A stretch of 64,000 nucleotides of DNA from Sinohyriopsis cumingii (Eukaryota > Mollusca > Bivalvia > Unionida > Unionidae), in the NCBI GenBank assembly GCA_028554795.2, contig CM068831.1, positions 61,622,769-61,686,768 of the forward strand. Direction: 5' to 3'. This document shows, in pieces, positions 1 to 64,000 of the stretch. Each line of letters begins with the position of its first letter. Within the stretch, counting starts at the first letter, position 1. The position numbers were made by a program, and so were the translations under genes. The notes under the pieces were generated by a model, which had not been told where the DNA came from, made no database searches, and saw only the letters and a list, made by a program, of their open reading frames with translations.

Positions 1-1227
1 AATGAGAAAACAAATGCATCATGTGTAGCACAGATGAACCATTTACATACTCTTGTTCCATTCGTTGTGTTATGTTCATGTATCAATCGATGGGCTAACT
101 AGAATAGTGTTATTTATGGCTTGACATCAGTTATTACTTTTATAATTAATTGCAATTATAAGAATTGAACCTTGTAGTTTTAGAGTATTCATGAAACCAC
201 GAGGTTTGAAAATCCATTACATATTATACACTCATCCCTATGGCAATACATGCAGTACATAATCTATACCGAAATCGACATGCCTTCTTAACGTCTAAAT
301 AAAGATATCAGACCATTATTCGAGAACCCGTCTATTCGTGGGGAAATATAAAAGTATTAAACATTTTTATATGCACCCATTTGCTTGTACATGGGTTTAA
401 TTTTCTTCCGTTATACATTTCATAAACTTCAATAGTAGACAACACAATATCTACTGTAATTTTGATATCATGTATTAAATTTCTTGCTAACTAAATATCA
501 TATCAACTCTTAAAGCGAGGCTATGTTATTAGATGAAGACCAAGGAGAAACATATCTATTTCAAGGCCTGAATGGAATCGTGTGTTATTTGTATGTCGAT
601 CCAATAAAGACATTTTATTAAGTTCTACGTGAAACGAGTTAATGGTCCGATCTTAAAAATGTAAAGTTACTTTTTCAGGAAATATATTTCTTTCGCTGAC
701 TTTCACAGGTATGACCAATGTTTGATTGCCTCATTATTATCAAAGACGTTTCTGTTGTCACCATCGTTATTATCACTGTGCTTGTTTTTATTTTGTTGAG
801 ATACCGAAATACCTTAGCCATCACTAATATAGCTAAATTAAGTAAATTTAAATATATATTTGTACTATCAACTTTGTTTGCGATACTATCAGTGAAACAT
901 GAAAAATTATCAGGAACATTATATTGCCATTACCGAGACAATTAGCAACTAAATGTTATTACAATTAGTTGATTAAATTAGTTACCAGGACAGTTCTTTA
1001 CATCACAACTCACGCTGTCAACGGCCAATCCAGGACAGTCATGTTTCTCATGCTCTGTACGAGGGCCGATGCAGAACCTGGCAATATAGCGGAATCCGGA
1101 ACCACAACCTGTGCTACAGGCTGACCATTGAGTCCACTCTGTCCATACTCCAGGACCTTAATAATGTCACGTGAATTAAATATTGTACATAAAGGGCCAA
1201 CTTTACAGCGAATCATATCGTTTAATA
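1..1227. repeat. Segmental duplication, left copy
   Basis: This block aligns by eye with 54089-55010, starting at the first base of the window (offset 54088), so the duplication probably extends left of the window. It contains one TSP1 exon in both copies. Long stretches around the exon and at 1-530 are close to identical with scattered substitutions. About 300 bases near 540-850 have no counterpart in the right copy. Similarity stops just after the sequence GCGAATCATAT, near 1210-1227. Confidence 0.85.
986..1156 (-). CDS. TSP1-domain exon (left gene, last in window)
   Basis: The minus strand encodes one thrombospondin type-1 repeat. It begins GVWTEWTQWSACSTGCGSGF and ends near SCDVKNCPG, with the WTxW and WSxCSxxCG motifs and six cysteines expected of an extracellular TSP1 fold. 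The exon is bounded by an AG acceptor before 1156 and a GTAACT donor after 986. It is 171 bases long with phase 1 on both sides, so it can be added or skipped without changing frame, as is usual for TSP1 exons. TSP1 domains typically bind glycosaminoglycans or matrix proteins. A close duplicate lies at 54763-54933. Confidence 0.85.
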
Positions 1228-1389
1228 TGTATGTATGTGTGTATGTGTGGGTGAGAGAGAGAGGATATTTTACTTTTGCTTTATATGGAATTCAACGAGA
1301 AGTACTCAAAAAGAACATAATGTCATTTTAAGTTCTAAATATTTAGCTCTGCATAAGACATGTTTATGTAACATTGATAAATCACTTAC

Positions 1390-1449
1390 CTTCGGTAGTC
1401 GTAGTCGATGGTGCTGTCGTCACAACCGTGGACGGTACTGGGGTGGTGG
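1390..1449 (-). CDS. Thr/Pro/Ser linker mini-exon
   Basis: A 60-base open segment between a TTTTAG acceptor and a GTAAGT donor encodes a Thr-rich stretch, TTPVPSTVVTTAPSTTTTE. It is phase 1 on both sides like the adjacent TSP1 exons. It looks like a mucin-type, probably O-glycosylated spacer between the TSP1 domains at 2307-2471 and 986-1156. No fold is expected. The splice sites and phase match support it; expression data would settle it. Confidence 0.7.
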
Positions 1450-2306
1450 CTAAAACAAAACCATATCAATCAAGCAGATTTAGCTCATGATGTTATTGCT
1501 GAAGAAAACAATACAAACTGTTAAATTCTCCTTAATAAATATCAGTATCAAACGTTCTAATCAAGTCTTGTATATTTTAAATATTACTCCTTTTTGTATA
1601 CTATTGCATCGTTACATACATTTACGGTTGCAGCCCCTCTGTCTTTACTCGTTAGTTTCGTTTTATATCGCCTTTTATCATGGATTAACTTGTTCACTTC
1701 TACAGCACATGCTCCAAAGATTAGATCAGGCATGCAAATACATCCTACGGCCAGCTGGCCGAACCTGGTAGTATCTACTTATTTACGCCACAGGATGTGA
1801 CCATAGTTTGAGTCAGTCTTGTTTGTAACTTTCTCCAGCCCACAGCTCGGGATGAACCAATATGAAGCAAGAACAATTCATTCTGCACTAAACGCATGAA
1901 TTTCTTTTTTCACCTTGTTGTAAATGTCGTACGATTTACAGCAATGCTTTTTAGGGCTGGCTCGAAATGTTGGTTTTGGCCCTTTTACCTGAAACGTACA
2001 TTTGGGCCCTAGAACCATCCATCCATCAATGAAAGACAAAAAAGCTTATTTTTTTTAATTTTTGTTTACGGAGAACCGCTGTAGATGGTGAAGCGCACGA
2101 CTCGTAATCCAACGGTCGCTGGTTCCATAACAGTCCAGGCAACCAGGAATCGTCTGAATCTGTGTATCCTCGGAAATGGTACTTGACTTCCATTTCTTCG
2201 ACATGATATAGTCTGGAATATTTTTAAAATGCCATTAGAACTGCAAACAAATCAATATAATGTCTCTTGTGATGAATGCGTGGTAAATATGAAAGAGAAG
2301 CATTAC
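1450..2306 (-). other. Intron, with a SINE-head-like fragment
   Basis: No exon is seen. Near 2081-2145 is a short tRNA-like fragment (ACTCGTAATCCAA followed by CTGGTTCC) that resembles the head of the SINE at 50884. Confidence 0.45.
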
Positions 2307-2471
2307 TTGGGCATGGCAAATATCTGCAGCTTTCATATGCAATGGACTCTCCAGGACAGTTGTAGGTTTTAGTGATGTTATCAGAAAGAACACAATGGCG
2401 GAGTCGAACACGATTTCCTTCACCACATGTTGAGGAGCAATCCATCAATATATTCCATGCCATCCACTGAC
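2307..2471 (-). CDS. TSP1-domain exon (left gene)
   Basis: A 165-base minus-strand exon, phase 1 on both sides, with a TGTAG acceptor and a GTAATG donor. It begins QWMAWNILMDCSSTCGEGNR and ends ESCRYLPCP, with the CSxTCGxG core and six cysteines of a TSP1 repeat. The first tryptophan motif is less canonical than in the neighbours, and it groups with the CSTTCG subtype rather than the CxCNT subtype seen at 4954, 6561 and 19465. It is likely extracellular or secreted, in a multi-TSP1 protein. Confidence 0.8.
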
Positions 2472-2799
2472 CTACATGAAAATAACACTAATTGTATCAC
2501 TGAAAGTTTCAAATTCGTTGGTAGAAAGAAAACAAAACATAATAATTTGGGGGAGTACAATATTATATCAAACACAAAATGCAAACACAAAAATTAGATA
2601 GCTTATGACATAAAGATCAACTACCGGGTCCGACATAGTGTGTTGTTACTATCTTTTATTTATTATGTTTAATGTCATCAAATCTATGTTCCAGCTTTCG
2701 AATAAAGTGTATGTGTGTGTTGGTTTTTTGACGTAGCTTTAACAGTTTTTCAGTCATACGACTTCTGCAGTGTATCAGTTTATAGTGATGTCTAGCACT

Positions 2800-3025
2800 T
2801 GGTCATCATGCGGTAAATATGTAGCATGATATCCCATCCAGTCACATTAGCCTGACACAAGGCTGACCAGTCCTAACACTAATCGCTTAATGCTGAGCAC
2901 CTACTGAGGCAGGTGTTAGCACTATTTTTGTACGTCTTTGATAAGACTCGGTCGGAGTTTGAACCCGCGACCTCCCGCAGCCGAGGCGGACGTTCTTACC
3001 ACTAGGACATCGGAGCCTTTTCGAA
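2800..3025 (-). mobile_element. tRNA-derived SINE, family A
   Basis: Read on the minus strand, the copy starts with GATGTCCTAGTGGTAAGAACG (an A-box-like element) and has GGGTTCAAACTCC, a good pol III B box. Its body carries AATGTGACTGG followed by a CATGATGT-like segment that is shared with the plus-strand copy at 51733. It is diverged and probably old. Confidence 0.6.
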
Positions 3026-4245
3026 TGAAATAGGTTATGCGACGGATGACTCCGACCAACATCGGATTCATTCGTACTCGTGCGAAAAATGGCCGGGTGT
3101 CTCGGTTTGAGGGAGAAATTATATGGCTCATAATGTTATCAAACGTCGATATTATGCAATTTTAATGAAACGCATTAATGATTGGGACAAATACCTTTTA
3201 GGATTATTCAGATGATTTGTGTATAAAATCTCTTGCACGCAAATGCGGCATTGGGGCTTTAAATCGCAAGACCACATAACGTCACCACAAATTCCGGGTT
3301 TTAGAGCTTTGTGGCACAAAAGTTCTGAACGTTAACATTTCCAGCTGAGATACAGTGTTATTTACTTTGTTTTTATTGAGATGCTTATTTTATGATGTCA
3401 TTCCCTTTTTAAAAAAATGTGAAATTTGGCAAAAGGCCATTTTTTAATTATCGAAACCACTAATATTTCAATATATAGAGAGCTCTAATGTATGTACCAT
3501 GTTCACCTCTTGCCTAATCGACTATAATTCACCTATCATTTTACACGTTAAATGGAGCTTTGTTACTCCAAGGCATTTTACACCGAGTCTTCCGGGATAT
3601 CGCTTATTTTGGCTTAATTTCACATTTCTATATAACTCCCATATGAAGTTTAACTTGCACCGAGTGTTCCGATTAGCCTTGCCCTGGGTGTTCCGATTAG
3701 CCTAAAATATGTAAGTCCTGAGTATAATTTAACTCATCTCATCTATAATAATAAAAACAAGTTTCACACTGTTATTCGTTTTCAGTATTTTAATACAGAG
3801 AATATTGTATACAGAAGACAAAACGAAATGTTAAACAAAACCGCACATCTTTTTGAAACCAAATGTTTTAGTAAACACAGTTTTACACGGTTGTGCTTTA
3901 ACACTGGCAATGAACATCTATCACTACTTTTGACAATGGCATATAATTATATGAAACCTACAACCTGTATACCCAATACTACTTACATAATTTAAGATAT
4001 TCAATATTTGCCTTCAGCATGAAATAGTCCCATTTCGTATCTAATATAAATGAAAATCTTATTTAATAATAGCTTTACATTCACATATATATGAGAGGGT
4101 CAAATGATAGGCGTAAGCAGCAACATTACTAATAGCTTTACATTCTGGAATGTGGTGATATATAAGATTGTGACCATGTCACTTTTATGAAAGTTTTTGG
4201 TTTCATTCTAGAGTTTCCCGAACTATTTCCAACCATATTTCTGGT

Positions 4246-4322
4246 GTCTCTGTGGTGAATAGATAGAACACTTCACCACCAATCAGATCTGTGGCGAATA
4301 GATATAACACTTCACCGCCAAT
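4246..4322. repeat. Two-copy tandem repeat
   Basis: The phrase GTGGTGAATAGATAGAACAC plus TTCACCACCAATC recurs about 40 bases later with a few differences (GTGGCGAATAGATATAACAC). It lies inside an intron and no function is suggested. Confidence 0.6.
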
Positions 4323-4953
4323 ATCATATCATAATTTTGGTTCAGGGAGTTGATCTGCCGAAGGCAAAGGACTTGTATCTGACAATAAAGTACCTGCTGT
4401 AAATAGTTCAAAGTGTTCATTTGTCCTATATTTACTTAGGTATTATGTTTTAAACAAGCGTCCTTAAGTTACGTCACATGGATGTGCTTTACGTGCGCAT
4501 TCTGATGTGTGTCAAAGGGTCATATTCGGATAAATTCTCGACTTTTGAGACATATATACATCTCAACATACCACTATACTGTCCCGTTCTTATAAACTCA
4601 TTAAATGACAACATTTGAGGTCATTTTACTCAAGCACAACGACTATTTTATGCATACCGTGTAAACAAAATACATCTGAAATATTGAACATGTTCCTGTA
4701 AATGAAAGCATGTGATAACAAGAATTATAACATGATACAATATACAACTGGCCATAACATGTCAAAGAATGCTTTTATTTGGGCCACGTAAACCTATGTA
4801 AGGCATAAAATGGTAGCATTTTTTCACGTTAATTCTCTAGCTGATACTTTACAAGAAAATTAAGATAATAAGGAACCGACGGTCTAAGGACAAACAACAA
4901 AAATAAAAATGGACTCCATTCGTAATACAGTCCTTTAAAAAGAATAACGTTAC

Positions 4954-5115
4954 CTGGGCATTGTCCAGCACATGATGATTGTTCAAGTGGAATCCCAATA
5001 CAATCAGCACCACCTCTAGCTGGCACTGGATTGTTACATTCCCGAGTACGGTTACGTGTCCCCGTGTTGCATACACAATTACTCCATGTTTCCCACTCGC
5101 CCCAGTTACCATTAA
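4954..5115 (-). CDS. TSP1-domain exon (left gene)
   Basis: A 162-base exon, phase 1-1, with a TTTAG acceptor and a GTAACG donor. It encodes GNWGEWETWSNCVCNTGTRN, then an RTRECNNPVPARGGADC segment ending SSCAGQCP. This is the WxxWxxWSxC-type TSP1 with the CNNPxPxxGGxxC motif seen in multi-TSP1 extracellular proteins. It is very similar to the exon at 6561-6722, so the two probably arose by recent exon duplication. Confidence 0.88.
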
Positions 5116-5121
5116 CTAAAT

Positions 5122-5122
5122 G

Positions 5123-5156
<34 letters not shown>

Positions 5157-5900
5157 TAATAATAATAATAATGTGGACTTAGGAAAACGCAGCAATTCTA
5201 GAGGCTCAAAGACCTTTACAGTATTTGATGGCGCATGCAACACATACAATGGTAAGATTACAAAATAAACACCATGATTAATAATGCAAAACATGATGAT
5301 AATAAGTAAAGACGTAAAAATCATTAAGTCATTAAATCTGTTTTAGTAGTGGAAATAGGTGCATTTAAGAGCATTCTCGAATGAGATCACATTGTTCGTG
5401 GAAATAATGAAAACACGATTGTCTGAAGAGGATCGTAAGTCTCTAGATGGGGTTTACACATGGGTGAGGTCATATAGTTATATTGTATTGGAACCAGTAA
5501 ACGGAATATAGCATAGTGACCTAATATTATGTTTGAATTTGGATAGAATGGATAGCCAGCGGATGTTACAGAGCATGGGAAGTTTGTTCGGTTTTTCGTA
5601 CTCGAACGATTATCTGAGCAGCCGTGTTTTTTTTATTTTTTTCTTGGAGTTATGTAGTAGACAATGAGGCGAACTTGAGACAAGTGAATTCCAATAGTCC
5701 TTTCTTAGGCGTGCTTAGGAAGACACAAGTGTTTTAGTGGCATCAAGCGAAAGAAAAGTGTGAATTAAGTGCGTTTCAGTTCCAGATCTTTAGTAATGCA
5801 TATTTTCATTACGTGTTTATTTAATGAGAGGGTACCGTCGAGTGTGACAATTAGGTTTAGCACGAATTGTATGATTTTAATGTTGGTATTGAGCATACTT
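5122..5900 (-). mobile_element. LINE 3' fragment (CR1/Jockey-like), old copy
   Basis: This minus-strand fragment matches the 3' part of the LINE at 32161-33018. They share a 3' end with GCTCAAAG..CTTTACA (plus-strand view), the GATAGCCAG segment and GTTTTAGTGGCATCAA. It ends in a (TAA)n tract at 5122-5172, the microsatellite tail of this family. The reading frame is disrupted throughout and the element is 5'-truncated, as is typical of dead LINE copies. Confidence 0.65.
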
Positions 5901-6560
5901 ATTTTTTGTAGGTAAATGATGTGAATTATGAAGTTTTGTTGTGGTGATCAGAAAGGCGTATGTTTTAGCGTCATCACCTGCAGCTTGGTACATTGTGGCA
6001 TCCATATATTGTCACCATAATTGCGTCTGTCTATGCCTTGAATGGTAGCCTCAGCATCAACTTTGCTAGAATGTTTTCTATAGCAAGACACAGTTTGTGT
6101 CCTGTTGACTAATAAGGATCAGAAACAGGCAATGGCGGGTATGATTAGGATATAATTCTTATGGTCTAATTCCATTATTATTATCTTTATGTATAGTTGA
6201 AAGCTGTAGGTGCGAACAGGAGATATTAGCTATGACAACCGTAGATTTTAAAAGTCTATTCCAAATATGAGAACTTTAAGTCAAACGACAAAACAACAGA
6301 ATCCTTTAAATAATGACACAGTCAATGGCACTACAATGTTCACAAGTTCTCAAGGGAATGAAACCCAGTGATAATATGAATTGGAGTATGATAATATTTG
6401 CCATGCCACGTAAAGTCAATAAAGCTTTAACTAAATGAACTTTCAAAGCAAAATTAGTCTATTTTCTAAAATGCCTGCACATTCAATGACCCATGACCCA
6501 AATAATAAAAATTTACATTACGAAAACAATGATCAATGAAATGACATAGTATCGCATTAC
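5901..6560 (-). other. Intron, no recognised feature
   Basis: AT-rich sequence between the LINE fragment and the next TSP1 exon. Nothing is recognised on either strand. Confidence 0.4.
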
Positions 6561-6722
6561 CTGGACACTGATCTATACATGACGATTGTTCAAAGCGGTT
6601 CCCAACACAATCAGCACCACCTCTAGCTGGTGCGGGGTTGTTACAATCCCGAGTTCGGTTATTTGTCTTCGTGTTGCAATTGCAATGGCTCCATGTTCCC
6701 CACGTGCCCCAGTTACCATTAA
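6561..6722 (-). CDS. TSP1-domain exon (left gene)
   Basis: A 162-base phase 1-1 exon with a TTTAG acceptor and a GTAATG donor. It begins NGNWGTWGTWSHCNCNTKTN and continues with a CNNPAPARGGADC segment ending SSCIDQCP. It has the two to three aligned tryptophans and six cysteines of TSP1. Length and sequence are nearly those of 4954-5115, including the last base of each intron junction. N-glycosylation sequons (NNRT, NRT) are visible. Confidence 0.88.
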
Positions 6723-7582
6723 CTAAATACAAAATAGTAAAGAGTGTGTGAAAACTTCCAATTCTTTAGAATGATTTGACATTTTAGCATCTGCTTCTAG
6801 AGCATGAGCAAGGAACGTTGTATGATTTTATTATTTGCAGGGATAATTTGTGTTAGTGTTGCTCGACCCAATAGGCACGTTTGAAAACACTAAACCTAAT
6901 TTATTATTTGTAGTAATACACTATAAAAAACAATGAAATATTAAAATATATTGTGTTGAATGATTCCATTCAGTTTCCAGGAAAATTATTTCCCTTGCAA
7001 AATACAGAAAAAACTAATGCACCTGAAAGAAGCATTTGTCCTCTGCCATTTAATTTGAAGCTGGAAATGTAATGCCATCGAGCAACACTACCTGGTCATA
7101 ATACTATTATTTTTGTTCGAACTTAGATTCTATTGCGATCCTTGATCTAACCTCAAATTATTTTTACTTTCAAATTGTCAAAAAAGTTAAAAATATTTCA
7201 TTTCATTGCTATACGAGGATTTGCCTATCTTTTCTGTAACATTGCATGCACATATTATTATTAATGACTGCGGTCATGAAAGTAACTGTCTAACTGTCAC
7301 TCAGGAAGAACCCGGTCAATTTACATAACATACATGATAGTGTAATTGTCTGTTACATGATTTTAGTACTCATCAAGATCATTCATCAATTATACAATAT
7401 GACCATGACTACTATTATCAAAGTTAATTTTGGTTATTATTACTTGGTTGTTCAATCTATGTCCTGCATACCAAGAGGAATCTAGGATAATAATACGAAA
7501 TAACCATTGTTTGTACATATGATTAGATGAGTAGCGGTCCATGTTTGTAATCATCAATTGAGTTATAAAGATGTTACATTTG

Positions 7583-7584
<2 letters not shown>

Positions 7585-7648
<64 letters not shown>
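7585..7648. repeat. (AT)n microsatellite
   Basis: Uninterrupted AT dinucleotides directly adjoining the first copy of the 55-base direct repeat. Confidence 0.95.
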
Positions 7649-7652
<4 letters not shown>

Positions 7653-8660
7653 TCCACGCCTAAAAGTGTTGTCGAGCACCAATATAATTTGATGTTTTGT
7701 AAATTGAGCGTCATATTGACTACTCTTAACATTGTTTCACACCTTTCATTATACAGACGTATAACGACAGAATGATATTTTTAACATCGCTAGGTGAAAA
7801 TCACATAACAAGGACCAGGGGTCGACTTCAGGCTTAATGTGTCCAATGTAGCTATTACAGCGTTTCATTAGACCATAGCATTAATATAATTCGCAAAACC
7901 GTTAAGTTATGTTTTCTCATTTTTCACTTTGTATTCCTGAGAAAAGTGTTACTGGTTAAATGATACATAGCTTGTTGTCCTCATAATTTTTCTGTTATGT
8001 AATTTAAGAGCGTAGACTAGTAACAAATGACTTGTAATTCCTAGTGCACAAATGCATTTCTCTGTGCTGGTGGTATCAATGATAGTGTGTTGGTTGTTGC
8101 GGAGTGTAAATCATGTCTGATATCGTGAATGTAACTAAAGATCATACTGGGTCAATAGCACGAAGCTGTCCATTTCCAACTACCCATGTTTATACATGTA
8201 CCACACCAGGCCGTTTCCATCCAAGCTTTTGAGATAAGTATGCGAGAGTCTTTAACCGGATTTTGTAATAGGGTCTTACAACCGTCTTACGTGTTGTTTC
8301 ATTAGCTAAAGCCAATATGACCGGGAACGATTGCTAATCACTTCGCGATTCATAAGGAGTTGCTGCTCGTGCTGATGCCTGAAGATTCCTACTGAATTCG
8401 TTCAATAATGGCTTGGTCGGGACGCACGATGACATGGTTGCAACCAGCAGAAAACCTAGTGTTTCGTCATAAACGCAGCTACGGTTCCTAGGAATTCACA
8501 TCCAAATTTGTTATATCGAGGACTTGCATAATTCTTTCGAAGACAATCTTTGTGGCGATTCTTTCTGTAATGGTCTACAATGTCTACAATGTCATTCAAC
8601 ATACGGATGAGATCCACGCCTAAGTGTTGTCGCGCACCAATATAATTTGATGTTTTGCAC
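7648..8660. repeat. Direct repeat pair flanking about 900 bp
   Basis: The sequence GAGATCCACGCCTAA..TGTTGTCG plus GCACCAATATAATTTGATG occurs at 7648-7702 and again at 8607-8660 with few differences. The repeats could be ends of a mobile element or a duplication; the 900 bp between them is not recognised. Confidence 0.6.
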
Positions 8661-9383
8661 GCAAAATCATATCGGTAAATGCAGTATGTAAGAAGCTTAC
8701 GGGTCCTTGTCCGGACGCTAGTCGGTTATGGCGTGTTTGATCGTCAAGAACAACAGTATATAGGGATATGTTTTCACCAAGATATTAACTACTCAGTGTC
8801 GCGGTCAGCTTCCTCAGCGAAACAGTGCTATCAATGCTAAAATAAGTTCAGAAAACTTTGTTTTTGAAATTTAAATTCCCTAATTTCGGAATTTTTAAAA
8901 TCCCAGTTATGATATCAAATTTTAGAAATCTTAAGTGATATCAGCAAGCTTTATAGAATGTCATCAAAAGTGGAGATCTTTATTTCAAATCCTACCCAGG
9001 AGAAGTTAGACTCTTAGAGAAAAGATTAATTGCTTCAGCTTCCCAGAAAATATGATCTTTCTGATGCAAAGGCTAGAAAAAATATTAAAACTAAGAAACA
9101 AATTAAATTAAATATTTATAACACAATGCCCTATGGATGTTGATGGACGATGATAGTGAAAATGCTGGACTTCAGATTAGAATCGCGAATCACTCCGTCC
9201 GAAAAACAGCAGTTACCATACTCTCAAAAGTACCACACAAAACCCCATGCAGATCATAGACAGAAAAACCTTTTAACAAATGTTTTTTCGTATCAATATT
9301 GCATCGTTTTTCATTGGTTACATATCTGTCGCCCACCTTCCCCCCTTTCGAAACCTTACTCTTGTCCAAATCATGTCAACACA

Positions 9384-9424
9384 TGTGTGTATGTGTGTGT
9401 ATGTGTGTGTGTGTGTGAGTGTGT
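9384..9424. repeat. (GT)n microsatellite
   Basis: Imperfect GT repeat. It creates a meaningless cysteine/valine-rich reading frame on the plus strand. Confidence 0.9.
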
Positions 9425-9619
9425 GCAGCGGGTGGCTGATAGCACTGCCACCTCTGTCAGCGCGGGTTCAAGTCTGTGGATGACATGCTTCAACAATCAG
9501 GAACAATATTGAGGTATAGTCGTTCTGACGTGGAGTTTTTAAGGCGATGCTGTGGAAAATAATTATTAATTTAGCACGGAGGGACCTATCCTTTGAAAAA
9601 AGCCTGCAACATTGACAAA

Positions 9620-10740
9620 ACGTGTTTCTTAATGTACCACCAAAGTTTCATGCCAGAGAAGACCCTTGCTTTCATTCGCCCTCAAACAACCAATTGTGTC
9701 AAACGTCAATAATTGATAAAAGCTCTACGCCGGCTACATTACTTGTGTGATAAGGAAACAAAAGGACCCAACAGGCCCGAAACAGAGGAGGTGAACCTAC
9801 CATTGGAATTCGTTCGGTGGATGGTTGGAACCTAGAAAACCCTCAAATAGTTTAACGGTTGCTTATTTCACGGATGTCCTATCTGTAACCTCAAAGGTAT
9901 ATTAAAACTCAGTTTTTACAAAGTGTCACGGACTTCTACGATGCCTCTTGTCAGCGGTGCTTGAAGTTAGAATATAGAGGATACCAAGTGGTAGAAATGT
10001 GGGAACACGAGTAAGATCACATTATGAAAACCGATCCGGAGTTAAAATGTATCGTGGAATGTTACAAGCTGTTAAACCCTATTAATCCACGGGTAGTTTG
10101 TATGGAGAACGGACAAATGCCAACTCTTTGCTGTAACAAGTCCACTAGGAGAAAGGAGAAGAAATTAAATACTTGGACATGTGTCAGCTGTATCATTACG
10201 GGTGCAAATATTGTCACTTTCCCAAAGGACACCCACAAGTGCTGACAGAACACATCGACTTGGACAACATTCGACATTACGAAGGATTGATTAAATGTAA
10301 AGTCTTGCCTTTCGGGGACTTGTACAATCCCGTTTTACCTCACTATTGCCAAGGCAAATGATGTTTACCTTGTGCCGTTCTTGTGCCCAAACGTGCAATC
10401 AAGACCAACCTTCTCAGCATACCCAGGAACAACGCGCCTTGACAGGAACATGAGTCAGCGTGGGCGTTTTTAAAGTTCTGGAACTGGGATTATACTGTCT
10501 GTTACAAGTGTACAAAATTTACCATATTCCCAAGAAAGAAAAACATCACAAGGGTGACGAGACTCAGAAAGGTATTTTTTGCAGACTGCGTGGATGCCAT
10601 TATGAAATTAAAACAAGAAGCCAGTGGATATCCTTCCTCGTGCCACCCTCCCGAAGACCAAACTAAATTCAAAGATGAATACTTTGGGTAGGAAGGCATC
10701 ATTTTAGATCACTTGGAGAAAAAACGAAGAAAACGATCGT
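9620..10740 (+). pseudogene. Protein-primed DNA polymerase B, fossil
   Basis: Part of fossil element 2. Short plus-strand segments match family-B polymerases of Polintons: HQSFMPEKTLAFIRPQT, FNGCLFHGCP (the usual NGCxxHGC metal-binding-like motif), YQVVEMWEHE, a motif-A region MDMCQLYHYGCKY (equivalent of DxxSLYP), FPKGHPQVLTEHIDLDNIRH with YEGLIKCKVLPF, and LKQEASGYPSSC. The protein would replicate the element from a terminal protein primer. The remnant covers only part of the usual length of about 1000 residues and is broken in several places. Confidence 0.75.
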
Positions 10741-10950
10741 TTGACAAAGTGATGGCACGAACGAAAGCAACAGGTCACGGACTAAAGACTTCCCCAAAAA
10801 GGGAATGGTCTAAGACTGCAAGGAAACCCTCATTCATGGTACGGTCAAGACTCGGGCGACTCAGGTCTAAGACTAATCTGGAGACTTCGCTAAACATGCT
10901 TCGCATGTCCAGTTTGGATTTACTTGATGATGATAAGAACTTAAACGTCA

Positions 10951-11312
10951 ACATTTTCAGAGGTATTTTTATGTGTGATCAATTACAAAAGCAACCAAAC
11001 CGTGTTGAAACCGAAATAATTAATCTCAATGGAATTTCTGGTCCAGGTACTCACTGTGTTGCATACGCGATTGATCTACGTGGAGATGGTTGTTTTTATT
11101 AGTATCGGCTGGCTCCAGCTAAAGCATTTCTACGATATAGTTGCTTAGCTGGTGAAATACCAATCTGGTATTCAACATTACCAATACAAAACAATAACTG
11201 ATCCGCCAATATGTGGCCGTGAAGTACTCCATGTGCTCAACGCTCTATCAAGGTCCCAAACACTACCTCATAAAGTTGTGTACGAGTATATCGCGTTGTC
11301 CAACGTTTAAAA
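10951..11312 (+). pseudogene. Adenain-type cysteine protease, fossil (element 2)
   Basis: Related to the protease at 59640-60011. The hallmark IFRGIFM start is followed by an IINLNG segment and a GPGTHCVAYAIDL segment that holds the catalytic histidine position, then a region matching PPICGREV around the catalytic cysteine. Such proteases mature capsid proteins in adenoviruses and Polintons. It is broken. Confidence 0.65.
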
Positions 11313-11332
11313 CAGGCCTTAGTGAATATGCA

Positions 11333-12060
11333 ATGGTAGATATTTACCTACGTTTTGCTTGGAGTCTTACTCAAGGCAAACCGAAAGATGAATTATCAAA
11401 ATATGCAACCCTCAACAACGTCAAGGATGAACCCGCTAATCATTTGCGTCTAGCCGATGTAAACCAAAATGTTGTTGTTGTTTTTCAGCATTAGCAAGGA
11501 CAATTAAAGCCAAGCAATTTCCCGTTGACATATATTATTCTGCGGGTTCAAGATACGGCCGAAGATAAGTTAGTGGTGTTGCTAAAAACGGTACAACTAA
11601 AAACTCGGAGGAATCAATTCTTACACTCCTGAAAGATTACCGGCCTGTTGTATTATTGGTGTATTGAATTCGTCGCCAAACTACATCCTACTTAGAGTGT
11701 TCTAATTACATAGCAATAGGAATCTAAATAATAAACCATTCGATTGACTTTCAAAGCGATAATGCAGTGCAGCATTACATATACGAGCAGGCATGTTTTA
11801 AATTTGTTGGAAGTTCTGCAGTCCTGGACATAATTTCTTTTTACTGATGATGTAACTTCGAAATCAACTTTATGGACACCACTTAGTAAATCCATCACAC
11901 ATGGCACTGAGGTTAACGGCATATAATGGCTCTCCGTACTCGGCTTTACAAAATTTGCAATATCTATCACAATTTCACGGAATGTTCCCATTCCTGATTC
12001 CACAAGGCTGATCTTCTGGATCTGTGTAAGTGATACTGGAGCAATATGACAAAGAAACAT
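11333..12060 (+). pseudogene. Fibre-like gene, fossil (element 2)
   Basis: Follows the protease exactly as in element 1. Its start MVDIYLR with a downstream ELSKYATLN segment matches MVDIHGR and LPKYATKD at 60004. A later beta-rich stretch (FTKFAISITISRNVPIPDS) resembles a knob-like attachment domain. It is broken and contains the left unit of a 442-base internal duplication. Confidence 0.5.
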
Positions 12061-12243
12061 TCGTGGTGGAAGAAAAAGCCATCGGCCTGTTGAATTATTG
12101 TTGTATTGAATTCGTCCCTAAACTAACATCTATTTAGAGTGTTCTTATCACATAGCAATATGCATCTACATAATGAACCTATCGATTGACTTTCAACGCG
12201 ACATTGCAGCGCAGCATTACATATACGAGCACGAATGTTTATG
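11641..12243. repeat. 442-bp-spaced internal duplication
   Basis: About 160 bases starting CGGCCTGTTG at 11641 recur at 12083 (through the CATTACATATACGAGCA segment) with roughly 80 percent identity by eye. The duplication lies inside fossil element 2 and is probably an old tandem duplication. Confidence 0.75.
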
Positions 12244-12765
12244 GAAGACCCAACTGAAAAATATAATTAATGTGGAAACAGTAAATCTAAAAATATACCA
12301 CATACTAGTCTTTGTTACTGATATAAATATATACTATGCATCCGGGGTAGTCGCTGGAGCACCAAATATAATCGGATCATAATCGACTACATAAATAGGA
12401 GTAAGTATTGCAGTTATATCCAATGTTGCTGATAATCTTAATATCATCGCAAAAAATATATATGTATTCGGTTGATGAATTACATGAATATACAACTTTA
12501 CTATAACGGAAGCACTAGCACATTCGAATTATCATCGTTATTTTCATAGGAGCTTAAAGATGGAATAATATCAGATTAAATGTTCGAAGAAATGATTAAG
12601 GTTTACCATAAAGCAACTCTAACTCAAGAAACCGCCGTCTCAGACAAGCACAATAAAAATCTAAAGATTCCGCCTTCTCCAACATTCAAATTCCGGACTT
12701 AAATAATAATATCGCAATAATTACTTGAACATATCGTCACTAAACACAACACACCAACAATCAGG
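12244..12765. other. Element 2 interior, nothing recognised
   Basis: AT-rich sequence between the duplicated segment and the penton-type gene. No family is recognised. Confidence 0.35.
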
Positions 12766-14130
12766 ATGATATCAGCAAGCTCAACCAAGCCTGAGTTTGA
12801 TCTTAGCTTTCCAACGGCAATATCAGCTAAAGAAATAGCCTTAGCTCAATTGAGAGTATATTTTAGCTGGCCGAATATTAGATCATTCCATGGGTTGCAC
12901 GTAAATAAAGCATTAGTGTTTTCGTACCAAGATAAATGTGATGGAAGCCCTGATTGGCTATTGGTCTGGTCTTCCTACTGGCAATTATCAAATATAACAG
13001 ATCAATAGTGAATTCCAACGCAGGATTAAATCTAGAAAAGAATCCAAAATCGATATTAGGGCTCAAAAGCCAATATTATCGGCGGCAATGGAAATATCGG
13101 CACAAGATTATGTAGTACATGTATATCAGTCGTCGGTTTGAACTGTGTTAGAATGGCCAGAGATAGCACCACCAGCACCTGTCAGCACGATAGCACTGTC
13201 AACGCGCCCTCAACTGAGCGAATTTATCACAAACAAATAATCGCATTTGGAAAACATTCCAGAATATCATGGGTCTCGGATGTGGAATGAAATTTTTAAA
13301 AAAATGGACATTTCTGTATTTGGTACTTCTGGGATTAGAATCATGCGTGGGGGGAGGGGATTCGTCCCACAGAAATGAGTTGGAAGTATTCCAACCTTTT
13401 ACTTACCGAAGATAATATCAAAATGTTGTTTGATGGTTTTTGATAAATGAGTATGTCATTTAGTCGAAGGATGAAATTATCAAACAAAGAGAAACCTGAA
13501 CTAAGTTGCACGGACTTTGAGAATGTTCACCAGAGCCTTATGCAGGCGGTTATTGAAGCCATCGGTGAATCTATCAATTTGCTTGATGGCACTAAACACC
13601 AACATAAGCAATTTCTCTTGAACAAATATTCGACAGCAACAACTCAGCTGTCAGAGGCAGTTCTGCCAACATTTAAATTTCCTGGGTTTAACGCCGACGA
13701 GCTGAAGGAAAACGTCAACGCAATCATAAATGAATACTATCCTCAACTCGTTTAGGCATGAAAAAATACCTCCTCTTCCAGGTATTCTCAAACATAACAA
13801 TGACCCAGACAGCGGTGGTCGTCATATATCACCAGATATTGTCAATATTGCATTAACAATAACAATCAATATTGTATGTATGCGGTCTATGGCAGCTATC
13901 AAGTAGATCACGAAAGATCTAGACATGCGCAGTAAGGATATATCCTATATTTATTCACCCCTGAAGTTACGCCTGGATTTTTAATTATGTCAGTACATGT
14001 TAATCCGGTATATCTACGACGCCATAATCCGCTATTGTCTCGGATAGATTTTAGACTTTACGACGAAAGTGGACATATGCTTGATTTAAAAAATAAATCT
14101 TTGATAATAAGATTATGTGTGAGATTTTGA
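12766..14130 (+). pseudogene. Penton-type minor capsid gene, fossil (element 2)
   Basis: Three separate stretches match the better copy at 61448-62847: MISASSTKPEFDLSFPTAIS with AKEIALAQLRVY; the PTFKFPGFNADELKENV region; and the C-terminal segment PVYLRRHNPLLSRIDFRLYD. The C-terminal motif resembles the last strands of the jelly-roll penton proteins of Polinton and adintovirus relatives. It is broken. The stretch 13010-13440 between matches is only weakly similar. Confidence 0.65.
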
Positions 14131-15222
14131 TAATAATCAGGGAGTAATAAAATGTCTAGCCCGGGTACTTATCCCAACATGCCTTTAAATTTTCGGAATT
14201 CATAATATAATGAATATTTATTTAAAATAAAAGCCCAAAATAGACAGAATAATGAGCGATTTCCCGTTCCATGGGATTCCTTCATTTTGCCAATAACTGC
14301 CGTTTCAAGCCATCAGTAATGCCTTTTTTTCTTCGGATATCTTTCTGAATATCCTTGTATGGGGTACCCTTCATGATGCCTTTTTTCTTTCTGGATGGCA
14401 TTCTTTCTTAATGTCCTTTTCTGTGGCACACTTCAAGAGGGTGTGGACTCATCACTCTTGCTGTGGAGTTTTTGTCGTTCTAGTTTTCCAATTTTTTAAA
14501 AATTTTATGCACACCTCACCCTAAATCAAACCCCTGAGAGTGCAGAATAGCACCGACTATATTGTCCAACATGGTGGGAGGTGTATACAGATGTATTTCT
14601 GGGGGAACCCAAATTTATTAAATTGCGATTATCGCCGAACCGCCGACAAATTTGTAAGACATGGGATTGGAACGCCAGACATCGAGTACGAACATTCGCA
14701 GCAATAATCGCTTGCTCACGGATCCTTCATACGATTTTATGTTTCAATAAATTATTATAATGTTAACTATACCTGTAAATCCAGAATAGCTTACCTGGAT
14801 TATATACAAGGGGCGTGGCGTGTATGCCCCTTTTATTTTTCTGAATTGTCAGGGACATTATCAAGGCCTATAATGTACAAGAGAGACCGGCAGTCAAAGG
14901 GGGACAAACAAACGAACAATCATCAGTGGCCATTATAAATTATTACGTAGTTACAAGCGAGGCTACAGTTTAATTACTCTACCGAAGGGAGTTTTACTTG
15001 CCAGAGTAATCTCCCTGCATCTGGAGTGAGTTTTGCATACAATTGACGACTACAACAAAATATATAATGGAGTCAAACTAGATTCAGGAGTGGATATACT
15101 GGAATATTATCTTTTGTTTGTATTCTTTAATGAAATGTTGATCTGGTTATATTATCTGCGACACATTGTACTGAAGGTGTGAAAATACAGAAATAGTTAA
15201 TAGTAGCATTTATCAGTTTACA
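14131..15222. other. Element 2 interior, unassigned
   Basis: No gene family is recognised. Around 14310-14400 a phrase starting ATGCCTTTTTT..CTT occurs twice within 60 bases. Lysine-rich minus-strand frames exist there but are too short to name. Confidence 0.35.
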
Positions 15223-15417
15223 TTATGTTTCTTTGCCTGTCTCCGCAATCACAGATCTTGCACGCTTATCATGTGTTCCAGTATTTTCACGTTTACAATT
15301 CTGACTCTGTGTAATAGTCTGCAAATTATTTAAATAATTATTTCTTGGATCTGAATCAATATGATGAATACCAAGACCGTCTTTGATTAGACCATTATAC
15401 AACTGATACACAAACAT
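15223..15417 (-). pseudogene. HNH endonuclease fragment, fossil (element 2)
   Basis: The minus strand encodes LGIHHIDSDPRNNYLNNLQT followed by ITQSQNCKRE. The HHIDxDxxNNxxxNL core with downstream SQN and R is the HNH nuclease fold of homing and phage-type endonucleases, with two histidines and the asparagines of the metal site. It runs opposite to the rest of the element. In such elements HNH genes may be cargo or a stray homing gene. It is only a fragment compared with full HNH proteins. Confidence 0.7.
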
Positions 15418-15954
15418 GTGAAAGAATATTTAAAAAAAAAAACAACAGAGAACATAACATAACCAGCATTATTTACAAAACAGACTGATTTTTAGTCGAC
15501 ATTTCCTGATGATATCAGCACGAGATGCCTCATAATTCCTGATGATGGAATGTTTCACAAATTCATCTTTTCTCCATTTATACATTAAATATTATTTCTT
15601 TAAATTATTATTTTACTGTTTGAAAAATATTTTTGCTGCTAACCGGAAAATCATCCTTTTTCATTTTCATCATTTTTTAAATAATAATATAATTTAAAAG
15701 CTCTGCATATTCTACCTCTACAGTCTACACACAAATGCGTTTCACCCTAGACTCCGACACTACACTTTAAAAACGGCTTTGGCTCAAGACACGCTCGTCG
15801 CAGACTCTGCATGTAACATCCACATAATTCATTTACACAAGCCGGAGTACAAAGAGTTGCAGATCCAATCATCATCAACTCACATGTCTTTGATTGAATC
15901 ACTATATGTTTGTTTTGAAGTTTAATTTAAATATATAATTACCTTAATTAGAAC

Positions 15955-16554
15955 ATGGAGGAATTTAAGCTCTCTAAAACTAGATTCGATCTTGACAGAA
16001 TAACCCTTGACTTACAGAGCGAGGTCTAGTTGTTTGTGATTTGACGAATAAGACTCCAATCAATTGTATCTATGAAGCCAAGAGAGAGTTTAGCAGCGAT
16101 GGTGCGACTCATGTGTGGTCAACATTTAAAATTATACAGGACGACATAACCTCTGACATGGTCAGGATTGATATTATAATGAATGATCAAAGAGCGAGAA
16201 CAGTTACTCGTTATCTTGACAAACAAAAATCATTTTTTAAAATAAAATTTTATGTTGCTGTAGACCACATCTAGATTATCCGTGACAAAAACAACCCTGT
16301 TCAAGAATCACACCACGCAGGAGATATTTACGTTAAGTACAAATTTCAAACCAGGAATGTTGATTGGTTCTGATAAGCCATATTATGGATCAGCATATCT
16401 TGTGGTATGTGTGGTTACACTCAAGACTGGGTTATTCGTTCTATTCCCCCCTTTAAGTTCACCCGATTCATATAAATGTTTAACAGGCACATTACCTAGT
16501 ACTGACTGTTTTAAGGAAGATTCCTGCCGTTGTGCTGTTGTTTGTTTTTGGTGA
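15955..16554 (+). pseudogene. Unassigned genes of fossil element 2
   Basis: Plus-strand open stretches begin MEEFKLSKTRFDLDRITLDL and, further on, TNKTPINCIYEAKREF and FKPGMLIGSDKPYYGSAYLV. I recognise no family. Position between HNH and ATPase, and the shared strand, suggest element genes. Remnants are broken. Confidence 0.35.
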
Positions 16555-17750
16555 ATGCATTGATAGGTTTCAAAGAAATTCCACGATTAATTTAATTATT
16601 TAATGGTATTATTGCAACCTTTTCACGAGATCTGTTCAGAACTTTTGTAAGGGATATTTCCTGCGCCTATTGATACTCAAACAATCTCTCAGCAGGTTTT
16701 CTTTTCAATATTTAAATGATTGACTGATTGCAGTGAATGATGTTTCATCAGATTGTATGTGGCTGCATGAAGACATTCTTTGTTAGGGTCGATCTGCAGC
16801 AACTGTGGCCATATCAGCCTGACACGTTGATAAATTCATTTAAATGCAGATTCATGTTAATTTGATGTTTTGTTGATAGTGGTTCTGCTTTTGATATCTA
16901 CTTGAAACATCAACGGCAGTCAAGGCGTATGTGTATGTATGTGATTGACGTCTACCAGTTTTAAAAGTATCATGAGGTGAAAACAAAATATCTGACTGAT
17001 GAGCTTCATTGGAAATGCTGTTATCAAAATGTGCGTACTGAATTTTTAAGGCCGTGGTAGGTACATGTGCCATATTGCCTGTCGTGCTGAACAATTTGCA
17101 GCAACCGTAGTTACGTTACGTTGCAGTTACGTTTGCTGCATCAGCAATATTACCATTCGCTGCTCTACCCTCCAGTATCCTATTGGGTTATAATAAATTG
17201 ATTCCATTATTATAATAATAAAAGGCCGACTAATTACCGGCTCCTAGTACTAGTTTACCATTCATCTCAAATCTTATCAGCCAATGAGCAAGCAATTCTC
17301 TGAGAGATTTATTTTTTTACAGACTTTATAGTGAAATAACTTCATGACTACAATATGTCATTGTTGCAAATGTAGATTTCTGTACGCGACATCATAAAAA
17401 TGGCAAGCTTGATCAATCGCATTTATTAAATGCTCTGCATACCGTGATTGATCTGTTTCGTCAAGGCGGATATCAAGTCGGGTTCCAAGACCACATTAAT
17501 TATATCCAGCAAGATGATTCTCGCCAGGAAGCTTAGTCCATGAAGCATCTGTCAATTTTCCGAGTGAAGTAGTGATATATCTGCATGTTGCATGAGAGAT
17601 CAATCTGTATTTATTTATATCACATTTCACACACTTGCTGTAAGTGCACGCTTTTATTACTCTTCGTTATTGTTTATAATCAACTGTTGGGGGTGGATGC
17701 TCTGATCGAACACAATATACATTCAAATACTTATTATATAATCAGACAAC
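16555..17750. other. Element 2 interior, nothing recognised
   Basis: No coding similarity is recognised on either strand. Confidence 0.35.
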
Positions 17751-18562
17751 ATGAATATCATTGATTTTTCAGCGACACGAGAGAAGGAAAAGTTAATCAT
17801 CATCCAGTGCTACCAACTTCAATCAGATCATTTATCACGGGCCCATCTGGTTCATGTAAAACAAAATTGTTAGTTAATCTAATAATGAAATGAATTAAGT
17901 GTAAAATATATTTAGTGACGCCATCTACAGATGACCAGCCATGCTACAACATGCTGAAATATTTTAATGAAGAAGCAATGTTGATGGACGAGGATGGAAT
18001 GATGTTATTTACTTTATTATCGATATTGTTAGCCAAACAATTAAATCCAGCTCATATATTTTCCCAAGGCAGACACAATACACTGATATTATGTTACTCA
18101 GCGATAGACATAAGTACCACAAATGATCAGAGGTAACTGTAAATGTTTCTTGTATTTAGCGCAGTTGATACCCATAAACTAATATATATTCACCAGACTT
18201 GGGATTTACTAGACATGAATATGTTTAAAAACTTCTTCTCAAAAGCACAAGCGATTCCTCAAGGATTTATCACGATACATTTACATTATCCTCGATCACT
18301 GTATCGTGTAGGTCTTGATACAAAATTTTGTTGAGAGACCTGTTGTGTTCAATATTTCATTTGGGCTGGAACTATTAATTTAGAATTATTTATCTCCGAA
18401 AATGCAAAATGCTCATCTTTAAGAAATATTCCTGCACATAGACATTTGCTAGGATATATTTTGAATTTAGACAAGGAAATCTTGGATAATATTATTTTGG
18501 AACAACACAATATTGTTGGCACCTCACCACTACACAGGCACATCAACACCTTCAACGTTTGA
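17751..18562 (+). pseudogene. Packaging ATPase (A32/FtsK-HerA type), fossil
   Basis: Starts MNIIDFSATREKEK. Downstream comes SIRSFITGPSGSCKTKLLVN, a Walker A (GPSGxxKT) placed as in Polinton and virophage genome-packaging ATPases. Later segments IFSQGRHNT (family FSRGRH motif), HKLIYIHQTWDLLDMNMF and the LYRVGLD end also fit. The enzyme would pump DNA into the capsid. It is part of element 2 and broken. A further open stretch around 18417-18562 (LNLDKEILDNIILEQHN) is unassigned. Confidence 0.7.
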
Positions 18563-19464
18563 TTTATTTTGATTTATTTTGGAATATTACTTACGTTTAT
18601 TCAGAATTTTGTTAGAACTTGTGTTATAAAACTCAAGGATTATTTGGAACTTAATTCACAAACCAATACGTTCTATTTATATTTTCACCTTGTACCCTTG
18701 AGAATTGAACTATGTTTTAAATTTTTCACTCATTTCTATTACTTATTGTATGACTAAAGAGTAGTAATACTTCAATTAATGCACACCAATGAATACTGTG
18801 TTTAAGACGTTAAGCTTGCTATGTTTGATAATGCATTTAATCTAGCACAATACTCAATTTTCAGTTTATGTCTCGTATCTGTCAAACCCAAACGATGGAA
18901 GATGGGACATTGTGCATATATTTATCCTCAAGGTATCTCCTATCAGATACCGTATAGTATGTTTATTTAATTTTTAAATATTTGATTGCATTCATACCTA
19001 ATGAAACTCTGTCGACCAAAGTTTCTCTTTGATATTTTGGATTTATTCAATAACAAGCACACTTGCATTGTACAGGAAATTACTAATGAGAGAAAATGTT
19101 TTGTTACTGATGTAAACAATATCCCGAATATATATAATTTACTTACGAATAGTTCCAAATGATTAAATAAATTAAACAAGGTATAACCCGAGTCCATAAG
19201 GAATGAGGATTATTTTTGTCATCATGAATTTCATCCGCACTAAACAAGCGATTAAATAACTTTTATTGAAATACAAACGCCTCACCAACACATAAAACCC
19301 AGTTGATCAAGCTTCTACATGTAATGAAAGATGTCGCTACGATAAACTGTTGAAAAGATGCGTTACACGAAACCTTAAAGTGCACAAATGCAGATAAGAA
19401 TAAGGCAATACACAATATTCACACTGGCCGCTTACCGACAAAGCATTAAAGGAAATAAACGTAC
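18563..19464 (-). other. Intron between fossil element 2 and the TSP1 exon
   Basis: AT-rich with no recognisable feature. The right end of element 2 probably lies here but no terminal repeat is visible by eye. Confidence 0.35.
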
Positions 19465-19620
19465 CATGGCATTCATCCGTGCACGATGATTCTTCACGCC
19501 GATGACCTAGACAATCAGCACCACCATTAGCTGGAGTTGGATTGTTACATTCTCTCTCTCGGGTTCGTGTCTCCGTATTGCATATGCACTGACTCCATGC
19601 TCCCCACATGCTCCAGCCAC
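19465..19620 (-). CDS. TSP1-domain exon (left gene)
   Basis: A 156-base exon, phase 1-1, with a CATAG acceptor and a GTACGT donor. It encodes GWSMWGAWSQCICNTETRTR with a CNNPTPANGGADC segment ending SSCTDECH. It is the same TSP1 subtype as 4954 and 6561. It is the most 5' convincing TSP1 exon of the left gene in this window; the intron to the next exon is about 12.7 kb because it carries fossil element 2. Confidence 0.87.
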
Positions 19621-22600
19621 CTATGACTATATCCAGGATCGTTTATATACAATGAAGCTTACGCAAGAGAATTGGTCAGTATTTAAACAGAGCTGTTTGT
19701 TGCTGGACCGGTTAAATAATTAACTTATGCAAATTCGACTCAAACTGATCAAGACCTTGCAAGGACATCAATCAGTTATACAGAAGACATTTTACAAAGG
19801 AATTAATGCTTCAAATGAAAGATAGTCAAGTATTTTATTTTCTTTATTTAATTTTTAAATATTTCTGATTCCTCGTTTTTTGAAAGAGAAAGGAAAGTGT
19901 ATGTAATTATAACTAATTTCATTTCTCTTAGTTCTGTAAACATCCTTTCCTTTGAAATGTCAGCAATTTCCATATATGAAAGAAGAGTCTTCAACCTACC
20001 TATTTGGCTGTATGTGGGCAGTATGAATGGAATGAAATGATGTAGATGACAATATTGATATTTGCCTGATTCAAGCGTGCAAGAGTTAGTAATGTACTTA
20101 ATTTAAAATATACAAAATACTTTCAAACACGAACACTGTTGTCTGTTGTCAGTATGATGCAAATTTAAACAACAAAAAACAATATAAATATAATCGAAAA
20201 TTTATATTTTGCAATGACAGTAACATCCTTCATTATCTTCATTGCAGACATATACATGAATAAAACTATTGACGTAATTGACAATGGCCCTCAAGAACAT
20301 AACACTGTAACAGAATTGATGAGAGCTGCCACGAGCTGATGTTATAAATGCTTACAAGTGTCATTTGAATGATATAGAGGTTCAGTGACATATTTAGGTG
20401 AACGAAGTAGTGACATATATGTCCACAAGAATTGTATTATAGTATATAGCAGAACCAAATTAATGTTCTCAATAGCGGCTAAGTATTTTACAAATTTATA
20501 GTCATATATTAAATAACAGAAAAGCCAAACCAAACATGTTTTGCAAAACATTGACAAATAATTAAATTGTCTAAATTATAAAATGAATGTTTAAGAGGGA
20601 TGTACAGTATTCATAATTAAATCTAAAATAATCCTAAAAGGTTCTGCACAATTCCAAACATAACTTGTTGGAAAAGTAAAGATATTCATTGTTTGACCAG
20701 ATTAGGTATATTTGGAAAGGATACAACGTGTACAGACTGTTATCAAAATTGTTATTTTTATAGCTCTTGTCTTAATATTGCATCAAGGAGTTACCTCTGT
20801 GAATCTTGTGGATGCACACATTATGGTAAAGACAAAATGTATTGATGTCCATTATTGTATGATTTATATTCTTCTGCGTTAGCATATAATATTTATGCCA
20901 CTACAAACCATTCTGTACGGTGTGTTGCTTCCATGTGAATTCGGATTAATAGATTAACCATTCATTTAATTCATTCAATTCAAAATATTAATCAGAGCTT
21001 TTATTGATGCTGAGTCACGAAATTGTCTCAACGATCCTTGAATTTTACTTTTATTTTATGGCGCTTGGCCTGTCCCAAATATTGTTTGGTAGGGAGCTGG
21101 GTGGTGGTGGTGGCGAAATAGAAATATATGATTTTATTTTAATTTGATTTTGGTGGTGCTCCATGACATTTCAAGAAACATATTTGGCACGGGAGATTGT
21201 GAAAATGGACTGTATTGTGCTCTGGGGTAAATGAACCAGGATTGTGGTTGCAGGCCAGGAAATATTTCAAACAGTTTTCATGCCGATCCACGATTCTTAT
21301 GAAATAATTTGCTGGAAGGTAGGTTCCTGGTATATGTTGTTTTATAAAAGATACACAAGCGGTCAGGAGACTGCATGAGTTAAGAAGGATATATTTTATA
21401 TTTTACTCATTAATCAATACCAAAAAAGTTCCAACTAAGAGCTTGTACGATTCCATGCGTTTTACAGAGAATATTTACCTGGTGACATTATAGAATGGAT
21501 GACTGCAATCGCTTGTGCATCTGAAAAATATAACTGATTACAAAGGTGATGACTGTACTAGATGAAGTTGTCATGGTCATGGACGGGATGCTGGAGCTGC
21601 TGAAGATGGTTTTGTGATAAAACAATTGATATCGCGTGTGCAATTTATTTATTTTAAAATAAATACAGATAAGGTGTTAATTCTGTACGATCACTATTAA
21701 TTTCGTCAATGAATCAGATATAAATTAAAGTGTTTACATAGCCATGTCTCTCAAATCCAAGAAAAAATTAAAAAACCTCACTTTTATGTAATTCCTGAAA
21801 ACAGTTACGCATTATCGTGCTGGATGGAAAGTAAGTTAAATGTCGTTTTGGCGAATAAGATGAAATGGTGTAAAGGTTATGATTCAGTTTTCTCATACTG
21901 CGATAACTGACACTGATTGAAGATGAAATGAATACCATTGGCATTGCAGAGAAATCCAGAGCATGTGGCAATCTCGTAGTACGCCCGTTTCGCACAACTT
22001 GTAGTGGATGGACATGTAAAGACCCTTTGAATTGTCTGGAACGATGAACATAACATTAACTGCGTTATTTTCGACGCCTTAAACAATGCCATATTTTGTT
22101 AGCCCGACGAAAACATTTCTATTTATTTCATATGTAAGGAAAAGAAAATGTACATTCCGACTTTATGTAAATATGCACCGGTGCATTTCAAGGAATGAAA
22201 ATAGTAAGAATACTGATAATAAAAATTATTTGCATACAAGATGAAATAGCTCTATTCTTACACAAGTTGGAATATCTCTAGTTATCATGAGATGCTCAAC
22301 TCTTTAAATGCGTTGTCTACCTCTCCATCAAAAATCTTCTCCTCCCTATCCTACCTCCCGTGATCGATACAAATCGGTCATGAATAATGTAATCAATGTT
22401 TCCAGCATTCCCGCATTCAGCCGCAATGCACCTCTCTCTCACACACACACATATGATTATTTTCTATAAACAAAATAATTTGAGTATATCATGGGATTTC
22501 TAGACTGGTTTCTCTACTGAGAATGTTTGATTTATTTAACCGATTGCTTCAGCAAGAAACCTAGATATCGCTGGTACCCATATCTCCATCTTTGAAAAAT

Positions 22601-22931
22601 GTTGTTTTAGTGAGGTCTATTTGGGAATTGTTTTTAATGTGGAACATGGTTTATGTCTTTGATTTCATTAAACGGTCCGTCTCCTTGGTTCGATTGTAAA
22701 CAATGCGCAGCAACTAATGTATAATCCTTTTACTTGTAATATTTTAGCAATATATTAAACACTTATTCGTAAGTAGTATATACTGTACCCACCGTACGGC
22801 AAAGGTGAACATTAGGGTTACAACAACCTTTGTATGGGAAAGATCCTGTCTGGTCATTTATAGCCTGTAGATCTTGTAAATGACTAGCATGGGTAATGTT
22901 TACTATGGAGGCATTGATGCAAACCTGCAAT

Positions 22932-22993
<62 letters not shown>

Positions 22994-24815
22994 GACAGAG
23001 AGAAATAAGAGAATATGCATGCATTAATGTATAATTCTACACACAACAATTTATAACGGTTTTCTAACGTTCAGAGATGAACATGAACATTTTCAAATGA
23101 CGACGCATCTTAAATCCACAAAACAAATAACAAATATGTTAAAATGGGTAAGTGACATATATAGGTTGTGTTCTGCAAAATAGAAATAACAAAGGGAATA
23201 TATTGCCTATCACACACAAACTGAGTTCACACATACGCAAACACAGGCACAGGATGGCTGTACAAGATAATTAGATGTAGAACTTAAAATCGTAAAATGG
23301 TTAATAAAATATAATGCAGTACTTTGATTTAACCAAACGTAGTTAACGTGGCGTTTGATACCTATCTTCAATCTAAATGTTTACATCGTACACTTAAAGC
23401 GAAATTATGTATTTTACTGACGTCCGTGATTGTACACCTTGGGAAGCACATAATCGAACATTTATAAATTCAAATTTGTTTTGAATTTTATTCGCTCGTA
23501 ATGCTAACAATATTAAAATGGCGAACAAAAATTTAGATATAGTACGTACTAAACCGCATTTACTTTTTGTAAAATGATATATCTGTTCAATTCATATAAC
23601 TTATGAGCAAGTTTGGGTCTGATGGTCTCAACGTAAAGCATGTTAGAGTAAGCTATCATAATGTATTATTTGTCATGGATTTGTATAAATTTCATTAGTT
23701 ATTAAATACATATACCAACCCGGGTTTCGTTGTTTGTGTACAACGATATCCAAGGGTGATTTATGTATATTGTACAAATATTTCGAAACAATTGTACTCG
23801 TACATGCTTAACAAATGGCAGAATAACTAATGTATGCCCACATGAATCTCAAATCCAAAGGGTACTAAGTATGAAATTAACTTTCTTAAGTCTTCGTATT
23901 TAAGGAAAAAGTATTAGACATTTTTCATAATCTTCTTTGTTGCACAAAAGTCCGATACATAGGATCTTTGTTTGTGGCAGGCGTTCGATGACGGCCAGAA
24001 ATGAGCAATAATTCTCAACTTGAAAATTTACAGCTGTTCCTTTAAGCAAAAAGAAAAACATGTTCTTAACTGAAAATTTGTCTTCTATAAACAAAATAAT
24101 TTGGTGTCATTTATTTCTGCTTTTTCTCCACATACTTCGTACCGTTGTAAAAGTTCATGAGATTTGGAATATTTGTACATATTCTTTAGTGCCTTATCCT
24201 ATAAGAAAGTGTCGATATTGTTGTGTTCCTGTACATAATGGAATTCATTGGAGCCTTTATATAGCACCATAAGAACGTTTTAGTTTGAACGATTGAATTT
24301 TTGTTGATATTCTGGTCCAAGAATTAGTCGACCAGTCTTGTTCACATGCCGAATTGGCGAAGAAGGAACAAACGGACTAACCAACGGTTAATATACTACT
24401 ACTGAGTGTAGTGGTACCCTGTGTTCGTTATCACACTCACGTCAAAACATGGGTAGTCTACTGTTTTTATTTGATCATAACGTCAAACTAAGTTAACGAA
24501 CCAACTGATTATCAAAGTGAAACATACGTCTGGGCAAACATCTACAAAAGACATTCGCTGGCAGCCAGCTGGGTCTGCCGTGATATTCCGGTCATGGAAA
24601 TATATTGTGTAAGTCAATTTTGGTGGGTCGAGATAGGGTTGACTGCTCATATTTCATTCTATGTATTTATTATATCGCAAGCCTAGAATGCTTTACATAA
24701 AAGCAAAGATAATTTATTTACATATTATGCCCCCCGTCTATACAGATCCCGTGTCTTATTGCTAAAGTATTCATGTAAGGAATGTATGAAGCCAGTAACA
24801 TGCAAGGGAAGCATG
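19621..24815 (-). other. Intron or intergenic, microsatellites only
   Basis: No exon can be supported firmly. (AT)n then (GA)n runs occupy about 22931-22999. A cysteine-rich minus-strand stretch at 21877-22092 is a weak PAN-like candidate (see findings). The rest is AT-rich sequence without recognisable similarity. Confidence 0.4.
22931..22999. repeat. (AT)n(GA)n microsatellite
   Basis: A compound run of AT then GA dinucleotides. Confidence 0.95.
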
Positions 24816-25069
24816 TCAATATTCTGACAACCAACTGCGGATGAAATTGTCAATGGAGTTGTATAATTTAAATTCCACGATGGCACCGTAGTCTCCATAT
24901 GGAAAAAAATCAACAGATTTTGTTCTCTGAGTGTGCGAAATAATTCTACTCACTGATCCCGCATCGCAGATTATTATTTCATCTTGGCAGTTGTGACGAA
25001 ACAAACTTGTTAGTGAGCTATGACAACCGAAACAGACCGTGTGATTTGTTCTTAGCTGCAAAATTCTAT
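24816..25069 (-). CDS. Candidate host exon, cysteine-containing
   Basis: On the minus strand a TTTTTTCAG acceptor precedes a phase-1 open stretch starting RILQLRTNHTVCFGCHSSL and continuing through CQDEIIICDAGS. A strong GTGAGT donor follows CDAGS, but it would leave phase 0, and the frame also stays open to 24816. No domain is recognised. It could be an N-terminal exon of the left TSP1 gene or a separate small gene. Confidence 0.3.
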
Positions 25070-25995
25070 CTGAAAAAATAAATGAATCATATATGCATAA
25101 AATAATCATCGCTATTCGACCCTTAAAATTATACACTAGTTTATGGAAAGTCACAGTACATAGTAATAAAATGCCCGATGGAAGGATATGTCGCTATTGC
25201 TATAAAAGAAAATATTTTTGAATAATGTCAATTCATTAGCAAAAATCATATTAGAGGTAAACACCCCACTCTTCATTTTGGCCTCCTTTTACCATTTTAT
25301 TTATTGAAAGCTTTAATGTAGCTAAAGGTTTCTATGTAGTGACAAAATTGGGTTTTGCTGTTGAGTTTGTTTCGACACTATATTGTTTGAAGAGATGACA
25401 TGGTAAAACGAAGCTGCAGACATACGTTTGATTGACCATACAAACGTATAGAGATGCAAGAATGTTTGACTTTTGTAAATAACGCCCAATTTTCGAAAAC
25501 AATTTACGATCGATTATAAAGTTAACTTTGAGCATTTGAATATTGATGAGCTACGTAATTATATGGCATAGTATTGCTGAACAAGATTTAAATCTCATAT
25601 TTGTCAATGCAAGTTTAAGATCAAGAATTCTTAGTGTTGTGGGCATGGTATAAAGACAAAGAAAAACGGCCTGGTGAATGTTTACATGTGTTTTCTGATA
25701 AAACATTTGGCAGGCCGTATTCGACATGTTCTGTGATTCATTATCCGAACGCAGAACTGACATGTTCAATTCGCTCGAAATATGAGCACCAGACAAACTT
25801 CACAAACAATAAACTATATGAAATATTCCCCGTTTTCAAAACGCATAATAATGACTACAGTTATCATAATTATTCATCTTTTTCGGCATATGACTGGAAC
25901 ACCCTCAAAATATGTTGAATGTTAATTATAATGACTACATGAAGCATTAAATAACAAAATGGTAACTTATTGTGAATGTTAAAGTCCAAACATAC

Positions 25996-26025
25996 CTATA
26001 TCTGTCTGTTTCAACCCCAACAAGC
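25996..26025 (-). CDS. Candidate micro-exon
   Basis: Thirty bases between a TTTTTTCAG acceptor and a GTATGT donor, phase 1-1, encoding LLGLKQTDI. The phase matches neighbouring candidates and the TSP1 exons, but the segment is too short to support alone. Confidence 0.25.
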
Positions 26026-26227
26026 CTGAAAAAAGAGGTGAAAATCAAAAATATTGTAAACGTATGTCTATAATATTTGCAACAAATACAAAGAACTTTC
26101 TACTGTGAAGATAATAATCTTCCTGTACGTTTCTGAGCCAAACATTAAATTGTATTTGGTTACTGGTGTAATGTGGTCATAATCATTATTGCCATACTGA
26201 TTAATAGTCACTAGGCATTAAGAGCGA

Positions 26228-26280
26228 TTCTAGTAGTAGTAATAGTAGCAGTAATTCTAATAGTAGTAGTAGTAGAAGCA
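26228..26280. repeat. (AGT)n imperfect microsatellite
   Basis: Imperfect AGTAGT-type repeat. Confidence 0.8.
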
Positions 26281-26318
26281 GTTATTAGTAACAGGAGCAA
26301 AATAAACACACTACTTAC

Positions 26319-26351
26319 TATATCTGCTAGATGGAAGCGTTTCGGTTGACT
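26319..26351 (-). CDS. Candidate micro-exon
   Basis: Thirty-three bases between a TTTTGCAG acceptor and a perfect GTAAGT donor, phase 1-1, encoding STETLPSSRY, a Ser/Thr/Pro linker-like peptide similar in style to the exon at 1390. Confidence 0.3.
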
Positions 26352-26860
26352 CTGCAAAATAAATATTATGATCTAATTTCCATGACGATCGTTACATTCG
26401 GAATATAGAATCTCTTTAGCTTATATCAGCCCATAGCTAATATATATCTGTTTGTGTACCGTAACGCTTTTGCAAATGTTTTACTATTTTTAAGTAGCCA
26501 TTGGTCGATGTCTGTATGTAACGTTTTCAGACTGGACTATTTAACACCACGCCTGCCTCATCGTGTTCAACTGATGTAGGTGGCAGATCAATGATGTTTC
26601 AAATGCACATATTCCTTATGACATATCAAACTAGCATCCTCACAAACAAACGACAAGAGAAGTTTAGGTCATTTTAAATATTGAGGATAGAAATGATAGA
26701 CATTTGTGCCTAATGTGAATATATGTCCGGGACACAGTTTGACAATATGAAAAGTATTATTGATTATACGTACCTGGTAGATGATTTCGTATGTCCTGTG
26801 GATAACTACTCATCTGGTTAGTTGATATAAATCTCTTGATATTTGCTTGTCCTATCACAT

Positions 26861-26863
<3 letters not shown>

Positions 26864-26912
<49 letters not shown>
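26864..26912. repeat. (TAA)n microsatellite
   Basis: Trinucleotide repeat of the kind that tails the local LINE family, but no LINE sequence is recognised beside it. Confidence 0.9.
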
Positions 26913-26917
<5 letters not shown>

Positions 26918-28169
26918 AATAAGTGGTACACATCGAGGAAGAGATATTGAATATCCATTATAATTAAAAAAATAGGCAATTTGATTGAAATGTGAAAGAA
27001 ATTGACCCAGAAAAAATGAATTTAAGAACTTATTTATTAACAAAATAAGAATATTTCTTTAATTCTTCAAATTAGAAAATACATAAACATTTCATTGTTT
27101 AATATAGATGGATTGCAGTAGTAGCAGTGGAAGCTACATCGGCTGTGTTACTATAGTATTAGTAGTTTAATTAGTAGTATAAATTATGGCATCAACAAAA
27201 ATAGTAGTAGCTTTGAGGATGAATTAGGATTAGGATGAATTGTGTCTTTTTGAAAAAGAAACATGTAAGACAAGGAAGGCACCGTGCTTCTTTTAAAATG
27301 TGTTACAACGTACTGTGGAAGTTTTAACTACAGAACGTTATCGAATAAGGATAATGTAAGAACGGAGGATAAATCTGGCTGAAATAGAAAATGTTCTCTT
27401 GACAACAACCCACTTTGTCCTATATGTTTGAAAAATTACCTTAATTATTTGCAACTTTCAAACGTAAATGCTGCCGATGTAATATTACTTTGGGTGAAAT
27501 ATTAATCAAGTTAATGTTGAAAGGTGCGCATTCAGAAGACCAAATAGTGTACAGAGAAAATTTAATTAACTATATCTGATTTAGTCTATAGATAATATGA
27601 CTATATCCATACTTTCTCAGTCTCCGTACATATTCGTATATCAGTTAAACACATCTGAGTAGATTCTCTCTGTGCTATTGTCAATTATCTTCTGGGAAAA
27701 TAGAACTGTTAAACTGTTAGATTTACCTTGCAGAATAACACAATCACCTTTAGAAATTACGCGACCTATCGACAACCGCATTCATGTTTACCTCAAAACC
27801 GGGCATTTGTGTGCATCGACATCACATGTTCAATATCTTGTACATTCTATCTTTAACTGACAGATGAACGATTTATTTACATCATAAATATATAGCTTGG
27901 ATCCTGACTCACAATGATTAGTATGTTGATATATATGAACCTGTTGGGCACATAACCATAACAAAACATCACATTTTGTAGAACGACGTCTGTACTGACA
28001 TGTGTTTCTTAGCTATTAATCTTCTTAGTCTTATTAAATACCCCCCCCCCCCCCCGATCTCAAAGAGTCGTATCAAACTTAACATTGTTTGGCATGTACT
28101 ATTCAACTGAAGGGAGAAGACATCGTACACAAACATATATTCAAAACTATTAATAAAATAAAACATTAC
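26913..28169. other. Nothing recognised
   Basis: AT-rich sequence with a C homopolymer at about 28040-28056. No exon or repeat family is recognised. Confidence 0.4.
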
Positions 28170-28214
28170 CTTTAATGTCAGCGGCAAAGATGCACCCGAA
28201 GATTATGAATAAAT
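28170..28214 (-). CDS. Candidate hydrophobic micro-exon
   Basis: Forty-five bases, phase 1-1, between an ACCAG acceptor and a GTAATG donor, encoding LFIIFGCIFAADIK. The peptide looks like the end of a signal peptide with an AAD cleavage-like site, which would suit the start of a secreted TSP1 protein. No start codon is seen in this exon. Confidence 0.3.
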
Positions 28215-30490
28215 CTGGTATAGGAAAATAATACAGATGATCGTTAATGCCTTTATTATTTTCATTAGTTTTATTATTATTACCGTTATTATTCTTATTA
28301 TTAACTAATTAGAGACCAAGCATTTTCAAACAATACTTCCATTACACATAGTTATATAAATTTCTTGCGATTTCTATACATTCTTTTGTTCGCTAAATGA
28401 TCATGAAAAGTTAAAGGCGTTAGATTAAACTAGTTTTCCATAGTTTGTTGTCAGTACTGTTGCATATATTTGCTATAAATTCTTGACATAAGCGAACATT
28501 TGCTGGATTCAGTGAATCTGAATAGACTGTTATGCGGCCATTAAATTTTAATATATATGTTAAAGTATTCAGTACGAACAAAACAAGGAGAATACCTTTC
28601 GTTTCAGTTGCAATTGGCGACAACTTTACAACATTTTGCCGTTGAGTTTCAGATTCTTCCTGCTCTCATTTGTAATATTTTTTGGACTTTTACAACATTC
28701 ATTGCGTCTACTATGCACATTCCAGACACCAAGAATCCTCTACTCCCAGTGAATGTTAAACTTTTTAGGTGTGGTGGTGTTTCTGGCATTTACTGTCGTT
28801 AATACCACTAGATTAAGTTTTAATTTACCGGATTCTTAATAAGTTATGTCACTAGTAAATATCACGAGTTACTCTATTAAAAGATATGTAAATATGTAAT
28901 TTAAGTTTATCAAGTGCACCTACGTGGCATATTTGCTAAAATTCAAAGTTTCCTCTAGCATTTTCGAGCGATTTCGACCGTTACAGAACGTACAGCAAAC
29001 TTTATTTTCTGGTAACGTCTTCAAAAATGTAGAGCTGTCTTACCAATCAACTTCAGAAAGTTTCCGAACATTGTTAACAGAAAGAATGTCTTGGCTGGTA
29101 ATCCTCTCTTCTCGCTGTCAGTCAATTCATTGTATTGAAGTGTATACAAGATATTGTTAAGATAAGACTCCGCTAATCAAATGTATCTCTCACGATTCCA
29201 GATATTAGTGTCACTATTAAAGACACGTCTATATATTCTAATACGTCATAATTCTCTACTATCTGCCGCATATTGGAACACATCGACTTAGTTCTAAATA
29301 GTCGACTTGGACGGAATAGTACATATTAAATGACCTGTCTAAAAACGGCCAAAGAAGCATCTACACCCTCCTTAAGAGAGGTCTTAGTTGATGATGGAAA
29401 CGTTATGCACATTGATACAAGGTGTATTAGTGTTTAAAAACAATATTTCTTTCAAGTCTTGATTATTGGTGTAAATACGTGTACCCGACTTTAGAATTCG
29501 ATGTTTTCTTTAATAAATAACGAATTTGATCTATAACCACAAATAAAGACGCGGTACACGAGTATTTTGAAATAACCTCTGCCCGTACAGCACATAATAC
29601 ATGAACGTATGACCGTCTACAATATTCTGATAATTTCCATCATTTCAAGATTACGACCTAGAATAACCTAGAAGACAGATAAGCACATATACTCTTCTGA
29701 TAATTTTGCTCAAATTCGTGTTTTTCTTTAATATACTCTCTGTCACTTTGGAGCGATATGTTGAATGTGACTGATACAGTTATGTTACTTTGGTCAAAAG
29801 TATTAACGCTATGATAGGAACGATTTACTCTTTCCCTCCCAGTTACATAAAGCAATAAATCATATGTTTCCTTTTCTCTTCCTTTTGCAAACAATTACAC
29901 TGTTTGTCAAATTGGAGATAGATAAATATGGATATGAAAACTCATATAACATAAACGGTTATCACATAAACTGCTTTGTAATGTAGCAAAGAACTTTCGT
30001 AAAATTTAAACAACGAGAAACCTTAACCATGTCGATCCGCCTAATTTCAGTCTGGTTAAGCTACTTCTTTATTATATTTATTTCTTGGTTGGTTGGTTGG
30101 TTTATTCGATTAATTTAAAATCATCCAGGATGCATTTCAAGCCTAACGGCCTTGAACTACGATCGAAATTCTCGATTTCCAAAATATGAAAAATCTGCAT
30201 GACTCCAAACTATTATATTCTAGAGCTAAGTGCCAGATTTGACTTCGATACACCTACAATGTGTCTAAGAATAGCTAAGTCATATTATTAGAAATGTTGT
30301 TGCATTGTTGTATTATCGTTATTACTCCACGGGCTTAAACTAAGCAACATTAAAGAACAAAAACCAACAAGTTTCGAAAAATTCAACAAACAATTTATTT
30401 CCTTAGAAAACAAAGTAAAACTTTACAGAGAACTTACAACATTGCGAATTAAGTTACAAAGAGACTTCACAAATTTATCAGAAGTCCAAA
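28215..30490. other. Nothing recognised
   Basis: Open stretches such as 29658-29894 (minus; contains NITVSVTFNISLQSD) have no recognisable family. They may be chance. Confidence 0.35.
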
Positions 30491-30898
30491 TGTAAAGATT
30501 CTACTATTTCCAGTGGTATGTCAAATAAGTTCCAATATTGATTGTTTTAACGTGCCTGGAGTCTTGAATATGCTAATGCTATAGTGACATATAGTGTGAC
30601 GGTGTGATAAAGGTCTCTTGATGTACCATAATAGTATAACCCAAATATTTTCATTTTTAAAATCACTGTAATTCCAAAATATTCCAATATTGAATGTGTT
30701 AATGTAAAGATTCTACTGATTTCCAGTGGTGTTTCAAATAAGTTCCAATATTGATTGTTTTAACGTGCCTGTAGTCCCAAATATGATAATGGTACAGTGA
30801 TCTATAGTGTGACGATGTAATAAAGGTCTTTTGATGTACCACAAAAGTATGACCAAAATATATTCATTTTTAAAATCACTGTATTTCCAAAATAATTT
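30491..30898. repeat. 222-bp tandem duplication
   Basis: The unit starting TGTAAAGATTCTACT at 30491 restarts at 30713 and continues to about 30898, with shared phrases such as TTCCAATATTGATTGTTTTA and CATTTTTAAAATCACTGTA. The second unit is slightly shorter. Confidence 0.85.
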
Positions 30899-30916
30899 TC
30901 AAGAATATTAAATTAT

Positions 30917-31127
30917 GAGCACTTTTGTAGTGCTGTTGTTGTAGGGTTTAACGCCATTTTCACCACATGATAGGATATACATTCCTGCCAGTATAAATGG
31001 TGGAGGAAGAACCCGAATAACCCAAGGAAAGAACCACCGACACACGAGAAGTTACTGGCATGCTTTCTCGCATACCCATATTGGCCGAATCCGAGATTCG
31101 AACCCACGCAGGCAGAACGAGCACTTT
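30917..31127 (-). mobile_element. tRNA-derived SINE, family B
   Basis: Read on the minus strand it has GGGTTCGAATCTCGG (B box), TCGGTGGTTCTTTCC, TTCTTCCTCCACCA, TTATACTGGC and a GGCGTTAAACCCTACAACAA tail. It matches the copy at 53033. The 9-base repeat GAGCACTTT at both ends looks like a target-site duplication. It is 5'-truncated. The body is close to widespread molluscan SINEs. Confidence 0.8.
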
Positions 31128-32160
31128 ATATTTCCAGTGAATAATATTTTTTTAAAAATAATTCTACCCCAATAAAAATACTCAACAGAACAGTAAGACT
31201 GATTCTATGTCAGGGGTTGAATTCAAGAATAAATAATATTTCAAGTAAACAGCAAGCTAAGACACAAATGAAGAACCAGGATGAGGGTCTAAAGTTCATT
31301 TCGATATTATTGCAAGTTGTGATAAAGACAAGGTTTATTACAAAATTATAATTTTAAACACAGGGAGCATCCGGTTAGAAATTTTCCTCATGGAGGCATT
31401 CCAATGTCCTAGACCCAGACCCAAAGAACATGTTTGCCGGTATTGATAATGATCCTAATATTTAACTCGCACTTATAGAGAAATTGTAATTATATATTTT
31501 TGTTTACAAAATAAAATATGTTTTAATGAACTTATTTTGGAAAAGGTCAAGTCCAAAATACGTTTATAAATAACAAACATTAATGGAGAAGAAATAAACA
31601 AGTACAAATTAAATATACATACCACTATACAAACTGTAATGTTTTGCATTATAGATTTCTTCTTGGGCGTAAAAAAGGTAAAATGTTCATGTCAGGCTAA
31701 ATATGAGAAGGGTTCGATTGTAACATTCGAAAACCCTTGAAACATTAACTAGTAATATTATATATCCTTGGATAGAAATTATTCATTTTGTGCTAGTGGG
31801 TTTGGGCAAACAAAGAACAAGGTCACAACCAGTGGCGATGCTGACACTTTTAGCAAATCCCGCAAATACTTGGATTATAGAATTGAATGAAATTATAACG
31901 TATTACTAGGATGGCTATATACTTCTGAAATATTATCTTATAGACGTGTTTGCGTGTCTTCAAACAACTAGATGCTTCGTGAAAAGCTTCCAAGATAAGC
32001 CTTTTGAACGTCTTAGTTTTATTTTCCCACATCCTGATCTTTGACAAAAACATAGCAGACATTTTACATCCATGCTCAAGAATTGTTATTCTGAAGAGAC
32101 CAGTCTTTCAAATAAGCAGAACAACTGTCCGCAGAATGAGACTTTGCAAACCCGATGTAA
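31128..32160. other. Nothing recognised
   Basis: AT-rich sequence without coding or repeat similarity that I can identify. Confidence 0.4.
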
Positions 32161-32163
32161 AAT

Positions 32164-32198
<35 letters not shown>

Positions 32199-33018
32199 GA
32201 CTTTGTATAGCGCCTAATCTTTAGAAGCTCAAAGCGCTTTACAACATTATACAACACCTATCAGATAAAAAACATATAATGATATGATTACAAAAACAAA
32301 CACCATGACATTAGAAAACATCTATAAAAACATGCTGAGAATATTTAAGTTAGGAAATATTATTAGGTCTTTTAGTTTGTTATGTGCAGTCGAACTAAGT
32401 GAGTTTTGAGAGCACTCTTGAATGGGATCACTGTGTCTTTGTGTCTAAGTTCAGTGGGCAATTAATTCCACGTTGCTGGACCCTGGTATGCAAAAAGAAC
32501 GCTGTAGATATGACTTTGTTTTCATAGTGGGAATAGTGTATATACGAGTGTCAGAAGAGGAGCGTAGGTATCTTGCTCGTGTGTACACGTGGGTGAATTT
32601 GGATAGGTATGTTGGACTAGAGTCCGACAGTGAAACGTAGCACAGAGAACAATTTGTGTATTTTATTCTGGATCGAATGGATAGCCAGTGTAGATTACAT
32701 AATAGTGGTGAGGTGTGCTCTGATCGTGGTACTCTAAGTATGATCCGAAAAGCTGTGGTTTGAACGTTTTGAAGTTTCTGGAGTAGATATTGAGATGAAC
32801 CAGACATAATTTAGTTACAATAGTCCAGTCTTGAAAGTACTAATGAACACACAAGTGTTTTAGTGGCATCAACTGAAACATATTTGCGAATTGAGCTAAT
32901 GCGTCTCAGCTCAGGATATGCAGCCTTCCATATGTAAATGACATGTTGGTGGAATGTGAGAGTACTGTCCAGAGTAACACCTAGGTTTCGTACTGATTGT
33001 GTGAATTTACTGGTGTTA
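32161..33018 (-). mobile_element. LINE 3' fragment (CR1/Jockey-like reverse transcriptase)
   Basis: The minus strand encodes VRNLGVTLDSTLTFHQHV, ELRRISSIRKYVSVDATKTL, VCSLVLSRLDYCN, then YLLQKLQNVQTTAFRIILR, HTSPLLCNLHWLSIRSRIKY and YLRSSSDTRIYTIP. These are the conserved C-terminal thumb and post-RT region of CR1/Jockey-type LINE polyproteins. The 3' UTR ends in AAAGCGCTTTGAGC..(ATT)n at 32167-32195. It is 5'-truncated, ending at an (AT)n tract, and the frame shifts between the two main segments, so this copy is dead. It is younger than the copy at 5122. Confidence 0.82.

Positions 33019-33116
<98 letters not shown>
33019..33116. repeat. (AT)n microsatellite
   Basis: About 95 bases of AT at the 5' truncation point of the LINE fragment. 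It produces the IYIYIY reading frames seen on both strands. Confidence 0.95.
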
Positions 33117-33117
<1 letters not shown>

Positions 33118-35415
33118 CATGACACTTTATGTACAGGATGTTCTGTCTACTATTTATAGCATGTCACCACAAAAAGTCTCATTACTTGAACTTGATTGGA
33201 CTGATACGCTCATAAAATCCTTAGGCAGTATGCTTGCTCTGCAACCAGGGGAATATTTATCGTACCGAAACGTGGTTAGTTTGTGTACAAATACATATGC
33301 CATGGTCTAGTATCAAGTGTGATTTGATGAGAACACAATAGAAGCGATGATTTCTGAGTTGTATAATGCTTTCATTAACGACACCCGAGGCTAATCGTGC
33401 AGATTCCAGCGACAGAACATGCCATTGCCAGCAACGTGTACATTGAAAACACAAGCACGCCTAGTTCAAGATCTGTTACAGATGATAATTCAGACATATA
33501 TGATATTATCACTAAGCAGACCAACACACGTGCTTAGAGTGAAACCTTGTTTGATATACCAAATAGGGAAATCATCAAAGTCTCCCAAATGATCTCTATA
33601 TTCTCTTGTGCATGTTCTGTATTCGTATTAAAATGATTGATGCGTCAAGCTCTGAGCTGAATTCTATTAGGACGATTTTGTAAAGTTTTGTAAATTCGCG
33701 AATTCATTTTTCCCTACAGTTTACACACATGACTTGAATTTATTAAATTGCACATTTTTGTCAGAAGCAAACAAGTAGATAACAAAACGGGAAGTTGGCC
33801 TAGAAATGATAGTCATTTTCTGATGATTAAACTTAAATCTTGCCAAACTGGTGATGTAATACATGAGAGCATTATCAAAACACTCTATAACAGCACACTT
33901 TGGTTTGAGACGGTATGCATAAGTTATAAATATTTGATACGGGTTGAACGTGTCAACCAAAATTCCAAGTGTCTGATCAACGTCAAATTTTCTGAAAGAC
34001 AAACTTAAAAAACTGGATTATACTCGCGCGATATTCGAATATTTGAATCCTAAATGTAGCAACACCTAGAAAATACAACTTTTACCCCTTGTGACGATGT
34101 ACATGTATATGCGTTCTATTATATACCGCGACAAAAAAAAACATATTTCTTTCATAGCAATTATGACGTAATGGATATCTTTCATCGAGCCCCCGCACAA
34201 AAATGGGTTAACTTTCAAGACATGAACTCACCTCTATTACAAGGATCGTGTTGATTATTGTAGCCTCAATGCTGACAGAAAGTTATTCAACCATAGCGCC
34301 CGAAACTATTTAATCAAGAATATGAATTAACACTGCATGCCGCCATATTAAATACAATTATCTGATAATAAAAACATCTAAATTAATCCGGGTCGGAATC
34401 ATCAGATCTCTATAACTTTTTAGCAGCAATTCGACTTGCACACTTGCTACATTCGATAATTATCACATCAGAGTAATGCTATTTATTCTGGCAACTCCAA
34501 TACTTATTCTGTGGTGAATGTGTATGGTGCGAATAACACACCTCTAGGATGGAAAGACTGTAAACGACCAGTGACCTGACCGTTTGAAATATGTGATAAT
34601 ACTAGCGTATTCACAGCGGTAATCAATTATTGTAAAAGATAACGTGTCAGTGACAAATGTTCAAATGATTAGGACAGATGGTCCATACAATGTTAAATGT
34701 TTCAAATTGGACTTCAAAATGTTATTGCATATCAAAGTGTTCAATATTACATCAACTAGCATCCTAGACGCTATTTCGAAGAATTTGAATAAACAGTACC
34801 TGAAACCGAATTAAATTTGTTACTAAAAATATTATATTCGTTTCTCTCTCCTGCCGTTCTCCTCTCATTAAAATATATTATAAGCAGAATCACAAATGAA
34901 ATAACATGTAATGCCTAATTTATGAAAGATGTTGAACAAGTTCCAACTGATGAGAACCAAGTTTCATCCATTCACTGTTAAATCATTGCCCATTTCTGAC
35001 AACATATGCATCAGCTATGAGATCCTTGTCATTTCCTTCCCTTAGCATATGTAAGTATCCAATGGTTACAGTGCCGTCACTTAATAAAGACAAAGTACCT
35101 TTCATGACTGTAAAGTGAAATATTTTACAGATAGCGACCTATTTATACCACGATCAGCCATTTCAGATTTCACAGGATACATTATATAATGTATGTTCTT
35201 CAAACATTAATGTCGGGCTATGTTTGACATTTAGTGATTAGTCATTTAACACATTTCGACCATTCTGAGAATGAAAAAGTTAAATTGTTCGATAACCATA
35301 GGACGAGATACTAAAAACACCATTAGTTGTAATCAAGAATTAAATTAATGTTTAGCCAGTTATGATTGAGTTTGTGTTTGAATATATGATTCACTTTGAA
35401 GCAACTGTGTATTTT

Positions 35416-35417
<2 letters not shown>
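33117..35417. other. Unassigned open stretches, otherwise nothing recognised
   Basis: Plus-strand open stretches at about 33119-33307 (SPQKVSLLELDWTDTLIKSL), 33418-33536 (ASNVYIENTSTPSSRSVTDD) and 33748-34008 are longer than expected for this AT-rich sequence. They may be worn virus-like or transposon genes, but no family is recognised. From 34010 to 35417 nothing is seen. Confidence 0.3.

Positions 35418-35498
<81 letters not shown>
35418..35498. repeat. (AT)n microsatellite
   Basis: About 80 bases of AT dinucleotides. Confidence 0.95.
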
Positions 35499-35502
<4 letters not shown>

Positions 35503-38019
35503 TGCCAAAAAGTAACTCCAGCATGCAAGATAGCGTTGAAAGGCACCAACAAAGATGCGGTTAGCCTGGCCATATCGTCACATTATTCACACACATCTAT
35601 ATTTTGATCAATCCTTTTCTATCAAGGTGTAATGTTGTTCCCAAGGCAGCAATATCCTATTAGGCAATTTTACCCCTCTTGCTCTTATAGCAAGACTGCT
35701 CCTATTCCAGTGCTAGGCGCATCCGTTCTCAATACGAACGTTGATGTGCAGCTCTGGCACTTTAAGGATTAGTGTAATGATCAATTTTCCCTTAACAGCG
35801 TTAACATTTATGTCATGCCATGCACACCACGAAACGTTATTAGGTTGCCTTTTCATAGCGAAAGTCTGTACAAAAGCGGTTGGTTCATTTTCTCTTTCTG
35901 ACCAATACAAGCTGGATTAATACGGCGTGCTGGAAGGTTCAATCACCATCAGTTCTAATATTTAACTTAAGTCTTCATAGTTCGTCTTCCGTTCATAAAA
36001 AGGTATTGGTGATTATGTAATTCTAATTGATTGTTTAATACTTTATTAACCAAGTATGTGTTACCGATAAAATAGTCATCATTGAAACAGTGCAAAATGA
36101 AATGTCAGAAGAGAAAGCGGAATTAAAAACAATTTTAAAAACACCGTGGTAGAAAAATCGAAATAGAAGAGGAAATATCGCAAGTTCATGAATATCGTTT
36201 TAGGGCAATATAGAAAAGAAAGAAAAAATGTCATTCGCTAAGAAATCGAGAGACAATGAATTTCATTGAGGCAAAAAGAACACCAAAGAATGTACGTAGA
36301 TTCCGTGTGACATTTAATTCTTTTTTATGCAGCTTTGCTGATTTTTGTTTGTGCCTTATTGACATATGGAGTAATTTACTCTTATGAGTTTTGTATTTTA
36401 ATATTTGCACACGGAATTTGAAAAGTAAATACAGTTTGGAGAAAAAAATAAAAATGTATGAAATTTATATAATAGCTTGTGTTTTTGATGTCTGATAATT
36501 TTCAGTACCACGTTTATAGATGCATCATCCTCAGTTCTCAAAGCGATTTACGAAAGATTGTACGACAAAGTTGTGAGGGATTGTATCATCGCCATCCTTA
36601 TAACATACTGATTGCTGAAATCAACGACTAAGCAAAATTGCATGTGTCAAAAGTGTGATCGAACAAAAATTATATTGTGTATGCGTATTTACTCTTTAAT
36701 TTAAAACATGTCAGTTTCCTGTATTAGACATTTTATACCATACCAGTTTGTTTCACCATTATTACCAAGAAGGAGCTTCTGTCATGTGCACGTCACCATT
36801 TACGTCAATTTGGAGAAACCTTTAACAACATCTTTCACTCCTTTTCTTTCAAACAGTATTCGACATGATATTTGTTCAATCTCATCCTCCTGCCAGACTG
36901 TTTCATGGTATGTGTGGCATAAGTTGTGAAAATATGCACAAATCAATTCACATTTGGTTTAAACCAGTGTCAAAGAAATGTTACGATGGTTTATCATTCA
37001 TATACCCTATTCAACCAAATGTGTTTTGATAAAAAGCATTATGTTGCATTATCACATGTCACTGATCCTGGTATTGATACACAAACAAAATGCAAATGAT
37101 TTTGAAACATTTGTGACGAAGCTTTTTAGGAGGAGACAGTTCAAATTAGGCGATGTCATCTTCTTTTCTTCTCCTCATTCTCTTTTATGTGTATTTTAAC
37201 GTCAAAGATAGAAAGATAAAATCCTCCAAAAGACCATAAAGGAAAGAAGCGATAATGATGCAGCAAATTAATAATACAAAAAGAAATGAATGTCCCAAGA
37301 GAAGAAGAAAAAAAACAAATTTCATGCTGGAAAGAGTTATCGCTGCTACAAAGAGCACGTGCTCCATATAAACAACGCCGCTCGGGGACAATGTCTCCTG
37401 CCACTTATATTTCTTCTTCGTCATTTATTTTCGTAATGACTCCGAGACTTGTTTGAAGATTTTTCTAAATTGATGAAACAATTGATGAATCCAGTACACT
37501 TTGTTGTAAACCTGTTGTATTTTGTAACGTTGTCTTTAATGAGACAAATCATTTAGCTCCAACAGTATCTTACACAATTTAGATGGTTGAAAACACCTTA
37601 CTATCAAGTGATGTCCATACTGAAGTTGATCTCACACGCGGGCAATCATTGGAGAATTATGTCAATATAAAAGCAGCCCGATATGATTCACTTTTATATT
37701 TTTACTCCTGAAACAAAAGATGTCAACTAGAAGTTCGTACTGTTCTTCTTATTATCCCAAGAAGAAGCCATTTTATATATGAAAGAAAGGGATTATTTCT
37801 GGTTTAGCGAAATATTGGATTGTTTGAATGTACTGGTCACATTAAATGTTCCCATGCAAACAATAAATTATTGCAATTCTACCCAAAAGAATCATCAATA
37901 CCGTGTGTTGAACGTTTATAAAAGGAACAGTAATTTTTTTCACGATAGAGAAACAACGAATAGAAAAATATCGCCAAATCCTGACAAAGAAAATCCCCGT
38001 CAGACACTATATTAAGATT
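35499..38019. other. Nothing firmly recognised
   Basis: Plus-strand open stretches at 36708-36929 and 37779-38015 may belong to fossil element 3 but carry no motif I recognise. Confidence 0.3.
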
Positions 38020-39119
38020 CACGGAGGAAGATTTCTACCCATGCGTATTGGTCCCTTGTTAAGCGTTGCTGCGTCTTTGGTATGGTATATTATTGGACTG
38101 TGTTTATGTGGTGTAAAGAAATAAGAAAGAGTAGAAGATAAAACGCGTTATGTATAGGAACGACATCACACCATTGTATCTTATGGACGGACGCAAACTC
38201 ACTTTATTTCCATACAATGATCATTGGAACTCATTCGTTGTTACGAAAGATAAATACCTCATTTGCCCCCTGAATCTTAATCTCACCGAGATGTCTAAGT
38301 TATTCAAAGAATTACATCCTTGATGGCTCGAACGTATTTGTCAAAAACAGAGAAACGGTAACGACAAGGAAAGTATTACTGTGTCTTCAACCTTTTCGCA
38401 AAAACACTTAAGACAAAACAGAAGAACCTACTCTGACTGATGACAAGACTGTCATGGGAAGCAAAGAAAAACAAAAGCCGCTAGGAAAGCAGCATTAACA
38501 AATATGGCAGAAGAAGACATATGAGAAGTGTTGTAAACTCAGTCCGCTCAAATATCAATTAAATGTGCAGCTTGCCATAATCCCTAATTGCTTTTGATAA
38601 ATGATGAAGTTGATAGCTTCTTCAGCAACAAGATTTGTGTTGTGCCAGTGACGTATCTTCAGAAAGAACTTAGTTCCACTGACTTCTGCAGAAGCTTCGG
38701 TAAATGCTACATAAATCAGCTGGTTTTAGAACCAAATGGTCGTTCTCTCTACAGTGGCAAGCAGACCGTATCACACAATTTCTGAAAAGAATTTCCAAAA
38801 AGAATTGAAAGAAATATCGCGTCTGCAAATATTTTACACATCATCACACTCTCTAATACATTACAATTTCAACCAGTTTTATTAAAGTCAGTAATTAGTC
38901 GTATCAATAATACATTCGATAAGCACCCAAAGAAGTGAATCCTGCGAAGGAAGCTGTTGTGTTTAATCGATAGTTTGGAACGTCACCTACCACCATTAGG
39001 AAATACATATTAACGACTGGTGATGGATTTTGCATTATAAATTTCAAATGTATTTTTTAACAAAGATTACTTATGTAACTAGACATCCGAATCGTTTCGT
39101 TTCACCAGAGAAACGTAGA

Positions 39120-39335
39120 TGGACACGATGGACATGTTTATAAATTGAAAGACATGAACGGTGAAGTGTTTACAGATACTTGTAACGTGCATCAATTTAA
39201 GCAAGTGACAGAAAAAAGTGTGTACGAAATCATTCTCGATTGCAGAACACGTACAGCGTGCAAATATTGACTTAGAGATTTGAAAGTGCACTGGAACATA
39301 TCGACCTAAATGTGATTCATGGATTGCCGCTTCAC
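39120..39335 (+). pseudogene. Polinton integrase C-terminal piece, fossil (element 3)
   Basis: The segment HVYKLKDMNGEVFTDTCNVH followed by VTEKSVYEIILDCRTR fits the SH3/chromo-like tail of Polinton and Ty3-type integrases (YKLKDxxGExxxGxFYxxELQ, VYxIExxLxxRxR). It is a broken fragment. Confidence 0.5.
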
Positions 39336-41049
39336 AAGTCATTGATTATAAAAATAAAATGTGCGCCATTATACCGTTGAACACAGAAGCTATCTCTCCT
39401 TCTTATAATACATCTCTTCCAAACCTACAAACACAACCTCTGTGATTGTAGTGTTGATAACAATTTCGTTAAAATTAATTTGCATATTTCTGCCAAATTG
39501 TTGTTGTATGTTGTGTCGTCGGAGCAGCGATTGCACGTTTTAGTTAGCAACAAGTAGACACACAAGTGTGGACAGTTTGTTCAGCAGTTCTATGAGCTAT
39601 TGTTTTCACATTCCTTTTTTATAATATTGCATTGACATTAACAACAAAGATAGTGACCACATCAACTACTGAGGTCACAACAACGGTAGCAACATTAACT
39701 TGGAATAATTGGATAGTCATTCTCAGTTGACATCGAGTAATGTTTAGGAGACCAGAGCCATCGAAAGATAAATAACCAAGTTAATATGACATATCGAGTA
39801 ATAGCTCTATGAATCAGTTTCTCACCAACACTTCATGTTGTGTAGCAACTAGATTACCACGAGACAAACAATTGGATTACGAGGAACAACATTGGAAGTT
39901 GCTTCGCAAATATCGTTAAAGCTACACATGCCCTTAATATCAATTAAAAAACTGTTGGACAAACGTGACAATGGTCACTAAGAATAATAGAACTCCATTA
40001 CCTAAATCTTCCGTGGACTATAAATTGCATATATTTTTTGTAGGTATTTATTTTAATGACCAACGTTGTGGTCGAAACAGTTGTAGCTATTTCCAGCGAT
40101 CAGCATGGCACCGTCATGGTGACAGCTCACATACGTGTACGGATCAATTACCATAAAGATGTTCATCGTCTTAAAATACAATTTATGGCCCGCACCATAA
40201 TGGTCATTTAGATTTGTTCCAGGTTTTTGTTGGTGTGGTTACGTTTCCATGCCAGACATTCATAACAACGAATGGAAGACATTCACAAAAGCGATCGATT
40301 TTAGAAGCATTTTATTATCCAAGTAAAAGTCAACACCGATGTTTTCGAAGACGATTCTCCAATGAATTGAATAATATGTGCCCTGTATATCAAGTAGTAA
40401 TTCGATAATGAAGACATGGTTTAGGACATATGCTAAAATTATATTTTCTTACGTCACCAACCATCTTAAAACCTATGGACACACTAGAAATGAATACCTT
40501 AAGAGATGCAGCATTTATGCAAGGACAAAAATTACTTCAAAACGTTCTCATAGACCAAGTCTAAATAACACTATCAATGACGCAGTCAACAATATGTTCT
40601 TTTAAACAAGACCTTTATGGTTGCCGAGATATAAATGTAAATTTACACACTTTTGGCCAAGACATATTTTCTTCCTCTGTGCCACATTAAAGGGAGACAG
40701 AAGGACACGTCGAAGCTCTTTCAGATCTGATCAACATGTTCAGAACAAGAATAATATAAGAAGAACAACAGGAAACGTCAAAGAATCTGACACATTTTAT
40801 TGCTAACTGGAAAAGAAAAAAACAACGATGCACCTAGCTTTTTGACACCTTTCCAAGTCAGAGCTCAATCTGTTTGCCAAGACAATAGCGACAATGTTGA
40901 TGCAAGAATAGAAATGGGTAAAACTGTGTCCTGAACGTTTTTGACTTGTTAAGCACCTATTAACTTACCTCAAAAGGGCAAGCTGAAAAGATTCCATGGA
41001 TCTGAATAACAGTCAAATGTACTTGAAAGTCAAAGTTCTCAAAGTGGAC

Positions 41050-41420
41050 AGAAACAATTCGGCTCCCGTCACCATTTTCATATATTCGTTGTTCAGATAA
41101 CTGTATCTGCGCTTTAACAACATATCAGTCAGCAGCCGTATGGATATTTACCCTTACCGAACGTACTTGGACGATATATTATGCACGGAAAACATGTACA
41201 CACACGGATGCCTACGTGGTATGTAACATGACACATTGAATGTTTCTAACGACACAGTGTTTAAAAAAGCTGACGATAATCACAATGTTAGATTTAACAA
41301 GCGTCTACACAAAATCGAAGCAAGACTCTGTTTAGAGATGATTTATCTTTTTGCCTTTGAACATGTTGAAAGGCAAGTTTTCGCTGGATGGAGTGATTTT
41401 ATGCATGATACTATGTGTTA
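41050..41420 (+). pseudogene. Polinton major capsid piece, fossil (element 3)
   Basis: The stretch SSRMDIYPYRTYLDDILCTE and downstream VRFNKRLHKIEARLC fit the conserved YPYRAYLETLL and GRLHxD regions of Polinton double-jelly-roll capsid proteins. This is a different capsid subfamily from the one at 57634. It is broken. Confidence 0.5.
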
Positions 41421-41430
41421 CTGACCAGAG

Positions 41431-43452
41431 CATAAACTTACTGACCATTCTAACTGACAAATGCAGTGTTACTGACCAACAACCACACCTGCACACAGTT
41501 GTGTAAAGGTAACGTATAAAGGTAAGATCTAAAGTAATGAGGATTGTAATTACATTCTTTGACAGACAATTTCTCACTATCGCCAAAAAATAGTAAACAT
41601 TTAAAAAGACTGAAAGATGAATGTCTTGAACAGAATGATGCCTAGTGGTTAGATACAAATATCCGATGCTAAATATACGACTATCTCTCCCTCAGATTAT
41701 GTTGGATGTTTCGGTAAAGTTGCACATAACATGCTGCTGGTGTAATAGCAATACCAATCTCATAATAGCACTAAATGACTATAAGAAATGCTAACATACT
41801 AAACTATCATGGAATATTGCGGATAATAGAAAGAAATGCCAGAACATTCCGTTAATATACCTGAGATTAAACGTGATCGTAAAAATCCGAGCCTAATAAG
41901 GACTTTATCGGACACTAACAGCAAAATCAGGAATATCATCCAAAAATATATGGCGGTGATCAGAAAATAAGGCTAAAGGTACGAAACTCTCACATCAGTT
42001 TAGCCGACACAAGAAAAAATAGACCGGAACAATATTAAAATTGTTGAGACCGAAAGTAATACTAAACTTACTAAAGTAGACTTTATCGGAGACTAAAGGG
42101 TCTGAAATATAATATTAAAAATATGGCTAACTTTATAATTTTTGAACATGTAGATAAATTTAATGCCGATCGATGCCCAAATAACGCTCTATTTATTAGG
42201 TAAGCACGTCGAACACCTGCATATGTATGCTTGTTACGCAAGATAGTTAAAATGTCGGAAGCTGATATCATATATAATTTTGAGAGGTTTTCATCATTTA
42301 GAAAATGATCGCGAATGCCTGGAAAAACAGATGAGGTTGGAGTAAGGGTGATTACCCATAAACATTTTGCATACATTAAATTCGAGATGCCCTTAAAGAG
42401 ATGAGATTTTTATTTATTATTTCTTTGGCAAAATGCAAAAGAAATAAACCTGTCTTGCTTCACCAAAAATCAAACCATCACCTGCATCCTCATCTCATCA
42501 CTTGCAGCAATTACAGGAAGGACGACGGCAACGAAGGAGGACTCGGATGAGGAAAACGTATTCTACAGTTGCAACTAATGAAAGAAGATCCATGATTTGT
42601 TAGTGTGTGTTTTTATATTCCATAAATAATAATAATAATAATAATAATAATAAGGTTAAGAATATTTCGGTTTTAACCAATCTTTGATACATTCTCGCTA
42701 ATAATTACATCGAAATTTCAATTTATGTAACAAAATCGTAAATTTCAATGTCCTAGCTAGTGACACACAAAACATTTGTATTGGCTATCTTGTGTTAGGT
42801 GAAGAGTTTCGTTTTTGTTCACATTTTGGACCTTCTAGAGCCCAATTTCCTTTCTCTCAAGAGATGCAACAGACATCTTCATTTTTATTTCGACAGGAGC
42901 TGTGGTTTATAGAGTCCAAAACGCTCTTTTCTGGTTTGGAACAACACATTTTTCCGGTATAGAGTTTCGTTTTGGAGCTCTTGATTTTAAGATGAGCACA
43001 TTTTGGACTAATTATTGTTCTTGGGAGACAATATGTTTCAAGGCAAGCACAACAGGACGAAAGTGCTATTTAAATTTACAGACCAAACGATGTCCTCGTT
43101 GAAGAACTGCCCTCCGTCAAAAGCATACATGAGTTACAACTCATTCGATAATCGTTTTCTTCACGTTCACATTTCCATAGAAAAATATCAATTTTCCGAG
43201 ATCTGCTGCACCACAAATATTCACGATGTTAAGATGTGACTAACTGATAAAGACAATAATGGGGAAACACCAATTCTCTGTAAACTTGACAGATGTTTCG
43301 TCTTTTGTCATCAACAATAATTGCAGAATCCACTTCACACACACACCAACAGAGCAGATATCCACCTAAATACCGTCTTTCAATCAGTATAACTTAAAAT
43401 GTATATTTCATGAAAATAAAAAAAAAAATCGCTGCTTTCAACAATGTACGGA
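41431..43452 (-). other. Nothing recognised; possible 3' flank of the right host gene
   Basis: Includes (TAA)n at about 42626-42653. The stretch 42850-43240 is slightly richer in GC and carries short open frames without recognisable similarity. Confidence 0.4.
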
Positions 43453-43458
43453 TTTATT
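43453..43458 (-). terminator. Polyadenylation signal AATAAA
   Basis: AATAAA on the minus strand, about 35 bases downstream of the stop codon of the right host gene. Its position is plausible for a short 3' UTR, though such hexamers are common in AT-rich DNA. Confidence 0.4.
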
Positions 43459-43492
43459 TACTTTTGGTAAAACTGAAACACAAGTTTACATA

Positions 43493-43648
43493 TTACACAA
43501 CGATATCTCTATGATCTGATCCCAGTTTGTTTATTGCATTGCATGTCCAGGTTCCTCCATACAGCACACTTTGGAAGGAGTCAATGTCAATTTCTTTGCC
43601 TCCGTCTTTGTAAGACACTGGTGGCGGTACGTAAGCATTTCCGGAACG
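43493..43648 (-). CDS. Last exon: second half of Ig domain 2, with stop (right gene)
   Basis: After a TCTCTAG acceptor, phase 0, the minus strand reads RSGNAYVPPPVSYKDGG and later GGTWTCNAINKLGSDH ending DIVV and TAA. TCNAxNxxG is the F-strand cysteine region of an I-set Ig domain; tryptophan replaces the usual tyrosine before TC. It joins in phase with 48503-48624. The stop right after the last Ig strand gives a soluble protein with no visible transmembrane segment or GPI signal in this exon. Confidence 0.75.
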   Translation of the reverse strand, partial: RSGNAYVPPPVSYKDGGKEIDIDSFQSVLYGGTWTCNAINKLGSDHRDIVV

Positions 43649-44174
43649 CTAGAGAAGAACAAAAAAAATTGTTTCGGTGTTTACATGCAATTAAATGTGG
43701 TTGTAAAGGTGATCAAGTGATTGAATAGTATCGGAAAACATCTTAGCCTCATGTTTGATTGGATGCAACAGGAAGGGCATTTTCGCCAAAACAGATGTCC
43801 AATTAATGTGCTGATAAAAGCATCTGTATTACAGTTTTAGTTGGAACTGTTGGTATCAAAACCAGGATATATACAAATAAAGTAAAACAATCAAGTAACA
43901 GATCTTGTATAGTTTCATTTTAAGCCAGAAATGGCTCAAACATAATCTGATGCAGTGCGTACAGTTGAAATGTTAAAATGCTTTATAACATACCAAATAG
44001 TAACAAAATTACAATTTGTATAGATTACAAGGTCTGTTAAGATAACGTTCAACAAAAAAGTTTAAAATACCAATTTTCAATAATATGAAATTAGCATTTA
44101 CGATTACATGCAATTACAATAGGTATTGTAATGATAACTTTTGTTTTTATGATTATTCAGTTAAAATATCTATC

Positions 44175-44290
<116 letters not shown>

Positions 44291-45444
44291 TACGTGAACA
44301 TGTAATTGGATGAAGCGACCGTAAACATGCATGATTATGAAAGTGAACATTGTTACATCTGCATGCAAGCACTACGCATATTGTAACAAAATTGGCGTTT
44401 TTACAACAGGTGTTTGCAACTGCTGACACTTTCAGCCTGACAATGTTATACCACTTTGTATCGACGTATATTCGATCAGACTACATATCGCCACAAAGTC
44501 AAAAGTCAGCAACTATCCAGAAGGATATTATAAATTAAAGGCCAGATTATATCGACTGCACCTGAAATGACTTTTTACAAAAATGGGTCCATATCGCATA
44601 CAATCACAACAGAGTTTGTATTATTACTATATGGAATTATTGCTGTATGTGCTTTTAATTCTTAAAATAAAAAGAAACATTCATTTACATCATGTATGGG
44701 TATAATCGTCAGGATCAACAGCCATTCAGAAAAGGCAACAATAAGAATAGTATAGCGTCGTGTTCTGATCAAATTGATTGCACGAAGTGACTTTTATATC
44801 AAACTATGTGGCAATAGAATGCAATCTCATGAGTCCAAAAGGATTGCGCTGGCATCGGAATATTGAAGTTAAAACCCATTCTTCTATCCTAATCATCCTC
44901 CATTTCACCACCTGTGTGTATGCGTGTATGCAGGCAATATAAAGGTCCATTTAATTTTTCTTGTGCAAATTATTAAACACTTATTTACATAATACAAACT
45001 TCCATCAGAGCATGCAAAAACTAGCCATAACCTCGTGCTAACGTTTCCTAGAACAGACTTTCCAAAAGCAACTGATTTGAATCATAATAACTTCACGCTG
45101 ATGCTTGTTCAGAAATGCGAATTTAAAACGAATACTTCACATATTGCATGACAGTTACACTTTTTACGAAAAGCCAAAGATATGGTGACGCCCGGCATGG
45201 ACGCTGTCAATTTGTCGAATGTAAGGTTTGAACGCATTGTGCGTCAGAATCGTAAGACCCACATATAGCTCGAGTAACGCAGTTTTCAGGATTAGCATTT
45301 AATTGCGACATACCTTTTACTTTACAGCAGGAAACATCTTTCAAATCGTTCATGTAATTCAATTACATATTAATATATGTTATTGAAAGTATATAAAGAA
45401 AATGGTCCTCCAATCATTCCATTTGATTAACGGCGTAGAATGGT

Positions 45445-45912
45445 ATGAATCGGTGGTACTGCCATAGAACTGACGAGATTCATCCTATCAGTAATGATAA
45501 ATATGCCTTTGACTTGAAGAGATACTCGATGGCAGTACACATGCTAGAATTTAGTACTCGTGGTCATGTCGCTTTTCGAGTTTTGTTTTCTAAGGTCTGT
45601 TTGCGATTCGCTTCCAAGAAAATGCCCCTTTTTCTTGAATTTTGTGGCTTTTCCCCTGCTGAAAACTTCATCATAGCTTGTGACTTTATGATAATTATTA
45701 CATGTAGTAGCAAACCAACATCCCACCTGCCAATGCCATTCTTTCCCAATGTGAAAATTGCAACAGATGATTCAAAAACAATGGAAAGAACACGATTGTT
45801 TATACTTTGCATCGCTGTGCATCCTAAATCTAATCAAATCGTGTTTGCAAACACACACAATGATACCAATATAACACTTTCCACGAAGCTTAGAAAGCGT
45901 ACGAATATTTAA
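45445..45912 (+). other. Unassigned 155-codon open reading frame
   Basis: A plus-strand ATG-started frame of 155 codons, the longest ATG frame in the window outside the virus-like elements. It includes EFCGFSPAENFIIACDFMII and a FFPNVKIATDDS segment. No domain, signal peptide or homologue is recognised, and it is antisense within a host intron. It could be a single-exon gene, a transposon remnant, or chance; composition is slightly less AT-rich than its flanks. Confidence 0.25.
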
Positions 45913-48502
45913 CAACTAATAAACGATGTTGTAGTGTAAATAGATATGCAGAGCACAAGCATGATTTCTCGCATAATTTTTCCATGCGGACTGAAAAGTG
46001 GCTGTCTCTTAAATAACCGTACAAAACATGTAAAACAAAAAGATGTTGTCTATTCGAACACAAGCCAAAAATTAAATAAAATAAAGCAAGCAGTGGCTAG
46101 CGTGATGCACTCTCGACTAGATTGTGAGGATTTCAATCTTTTTCTCGGTTCAGTCTAGTACAGCTGCAATGATGTGTCCTTTGTCAAGTCATTTTACTAA
46201 TTTGCATGACATAACAGTAGTGTGCTATTGAGTCTTCAAACGCCGTAACAAACCAACATCAAACTCTCTTTTGACTTCTGTTATTCACGTGATAAGAATA
46301 TCTATATCATATATTATTTTATATTATAGTTTTATTTACGTCGTCTGGGTTTATGACATTTTTTTTCAATTATTTAATTATGTGGCTGGCTTGTACTATA
46401 TGAAGAGTAAATGTACAAGCATTCCCCATCATAAATTAAGGTACAATTTATTCTAAACAGACAGTACCTTGCTGAATTATTGTGAATTGTTGGAGATTAT
46501 TATTTAAATTAGTTGGATTACTGTGAAACAATAAAAGACTTTTATGAAATTCACTTTCATTAGATTTACCTTGACGTAAAACGTTTGTATAATATAACTT
46601 TATTTATAAAGTGCTGATAGCACATCAGCACATCAGAACCTTCATTTGAAATTTATTTGAAAAACTTTCGGATTACTATGAATATATTTAAGAGACTGTA
46701 ATGAAATTCATATCATACTGTAAGTTAGGTTTAATTTTTTTTAAGTTTGTTTTGATTTGATATTTTAGGAAATTAATGTATGCTTCGGAAACTTGAATGT
46801 TTGTTGGGTTTTAACGTATCTTGTTACATAGTGTATACCAGTAGGATGTACCAAAAAGAAAACAATGGTTTAATGAGAGCATAGAGAGCACGAAATTACT
46901 AATCAAGACTAATAAGAAATGGACCAAATCAGTCTCAATTAATTGTTATTTTGCAGATTCTTCCTGTTTCAAAGAAGTTCATACATTTCCGTATGTCACA
47001 CCAAACTATTTCTCCACCGGGACACGACGTAGGCGAGCTATATAGCCAATGAATTTCATACTGTTATCAGTTACTTTGCATTACACTAAATTCAGATGAA
47101 TTGAGTCTATATCACGTTGACCACCAATACATCACTATATGGGAAAAGAACCACCGGACAAAGAAGGTATTGTCATCTATTTCAAAAGTTTTGAATAACT
47201 GTGTAAATATCTACAAGTGTTTGAGAAAACATATATGAGGAACAGATACATGATGATCGGTGTTGATCGGCGCTATTTGAGTTTTCATGTTATTGTCAAG
47301 CAGCGAGTGATATTTTATCAAATTGCCGTCATCTAAAACGACAGTGAAATAATATTCTGGAAAATGTGATCTTGAGCAGAGTGTCTATCTTCTATTTGCT
47401 TTTCCACTGCCAACTCGTCTATGATTAAAGGGATGGCAAAATTGTATTTTACCTATAATAAAAAATACTAGTAATAATAATAATAATATTAATATTAATG
47501 TCAAAAAATTAAAACGGCTGGAACAATGATGTAATGTAATATAATATATTGCCAATAGATTTAAGTTATATTTTTGTGAAATTTGGCTTAATAATTTTTG
47601 TTAAGTACTAAAGATTGCGCAACTATGATAACCGAAAGCAAAGAATTGGAATTCGGTCGGAAGCAATTTGATATAAATAGGATGGAAAATTCAGTTATCT
47701 ATTGGGAGCTGTCAGTTTGATACTTTTCTATAAATTTGCACATCATTCCCTATAATGCTAGTATTTGCCATGCCACAAATTATTGAGTAGGACGATGTCG
47801 TAACAATGTTTTCTTTTACGTCAACTCTCCTATCGGCAAACTATCGAAGTATGCCTCAAACAAATATTGATATTTCATTGGGGATGTTGGCATTATATGC
47901 TGTCTTCATCAGTAGTCTAATAAATATAATTGTATTAACATATGTAATGTGATTGCATGTAGTCGATTGGTAAGAATTATTAGAATTTTAAAAATAAATG
48001 ATCGTTATAATAAAATCCAAATAACTGCTGATCGTGACACTTATACAGATAGGTGATAAAGTTCGATATTCGTCAAATAAAAGTTGTTATCATAACAGGA
48101 GCTCAATTTTATTTCATCGCAATCATTGGTGTAATAACCCAAACCTTTTTACGATACGAATTCTGATTGTAAGCAATCCATCCTAAACCCAACAGTAATA
48201 ATTATTGCCATCTGCAACTTTGTTAAAGTAGGGTTTGTATATTAATTGCAACTTTAACTAGCCGAATCATTGAAGTCATTCAAGTGCGGAGATTTGCTGG
48301 GTTTTCTCTTTATCGTATTCTTTTCTCTCAAATAATAAGATATCTGCTAAAAGTATAATTTATAAATCATTTGTGACACTGTCGTATTCATTGTTAAATG
48401 CAATCGGAACACCGGAGCTTTTTCGTTTGAGTCACAAATTAAACTATGTTGTAAACTATCACAAATTAAATGTGTCCATCATAATATGAATCGCTGACTT
48501 AC

Positions 48503-48624
48503 ATCTTTGTATCCCCATCTAATAACAGGATCAGGAAATGCTAAAACATCGCACTTCAGTTTCACTGGCGAGCCCTCAGCAACAGTATCAGGACTTTTTA
48601 TCAAATACAATATTACCGGAGCGG
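48503..48624 (-). CDS. First half of Ig domain 2 (right gene)
   Basis: A 122-base exon, phase 1 to 0, with a TTTACAG acceptor and a GTAAGT donor. It encodes VILYLIKSPDTVAEGSPVKL, then KCDVLAFPDPVIRWGYKD. EGxxVxLxCxxxxxPxPxIxW is the classic A'-to-C strand pattern of I-set Ig domains. The intron in the middle of an Ig domain in phase 0 is repeated in Ig domain 1, so both Ig domains share one gene plan. Confidence 0.83.
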
Positions 48625-48911
48625 CTGTAAAGAAAGAAAACAAACAAATGATAGACCATCACCTCCTTTATTTCCTGTTAAACAGATAAAGTCGAATTCT
48701 TTGTAAATTATCTATCCTCGTGAATCGCTATTTTCATTTTCAGTCTGAAGTTGCAGCCTCTTCCATGATGATAAAGATGACATGAATATTAGTTAGGTAT
48801 GAACATGTGTCTTTCCATGACCACTCAGTATATACATGATTATAAAAGCTTTGTACAACTTCTCATATTTATATCAGTCTAAGCATACTTTTATGATAGT
48901 AGCAAAATTCA

Positions 48912-48946
<35 letters not shown>

Positions 48947-49794
48947 AATTTATCGGTTAGTACCAGTATTATTTATACTTCTGTTATTAGTATATTATAA
49001 CAAAATGTTGCTGTTGATGAATTTTAACTGCAACTTCATCAGAGCAAAATCTGTATATCGGCTAAAAAGCCCCAACGTTGACTTTCAAAAACAGTTTAAC
49101 GTATTTTCACATTTGGCTTTCAACCGTATGTTTCTTTAAGAAAACTAACACTGGCTTCTGTTAAATGTTCACTGTATGTTTGAATCGGCTTACACTCTCA
49201 TCCTCATTGTGAGGCACCATTAGGGTGAGATGCTTTAATAAAGCGGACCACGAAATTTAATCAATTAAAGAACATAAGTAAAAATATGATGTTACATAGG
49301 ACTGCAATGGTGGTGGTGGTATTATTTTGTTTACGCCACGCAAGCTAAAATATGCTATTTGGTGCAATGGCAAGGAGCCTTGAACAAAGGACACTCCTCG
49401 GTGGCCGACCCAGGCTAATTCAATGCTAGACTTCGATAACGCAACCTTTCTTTCTCATGACCTGCACTCTAACCATTGCCTTATCTCGGCTTGGCTGGGA
49501 GGAAAGGCTTTATGAACGCATCAGTTTGCGAGCGATGATAAAGACGAGGCTATATACATCTTTAAAAGATTTATGAATTTCTAACGAGCAATCTTTCCAG
49601 AATGCAATGCAGTTGTTCGTGCAGACTACATCAATATAAGAGAGATGTCATGGTTTCAATGCACCATGCAACAATATTAAAAATTGTAATCTCTTCTGTA
49701 AAATTCGTATTTGACAACAGTTATGTTATCTGAAAGTATATTTGTTTATAGTGTGCATCGTATATAAAATATATAAGAACTGAAGGACACGTAC
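48625..49794 (-). other. Intron between Ig domains
   Basis: Holds the (ATT)n tract and, at about 49300-49500, a possible degraded repeat. No exon is seen. Confidence 0.5.
48914..48945. repeat. (ATT)n microsatellite
   Basis: Trinucleotide repeat in the intron between the two Ig domains. Confidence 0.9.
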
Positions 49795-49948
49795 ACTCAT
49801 GAAGGTTAATAACGACTTGATTTTTCACCGTTTGGGAACCGTCTGAAAGGGCACATGTATATTTCCCATAATTCTTTGAATCAACACCAGTAATAATAAG
49901 CTCATTTGTTCCAAATGGCTGGCGTACTCCCACAGGAAGGCTGTCGCT
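49795..49948 (-). CDS. Second half of Ig domain 1 (right gene)
   Basis: A 154-base exon, phase 0 to 1, with a TTTTCAG acceptor and a GTACGT donor. It encodes SDSLPVGVRQPFGTNELIIT then DSKNYGKYTCALSDGS and ends VVINLHE. LxIxxVxxxxxGxYTC is the E-F strand motif of Ig domains, with the YTC cysteine. It pairs with 50438-50586. Confidence 0.85.
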
Positions 49949-50270
49949 CTGAAAAGTTATGAGGTAGGTTGTATAGAAAAAATGGAATTTACTAGTTAAA
50001 TCATATCATATTGGAACGTATTAAGTTTAAGTTTTTAAGTAAAAGTTAAACTAAGCAAATTATGAATTTTGGAAATGTTAGGAACATAAGAAGAGAACGG
50101 ATATTAATTTGAAGAATTAAACCAAATTTTTATTTTTATTTTTGTTATTCTGATTATATTTCTTGAACATTTTAAATTAATAAACCGTATTTCTCTGGAG
50201 ACTTATATTGTCGTTCGTTTTAAATTAGGTTTGCAGTGTAAAATGTGATACTCTCTCTTTCAATATCTCA

Positions 50271-50328
<58 letters not shown>

Positions 50329-50437
50329 TCAGATACCTCCATGTAACCTGAACATAGACGTACGCATTATTAATTGTAAATTAGTAGATTTCCGTTTGAG
50401 AGAACACATGAGATTCATGAACATGTATAACGTTTAC
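49949..50437 (-). other. Intron splitting Ig domain 1, with (GATA)n
   Basis: About 490 bases including a GATA repeat at 50273-50328. Nothing else is seen. Confidence 0.6.
50273..50328. repeat. (GATA)n microsatellite
   Basis: About 14 tetranucleotide units. Confidence 0.95.
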
Positions 50438-50586
50438 CTCTTGGTAAAACCAGGTGACGTTAAGGTCCGGTACACCTGTCAGACATAGAAGAGTGATGTT
50501 GCCACCAACACCAGTTTCGGTAGGACCGAATATTTCTGGCGGAACTAACTGGACAAGGGGTGATAAGGTTGTAATCGTTGTCTCTT
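50438..50586 (-). CDS. First half of Ig domain 1 (right gene)
   Basis: A 149-base exon, phase 1 to 0, with a TTTTTCCAG acceptor and a GTAAAC donor. It encodes ETTITTLSPLVQLVPPEIFG then GNITLLCLTGVPDLNVTWFY. It has a short Thr-rich linker and the first Ig cysteine plus the core tryptophan. Two N-glycosylation sequons (NIT, NVT) are present. It follows the TSP1 exon 51966-52109 in phase. Confidence 0.85.
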
Positions 50587-50883
50587 CTGGAAAAAGTAAG
50601 CTACATAAAGTAACGATAATGAGCAACCATGTCAACTGTAACTGCATTACAATTTCCTTTTCGATCCGATATGTAATGAAGACAGATGTAATAGTAATCA
50701 TTATAGTAATATATTCTTTTAGTTTCAGTGACTATTTCATAACCTATCAACTCGCGTTTTGTCTGTCTCTCTGTCTTTCAACAACTCGTTAACCTCGAAA
50801 ATCGCTGTATCAAATGTCATATAGGTGTTCTTATTAATCAGGTACTGAGTAGTGTATTATTTTCATCCCCTTCATCGAGAAAC

Positions 50884-51095
50884 CGCAGTAGTTTAGTTGG
50901 TAGAATGTCGGACTCGTAATCCAATTGTTACGAGTTCGATACCCATGCAACCCTGATTTGCTGCCTCTGGTTGGTCTTGGAAATGTGACCTACTGACAAT
51001 TTCTTTGGCAGGATATAGCGAATAAAGACCGAAAAGTGCCGTATAAAGCCAAAAGTAAACAATTACGGTATCCAAAGTAGCTAAGGAGAGGTCGA
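50884..51095 (+). mobile_element. tRNA-derived SINE, family C
   Basis: The head reads TAGTTTAGTTGGTAGAATG (A box), ACTCGTAATCC and GAGTTCGATACCC (B box), like a tRNA gene but followed by a unique body (CTCTGGTTGGTCTTGGAAATG). A related head fragment lies near 2081. The 3' end is uncertain. Confidence 0.6.
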
Positions 51096-51732
51096 ATGTC
51101 ATATATATGCTTCAGATATTTTCCAATACTTCTTTTCAGGCAAAATGTATGCAGGTACTTATAAAACGAAGTTGTATATTTAACGTATTCTGGGATACGA
51201 CCTGTGTGGAGTGAAAGAGGATGGTAGAAAACTGTATTTTGTGCAATTGGACAATTATCACTATTATTCAAAGCAAGATGGTTTACGTTTGTATGCTATT
51301 AATGATACTGTTAGTGGTAGTAGGAACAAAAATTATTTGTAGTCGTCCTTATGGTCATCTGAAGCTCTGTCAGGTACAACATATTTAGCTAGAAAGTTTC
51401 ATATATGAGTGTGATTATTGAAGCGCAACGTTCTTACATGAAAGGATACATATTGATTGGTGTGGTGTGGGATGATTGACAAAGGATTAAAACTGGAATG
51501 AAGAAAAGGTTTATTGCATAGGTCAAATTTAAAGGTTGCAAAAACCGTTTTACAAGTGGTTATATTAGAAACTAAATTCCAATATTTCAATGCGGAAGGA
51601 GTGTTTCGATGATTTTTAACAATCTAGTTTATTGCAAAACTTTTTAAAAGGCATTTAAACCTGTGTCATACAAGCTACTGGAATTAAAACCTGTTCGATA
51701 ATGGCAAAACCTCATATTCTCATTACTTTCGG
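51096..51732 (-). other. Intron, nothing recognised
   Basis: No exon or named repeat is seen between the two SINE copies. Confidence 0.4.
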
Positions 51733-51930
51733 ACCGTTCCGTTGACCTAGTGCTTAGAGTGTCGGCCTCAGATGCGGATGGTCACATATTCGAACCCCGA
51801 TTTGTCAGGATAATGTGACTGGGTGTGACATCATGATACATGTTTGCGACATGATACCCCAGTGTTAGACCTTACTATATACTGTCACACTGCAGACATT
51901 GTAGCGATATGACTTAATTTTGTTTTAAAG
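51733..51930 (+). mobile_element. tRNA-derived SINE, family A
   Basis: The head GTTGACCTAGTGCTTAGAGTG (A box) and ATTCGAACCCC (B box) precede a body with AATGTGACTGGGTGTGACATC, shared with the minus-strand copy at 2800-3025. Confidence 0.65.
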
Positions 51931-51965
51931 CTACGTTAATAATCCAAATGACACACATTACTTAC

Positions 51966-52109
51966 CAGTACAATTGGTTACGTCTTCATTGCTTCCCTGG
52001 CAATTCGTACCATTATAGAGTGGAGCTGGATTATTACACTCCCTTGATCGGGACTGTAGTCCTCTGTGACATCGACCCCATCCGTTCCACTCTGACCAGG
52101 AACCGTCCA
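51966..52109 (-). CDS. TSP1-domain exon (right gene)
   Basis: A 144-base exon, phase 1-1, with a TGTATAG acceptor and a GTAAGT donor. It encodes GSWSEWNGWGRCHRGLQSRS with an RECNNPAPLYNGTNC segment ending VTNCT. This is a TSP1 repeat with the CNNPAP motif; the usual WSxC is WGRC here. It links the TSP1 exon at 54763 to Ig domain 1 in phase 1. Confidence 0.85.
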
Positions 52110-53032
52110 CTATACAGTGGATAGACGAGCAAAATCAAATTACACATGAAAAACAGAAAAAGGAATGCAAACTGTATTCAGCGACTCTTGTAATAGATGA
52201 AAAGTTCACCATTTACCTTAAAAGACAAATAATTACAAGCGTTTATGAAGTCATGGTATGTCAAGCATTAAGTTTTATAGGTTACTGCTTTTGTATGGGA
52301 AAATATGAACAAGTTTTATATAGTTAAGTTTCGCTACCATGGGAGCGATATTAGTCCGAATACAAAGACTTCATCTGCAGTAGCCTTTTTATTATTTACT
52401 GATTTTATTTTACCACCTATGGCTTAATAACGCAAAGAATACGCTGCAAAAAATTTATGCTGCATTCATAAACAAAGAACAACCGTAGATTCATCAATAT
52501 ACAGTCAAAATATTAATGTGCTCATAGCACCGCCCAGCAAACTTTGAGCTTCGTCGTGCGCTCAACAATAGTTTAAAATACAATTCTAATTTTTGTTTAC
52601 ATTAATATTGAAATTAAGAGTAATAATACGCATTGAAACAACTTTTTCAGGTATTCTGGAATGGATTGAATCTGTGTTTTATATTGATCCAACATAGTCT
52701 TGCTTTTATGCTGTGATGGACTGGATTTATTAGCTGAGTCGATTCCATGAGATGTACAAGGGATTTCATCCGTTGACTGGCATTCAATCAACGGCACATC
52801 GGTTCCATCATTGATTGTGGAATCATAAAGTGCAACAAATATTTCTTCTTTTAATTGAAATTTCAAAAGATGTTAAGAAAAATTACATTCATTTCATTTT
52901 GAGTGCTGTAAAGGGAATAATATTTCTGTTAGAAATGTAGTTAAAATTACAGGACATTTGTGCGTTCTGCAACAAATCTTGGAACCTATGACATGGGTCA
53001 TTAAATTTGGAATTGCAGACTAATTTACGAAA
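52110..53032 (-). other. Intron with one weak exon candidate
   Basis: A minus-strand stretch at about 52597-52840 begins, after an AAAAG acceptor, EIFVALYDSTINDGTDVPLI and includes a Ser/Lys-rich segment. It is phase 1 at its start, but no good phase-1 donor is seen. It is not included in the gene model. Confidence 0.35.
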
Positions 53033-53297
53033 GTGGGGCCCCGAGTGACCGAGTGGTCTACAGCGCTCACCGTCCCGGATCACTGCCATATCACCTCTTT
53101 CTGCTTGGGTTTGAGTCCAAGGATCGGCTAGCGTGGGTACGTGGGAAAGCCTGCCAGTTGCTTCTCGTGGGTCGGTGGTTCTTCCCTGGGTTTTCCAGGG
53201 TTCTTCCTCCACCAATTATACTGGCCGCCATGTATAGCCTATCTTGTGCTGAAACATGACGTTAAACCCTAGAACAATAACAACAACAACAACAATT
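53033..53297 (+). mobile_element. tRNA-derived SINE, family B, near full length
   Basis: The head CCGAGTGACCGAGTGGTCTA and GGTTTGAGTCCAAGG are tRNA-like A and B boxes. The body TCGGTGGTTCTTCCCTGGG, CTTCCTCCACCAATTATACT and GGCCGCC leads to ACGTTAAACCCTAGAACAA and a (CAA)n tail. AATTTACGAAAGT before and AATTATGAAAGT after look like a target-site duplication. The TTATACTGGCCGCC body is common in molluscan SINEs. Confidence 0.85.
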
Positions 53298-54088
53298 ATG
53301 AAAGTACACTTTCATAAAATTCAAAATGCAAATATGTATTTACATTTTATTGCCAGCTAAAGAAGTCATGTTTATGCCTGTCAGTTGCATATTCTATATT
53401 GAGGGACCCAGTTAAGTGCATGACCTGAATGACTTTCATTGCTAGCCTACATAAAAAAAATCATTGTATCGGTAAATTAATACGTGGATATTGGCAACGT
53501 GGTTACTGTGATAAAACACTTCATCATCATCTTGGCTTAATTCCCTGAGGCTCTGAGTTATTTTATAACGAAACCTTACTATTTGATAGATAGGCGACAG
53601 CTCTTGGCTTCAATATGACTTCAATATGCTTTATATTGTATTGTTATATACCCTGCTGAGCACTGGTCATCTTTTCGACCATTCTGTTTGCAAAATCGTT
53701 ATGAACATTTCCCCTAAATAACTCTTTGAATGATCAGAATGGTATTTTCTATACTGGGTCTCTCATAATTGTTGTGGACATTGCGAAAGTCACGTTTATG
53801 CGTTCGCTTGTTTTGAAAGTTTTGTCTCTGACTCACTGTACATTTTGAACGTTATCGTCGTGACTTGAAATGGACGGAAAATCTTGGGTAATTATGTACA
53901 ATAAATGTAATAAAACAAAAGCTAAACGCCTACTATACGAGCGTACATGCTTTGTTTTACAAAATAGTTCCTAATACACAATGCTAATGTTAGACACGCG
54001 TGTCATGTTATATGGAACCTTGCAGTATGGAAAAATACTGCACGATTCTCACAATGTAATGTTAACGGAGTAAAAAATATGAACACAT
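53298..54088 (-). other. Intron, nothing recognised
   Basis: AT-rich sequence up to the border of the duplicated block. Confidence 0.4.
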
Positions 54089-55010
54089 AATGAGAAAACA
54101 AATGCATCATGTGTAGCAGTGATAAACTATTTATGTGCTCTAGTTCCATTCATGATGTGTTATGTTCATATTTGCAATCGATGGGCTAACGAGAATAATG
54201 TTATTTATGTCTTGACATCAGTTATTACTTTTATAATTAATTGTAATTGTAAGAATTGAATCTTGTAGTTTTAGAGTATTCATGAAACCATGAGGTCTGA
54301 AAATCCATTGCATATTATACACTCATCCCTATGGCAATACCTGCAGTACATAATCTATACTGAAAACGACATGCCTTCTTAACGTCTAGAAAAAGATTTC
54401 AGACCATTATTCGAGAACCTGTCTATTCGTCGGGAAATTTAAAATTATTAAACATTTTTATATGCACCCGTTTGCTTGTACATGGATTTAATTTTCTTCC
54501 ATTATCCATTTCATAAACTTCAATATTAGACAACATAGTGTATACTGTAATTTTGATATCATTTATTTAGTTTCTTACTAAAAAAAATAGCATGTCAACT
54601 CTTGCTGCAAGGCTATGTATTACATTGAAATATATATTTCTACTAAATTAAAATTGTTTGCGATGCTATCAGTGAAACATGGAACATTAGGAACATTTTA
54701 TTACCATTAGCAAGAAAATTAATAACTAAATGTTATTATAATTAGTTTTAAAACATGATTACCAGGACAAATCTTTACTTCACAACTCTCGCCGTCAACG
54801 GCCAGTCCAGGACAGTCGTGTTTCTCATGCTCTGTACGAGGGTCAATACAGAACCTGGCAATATACCGGAATCCGGAACCACAACTTCTGCTACAGGCTG
54901 ACCATTGAGTCCACTCTGTCCATACTCCAGGACCTTAATAATGTCACGTGAATTAAATATTGTACATAAAGGGCCGACGTTACAGCGAATCATATGGTTT
55001 AAATCAGGAA
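54089..55010. repeat. Segmental duplication, right copy
   Basis: Diverged copy of 1-1227, with the same order of landmarks (ATGAGAAAACAAATGCATCA, then ATGGGCTAAC, then the TSP1 exon, then CGAATCATAT). It is shorter because the segment matching about 540-850 of the left copy is missing. Confidence 0.85.
54763..54933 (-). CDS. TSP1-domain exon (right gene)
   Basis: A 171-base exon, phase 1-1, paralogous to 986-1156. It begins GVWTEWTQWSACSRSCGSGF and ends ESCEVKICPG. The open frame, all six cysteines and both splice sites are kept, while about ten residues differ, so selection has probably maintained both copies. The next exon upstream would lie beyond fossil element 1. Confidence 0.85.
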
Positions 55011-55790
55011 TGTATAATCTTTGTGCGAGAGGCCATATTGTATTTTTTGTCTTACCCATGTTGCTTTTATAAATCTGACGTACCTTTTCCACTACCAGTC
55101 TGAACAAGTTATAAAAGGTTGGCGGGCCGGATAGAAAACTGTATTGGGCCAGATTCTTGACCGCGGGCCATATGATGGACAACTGTGATTTAAATTATGA
55201 TGTAGCGCTAACTATATGCACCCCGTTCAAAATGCAAATTAATCAACAGATAATGGTACATCCGAGCTATCTTCTTTGTTATGACTTATGAATTTAATAT
55301 TTAAAATAATATTTTTATATCTTGTTGATTCAACAATCAATTAAATTGGGTAAACATAAATTTCTGGTCGATAATATATTAATAACTACAATTAAATTAT
55401 AATGTGGCATAAGAAACTACAGAGATTGAAATGCAAGTCAAATAAGATAACGTAACAGTTTTAGCACTAGGTTTCTTCAAAATGGACCAATGAACCTTTA
55501 TCTACAGAGTGCTGTAAATTGTTGCCCCTTGTTTTTTTATTGAATCGCATATGTATACGAATTAAATATTGCCTTCATATCATATCAGAAAATATTCGAA
55601 TGCGAAGCCCGGATCATGTGCTTTTCTCGCACTATGACATCAACATTCTTTATGAATGTTGCTGTAGTAATGTTCAAAGTCGGCCAATCGTTCTTTTTAT
55701 TGATATGTTTCTTAAAAGTTATCTTTCACGGATAATAAATTAGAAACAAATGAAAATTAATTTAACATGAAATAGACGAGCAGCCGGGGG
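55011..55790 (-). other. Intron, nothing firmly recognised
   Basis: Around 55100-55175 a GC-richer patch (GGCGGGCCGG, GACCGCGGGCCA) looks like a small transposon scrap. The rest is AT-rich. Confidence 0.4.
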
Positions 55791-55961
55791 GGGGGAGCGA
55801 ACCATACAAATTTGAGAAGGTTCCGAATGTCGAAATAAGATCTCCACAAGGAAGGGTTTCAACCGTGAATAACGTCGACTACGTTTCAAGAGGAACTCTC
55901 GGAGAGATAAGCCTCTTTGGGAGGTCCTCCTGGGTTAGTCCAAATGTGATTTCTGGTTGAA
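55791..55961 (+). pseudogene. Unassigned element 1 gene piece
   Basis: Open plus-strand stretch PYKFEKVPNVEIRSPQGRVS with TVNNVDYVSRGTLGEISLFG. No start codon and no known family. It is at the left border of the recognised block and is probably the tail of an upstream element gene. Confidence 0.35.
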
Positions 55962-56049
55962 ACCCCATTAATGGCGCTTCGATTACAAAATTATAAAAAT
56001 GAACCAATTCGTTGTCGTCGCCCTCCCTGCTGCTATGAATTAAAAATTT

Positions 56050-56545
56050 ATGTTACTGATAATGGCCAACATTGGAGAAGCATATACCACTAGATTAGCT
56101 CGAGAGCGACTAAAAGCGATCAAACAATTTCTTCCTGTGAGAGATTCTGTGAGACCAAAATTACAAGCGCGGCAGGAAGCACAACTTGAATATGCTACAG
56201 GCACAGAACAATTAGTTAAACCCGTTACAACAGCTACTGAAAAAGATGCGGCGGTCACTGAAAGAGCTTTATTGTGAGATATTAAGGATGAGGAGGAAAG
56301 AAAAAGGGTATTCTTTCAATATTAAAGCAAACTGCTGAGCAAGCTGAAAAAATTGCGAGGAGAACTAAAAATACAAAAAAAGATTTTACGAGATCATCCA
56401 ACTGATATAGCTGCAGCTCAGCCTCCACCCGTCTAGGAAGAAATATTTAAAGGTATCAGCGAAATTCGCGCTGAAATTGGTGATATAAAAAAATCGCACA
56501 CCAGCAACATAAACAGCAACAGAAACAGAACAAACCAGGACTAGG
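56050..56545 (+). pseudogene. Coiled-coil protein gene, fossil (element 1)
   Basis: Starts MANIGEAYTTRLARERLKAI, rich in Ala, Glu, Lys, Arg and Thr, and continues with helical heptad-like stretches such as FKGISEIRAEIGDIKKS. It is likely a coiled-coil virion or scaffolding protein; comparable helical genes lie upstream of the capsid block in relatives. Broken. Confidence 0.4.
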
Positions 56546-56568
56546 GTTAATATAAAAGATTCACCGAT

Positions 56569-56886
56569 ATGGCTATTAAATCTATAAGGGCCGTTTCGAC
56601 CGTTTATGGTTTAGCTGAGTTTGCCATGCAAAGTTTTAATTACCGAAACCGGGTTTTAAAACCCGAGTATGTCGATGATGATGTAAGTCGCGAAAACTGG
56701 TACAAGTGGATATTTCGCATATACTATCATGCTGATTTAGCCAGAAACAGTGATACTAGATTTATTGCGTTTAGTAACGCAATTTATAGTTATTTTAAAC
56801 GTCTACAACAACAACAACCGCATGGACAGCAACAATCTTCTCAGCAACCGCAGAGAAAACAACAACTTCCCTCCCAGCAGCGGTAG
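56569..56886 (+). pseudogene. Helical, Gln-rich small protein (element 1)
   Basis: Open 105-codon frame MAIKSIRAVSTVYGLAEFAM, then RENWYKWIFRIYYHADLARN and a Gln-rich tail. It overlaps the next gene in another frame. No family is recognised. Confidence 0.4.
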
Positions 56887-57145
56887 AAAAAAACAACAAC
56901 CACAATCTCCTGGTGCTTCTGGCTATGGTTTGGGAAGTGGTTTTATTCCCTTTCCTAACAGTATCTTCAATGATGCGAAACGGTTAGAAGTTCTCATAGG
57001 AGGAAAGCGAGCTGGGAATAACTCACTGGAAATAATTAATGAAGCAGATGATATTTGCCGGTGTTTATTTCAAGGTGGTATCATGGATATCGATATTTAC
57101 GGAGTGCTTATTAGTGAGCTCGTTGATGACTACTACAGTGACTAG
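56750..57145 (+). pseudogene. Small conserved element protein (element 1)
   Basis: Its C-terminal half, GSGFIPFPNSIFNDAKRLEV then LIGGKRAGNNSLEIINEADD, fits a small helical protein often seen next to capsid genes of such elements (RLxxLxxxxxAGNNNxxxxxE followed by a short helix). Function is unknown. The N-terminal part overlaps the preceding gene. Confidence 0.45.
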
Positions 57146-57189
57146 TTGTTAAATAAACGAATAATTAAATAAAAATGATCGTACACATT

Positions 57190-57515
57190 CTCATCGTGGG
57201 CCCGTACCAGTCGGCGTGGTAAACTCGCGATTACCAACCTATAAAGCAACTTACGGAGACGGACTCGCTCATGCTGTTCAGGGTATATTCAGAAGGATAG
57301 CTTTCAAAGCAATACCGATCGCAAAACAATTATCAATGAAAGCTATTGACGTTGTTCGTGATAAAGCTGCTGGCGCTATTGGTAACGTTGCCAGTAAAGC
57401 CTTCTTGGCAATCAAGGACAGACTAGCACGATTAATACGCAGACCGAAAGTGGTCCAGCCACAACCGGTCAAATTACCAAGCACCGAAGTGATGCCTGCA
57501 GATGTCAGTAAGTAA
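57190..57515 (+). pseudogene. Minor capsid (pVI-like) protein (element 1)
   Basis: Segment YGDGLAHAVQGIFRRIAFKA followed by a long amphipathic helix (KQLSMKAIDVVRDKAAGAIG) and a basic RLARLIRRPK stretch. A GxGLxxxxxxxFRR start and an amphipathic alanine-rich body are typical of the small minor capsid or membrane-lytic protein placed before the major capsid gene in Polinton relatives. Confidence 0.55.
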
Positions 57516-57633
57516 TAAATCAAGCTGCAAATCAAAAACGAGCAGCGCTGATAAATCAAGGGGCTGAACAAATAAATACAAGTCTGGTGTCGGGAAGTGG
57601 TCTTCGTTTTAGAAGATAACAAATTATAATAAA

Positions 57634-58991
57634 ATGTTTAAACGTGTATCTGACATAGCGTTTGACATGGACGCACCAGTACTCAAGAATGAATCCGTGC
57701 GCGATAATCAGCATTATTCTTATGAATCAATATCGCCAAATCAACGTGGACGAATTGAAATAAGAGTTCAGGATGCAAGTAGGTATTTCTTGCCCGCTGA
57801 AGCATTTATTGAAGTCACAGGTGAACTTGTAACAAACGCTGCAGATAGTGCAGCATACGGAGCTGATGTCAAAGTTGGATTTGTTAATAATGGCATCATG
57901 GCGTTATTTAAAAGTGCCGCCTATATGATTGATGGAAACGAAATTGACACAATCCAGGATAATGTTGACATTGCTACAACGATTATAGGCCTAGCAAGCT
58001 ACTCAGATGATTATATTAGATCAGCTGGCCCAAATATGATGTTTGCTAAGGATAATTCTAACAATCCTGATCACATTTCTGTGGCCATGGGTAATGTGAG
58101 AAACGCAGCTGGTACCGCGGAGACACCTGTAGTAATAGGAACAAATCGAAATTACAACTTAGGTTTTGATAGACGTCAATTAATGTTAAAAGATGTTCGT
58201 AGAAGATTTTCATGGCCAATTCCACTATCCCACATCTTTGGATTTTGCAGAAAGATCAGAAAGGTCATTTTTGGAGCTAAACACACAGTTGTTCTTCATC
58301 GAGAAGGTGATGATAATGATGCTATCTAGCGAGAAGATGGTGCTGCTGATGGTAAAGTAATATTATTTAAACTCGCGTTATGGATGCCGGTAATGTCACC
58401 ATCAATCGCTGAAGAACAGCGTCTACTTTCTTTAATGGATCAAGGTGGTAAATCAATATTGTCGTGGTTAACGGTAATCAAAATCCTGTCAACGTTTTAT
58501 TCACTTGGCATATATCATCACAGCAGGGTGTTTCTGCACCAAGTTATGTCTTTGTTGCTTTTCAACTGGTTGAACGATTGAACCGTCAAGGAAGAAATCC
58601 AATGGTATTTGACAATCTTAACGTCTCTGAAGTATCTTTAAGAATAAACGGGCATCAATAACCATCTAACGATATAATGTTGAATTTTGAAAATAATTAA
58701 GTAGCACGTGCATATCATCGCTTGATGACATTCATGGGATGTGATCAAAATATATACACTGGTTTACAAATAACACAACTGGATTTTACAACGCTGTACC
58801 CGATTTATTATTTTTCGCTGGAACGTCTTGATTTAGTTAAGCAATCTGTCGTTAATATACACTTCAGAGCAATCAGGCGTTCAGCTGATCATTACAGAAC
58901 AATCGCATTCATACTCAGTGACAAATCAATGATACTTGAAAGTGTTGGTGACCGAATGAGAGTCGTTGATGCCCCAGTGGAAAACATGTAG
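57634..58991 (+). pseudogene. Double-jelly-roll major capsid protein, fossil (element 1)
   Basis: The start MFKRVSDIAFDMDAPVLKNE leads to RIEIRVQDASRYFLPAEAFI, a NNGIMALFKSAAYMIDGNEI segment, and SHIFGFCRKIRKVIFGAKHT, which corresponds to a conserved SHIFGFCxDYDKVxxGxKHTL signature of a metazoan virus-like capsid family. The C-terminal region (FTTLYPIYYFSLERLD, VNIHFRAIRRSADHYRTIAF, ILSDKS) matches the last jelly roll. The capsid protein would form the hexons of an icosahedral shell. Broken, with a few breaks. Confidence 0.78.
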
Positions 58992-59021
58992 ACAATTAGA
59001 TCAATCTCATTAATTATAAAA

Positions 59022-59524
59022 ATGTCATATAGTCACGTTAATGTCACTCTGACTCCTGGTCAGGCGAAAAAAATACAATCGAAAAACGCGAGCGCATGTG
59101 GGACGACGATAACACTAAAAAATGATCAAATTGCTAATGGTTGCCCAAACAAGTTATCGTTGACTAAAACTCAACTAAATCATCTCAATAAAGCAAAATA
59201 AGGAAAAACGGAGTTCAACTTGATTTCGCTCCAAAAGAAATCAAGGACATGATTCAAAGCGGTGGTATATTTTCACTCCTCGCAGTAATACAAGCGTTGA
59301 TAACTGCTGCTGCCCCAGCTGTCGCAAAATCAGCCGCGTTAGGCGCTGTTGGCACCACTGCTGGAATGGCTTTAAAGAAAGCAACTGGAAAGGGAATTTT
59401 ATACAAGGAGAACTTAAAGAAAAGATCATCACGGACACAAAAACCAACAAGGCGTCCAAAAAAGTCCAATATGCCTCAGCCGGGTCGTCTAAAATTACCA
59501 GTGGAACAGAAGGAGCGGATCTAA
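59022..59524 (+). pseudogene. Small virion proteins: TLTPGQ and hydrophobic segment (element 1)
   Basis: MSYSHVNVTLTPGQAKKIQS then KLSLTKTQLNHLNKAK is a short protein family found beside capsid genes of such elements. Directly after it come IQSGGIFSLLAVIQALITAA and an Ala/Gly-rich region ending in a basic tail, resembling the GGFLPLLA..hydrophobic..basic proteins (compare adenovirus pX or pVI). They may be one or two genes. Broken. Confidence 0.5.
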
Positions 59525-59639
59525 GACTTGCAGGAACTCCGCCTTCATGGTACCCAAAACGGTTCTGAAAACCAGCGGCCTCACGCCGATGTCAAATTTT
59601 GATTTCCTCGATGCCGCTAAACAATTAAATATATAAAAT

Positions 59640-60011
59640 TTCAGAGGTGTTTTCATGCGGAATCAGTTACCACAACAACCGAATAATCCAGAAACTGGAA
59701 TTATTAATCTCAATAACAGCGATGGTCCAGGAAGTCACTGGGTTGCTTACGCACTCGATCTACGCGGAATTATCTATTTAGATTCGTATGAGTTAGCACC
59801 GCCAGTTGAATTTCTAAAATACGTACAAAGCACTCCCATTCCAGTTAGGTACTCAACACTACTAACACAAACACTAACCGATCCACCAATATGCGGCCGT
59901 GAAGTAATAAATGTGCTTGACGCGTTATTAAAATCAACCAAACCACCCCACAAAGTCGTGCACGAGTATACCGCGGACCGATTTAAACAATCCCTAAAGA
60001 ATAATGGTTGA
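59640..60011 (+). pseudogene. Adenain-type cysteine protease, fossil (element 1)
   Basis: FRGVFMRNQLPQQPNN, IINLNNSDGPGSHWVAYALD with the catalytic histidine, IYLDSYELAPPVEF with the acidic partner, and PPICGREVINVLDALL with the catalytic cysteine position. This is the compact protease (C5/Ulp1-like fold) that matures capsid precursors in adenoviruses, Polintons and adintoviruses. It follows the hydrophobic virion gene and touches the fibre-like gene. The cysteine follows PPI rather than the usual Q/S-D-C context. Confidence 0.72.
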
Positions 60012-60976
60012 TATTCACGGAAGATCTCTCAGCGCAAAGGGTAAAAAACGCGACGACATAGATTTACCAAAATATGCGACTAAAGATGAAATCGACAATC
60101 TTTTAACGCTATCCAGGATAGACCCAGATTGGGTTGTTATTTTTGAGGACCGACATGGCAAGCTAAAAACCAACAATATCAAATGGAATTACATAGTTTG
60201 CAGGGTTTTTGGAGCTACCCTGGATAACATCCCTGTGTTGACTGACAGCGGAAAAATCAGAGACTCAAGTATATAGTTTACAACCATCAGAGATGAAATC
60301 ATGCAGAGAGTTGCTAATCGCCTAAAAATACCGGTGACACAATGACAGGTGAACTCAACATGAAAGGAAACTAAATAGTAGCTGTAACAGCTCCAAAATT
60401 CGACAACAAACTATACTTCGACAAGGTAGACAGTAAATTATCCACGCTGCCGGTGGAGTATGAGTTTTACGAAGGCGCTTTTGCAAGATTTCGCAGAAAT
60501 TATCAAAAAAACCGATGAGCCCATAGATAAATTCTTTGGTACTCCGCTCACCGTTGACGCAAAACTTTCTGATATCAAAACCAATATTGACACGATCAAA
60601 CAAACACAGCAAGATATCGTAAGTGGGATTCCTGAGATCGTTAATAAAACCAGCTTGATTAAAATCCCACCTGAAGTTACTCCCGGTATCATCTGGATTT
60701 GCAACATGGTCAAAACAAAATAATGTTATCAAGTATACCGCAACAGTCACTGGAGTGTACAGGCTGTCTGTGTTCAGTGCTGCAAAATTTGAGATTTTCA
60801 CAACATATCCCTGGCGACATTCCACCGACAAGTTTTCCGGGCTTGTGACTATCATATTAAATAGCGTAACCGAAGAAACATTTATATTGGAAGCCGCAGA
60901 TAAGAAATTAACCGCAACATCTTACTGGTGGTGTTTGGAATTTGTAGCTGAAGCACGTCAATTGGTTACTGCTTAA
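60004..60976 (+). pseudogene. Fibre-like attachment protein, fossil (element 1)
   Basis: Starts MVDIHGRSLSAKGKKRDDID with LPKYATKDEIDNLL, then a conserved phage tail-fibre motif, GDTMTGELNMKGN at about 60333-60371, then helical segments (DIKTNIDTIKQTQQDIVSGI) and a beta-rich end (TATVTGVYRLSVFSAAKFEI). The order stalk-trimer-knob suggests a receptor-binding fibre. It overlaps the protease by a few bases. Broken. The left copy at 11333 shares the N-terminus. Confidence 0.6.
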
Positions 60977-61039
60977 AATGATAATTGACCCCCTTAACAG
61001 AGCTTAAGACGACAACATTTAATGTCCAGCAATACAGAT

Positions 61040-61445
61040 AAGATCAAGTACGCGAATGGCAATCAGAGTTAAAAACTCTCAAGAACAAATGCACAACAAA
61101 AGTAGACGTTGAAGTATACTTGGTATCCGCGTTAGTTGCATCCACCGGAGTAGTATTATCAGCACTAACGCCAGTAACAACTCCAATAACAGTTTCATCA
61201 TCAGCGGAAATTGTATGTGTTTTTAATATAATCGCGAAAAAAATATCAACGTGCACGAGCATAAAATTGCACGATTATGTCACGCGGCTAAATGCAACAA
61301 CAGCAGCATACTTAAAATTATCGTCGCTGATGTAATCAAGCCTCAACGGCGAATCAATATCAGATTCCGAATTCACGTCAGTGGCAAACACAAACGCAAA
61401 CTGCAAGCAGTCAGAGTCTCACCATTTGAAAACAACGAAAATGAA
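61040..61445 (+). pseudogene. Two-helix membrane-type protein (element 1)
   Basis: VREWQSELKTLKNKCTTKVD precedes a hydrophobic stretch (VSALVASTGVVLSALTPVTT) and a basic helical segment, with GESISDSEF further on. This order (WexxLKxxKNK, hydrophobic segment containing TPxxxPI, H/IKL helix, ISDxEF) fits a widespread unnamed family beside penton genes in animal virus-like elements. Function unknown. Broken. Confidence 0.5.
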
Positions 61446-61447
61446 TA

Positions 61448-62847
61448 ATGACAGAATTACTTCAGCAGATAGCCGAAAATACAAGCCCCAAGCGAACTTC
61501 AATGATAACAGTAAGCTCAACTAAACCAGAATTCAATATTAATTTTCCAACTGCGATTTCAGTAACAGAGATTGCACTAGCACAATTACGAGTATACAAC
61601 AGCTGGCCAAATATCATACAAAAATCATTTGGTGGATACCAGCAAATAATTCGGTTGTGTTTGCACATAAAAATAAACCAGATGGTACACCCCACTGGAA
61701 CGTTGTTGGAATACCAACCGGGTCTTATCAAATCGAAGAAATCAATGAGGAATTACAACGTCGAATAAAAAATATCACAGGGAAATAATCCAAGATAGAA
61801 ATAACTGTTCATGAACCAACGATCGAAATAAGCACTCCTGACTACGCCGTTGACATATATCAATTTTCAATCAGAACAGTATTAGGATGGCCTGAAATTC
61901 CACCACCGACACCACCAATACCACCAGAACCTAAAAAATCTGATTATGTCACAGACGCGCAGTCATACCACGAAATTGAACTATCGTACAAACAACATTT
62001 ACTTAGTATAAAAAATTCAGATTTGTTCAATCGTTTTGAATTCGTCGGTAAAGACCAGATGTTTTGGGCTTTTAAGCCAACACTAATTCCCATAGAAAGA
62101 TATCCTATAAGTTTTGAAGTGAGTGAAATGATTGACTACTTTAAAATCATTAATCCAGAACATAACACACAACTACAATGACTACGGTAAAGTTTCCAAG
62201 AACATCTTTTTGATATAACTTTACGCAGCGAAATCATTAAACACGTATAAATATTAAATCAGCTCGTATCCGACATGAAATATTTTCACCGGCCAGCAAT
62301 CCTGGCGATAATAGATGATGTTGATAATAATTCTAAACAACAATTTTTGGAAGCATGCTCGCTGACAGAAGCTACGCTACCAGATTTTAAATTTCCCGGG
62401 TACATCGCTTAGGAACTAAGGAAATCTGTTAATGACCTCATTGATGAGTTCTTTCCTGACATACTCGCACAGTACAACAAAATGCTACCACCGGTAACTA
62501 TTCTTCGGCACAACAATGACCCAGAAGGACAAGGCAGACATGTATCCCCGGAAATCGTAAATATAACCCCTGTGGTCGCAGTCAATCTTGTGTGTGATGT
62601 CATTGATGGCAGCTATAGCACGGACACAACAGTATCAAATCAAGCCCAGCAAGGATTTTTTCTTTATTAATTGACACCAAAAGAACCACCTGGATTTCTG
62701 ATTGTGCAAGAGCCGATCAATCAGGTCTATCTGCGGTGTCATAATCCACTGTTATCAAGAATAAATTTCAAACTAACAGACCAATCAGGCCACCTTCTGG
62801 AGTTGAGGTATGAAACGTTAAATATTAATTTACTTGTGAAATCCTAA
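61448..62847 (+). pseudogene. Penton-type minor capsid protein, fossil (element 1)
   Basis: MTELLQQIAENTSPKRTSMI with SSTKPEFNINFPTAISVTEI and ALAQLRVYNSWPNI at the start, then GIPTGSYQIEEINEELQRRI, DYAVDIYQFSIRTVLGWPEI, VVAVNLVCDVIDGSYS and the C-terminal PINQVYLRCHNPLLSRINFK. The LAxLxxYxSxPNI, PTGSYxIxxIN and LxxRxHNPLLSRI elements match penton-like single-jelly-roll proteins of metazoan Polinton/adintovirus relatives. Broken, with several breaks. Confidence 0.65.
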
Positions 62848-62894
62848 AAATCTCATCTTAGATTTTCTCAGGCGGATGTTATATTTTGCACGAT

Positions 62895-63365
62895 TCGGAA
62901 AGTAATAAGGTCGTCAAAATCATGAAAATCGTCCGATTTGTTAATTCTGAAGGGGTAATTACTAGTTAAAGTCATGCACATCGACTGATTTGCTAATTTT
63001 GATAGGGTAATTACTAGTCAAAATCATGCGAATTCAACGTTTTTCAGAAAAAGCAAAAAAAATATATATAATATTTTATTGAAATCTGCAAGTGCATAAA
63101 TGTTATAAGAAATTTATTTTTTTACTGCGCATCGACTGATTTGTAAATTCTGAGGGGGTAATTACTAGTCAAAATCATGAAAATCGTCCGATTTGCTAAT
63201 TCTGAAAGGGTAATTACTAGTCAAAATCATGCACATCGACTGACTTTTTAATTCTGAAGGGGTAATTACTAGTCAAAATCATGCGAATTAAACGTTTTTC
63301 AGTAAAAAGCAACACAAAATATTTATTGAAATCTGCAAAAAATTTATCTTTTACTGACAGACCCT
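62895..63365. repeat. Higher-order 52/255-bp tandem repeat
   Basis: A 52-base unit containing GTAATTACTAGTCAAAATCATG recurs at 62902 (weak), 62955, 63007, 63158, 63210 and 63262. The two groups of three units, each followed by an AACGTTTTTCAG..TTATTGAAATCTGCAA spacer, form two about 255-base higher-order units. It lies just 3' of the penton gene and could be a replication, packaging or transcript-end region of the element. Confidence 0.85.
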
Positions 63366-63396
63366 GATTTCTAATTAATCAAGCGAGTATTATACC

Positions 63397-63531
63397 ATGT
63401 ACCAACAAGCGAAGGTTTTCATACACGACAAGCAAGTACTTGAAAACTACATCAGAAACGTGTTTACACAGTTTCTAGTCGGCCCATTTGATTTGGTTAT
63501 TGATGTATACGGTAACGAGGATTTTTAATTG
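63397..63531 (+). other. Short unassigned ORF downstream of element 1
   Basis: ATG-started frame of 44 codons, MYQQAKVFIHDKQVLENYIR and on, ending NEDF. Same strand as the element and flanked by its repeats, so probably an element gene remnant. No family is recognised. Confidence 0.35.
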
Positions 63532-63639
63532 ACAAATCGCAGCTGGATAAACTACAGCGAGAACGTATTTCTATGGTCACGTGAGATAAAGATCAGATTC
63601 TAAATTACTCGCACTCCTGCATTAAATCTGATCGACTAA

Positions 63640-63790
63640 AGGGAATATTATCTAACTCATCAGATTGATGCAGGTCAGATTGATATAAGTAAAAAAAATA
63701 ACTCATCGGATTCATACAAGTCAGATTGATATAAGTGAAAAAAATATTATCTAACTCATCAGATTGATACAAGTAAAAAATATTATTTTT
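63640..63790. repeat. Short tandem repeat of about 45-50 bp
   Basis: The phrase TAACTCATCAGATTGATACA plus AGTCAGATTGATATAAGTAAAA recurs about three times, imperfectly. It is a different motif from the 52-base repeat. Confidence 0.75.
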
Positions 63791-64000
63791 TGTACTTTCG
63801 ATTTCATTTCCACGTACTTGACTTCATTTCCTTGATGAAAGCACCTTGATAAAATCAAGGGGTCTAACTTTCGATCGTTTCACAATCTGACATAAAAATG
63901 TCTAGTTGCCTTACGCGAGTATTAATTATTTTTTTTATTCGTATTCTTGAGATAATTGTGATATAATTTTTTCAATTGCACGAGACAACGAAACAAATTC

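Follow-up and report, generated by a model that had tools for sequence, protein, structure and literature searches.

The systems described so far that come closest to the element studied here are the Tlr elements of Tetrahymena and the polinton-like viruses (PLVs) with a Tlr1-like pPolB-SF1 helicase protein, whose replicase layout, as given in section 10 of PMC11071308 and in part of PMC4028283, resembles that of this element. In Tlr1-like replicases, vOTU and TP-like domains were placed before the palm by structure modelling (PMC11071308, same section). According to the relevant part of a survey of protist genomes, in which metazoan capsids served for comparison, the cnidarian capsids alone among those of metazoans fall outside the Maverick-Polinton cluster (PMC10120064), and a passage of PMC12220804 cites PLVs of stony corals. 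In the hard clam genome, one row of a table reads Maverick 1.69, 7091 and 31,368,848, taken here as percent, copies and bases (PMC8905726, table row). That Mavericks are abundant in a clam and that corals harbour PLVs has thus been published before.

Extent, ends and gene order of the provirus

In the window, that is, the whole stretch of 64,000 nucleotides analyzed, the sequence-only reading had described a structural gene block of a capsid-bearing virus-like element. The capsid-bearing, virus-like nature was upheld by a capsid match to PF21738 and by the colinear genes. Virion-type genes are present, but the designation as a structural gene block was too narrow, because the block belongs to a whole provirus with terminal inverted repeats (TIRs) and a target duplication. 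The block forms the left half of this provirus, which starts at 55,779, has a length of 15,682 bp and ends past the window at C8:61694228; remnants of the HNH gene, the replicase, the integrase and the ATPase lie beyond the window. The provirus is bounded by TIRs of 263–271 bp and a 5-bp target duplication (Table 1), and at 56017–56034 the left TIR repeats its terminal 18-mer in inverted orientation, pointing inward.

TIRs and a 5-bp target duplication were found in all four copies with both ends located (14,966–15,682 bp, calculated from coordinates). The target duplications differ among the four copies, which are therefore separate insertions. The TIRs of the window copy show 17 mismatches in 263 ungapped columns, whereas those of three open copies have 2, 2, and 1, indicating that the window copy is older than these.

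The gene order of the left half is [TIR] gene A, gene B, capsid, gene C, protease, fibre, gene D, large late gene and small gene. The right half comprises two minus-strand genes (one HNH), the helicase-containing replicase, the integrase (minus strand) and the packaging ATPase, followed by the TIR. This full order was pieced together from different copies, which supplied the left, the middle, and the right part. The window segments matching open frames of other copies (56,846 to 63,650) are colinear with those copies, which bears out the consecutive plus-strand gene remnants reported before. Within the window, the matched stretches are interrupted by 23 in-frame stops and change frame 7 times, a larger number than the "ten or more" breaks originally claimed for this fossil. 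Taken together, the block very probably makes up the left half of a DJR-capsid dsDNA provirus with PLV/Tlr-type replication that is old and inactivated and whose lineage inserted thousands of times and left two decayed insertions in the window.

Table 1. Features of the two provirus copies in the window (positions in nucleotides of the window)
Feature	Position	Strand	Remarks
Target site duplication AGACG, left copy	55774..55778	.	right copy follows the right end of the element, outside the window
Left TIR	55779..56049	+	90.8% identity to right TIR; 17 mismatches, 8 gap positions, 271 columns
Gene A remnant	56044..57145	+	at least 335 aa in open copies (locus edge cuts it)
Gene B remnant	57192..57616	+	~153 aa in open copies; one frame change
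DJR major capsid remnant	57631..58988	+	PF21738; 448/467 aa covered, 3 stops, 1 frame change
Gene C remnant	59022..59562	+	208 aa in open copies; 1 stop, 2 frame changes
Adenain/S273R-type cysteine protease remnant	59511..59981	+	196–212 aa in open copies; 1 stop
Fibre-like protein remnant	59998..60973	+	342 aa in open copies; 7 stops, 1 frame change
Gene D remnant	61003..61539	+	192–201 aa in open copies; 3 stops
Large late protein remnant (claimed "penton")	61451..62844	+	485 aa in open copies; 6 stops, 1 frame change
52-bp tandem repeats	62913..63325	.	between large late gene and next small gene
Small gene remnant	63391..63650	+	140–152 aa in open copies
Copy 2 protease remnant	10791..11304	+	match to open copies
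Copy 2 fibre-like remnant	11333..11575	+	match to open copies
Copy 2 gene D remnant	12209..12460	+	match to open copies
Copy 2 large late protein remnant	12706..14124	+	match to open copies
Copy 2 HNH/NUMOD endonuclease remnant	15133..15570	-	match to open copies
Copy 2 replicase remnant	15955..16416	+	144/1035 aa
Copy 2 rve integrase remnant	16407..17216	-	29% identity, 10 stops
Copy 2 A32-type packaging ATPase remnant	17621..18328	+	match to open copies

The second copy, which was absent from the earlier finding, is partial and more decayed (10,791–18,328). It is flanked by two minus-strand TSP1-like stretches, both slightly below the Pfam cutoff. The proposed location in an animal intron is thus likely for the second copy, lying between these stretches, and merely putative for the first copy (55,779). 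A third copy at 38–42 kb, guessed from the AT skew, was dismissed, as no protein matches bear it out.

Genes of the left half

The capsid piece at 57,613–58,329 matches the Pfam family PF21738 (DJR-like_dom) with 29.2 bits (cutoff 27, E 7e-7), and the capsid gene of two open copies gave stronger matches (E 5e-17 and 2.6e-17), supporting the proposed double-jelly-roll (DJR) major capsid. A PDB search with the capsid as single sequence and as profile and a search in the phage collection gave no match, and IMG/VR scans with the window capsid piece and with an 8-row capsid alignment detected no relative. AlphaFold, applied to the window capsid piece alone, yielded a pLDDT of 32 and no usable model. 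The capsid genes show purifying selection (dN/dS 0.14–0.37, by dS class). A degenerate capsid-motif scan pointed to two further contigs, L001 and L002, which were dropped as chance matches, because no same-strand frame of at least 110 aa covers the match and three plus-strand ORFs are without a capsid match. A ribonucleotide reductase was found in L001 (three plus-strand ORFs scanned).

The adenain-type protease was also retained, on weaker evidence. The window piece alone (59,637–60,011) remained below the threshold with Peptidase_C5 (E 0.15) and the protease S273R (E 0.022), while an open-frame relative matched S273R in the PDB with an E-value of 2.9e-5. The Pfam C5 scores were below the cutoff in all three protease sequences. 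The residues H, D, Q, and C occur in order (by eye), in what we presume to be their roles. An IMG/VR scan with the window protease piece found no relative. The fibre-like protein resembles the N-terminal region of a phage tail-fibre, which lends modest support to its previous naming; an endosialidase-chaperone domain was reported neither by Pfam nor by PHROGs.

No credible family was found for the large late gene and genes A to D. The match to the query gene A type is confined to 56846–57142, and gene A, at whose position a minor capsid had been suggested, has no credible match in Pfam or PHROGs, which leaves this name unsupported. The same applies to the name penton for the 485-aa large late protein, for which Pfam, PHROGs, and the PDB gave no credible match; depolymerase matches in the PDB (E 0.57 and 0.073) were judged to be chance. 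The large late gene stops before the tandem repeats, at 62,844. By eye and inference, gene C is a candidate for a membrane-active core protein. The sum dN/dS of gene B was 0.217 over five open copies, and the values for the protease (0.69) and gene D (0.79), obtained from one pair each, gave no sign of constraint. The assumption that the unnamed neighbours recur with the capsid proved correct, since they are found as open frames beside the capsid gene in other copies.

Replicase, integrase, and packaging ATPase

In the three replicase ORFs scanned, SF1 helicase domains were clearly identified by Pfam. They are preceded by the palm-like motifs DMTACYP and ATDS, the palm being recognized by motifs only, and the C-terminal end appears HNH-like by eye. 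A PolB palm was not reported by Pfam at E-values up to 0.5 in the three ORFs, and a profile comparison with PolB of the same genome gave nothing, with very thin profiles (Neff 1.07). Neither a search of the phage collection nor an IMG/VR scan (3-row alignment) gave a match to the replicase. Judged by its motifs and domains, the replication protein belongs to a type more familiar from viruses of unicellular organisms. The integrase belongs to the rve type (PF00665, 33.8 bits, cutoff 32.6); a chromodomain was not among the Pfam matches of one 327-aa integrase, which comprised only rve and DUF6140 at E-values up to 0.5. The packaging ATPase is of the A32/FtsK type (PF04665, E 1.2e-13). Of the 72 best replicase places, 24 had a capsid place from the best 91 within 20 kb, in every case (24/24) on the same strand and 8.9–10.7 kb downstream.

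A canonical Polinton/Maverick or an adintovirus with its own protein-primed PolB would share the DJR capsid, the protease, the rve integrase, the A32-type ATPase, TIRs of ~200–300 bp and ends starting with AG, and PolB genes are plentiful in the genome. However, the large replication gene of the element carries SF1 helicase domains and has no PolB match. Among the 250 capsid matches listed, a capsid lay within 20 kb at 7 of 72 replicase places versus 0 of 75 PolB places, the latter figure being weak alone, because it was counted only among the matches listed. Furthermore, the target duplication comprises 5 bp in four of four copies versus 6 bp in vertebrate Mavericks, according to a passage in PMC8097293. 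The canonical Polinton identity was rejected on the replicase type and is regarded as quite improbable. The relationship to Polintons and adintoviruses proposed before therefore holds for the capsid, the probable protease, the integrase, the ATPase, and the TIRs, but not for the SF1 helicase replicase without a Pfam PolB match and the 5-bp duplication.

Abundance and possible activity in the genome

The exact capsid motif was found at 8,074 places in the 2.9 Gb genome and its reversed control at none. At 37 sampled places, the capsid gene was open in 23 cases and broken or truncated in 14. Because the 23 open genes of this sample span 61–100% identity, many lineages coexist. The best-scoring places, which are biased toward intact genes, were stop-free in 72 of 72 cases for the replicase (96–100% identity) and in 88 of 91 for the capsid (90–100%). 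PolB genes are abundant in this genome, and PolB Mavericks occur separately from the element.

In the parts concerned of PMC11071308, PMC12721341, and PMC12220804, most descriptions of elements with this replicase type come from protists and algae, as might be expected if a free virus or a protist had contaminated the assembly. Against this speak the insertions with target duplications in chromosome-sized contigs, the 8,074 motif places, the copy between TSP1-like stretches and the range of the examined copies from open to badly broken, so that contamination has a negligible probability. The very high copy number within one genome and the groups of nearly identical copies would also suit a capsid-coding transposon which moves inside cells only and whose capsid serves an intracellular step and forms no infectious particle. 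However, the phage-fibre-like gene and the constrained capsid genes better suit spread from cell to cell, and the coexistence of many capsid lineages (61–100% identity) counts against such a transposon, although still compatible with it. We consider a purely intracellular element rather unlikely. The best reading is a PLV-type integrating virus lineage that was amplified massively, in part recently, in an animal, with the window copies as fossils.

In the cycle proposed for this virus lineage, the rve integrase would join the linear, TIR-ended DNA to the chromosome and thereby duplicate 5 bp; the duplication and the integrase gene were observed. The replicase would copy the linear genome, probably by protein priming. 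The ATPase may package the genome into the DJR capsid and the protease may mature this capsid, the genes for both steps being present, and the fibre presumably mediates attachment. Transmission between animals or within the germ line would lead to reinsertion. In this genome, the lineage would have gone through this cycle thousands of times, with the two old insertions in the window decaying afterwards.

Tentatively, we propose that many co-existing lineages, whose capsid module is Polinton-like and whose helicase replicase is of the PLV/Tlr type, are still invading the germ line of an animal, probably a bivalve, with thousands of open-capsid copies beside separate PolB Mavericks and with ends evolving via module exchange between co-replicating genomes. 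If this is true and most copies are transmissible, they would rank among the most extensive stocks of intact dsDNA proviruses that an animal genome contains. The many datable insertions would allow for testing whether capsid, replicase, and integrase stay selected, that is, whether the elements are viruses or transposons.

Comparison with known systems

The element resembles Tlr elements and Tlr1-like pPolB-SF1 helicase PLVs in its rve integrase, A32/FtsK-type ATPase, and DJR capsid. Its large replicase likewise combines an SF1 helicase with palm-like motifs, in which another residue takes the place of the first Asp of motif C, and its C-terminal end looks HNH-like by eye. In contrast to Tlr, it resides in an animal host and encodes a probable adenain-type protease, a gene which is absent from Tlr according to part of PMC4028283; the HNH-like replicase end differs from the GIY-YIG end of Tlr1 given in a section of PMC12721341. 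With Polintons/Mavericks and adintoviruses, it shares capsid, a probable protease, integrase, ATPase, TIRs, and a length of ~15–20 kb. It differs from them by the missing Pfam match to PolB, which in that group is protein-primed and accompanied by an OTU domain, and by a target duplication of 5 instead of 6 bp; moreover, Pfam reported no C-terminal chromodomain, an adintovirus trait according to section 16 of PMC11071296, in the one integrase scanned. TIRs of several hundred bp, target duplications of 5–6 bp, phage-like fibre genes, and distinct types in one genome are also features of the phage-fibre PLVs of cryptophytes and other protists, as far as described in the relevant part of PMC12220804; unlike these, the element is located in an animal genome and its fibre lacks an endosialidase-chaperone domain according to Pfam and PHROGs.

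Like the hard clam Mavericks in the table of PMC8905726, which are known there as a repeat label, the element occurs in thousands of copies in a bivalve. We infer that two virus types could stand under the one label Maverick when clam repeats are annotated. Thousands of elements with PLV-like replication in an animal genome would extend the link to cnidarians and corals.

Gene content of the window copy and its relatives

The plus-strand open segments listed in a sequence-only reading of the window are present in its ORF table. That reading had proposed a double-jelly-roll (DJR) capsid with further nameable virion genes around it. When ten pieces of the window were searched one by one against Pfam, the capsid piece matched PF21738 (DJR-like_dom) above cutoff, and none of the other nine gave a match above cutoff. 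The protease piece had a weak PDB match (E 0.022) to S273R, the African swine fever virus protease, in the region that includes the presumed catalytic His. In open copies, i.e., relatives elsewhere in the genome with uninterrupted frames, PF21738 was matched by two capsids (E 5e-17 and 2.6e-17) and S273R by a protease (E 2.9e-5, PDB); Peptidase_C5 stayed below the Pfam cutoff in the proteases (E 0.013 and 0.0045). Pfam also identified an HNH protein (PF13392, E 8.8e-16), an integrase (PF00665, 33.8 bits), and a packaging ATPase (PF04665, E 1.2e-13). The fibre-like protein matched PF03906 just below cutoff (E 1.9e-5 and 3.7e-5); in PHROGs, it matched a tail fibre (E 9e-7). No credible family was found for genes A, B, and C and the 485-aa late gene in Pfam and, in part, PHROGs and PDB; gene D gave weak matches alone, all below cutoff.

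The gene order is a composite of open frames around the capsid in several copies, with different copies supplying the left, middle, and right parts. Genes A, B, and C are open at matching positions in loci L006 and L010, as are genes C and D in L025 and L026. The suggestion that unnamed neighbours travel with the capsid is thus supported for genes A to D in the copies examined. Judging from their position, these four genes may encode virion parts. Gene C and the protease have overlapping open frames.

Copy number and integrity of the capsid gene

The assembly comprises 2,904,868,851 bases in 1,138 contigs, with the window in contig C8. A genome search with the window capsid piece gave 25,911 first-look candidates, of which 150 were scored. 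All of these matched (E <= 2e-100), with 69–83% identity to the query, the window itself excepted, and many lay inside open frames of about 460–490 aa. An exact degenerate motif for the capsid residues SHIFGFCR occurs at 8,074 places (4,037 + 4,037), the reversed-motif control at none; each place would correspond to one capsid copy, and copies without the motif go uncounted. At 15.7 kb each, these copies would make up about 4% of the genome (~127 Mb), supposing that every copy is full-length. On contig C1, the first 37 motif places served as a sample, which was drawn without regard to similarity to the window, though an intact motif was a precondition; in 23 the capsid ORF reaches 440 aa or more and ends in a normal C-terminus, and in the other 14 it does not. 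Together with the 19 best matches of the capsid search, the capsid is open in 30 of 56 copies, which is a lower bound because a near-exact motif was required and the open copy L005 (454 aa) escaped.

Replicase and its linkage to the capsid

The large downstream gene, a replicase, has open frames of mostly 1,160–1,240 aa among its 72 best places. Pfam found the SF1 helicase domains AAA_19 and AAA_30, which establishes the helicase at the level of the predicted protein, and no PolB match at E up to 0.5. The motifs DMTACYP and ATDS precede the helicase at the expected spots of palm motifs A and C and mark a candidate palm. Comparison of very thin profiles of the replicase and of the genome's own PolB gave no match. 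The C-terminus of one copy appears HNH-like by eye; Pfam reported no HNH there. According to PMC11071308, Tlr1-like replicases combine a palm and an SF1 helicase, have a motif C without its first Asp, and carry HNH or GIY-YIG at the C-terminus.

The 72 best replicase places were compared with the 91 best-scoring capsid places from the same subfamily: 24 have such a neighbour within 20 kb (chance expectation ~0.1% per place), and because both lists are cut to the best places, the remaining 48 are uninformative on capsid absence. All 24 pairs are on the same strand, 8.9–10.7 kb downstream by start coordinates; two are the query source copy and its near twin (contigs C4 and C2). PolB genes were also abundant: of 21,499 first-look candidates, 75 were scored, with open frames reaching about 1,360 aa; none of 14 control genomes matched. 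With the listed capsid places from the search and the motif scan, linkage was found for 7/72 best replicase places (8.3–10.6 kb) and 0/75 best-scored PolB places, so the PolB genes appear to be a population separate from the helicase-replicase elements. Two virus types would then be present in one genome, the second with canonical Maverick-type PolB genes.

Element ends

The borders were fixed by the left ends of two copies and the right ends of two others. The ends have in common the 18-mer AGCAGCAGGGAGGGCGAA or a near form, and both ends were found in four copies, each with terminal inverted repeats (TIRs) and a 5-bp duplication (see table). An inverted copy of the 18-mer lies ~230–260 bp inward in several TIRs (the window copy and L031, L032, L023, L024, L076, and L077); each such end resembles a small separate unit.

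Compared in 200-base bins, loci L010 and L012 share 91–100% identity over a stretch that begins within gene A and takes in the capsid gene and gene C. Left of a sharp break inside gene A they are unalignable (49–55%): in the left ends (L010:1-812 compared with L012), most of gene A differs completely. The TIR interiors of the two also differ, yet within each copy the TIR pair matches (98.3% in L010; 92.6% in L012, lowered by gaps), a pattern suggesting that an end module was exchanged and then copied to the opposite end. Such a process would be easiest in a linear replicating genome.

Coordinates of element copies and other features (window positions unless a contig is named)
Feature	Position	Strand	TIR left/right (bp)	Duplication	Length (bp)	Remark
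Window copy	C8:61678547-61694228		271/263	AGACG	15,682	
Copy with both ends, 1			302/299	GTATT	15,675	
Copy with both ends, 2			214/204	TGGTA	15,487	
Copy with both ends, 3			209/210	AAACT	14,966	
Inward 18-mer	56017-56034					
In gene A	56,750	plus				unnamed neighbour
Capsid piece	57,613-58,329	plus				PF21738
Gene C	59,022	plus				unnamed neighbour
Gene D	61,040	plus				unnamed neighbour
Copy 2	10,791-18,328					
Direct repeat in copy 2	11641-11798, 12083-12240				158	85%; start-to-start 442 bases
TSP1 repeats	4835-5197, 6472-6765, 19343-19642, 54722-54934	minus				Pfam, 2/4 above cutoff
Ig match	50,384-50,731					weak, below cutoff (Pfam)
Direct repeats	54089-54985, 1-1208					84–93% identity; start-to-start about 54 kb
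Tandem repeat	30489-30894					213-bp unit, nearly two copies, 89% matches
Reverse transcriptase-like	32457-32810	minus				by eye
Maverick-type PolB, example (L080)	C7:122372215-122373930					

Age of the window copy and a second copy in the window

The TIRs of the window copy differ at 17 of 263 ungapped columns; those of three open copies have 2, 2, and 1 mismatches (3, 14, and 1 gap positions). If an element inserts with identical TIRs, as would be expected of linear genomes with inverted ends, the window copy would be several times older than these three. Compared with open copies, its part within the window has 23 in-frame stops and seven frame changes. Its capsid piece clusters with open copies L007 and L008 (three-row set, support 100/94); the best overall similarity, 83%, is to L004, which is without a full open frame and outside the tree.

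Copy 2 retains remnants of protease, fibre, gene D, late gene, HNH, replicase, integrase, and ATPase in the order of the element; the capsid and genes A–C gave no match, and the right part alone is present. It is more decayed, and its 29–58% protein identity to the open query copies argues for another lineage. A short direct repeat lies within it. Minus-strand stretches resembling thrombospondin type 1 (TSP1) repeats, just under the TSP_1 cutoff, flank it on both sides (6,472–6,765 and 19,343–19,642), so it probably lies inside an intron of a TSP1 gene. The four TSP1 stretches, scattered across the window, are probably exons of a host gene; with the weak Ig match they are consistent with an animal host. 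The long direct repeats adjoining the window copy are a repeated element unrelated to the provirus. Elsewhere in the window, one stretch resembles the terminal part of a reverse transcriptase from a non-LTR retrotransposon, without a Pfam match.

Selection on element genes

Pairwise dN/dS (NG86; ratio of sums per dS class) was calculated for 30 open capsid genes, giving 435 non-independent pairs, of which 122 were saturated and 26, by subtraction, fell outside the classes, both sets being left out of the ratios; picking open frames excludes stops, not missense changes. The ratio was 0.365 at dS under 0.02 (5 pairs), then 0.299 (7), 0.252 (6), 0.225 (20), and 0.174 (52) in successive classes, and 0.144 at dS 1–2.5 (197). 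For the other genes, with two to five copies each, it was 0.35 (A), 0.22 (B), 0.41 (C), 0.46 (fibre), 0.33 (485-aa gene), 0.38 (small gene), 0.25 (HNH), and 0.24 (replicase). Constraint is not evident for the protease (0.69) and gene D (0.79), each from one pair with little divergence.

Comparison with known systems

Large numbers of copies in a bivalve have precedent: the Maverick row of a hard clam table reads 1.69, 7091, and 31,368,848 (PMC8905726). No mollusc element with a Tlr/PLV-type replicase was found described in the portions of the literature consulted; other papers, such as the 2016 work on the helicase-polymerase fusion, may describe one. PMC12220804 cites Polinton-like viruses (PLVs) in stony corals and also PLV-like elements with entomopoxviruses, and it reports 5–6 bp target duplications and phage-like fibres. 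Metazoan capsids outside the Maverick-Polinton cluster are cnidarian alone in the protist-genome survey of PMC10120064. In vertebrates, PMC8097293 reports duplications of 6 bp, with 134 intact elements across 17 species. Tlr elements, as described in PMC4028283, lack a protease and possess an integrase, an ATPase, and an SF1 helicase.
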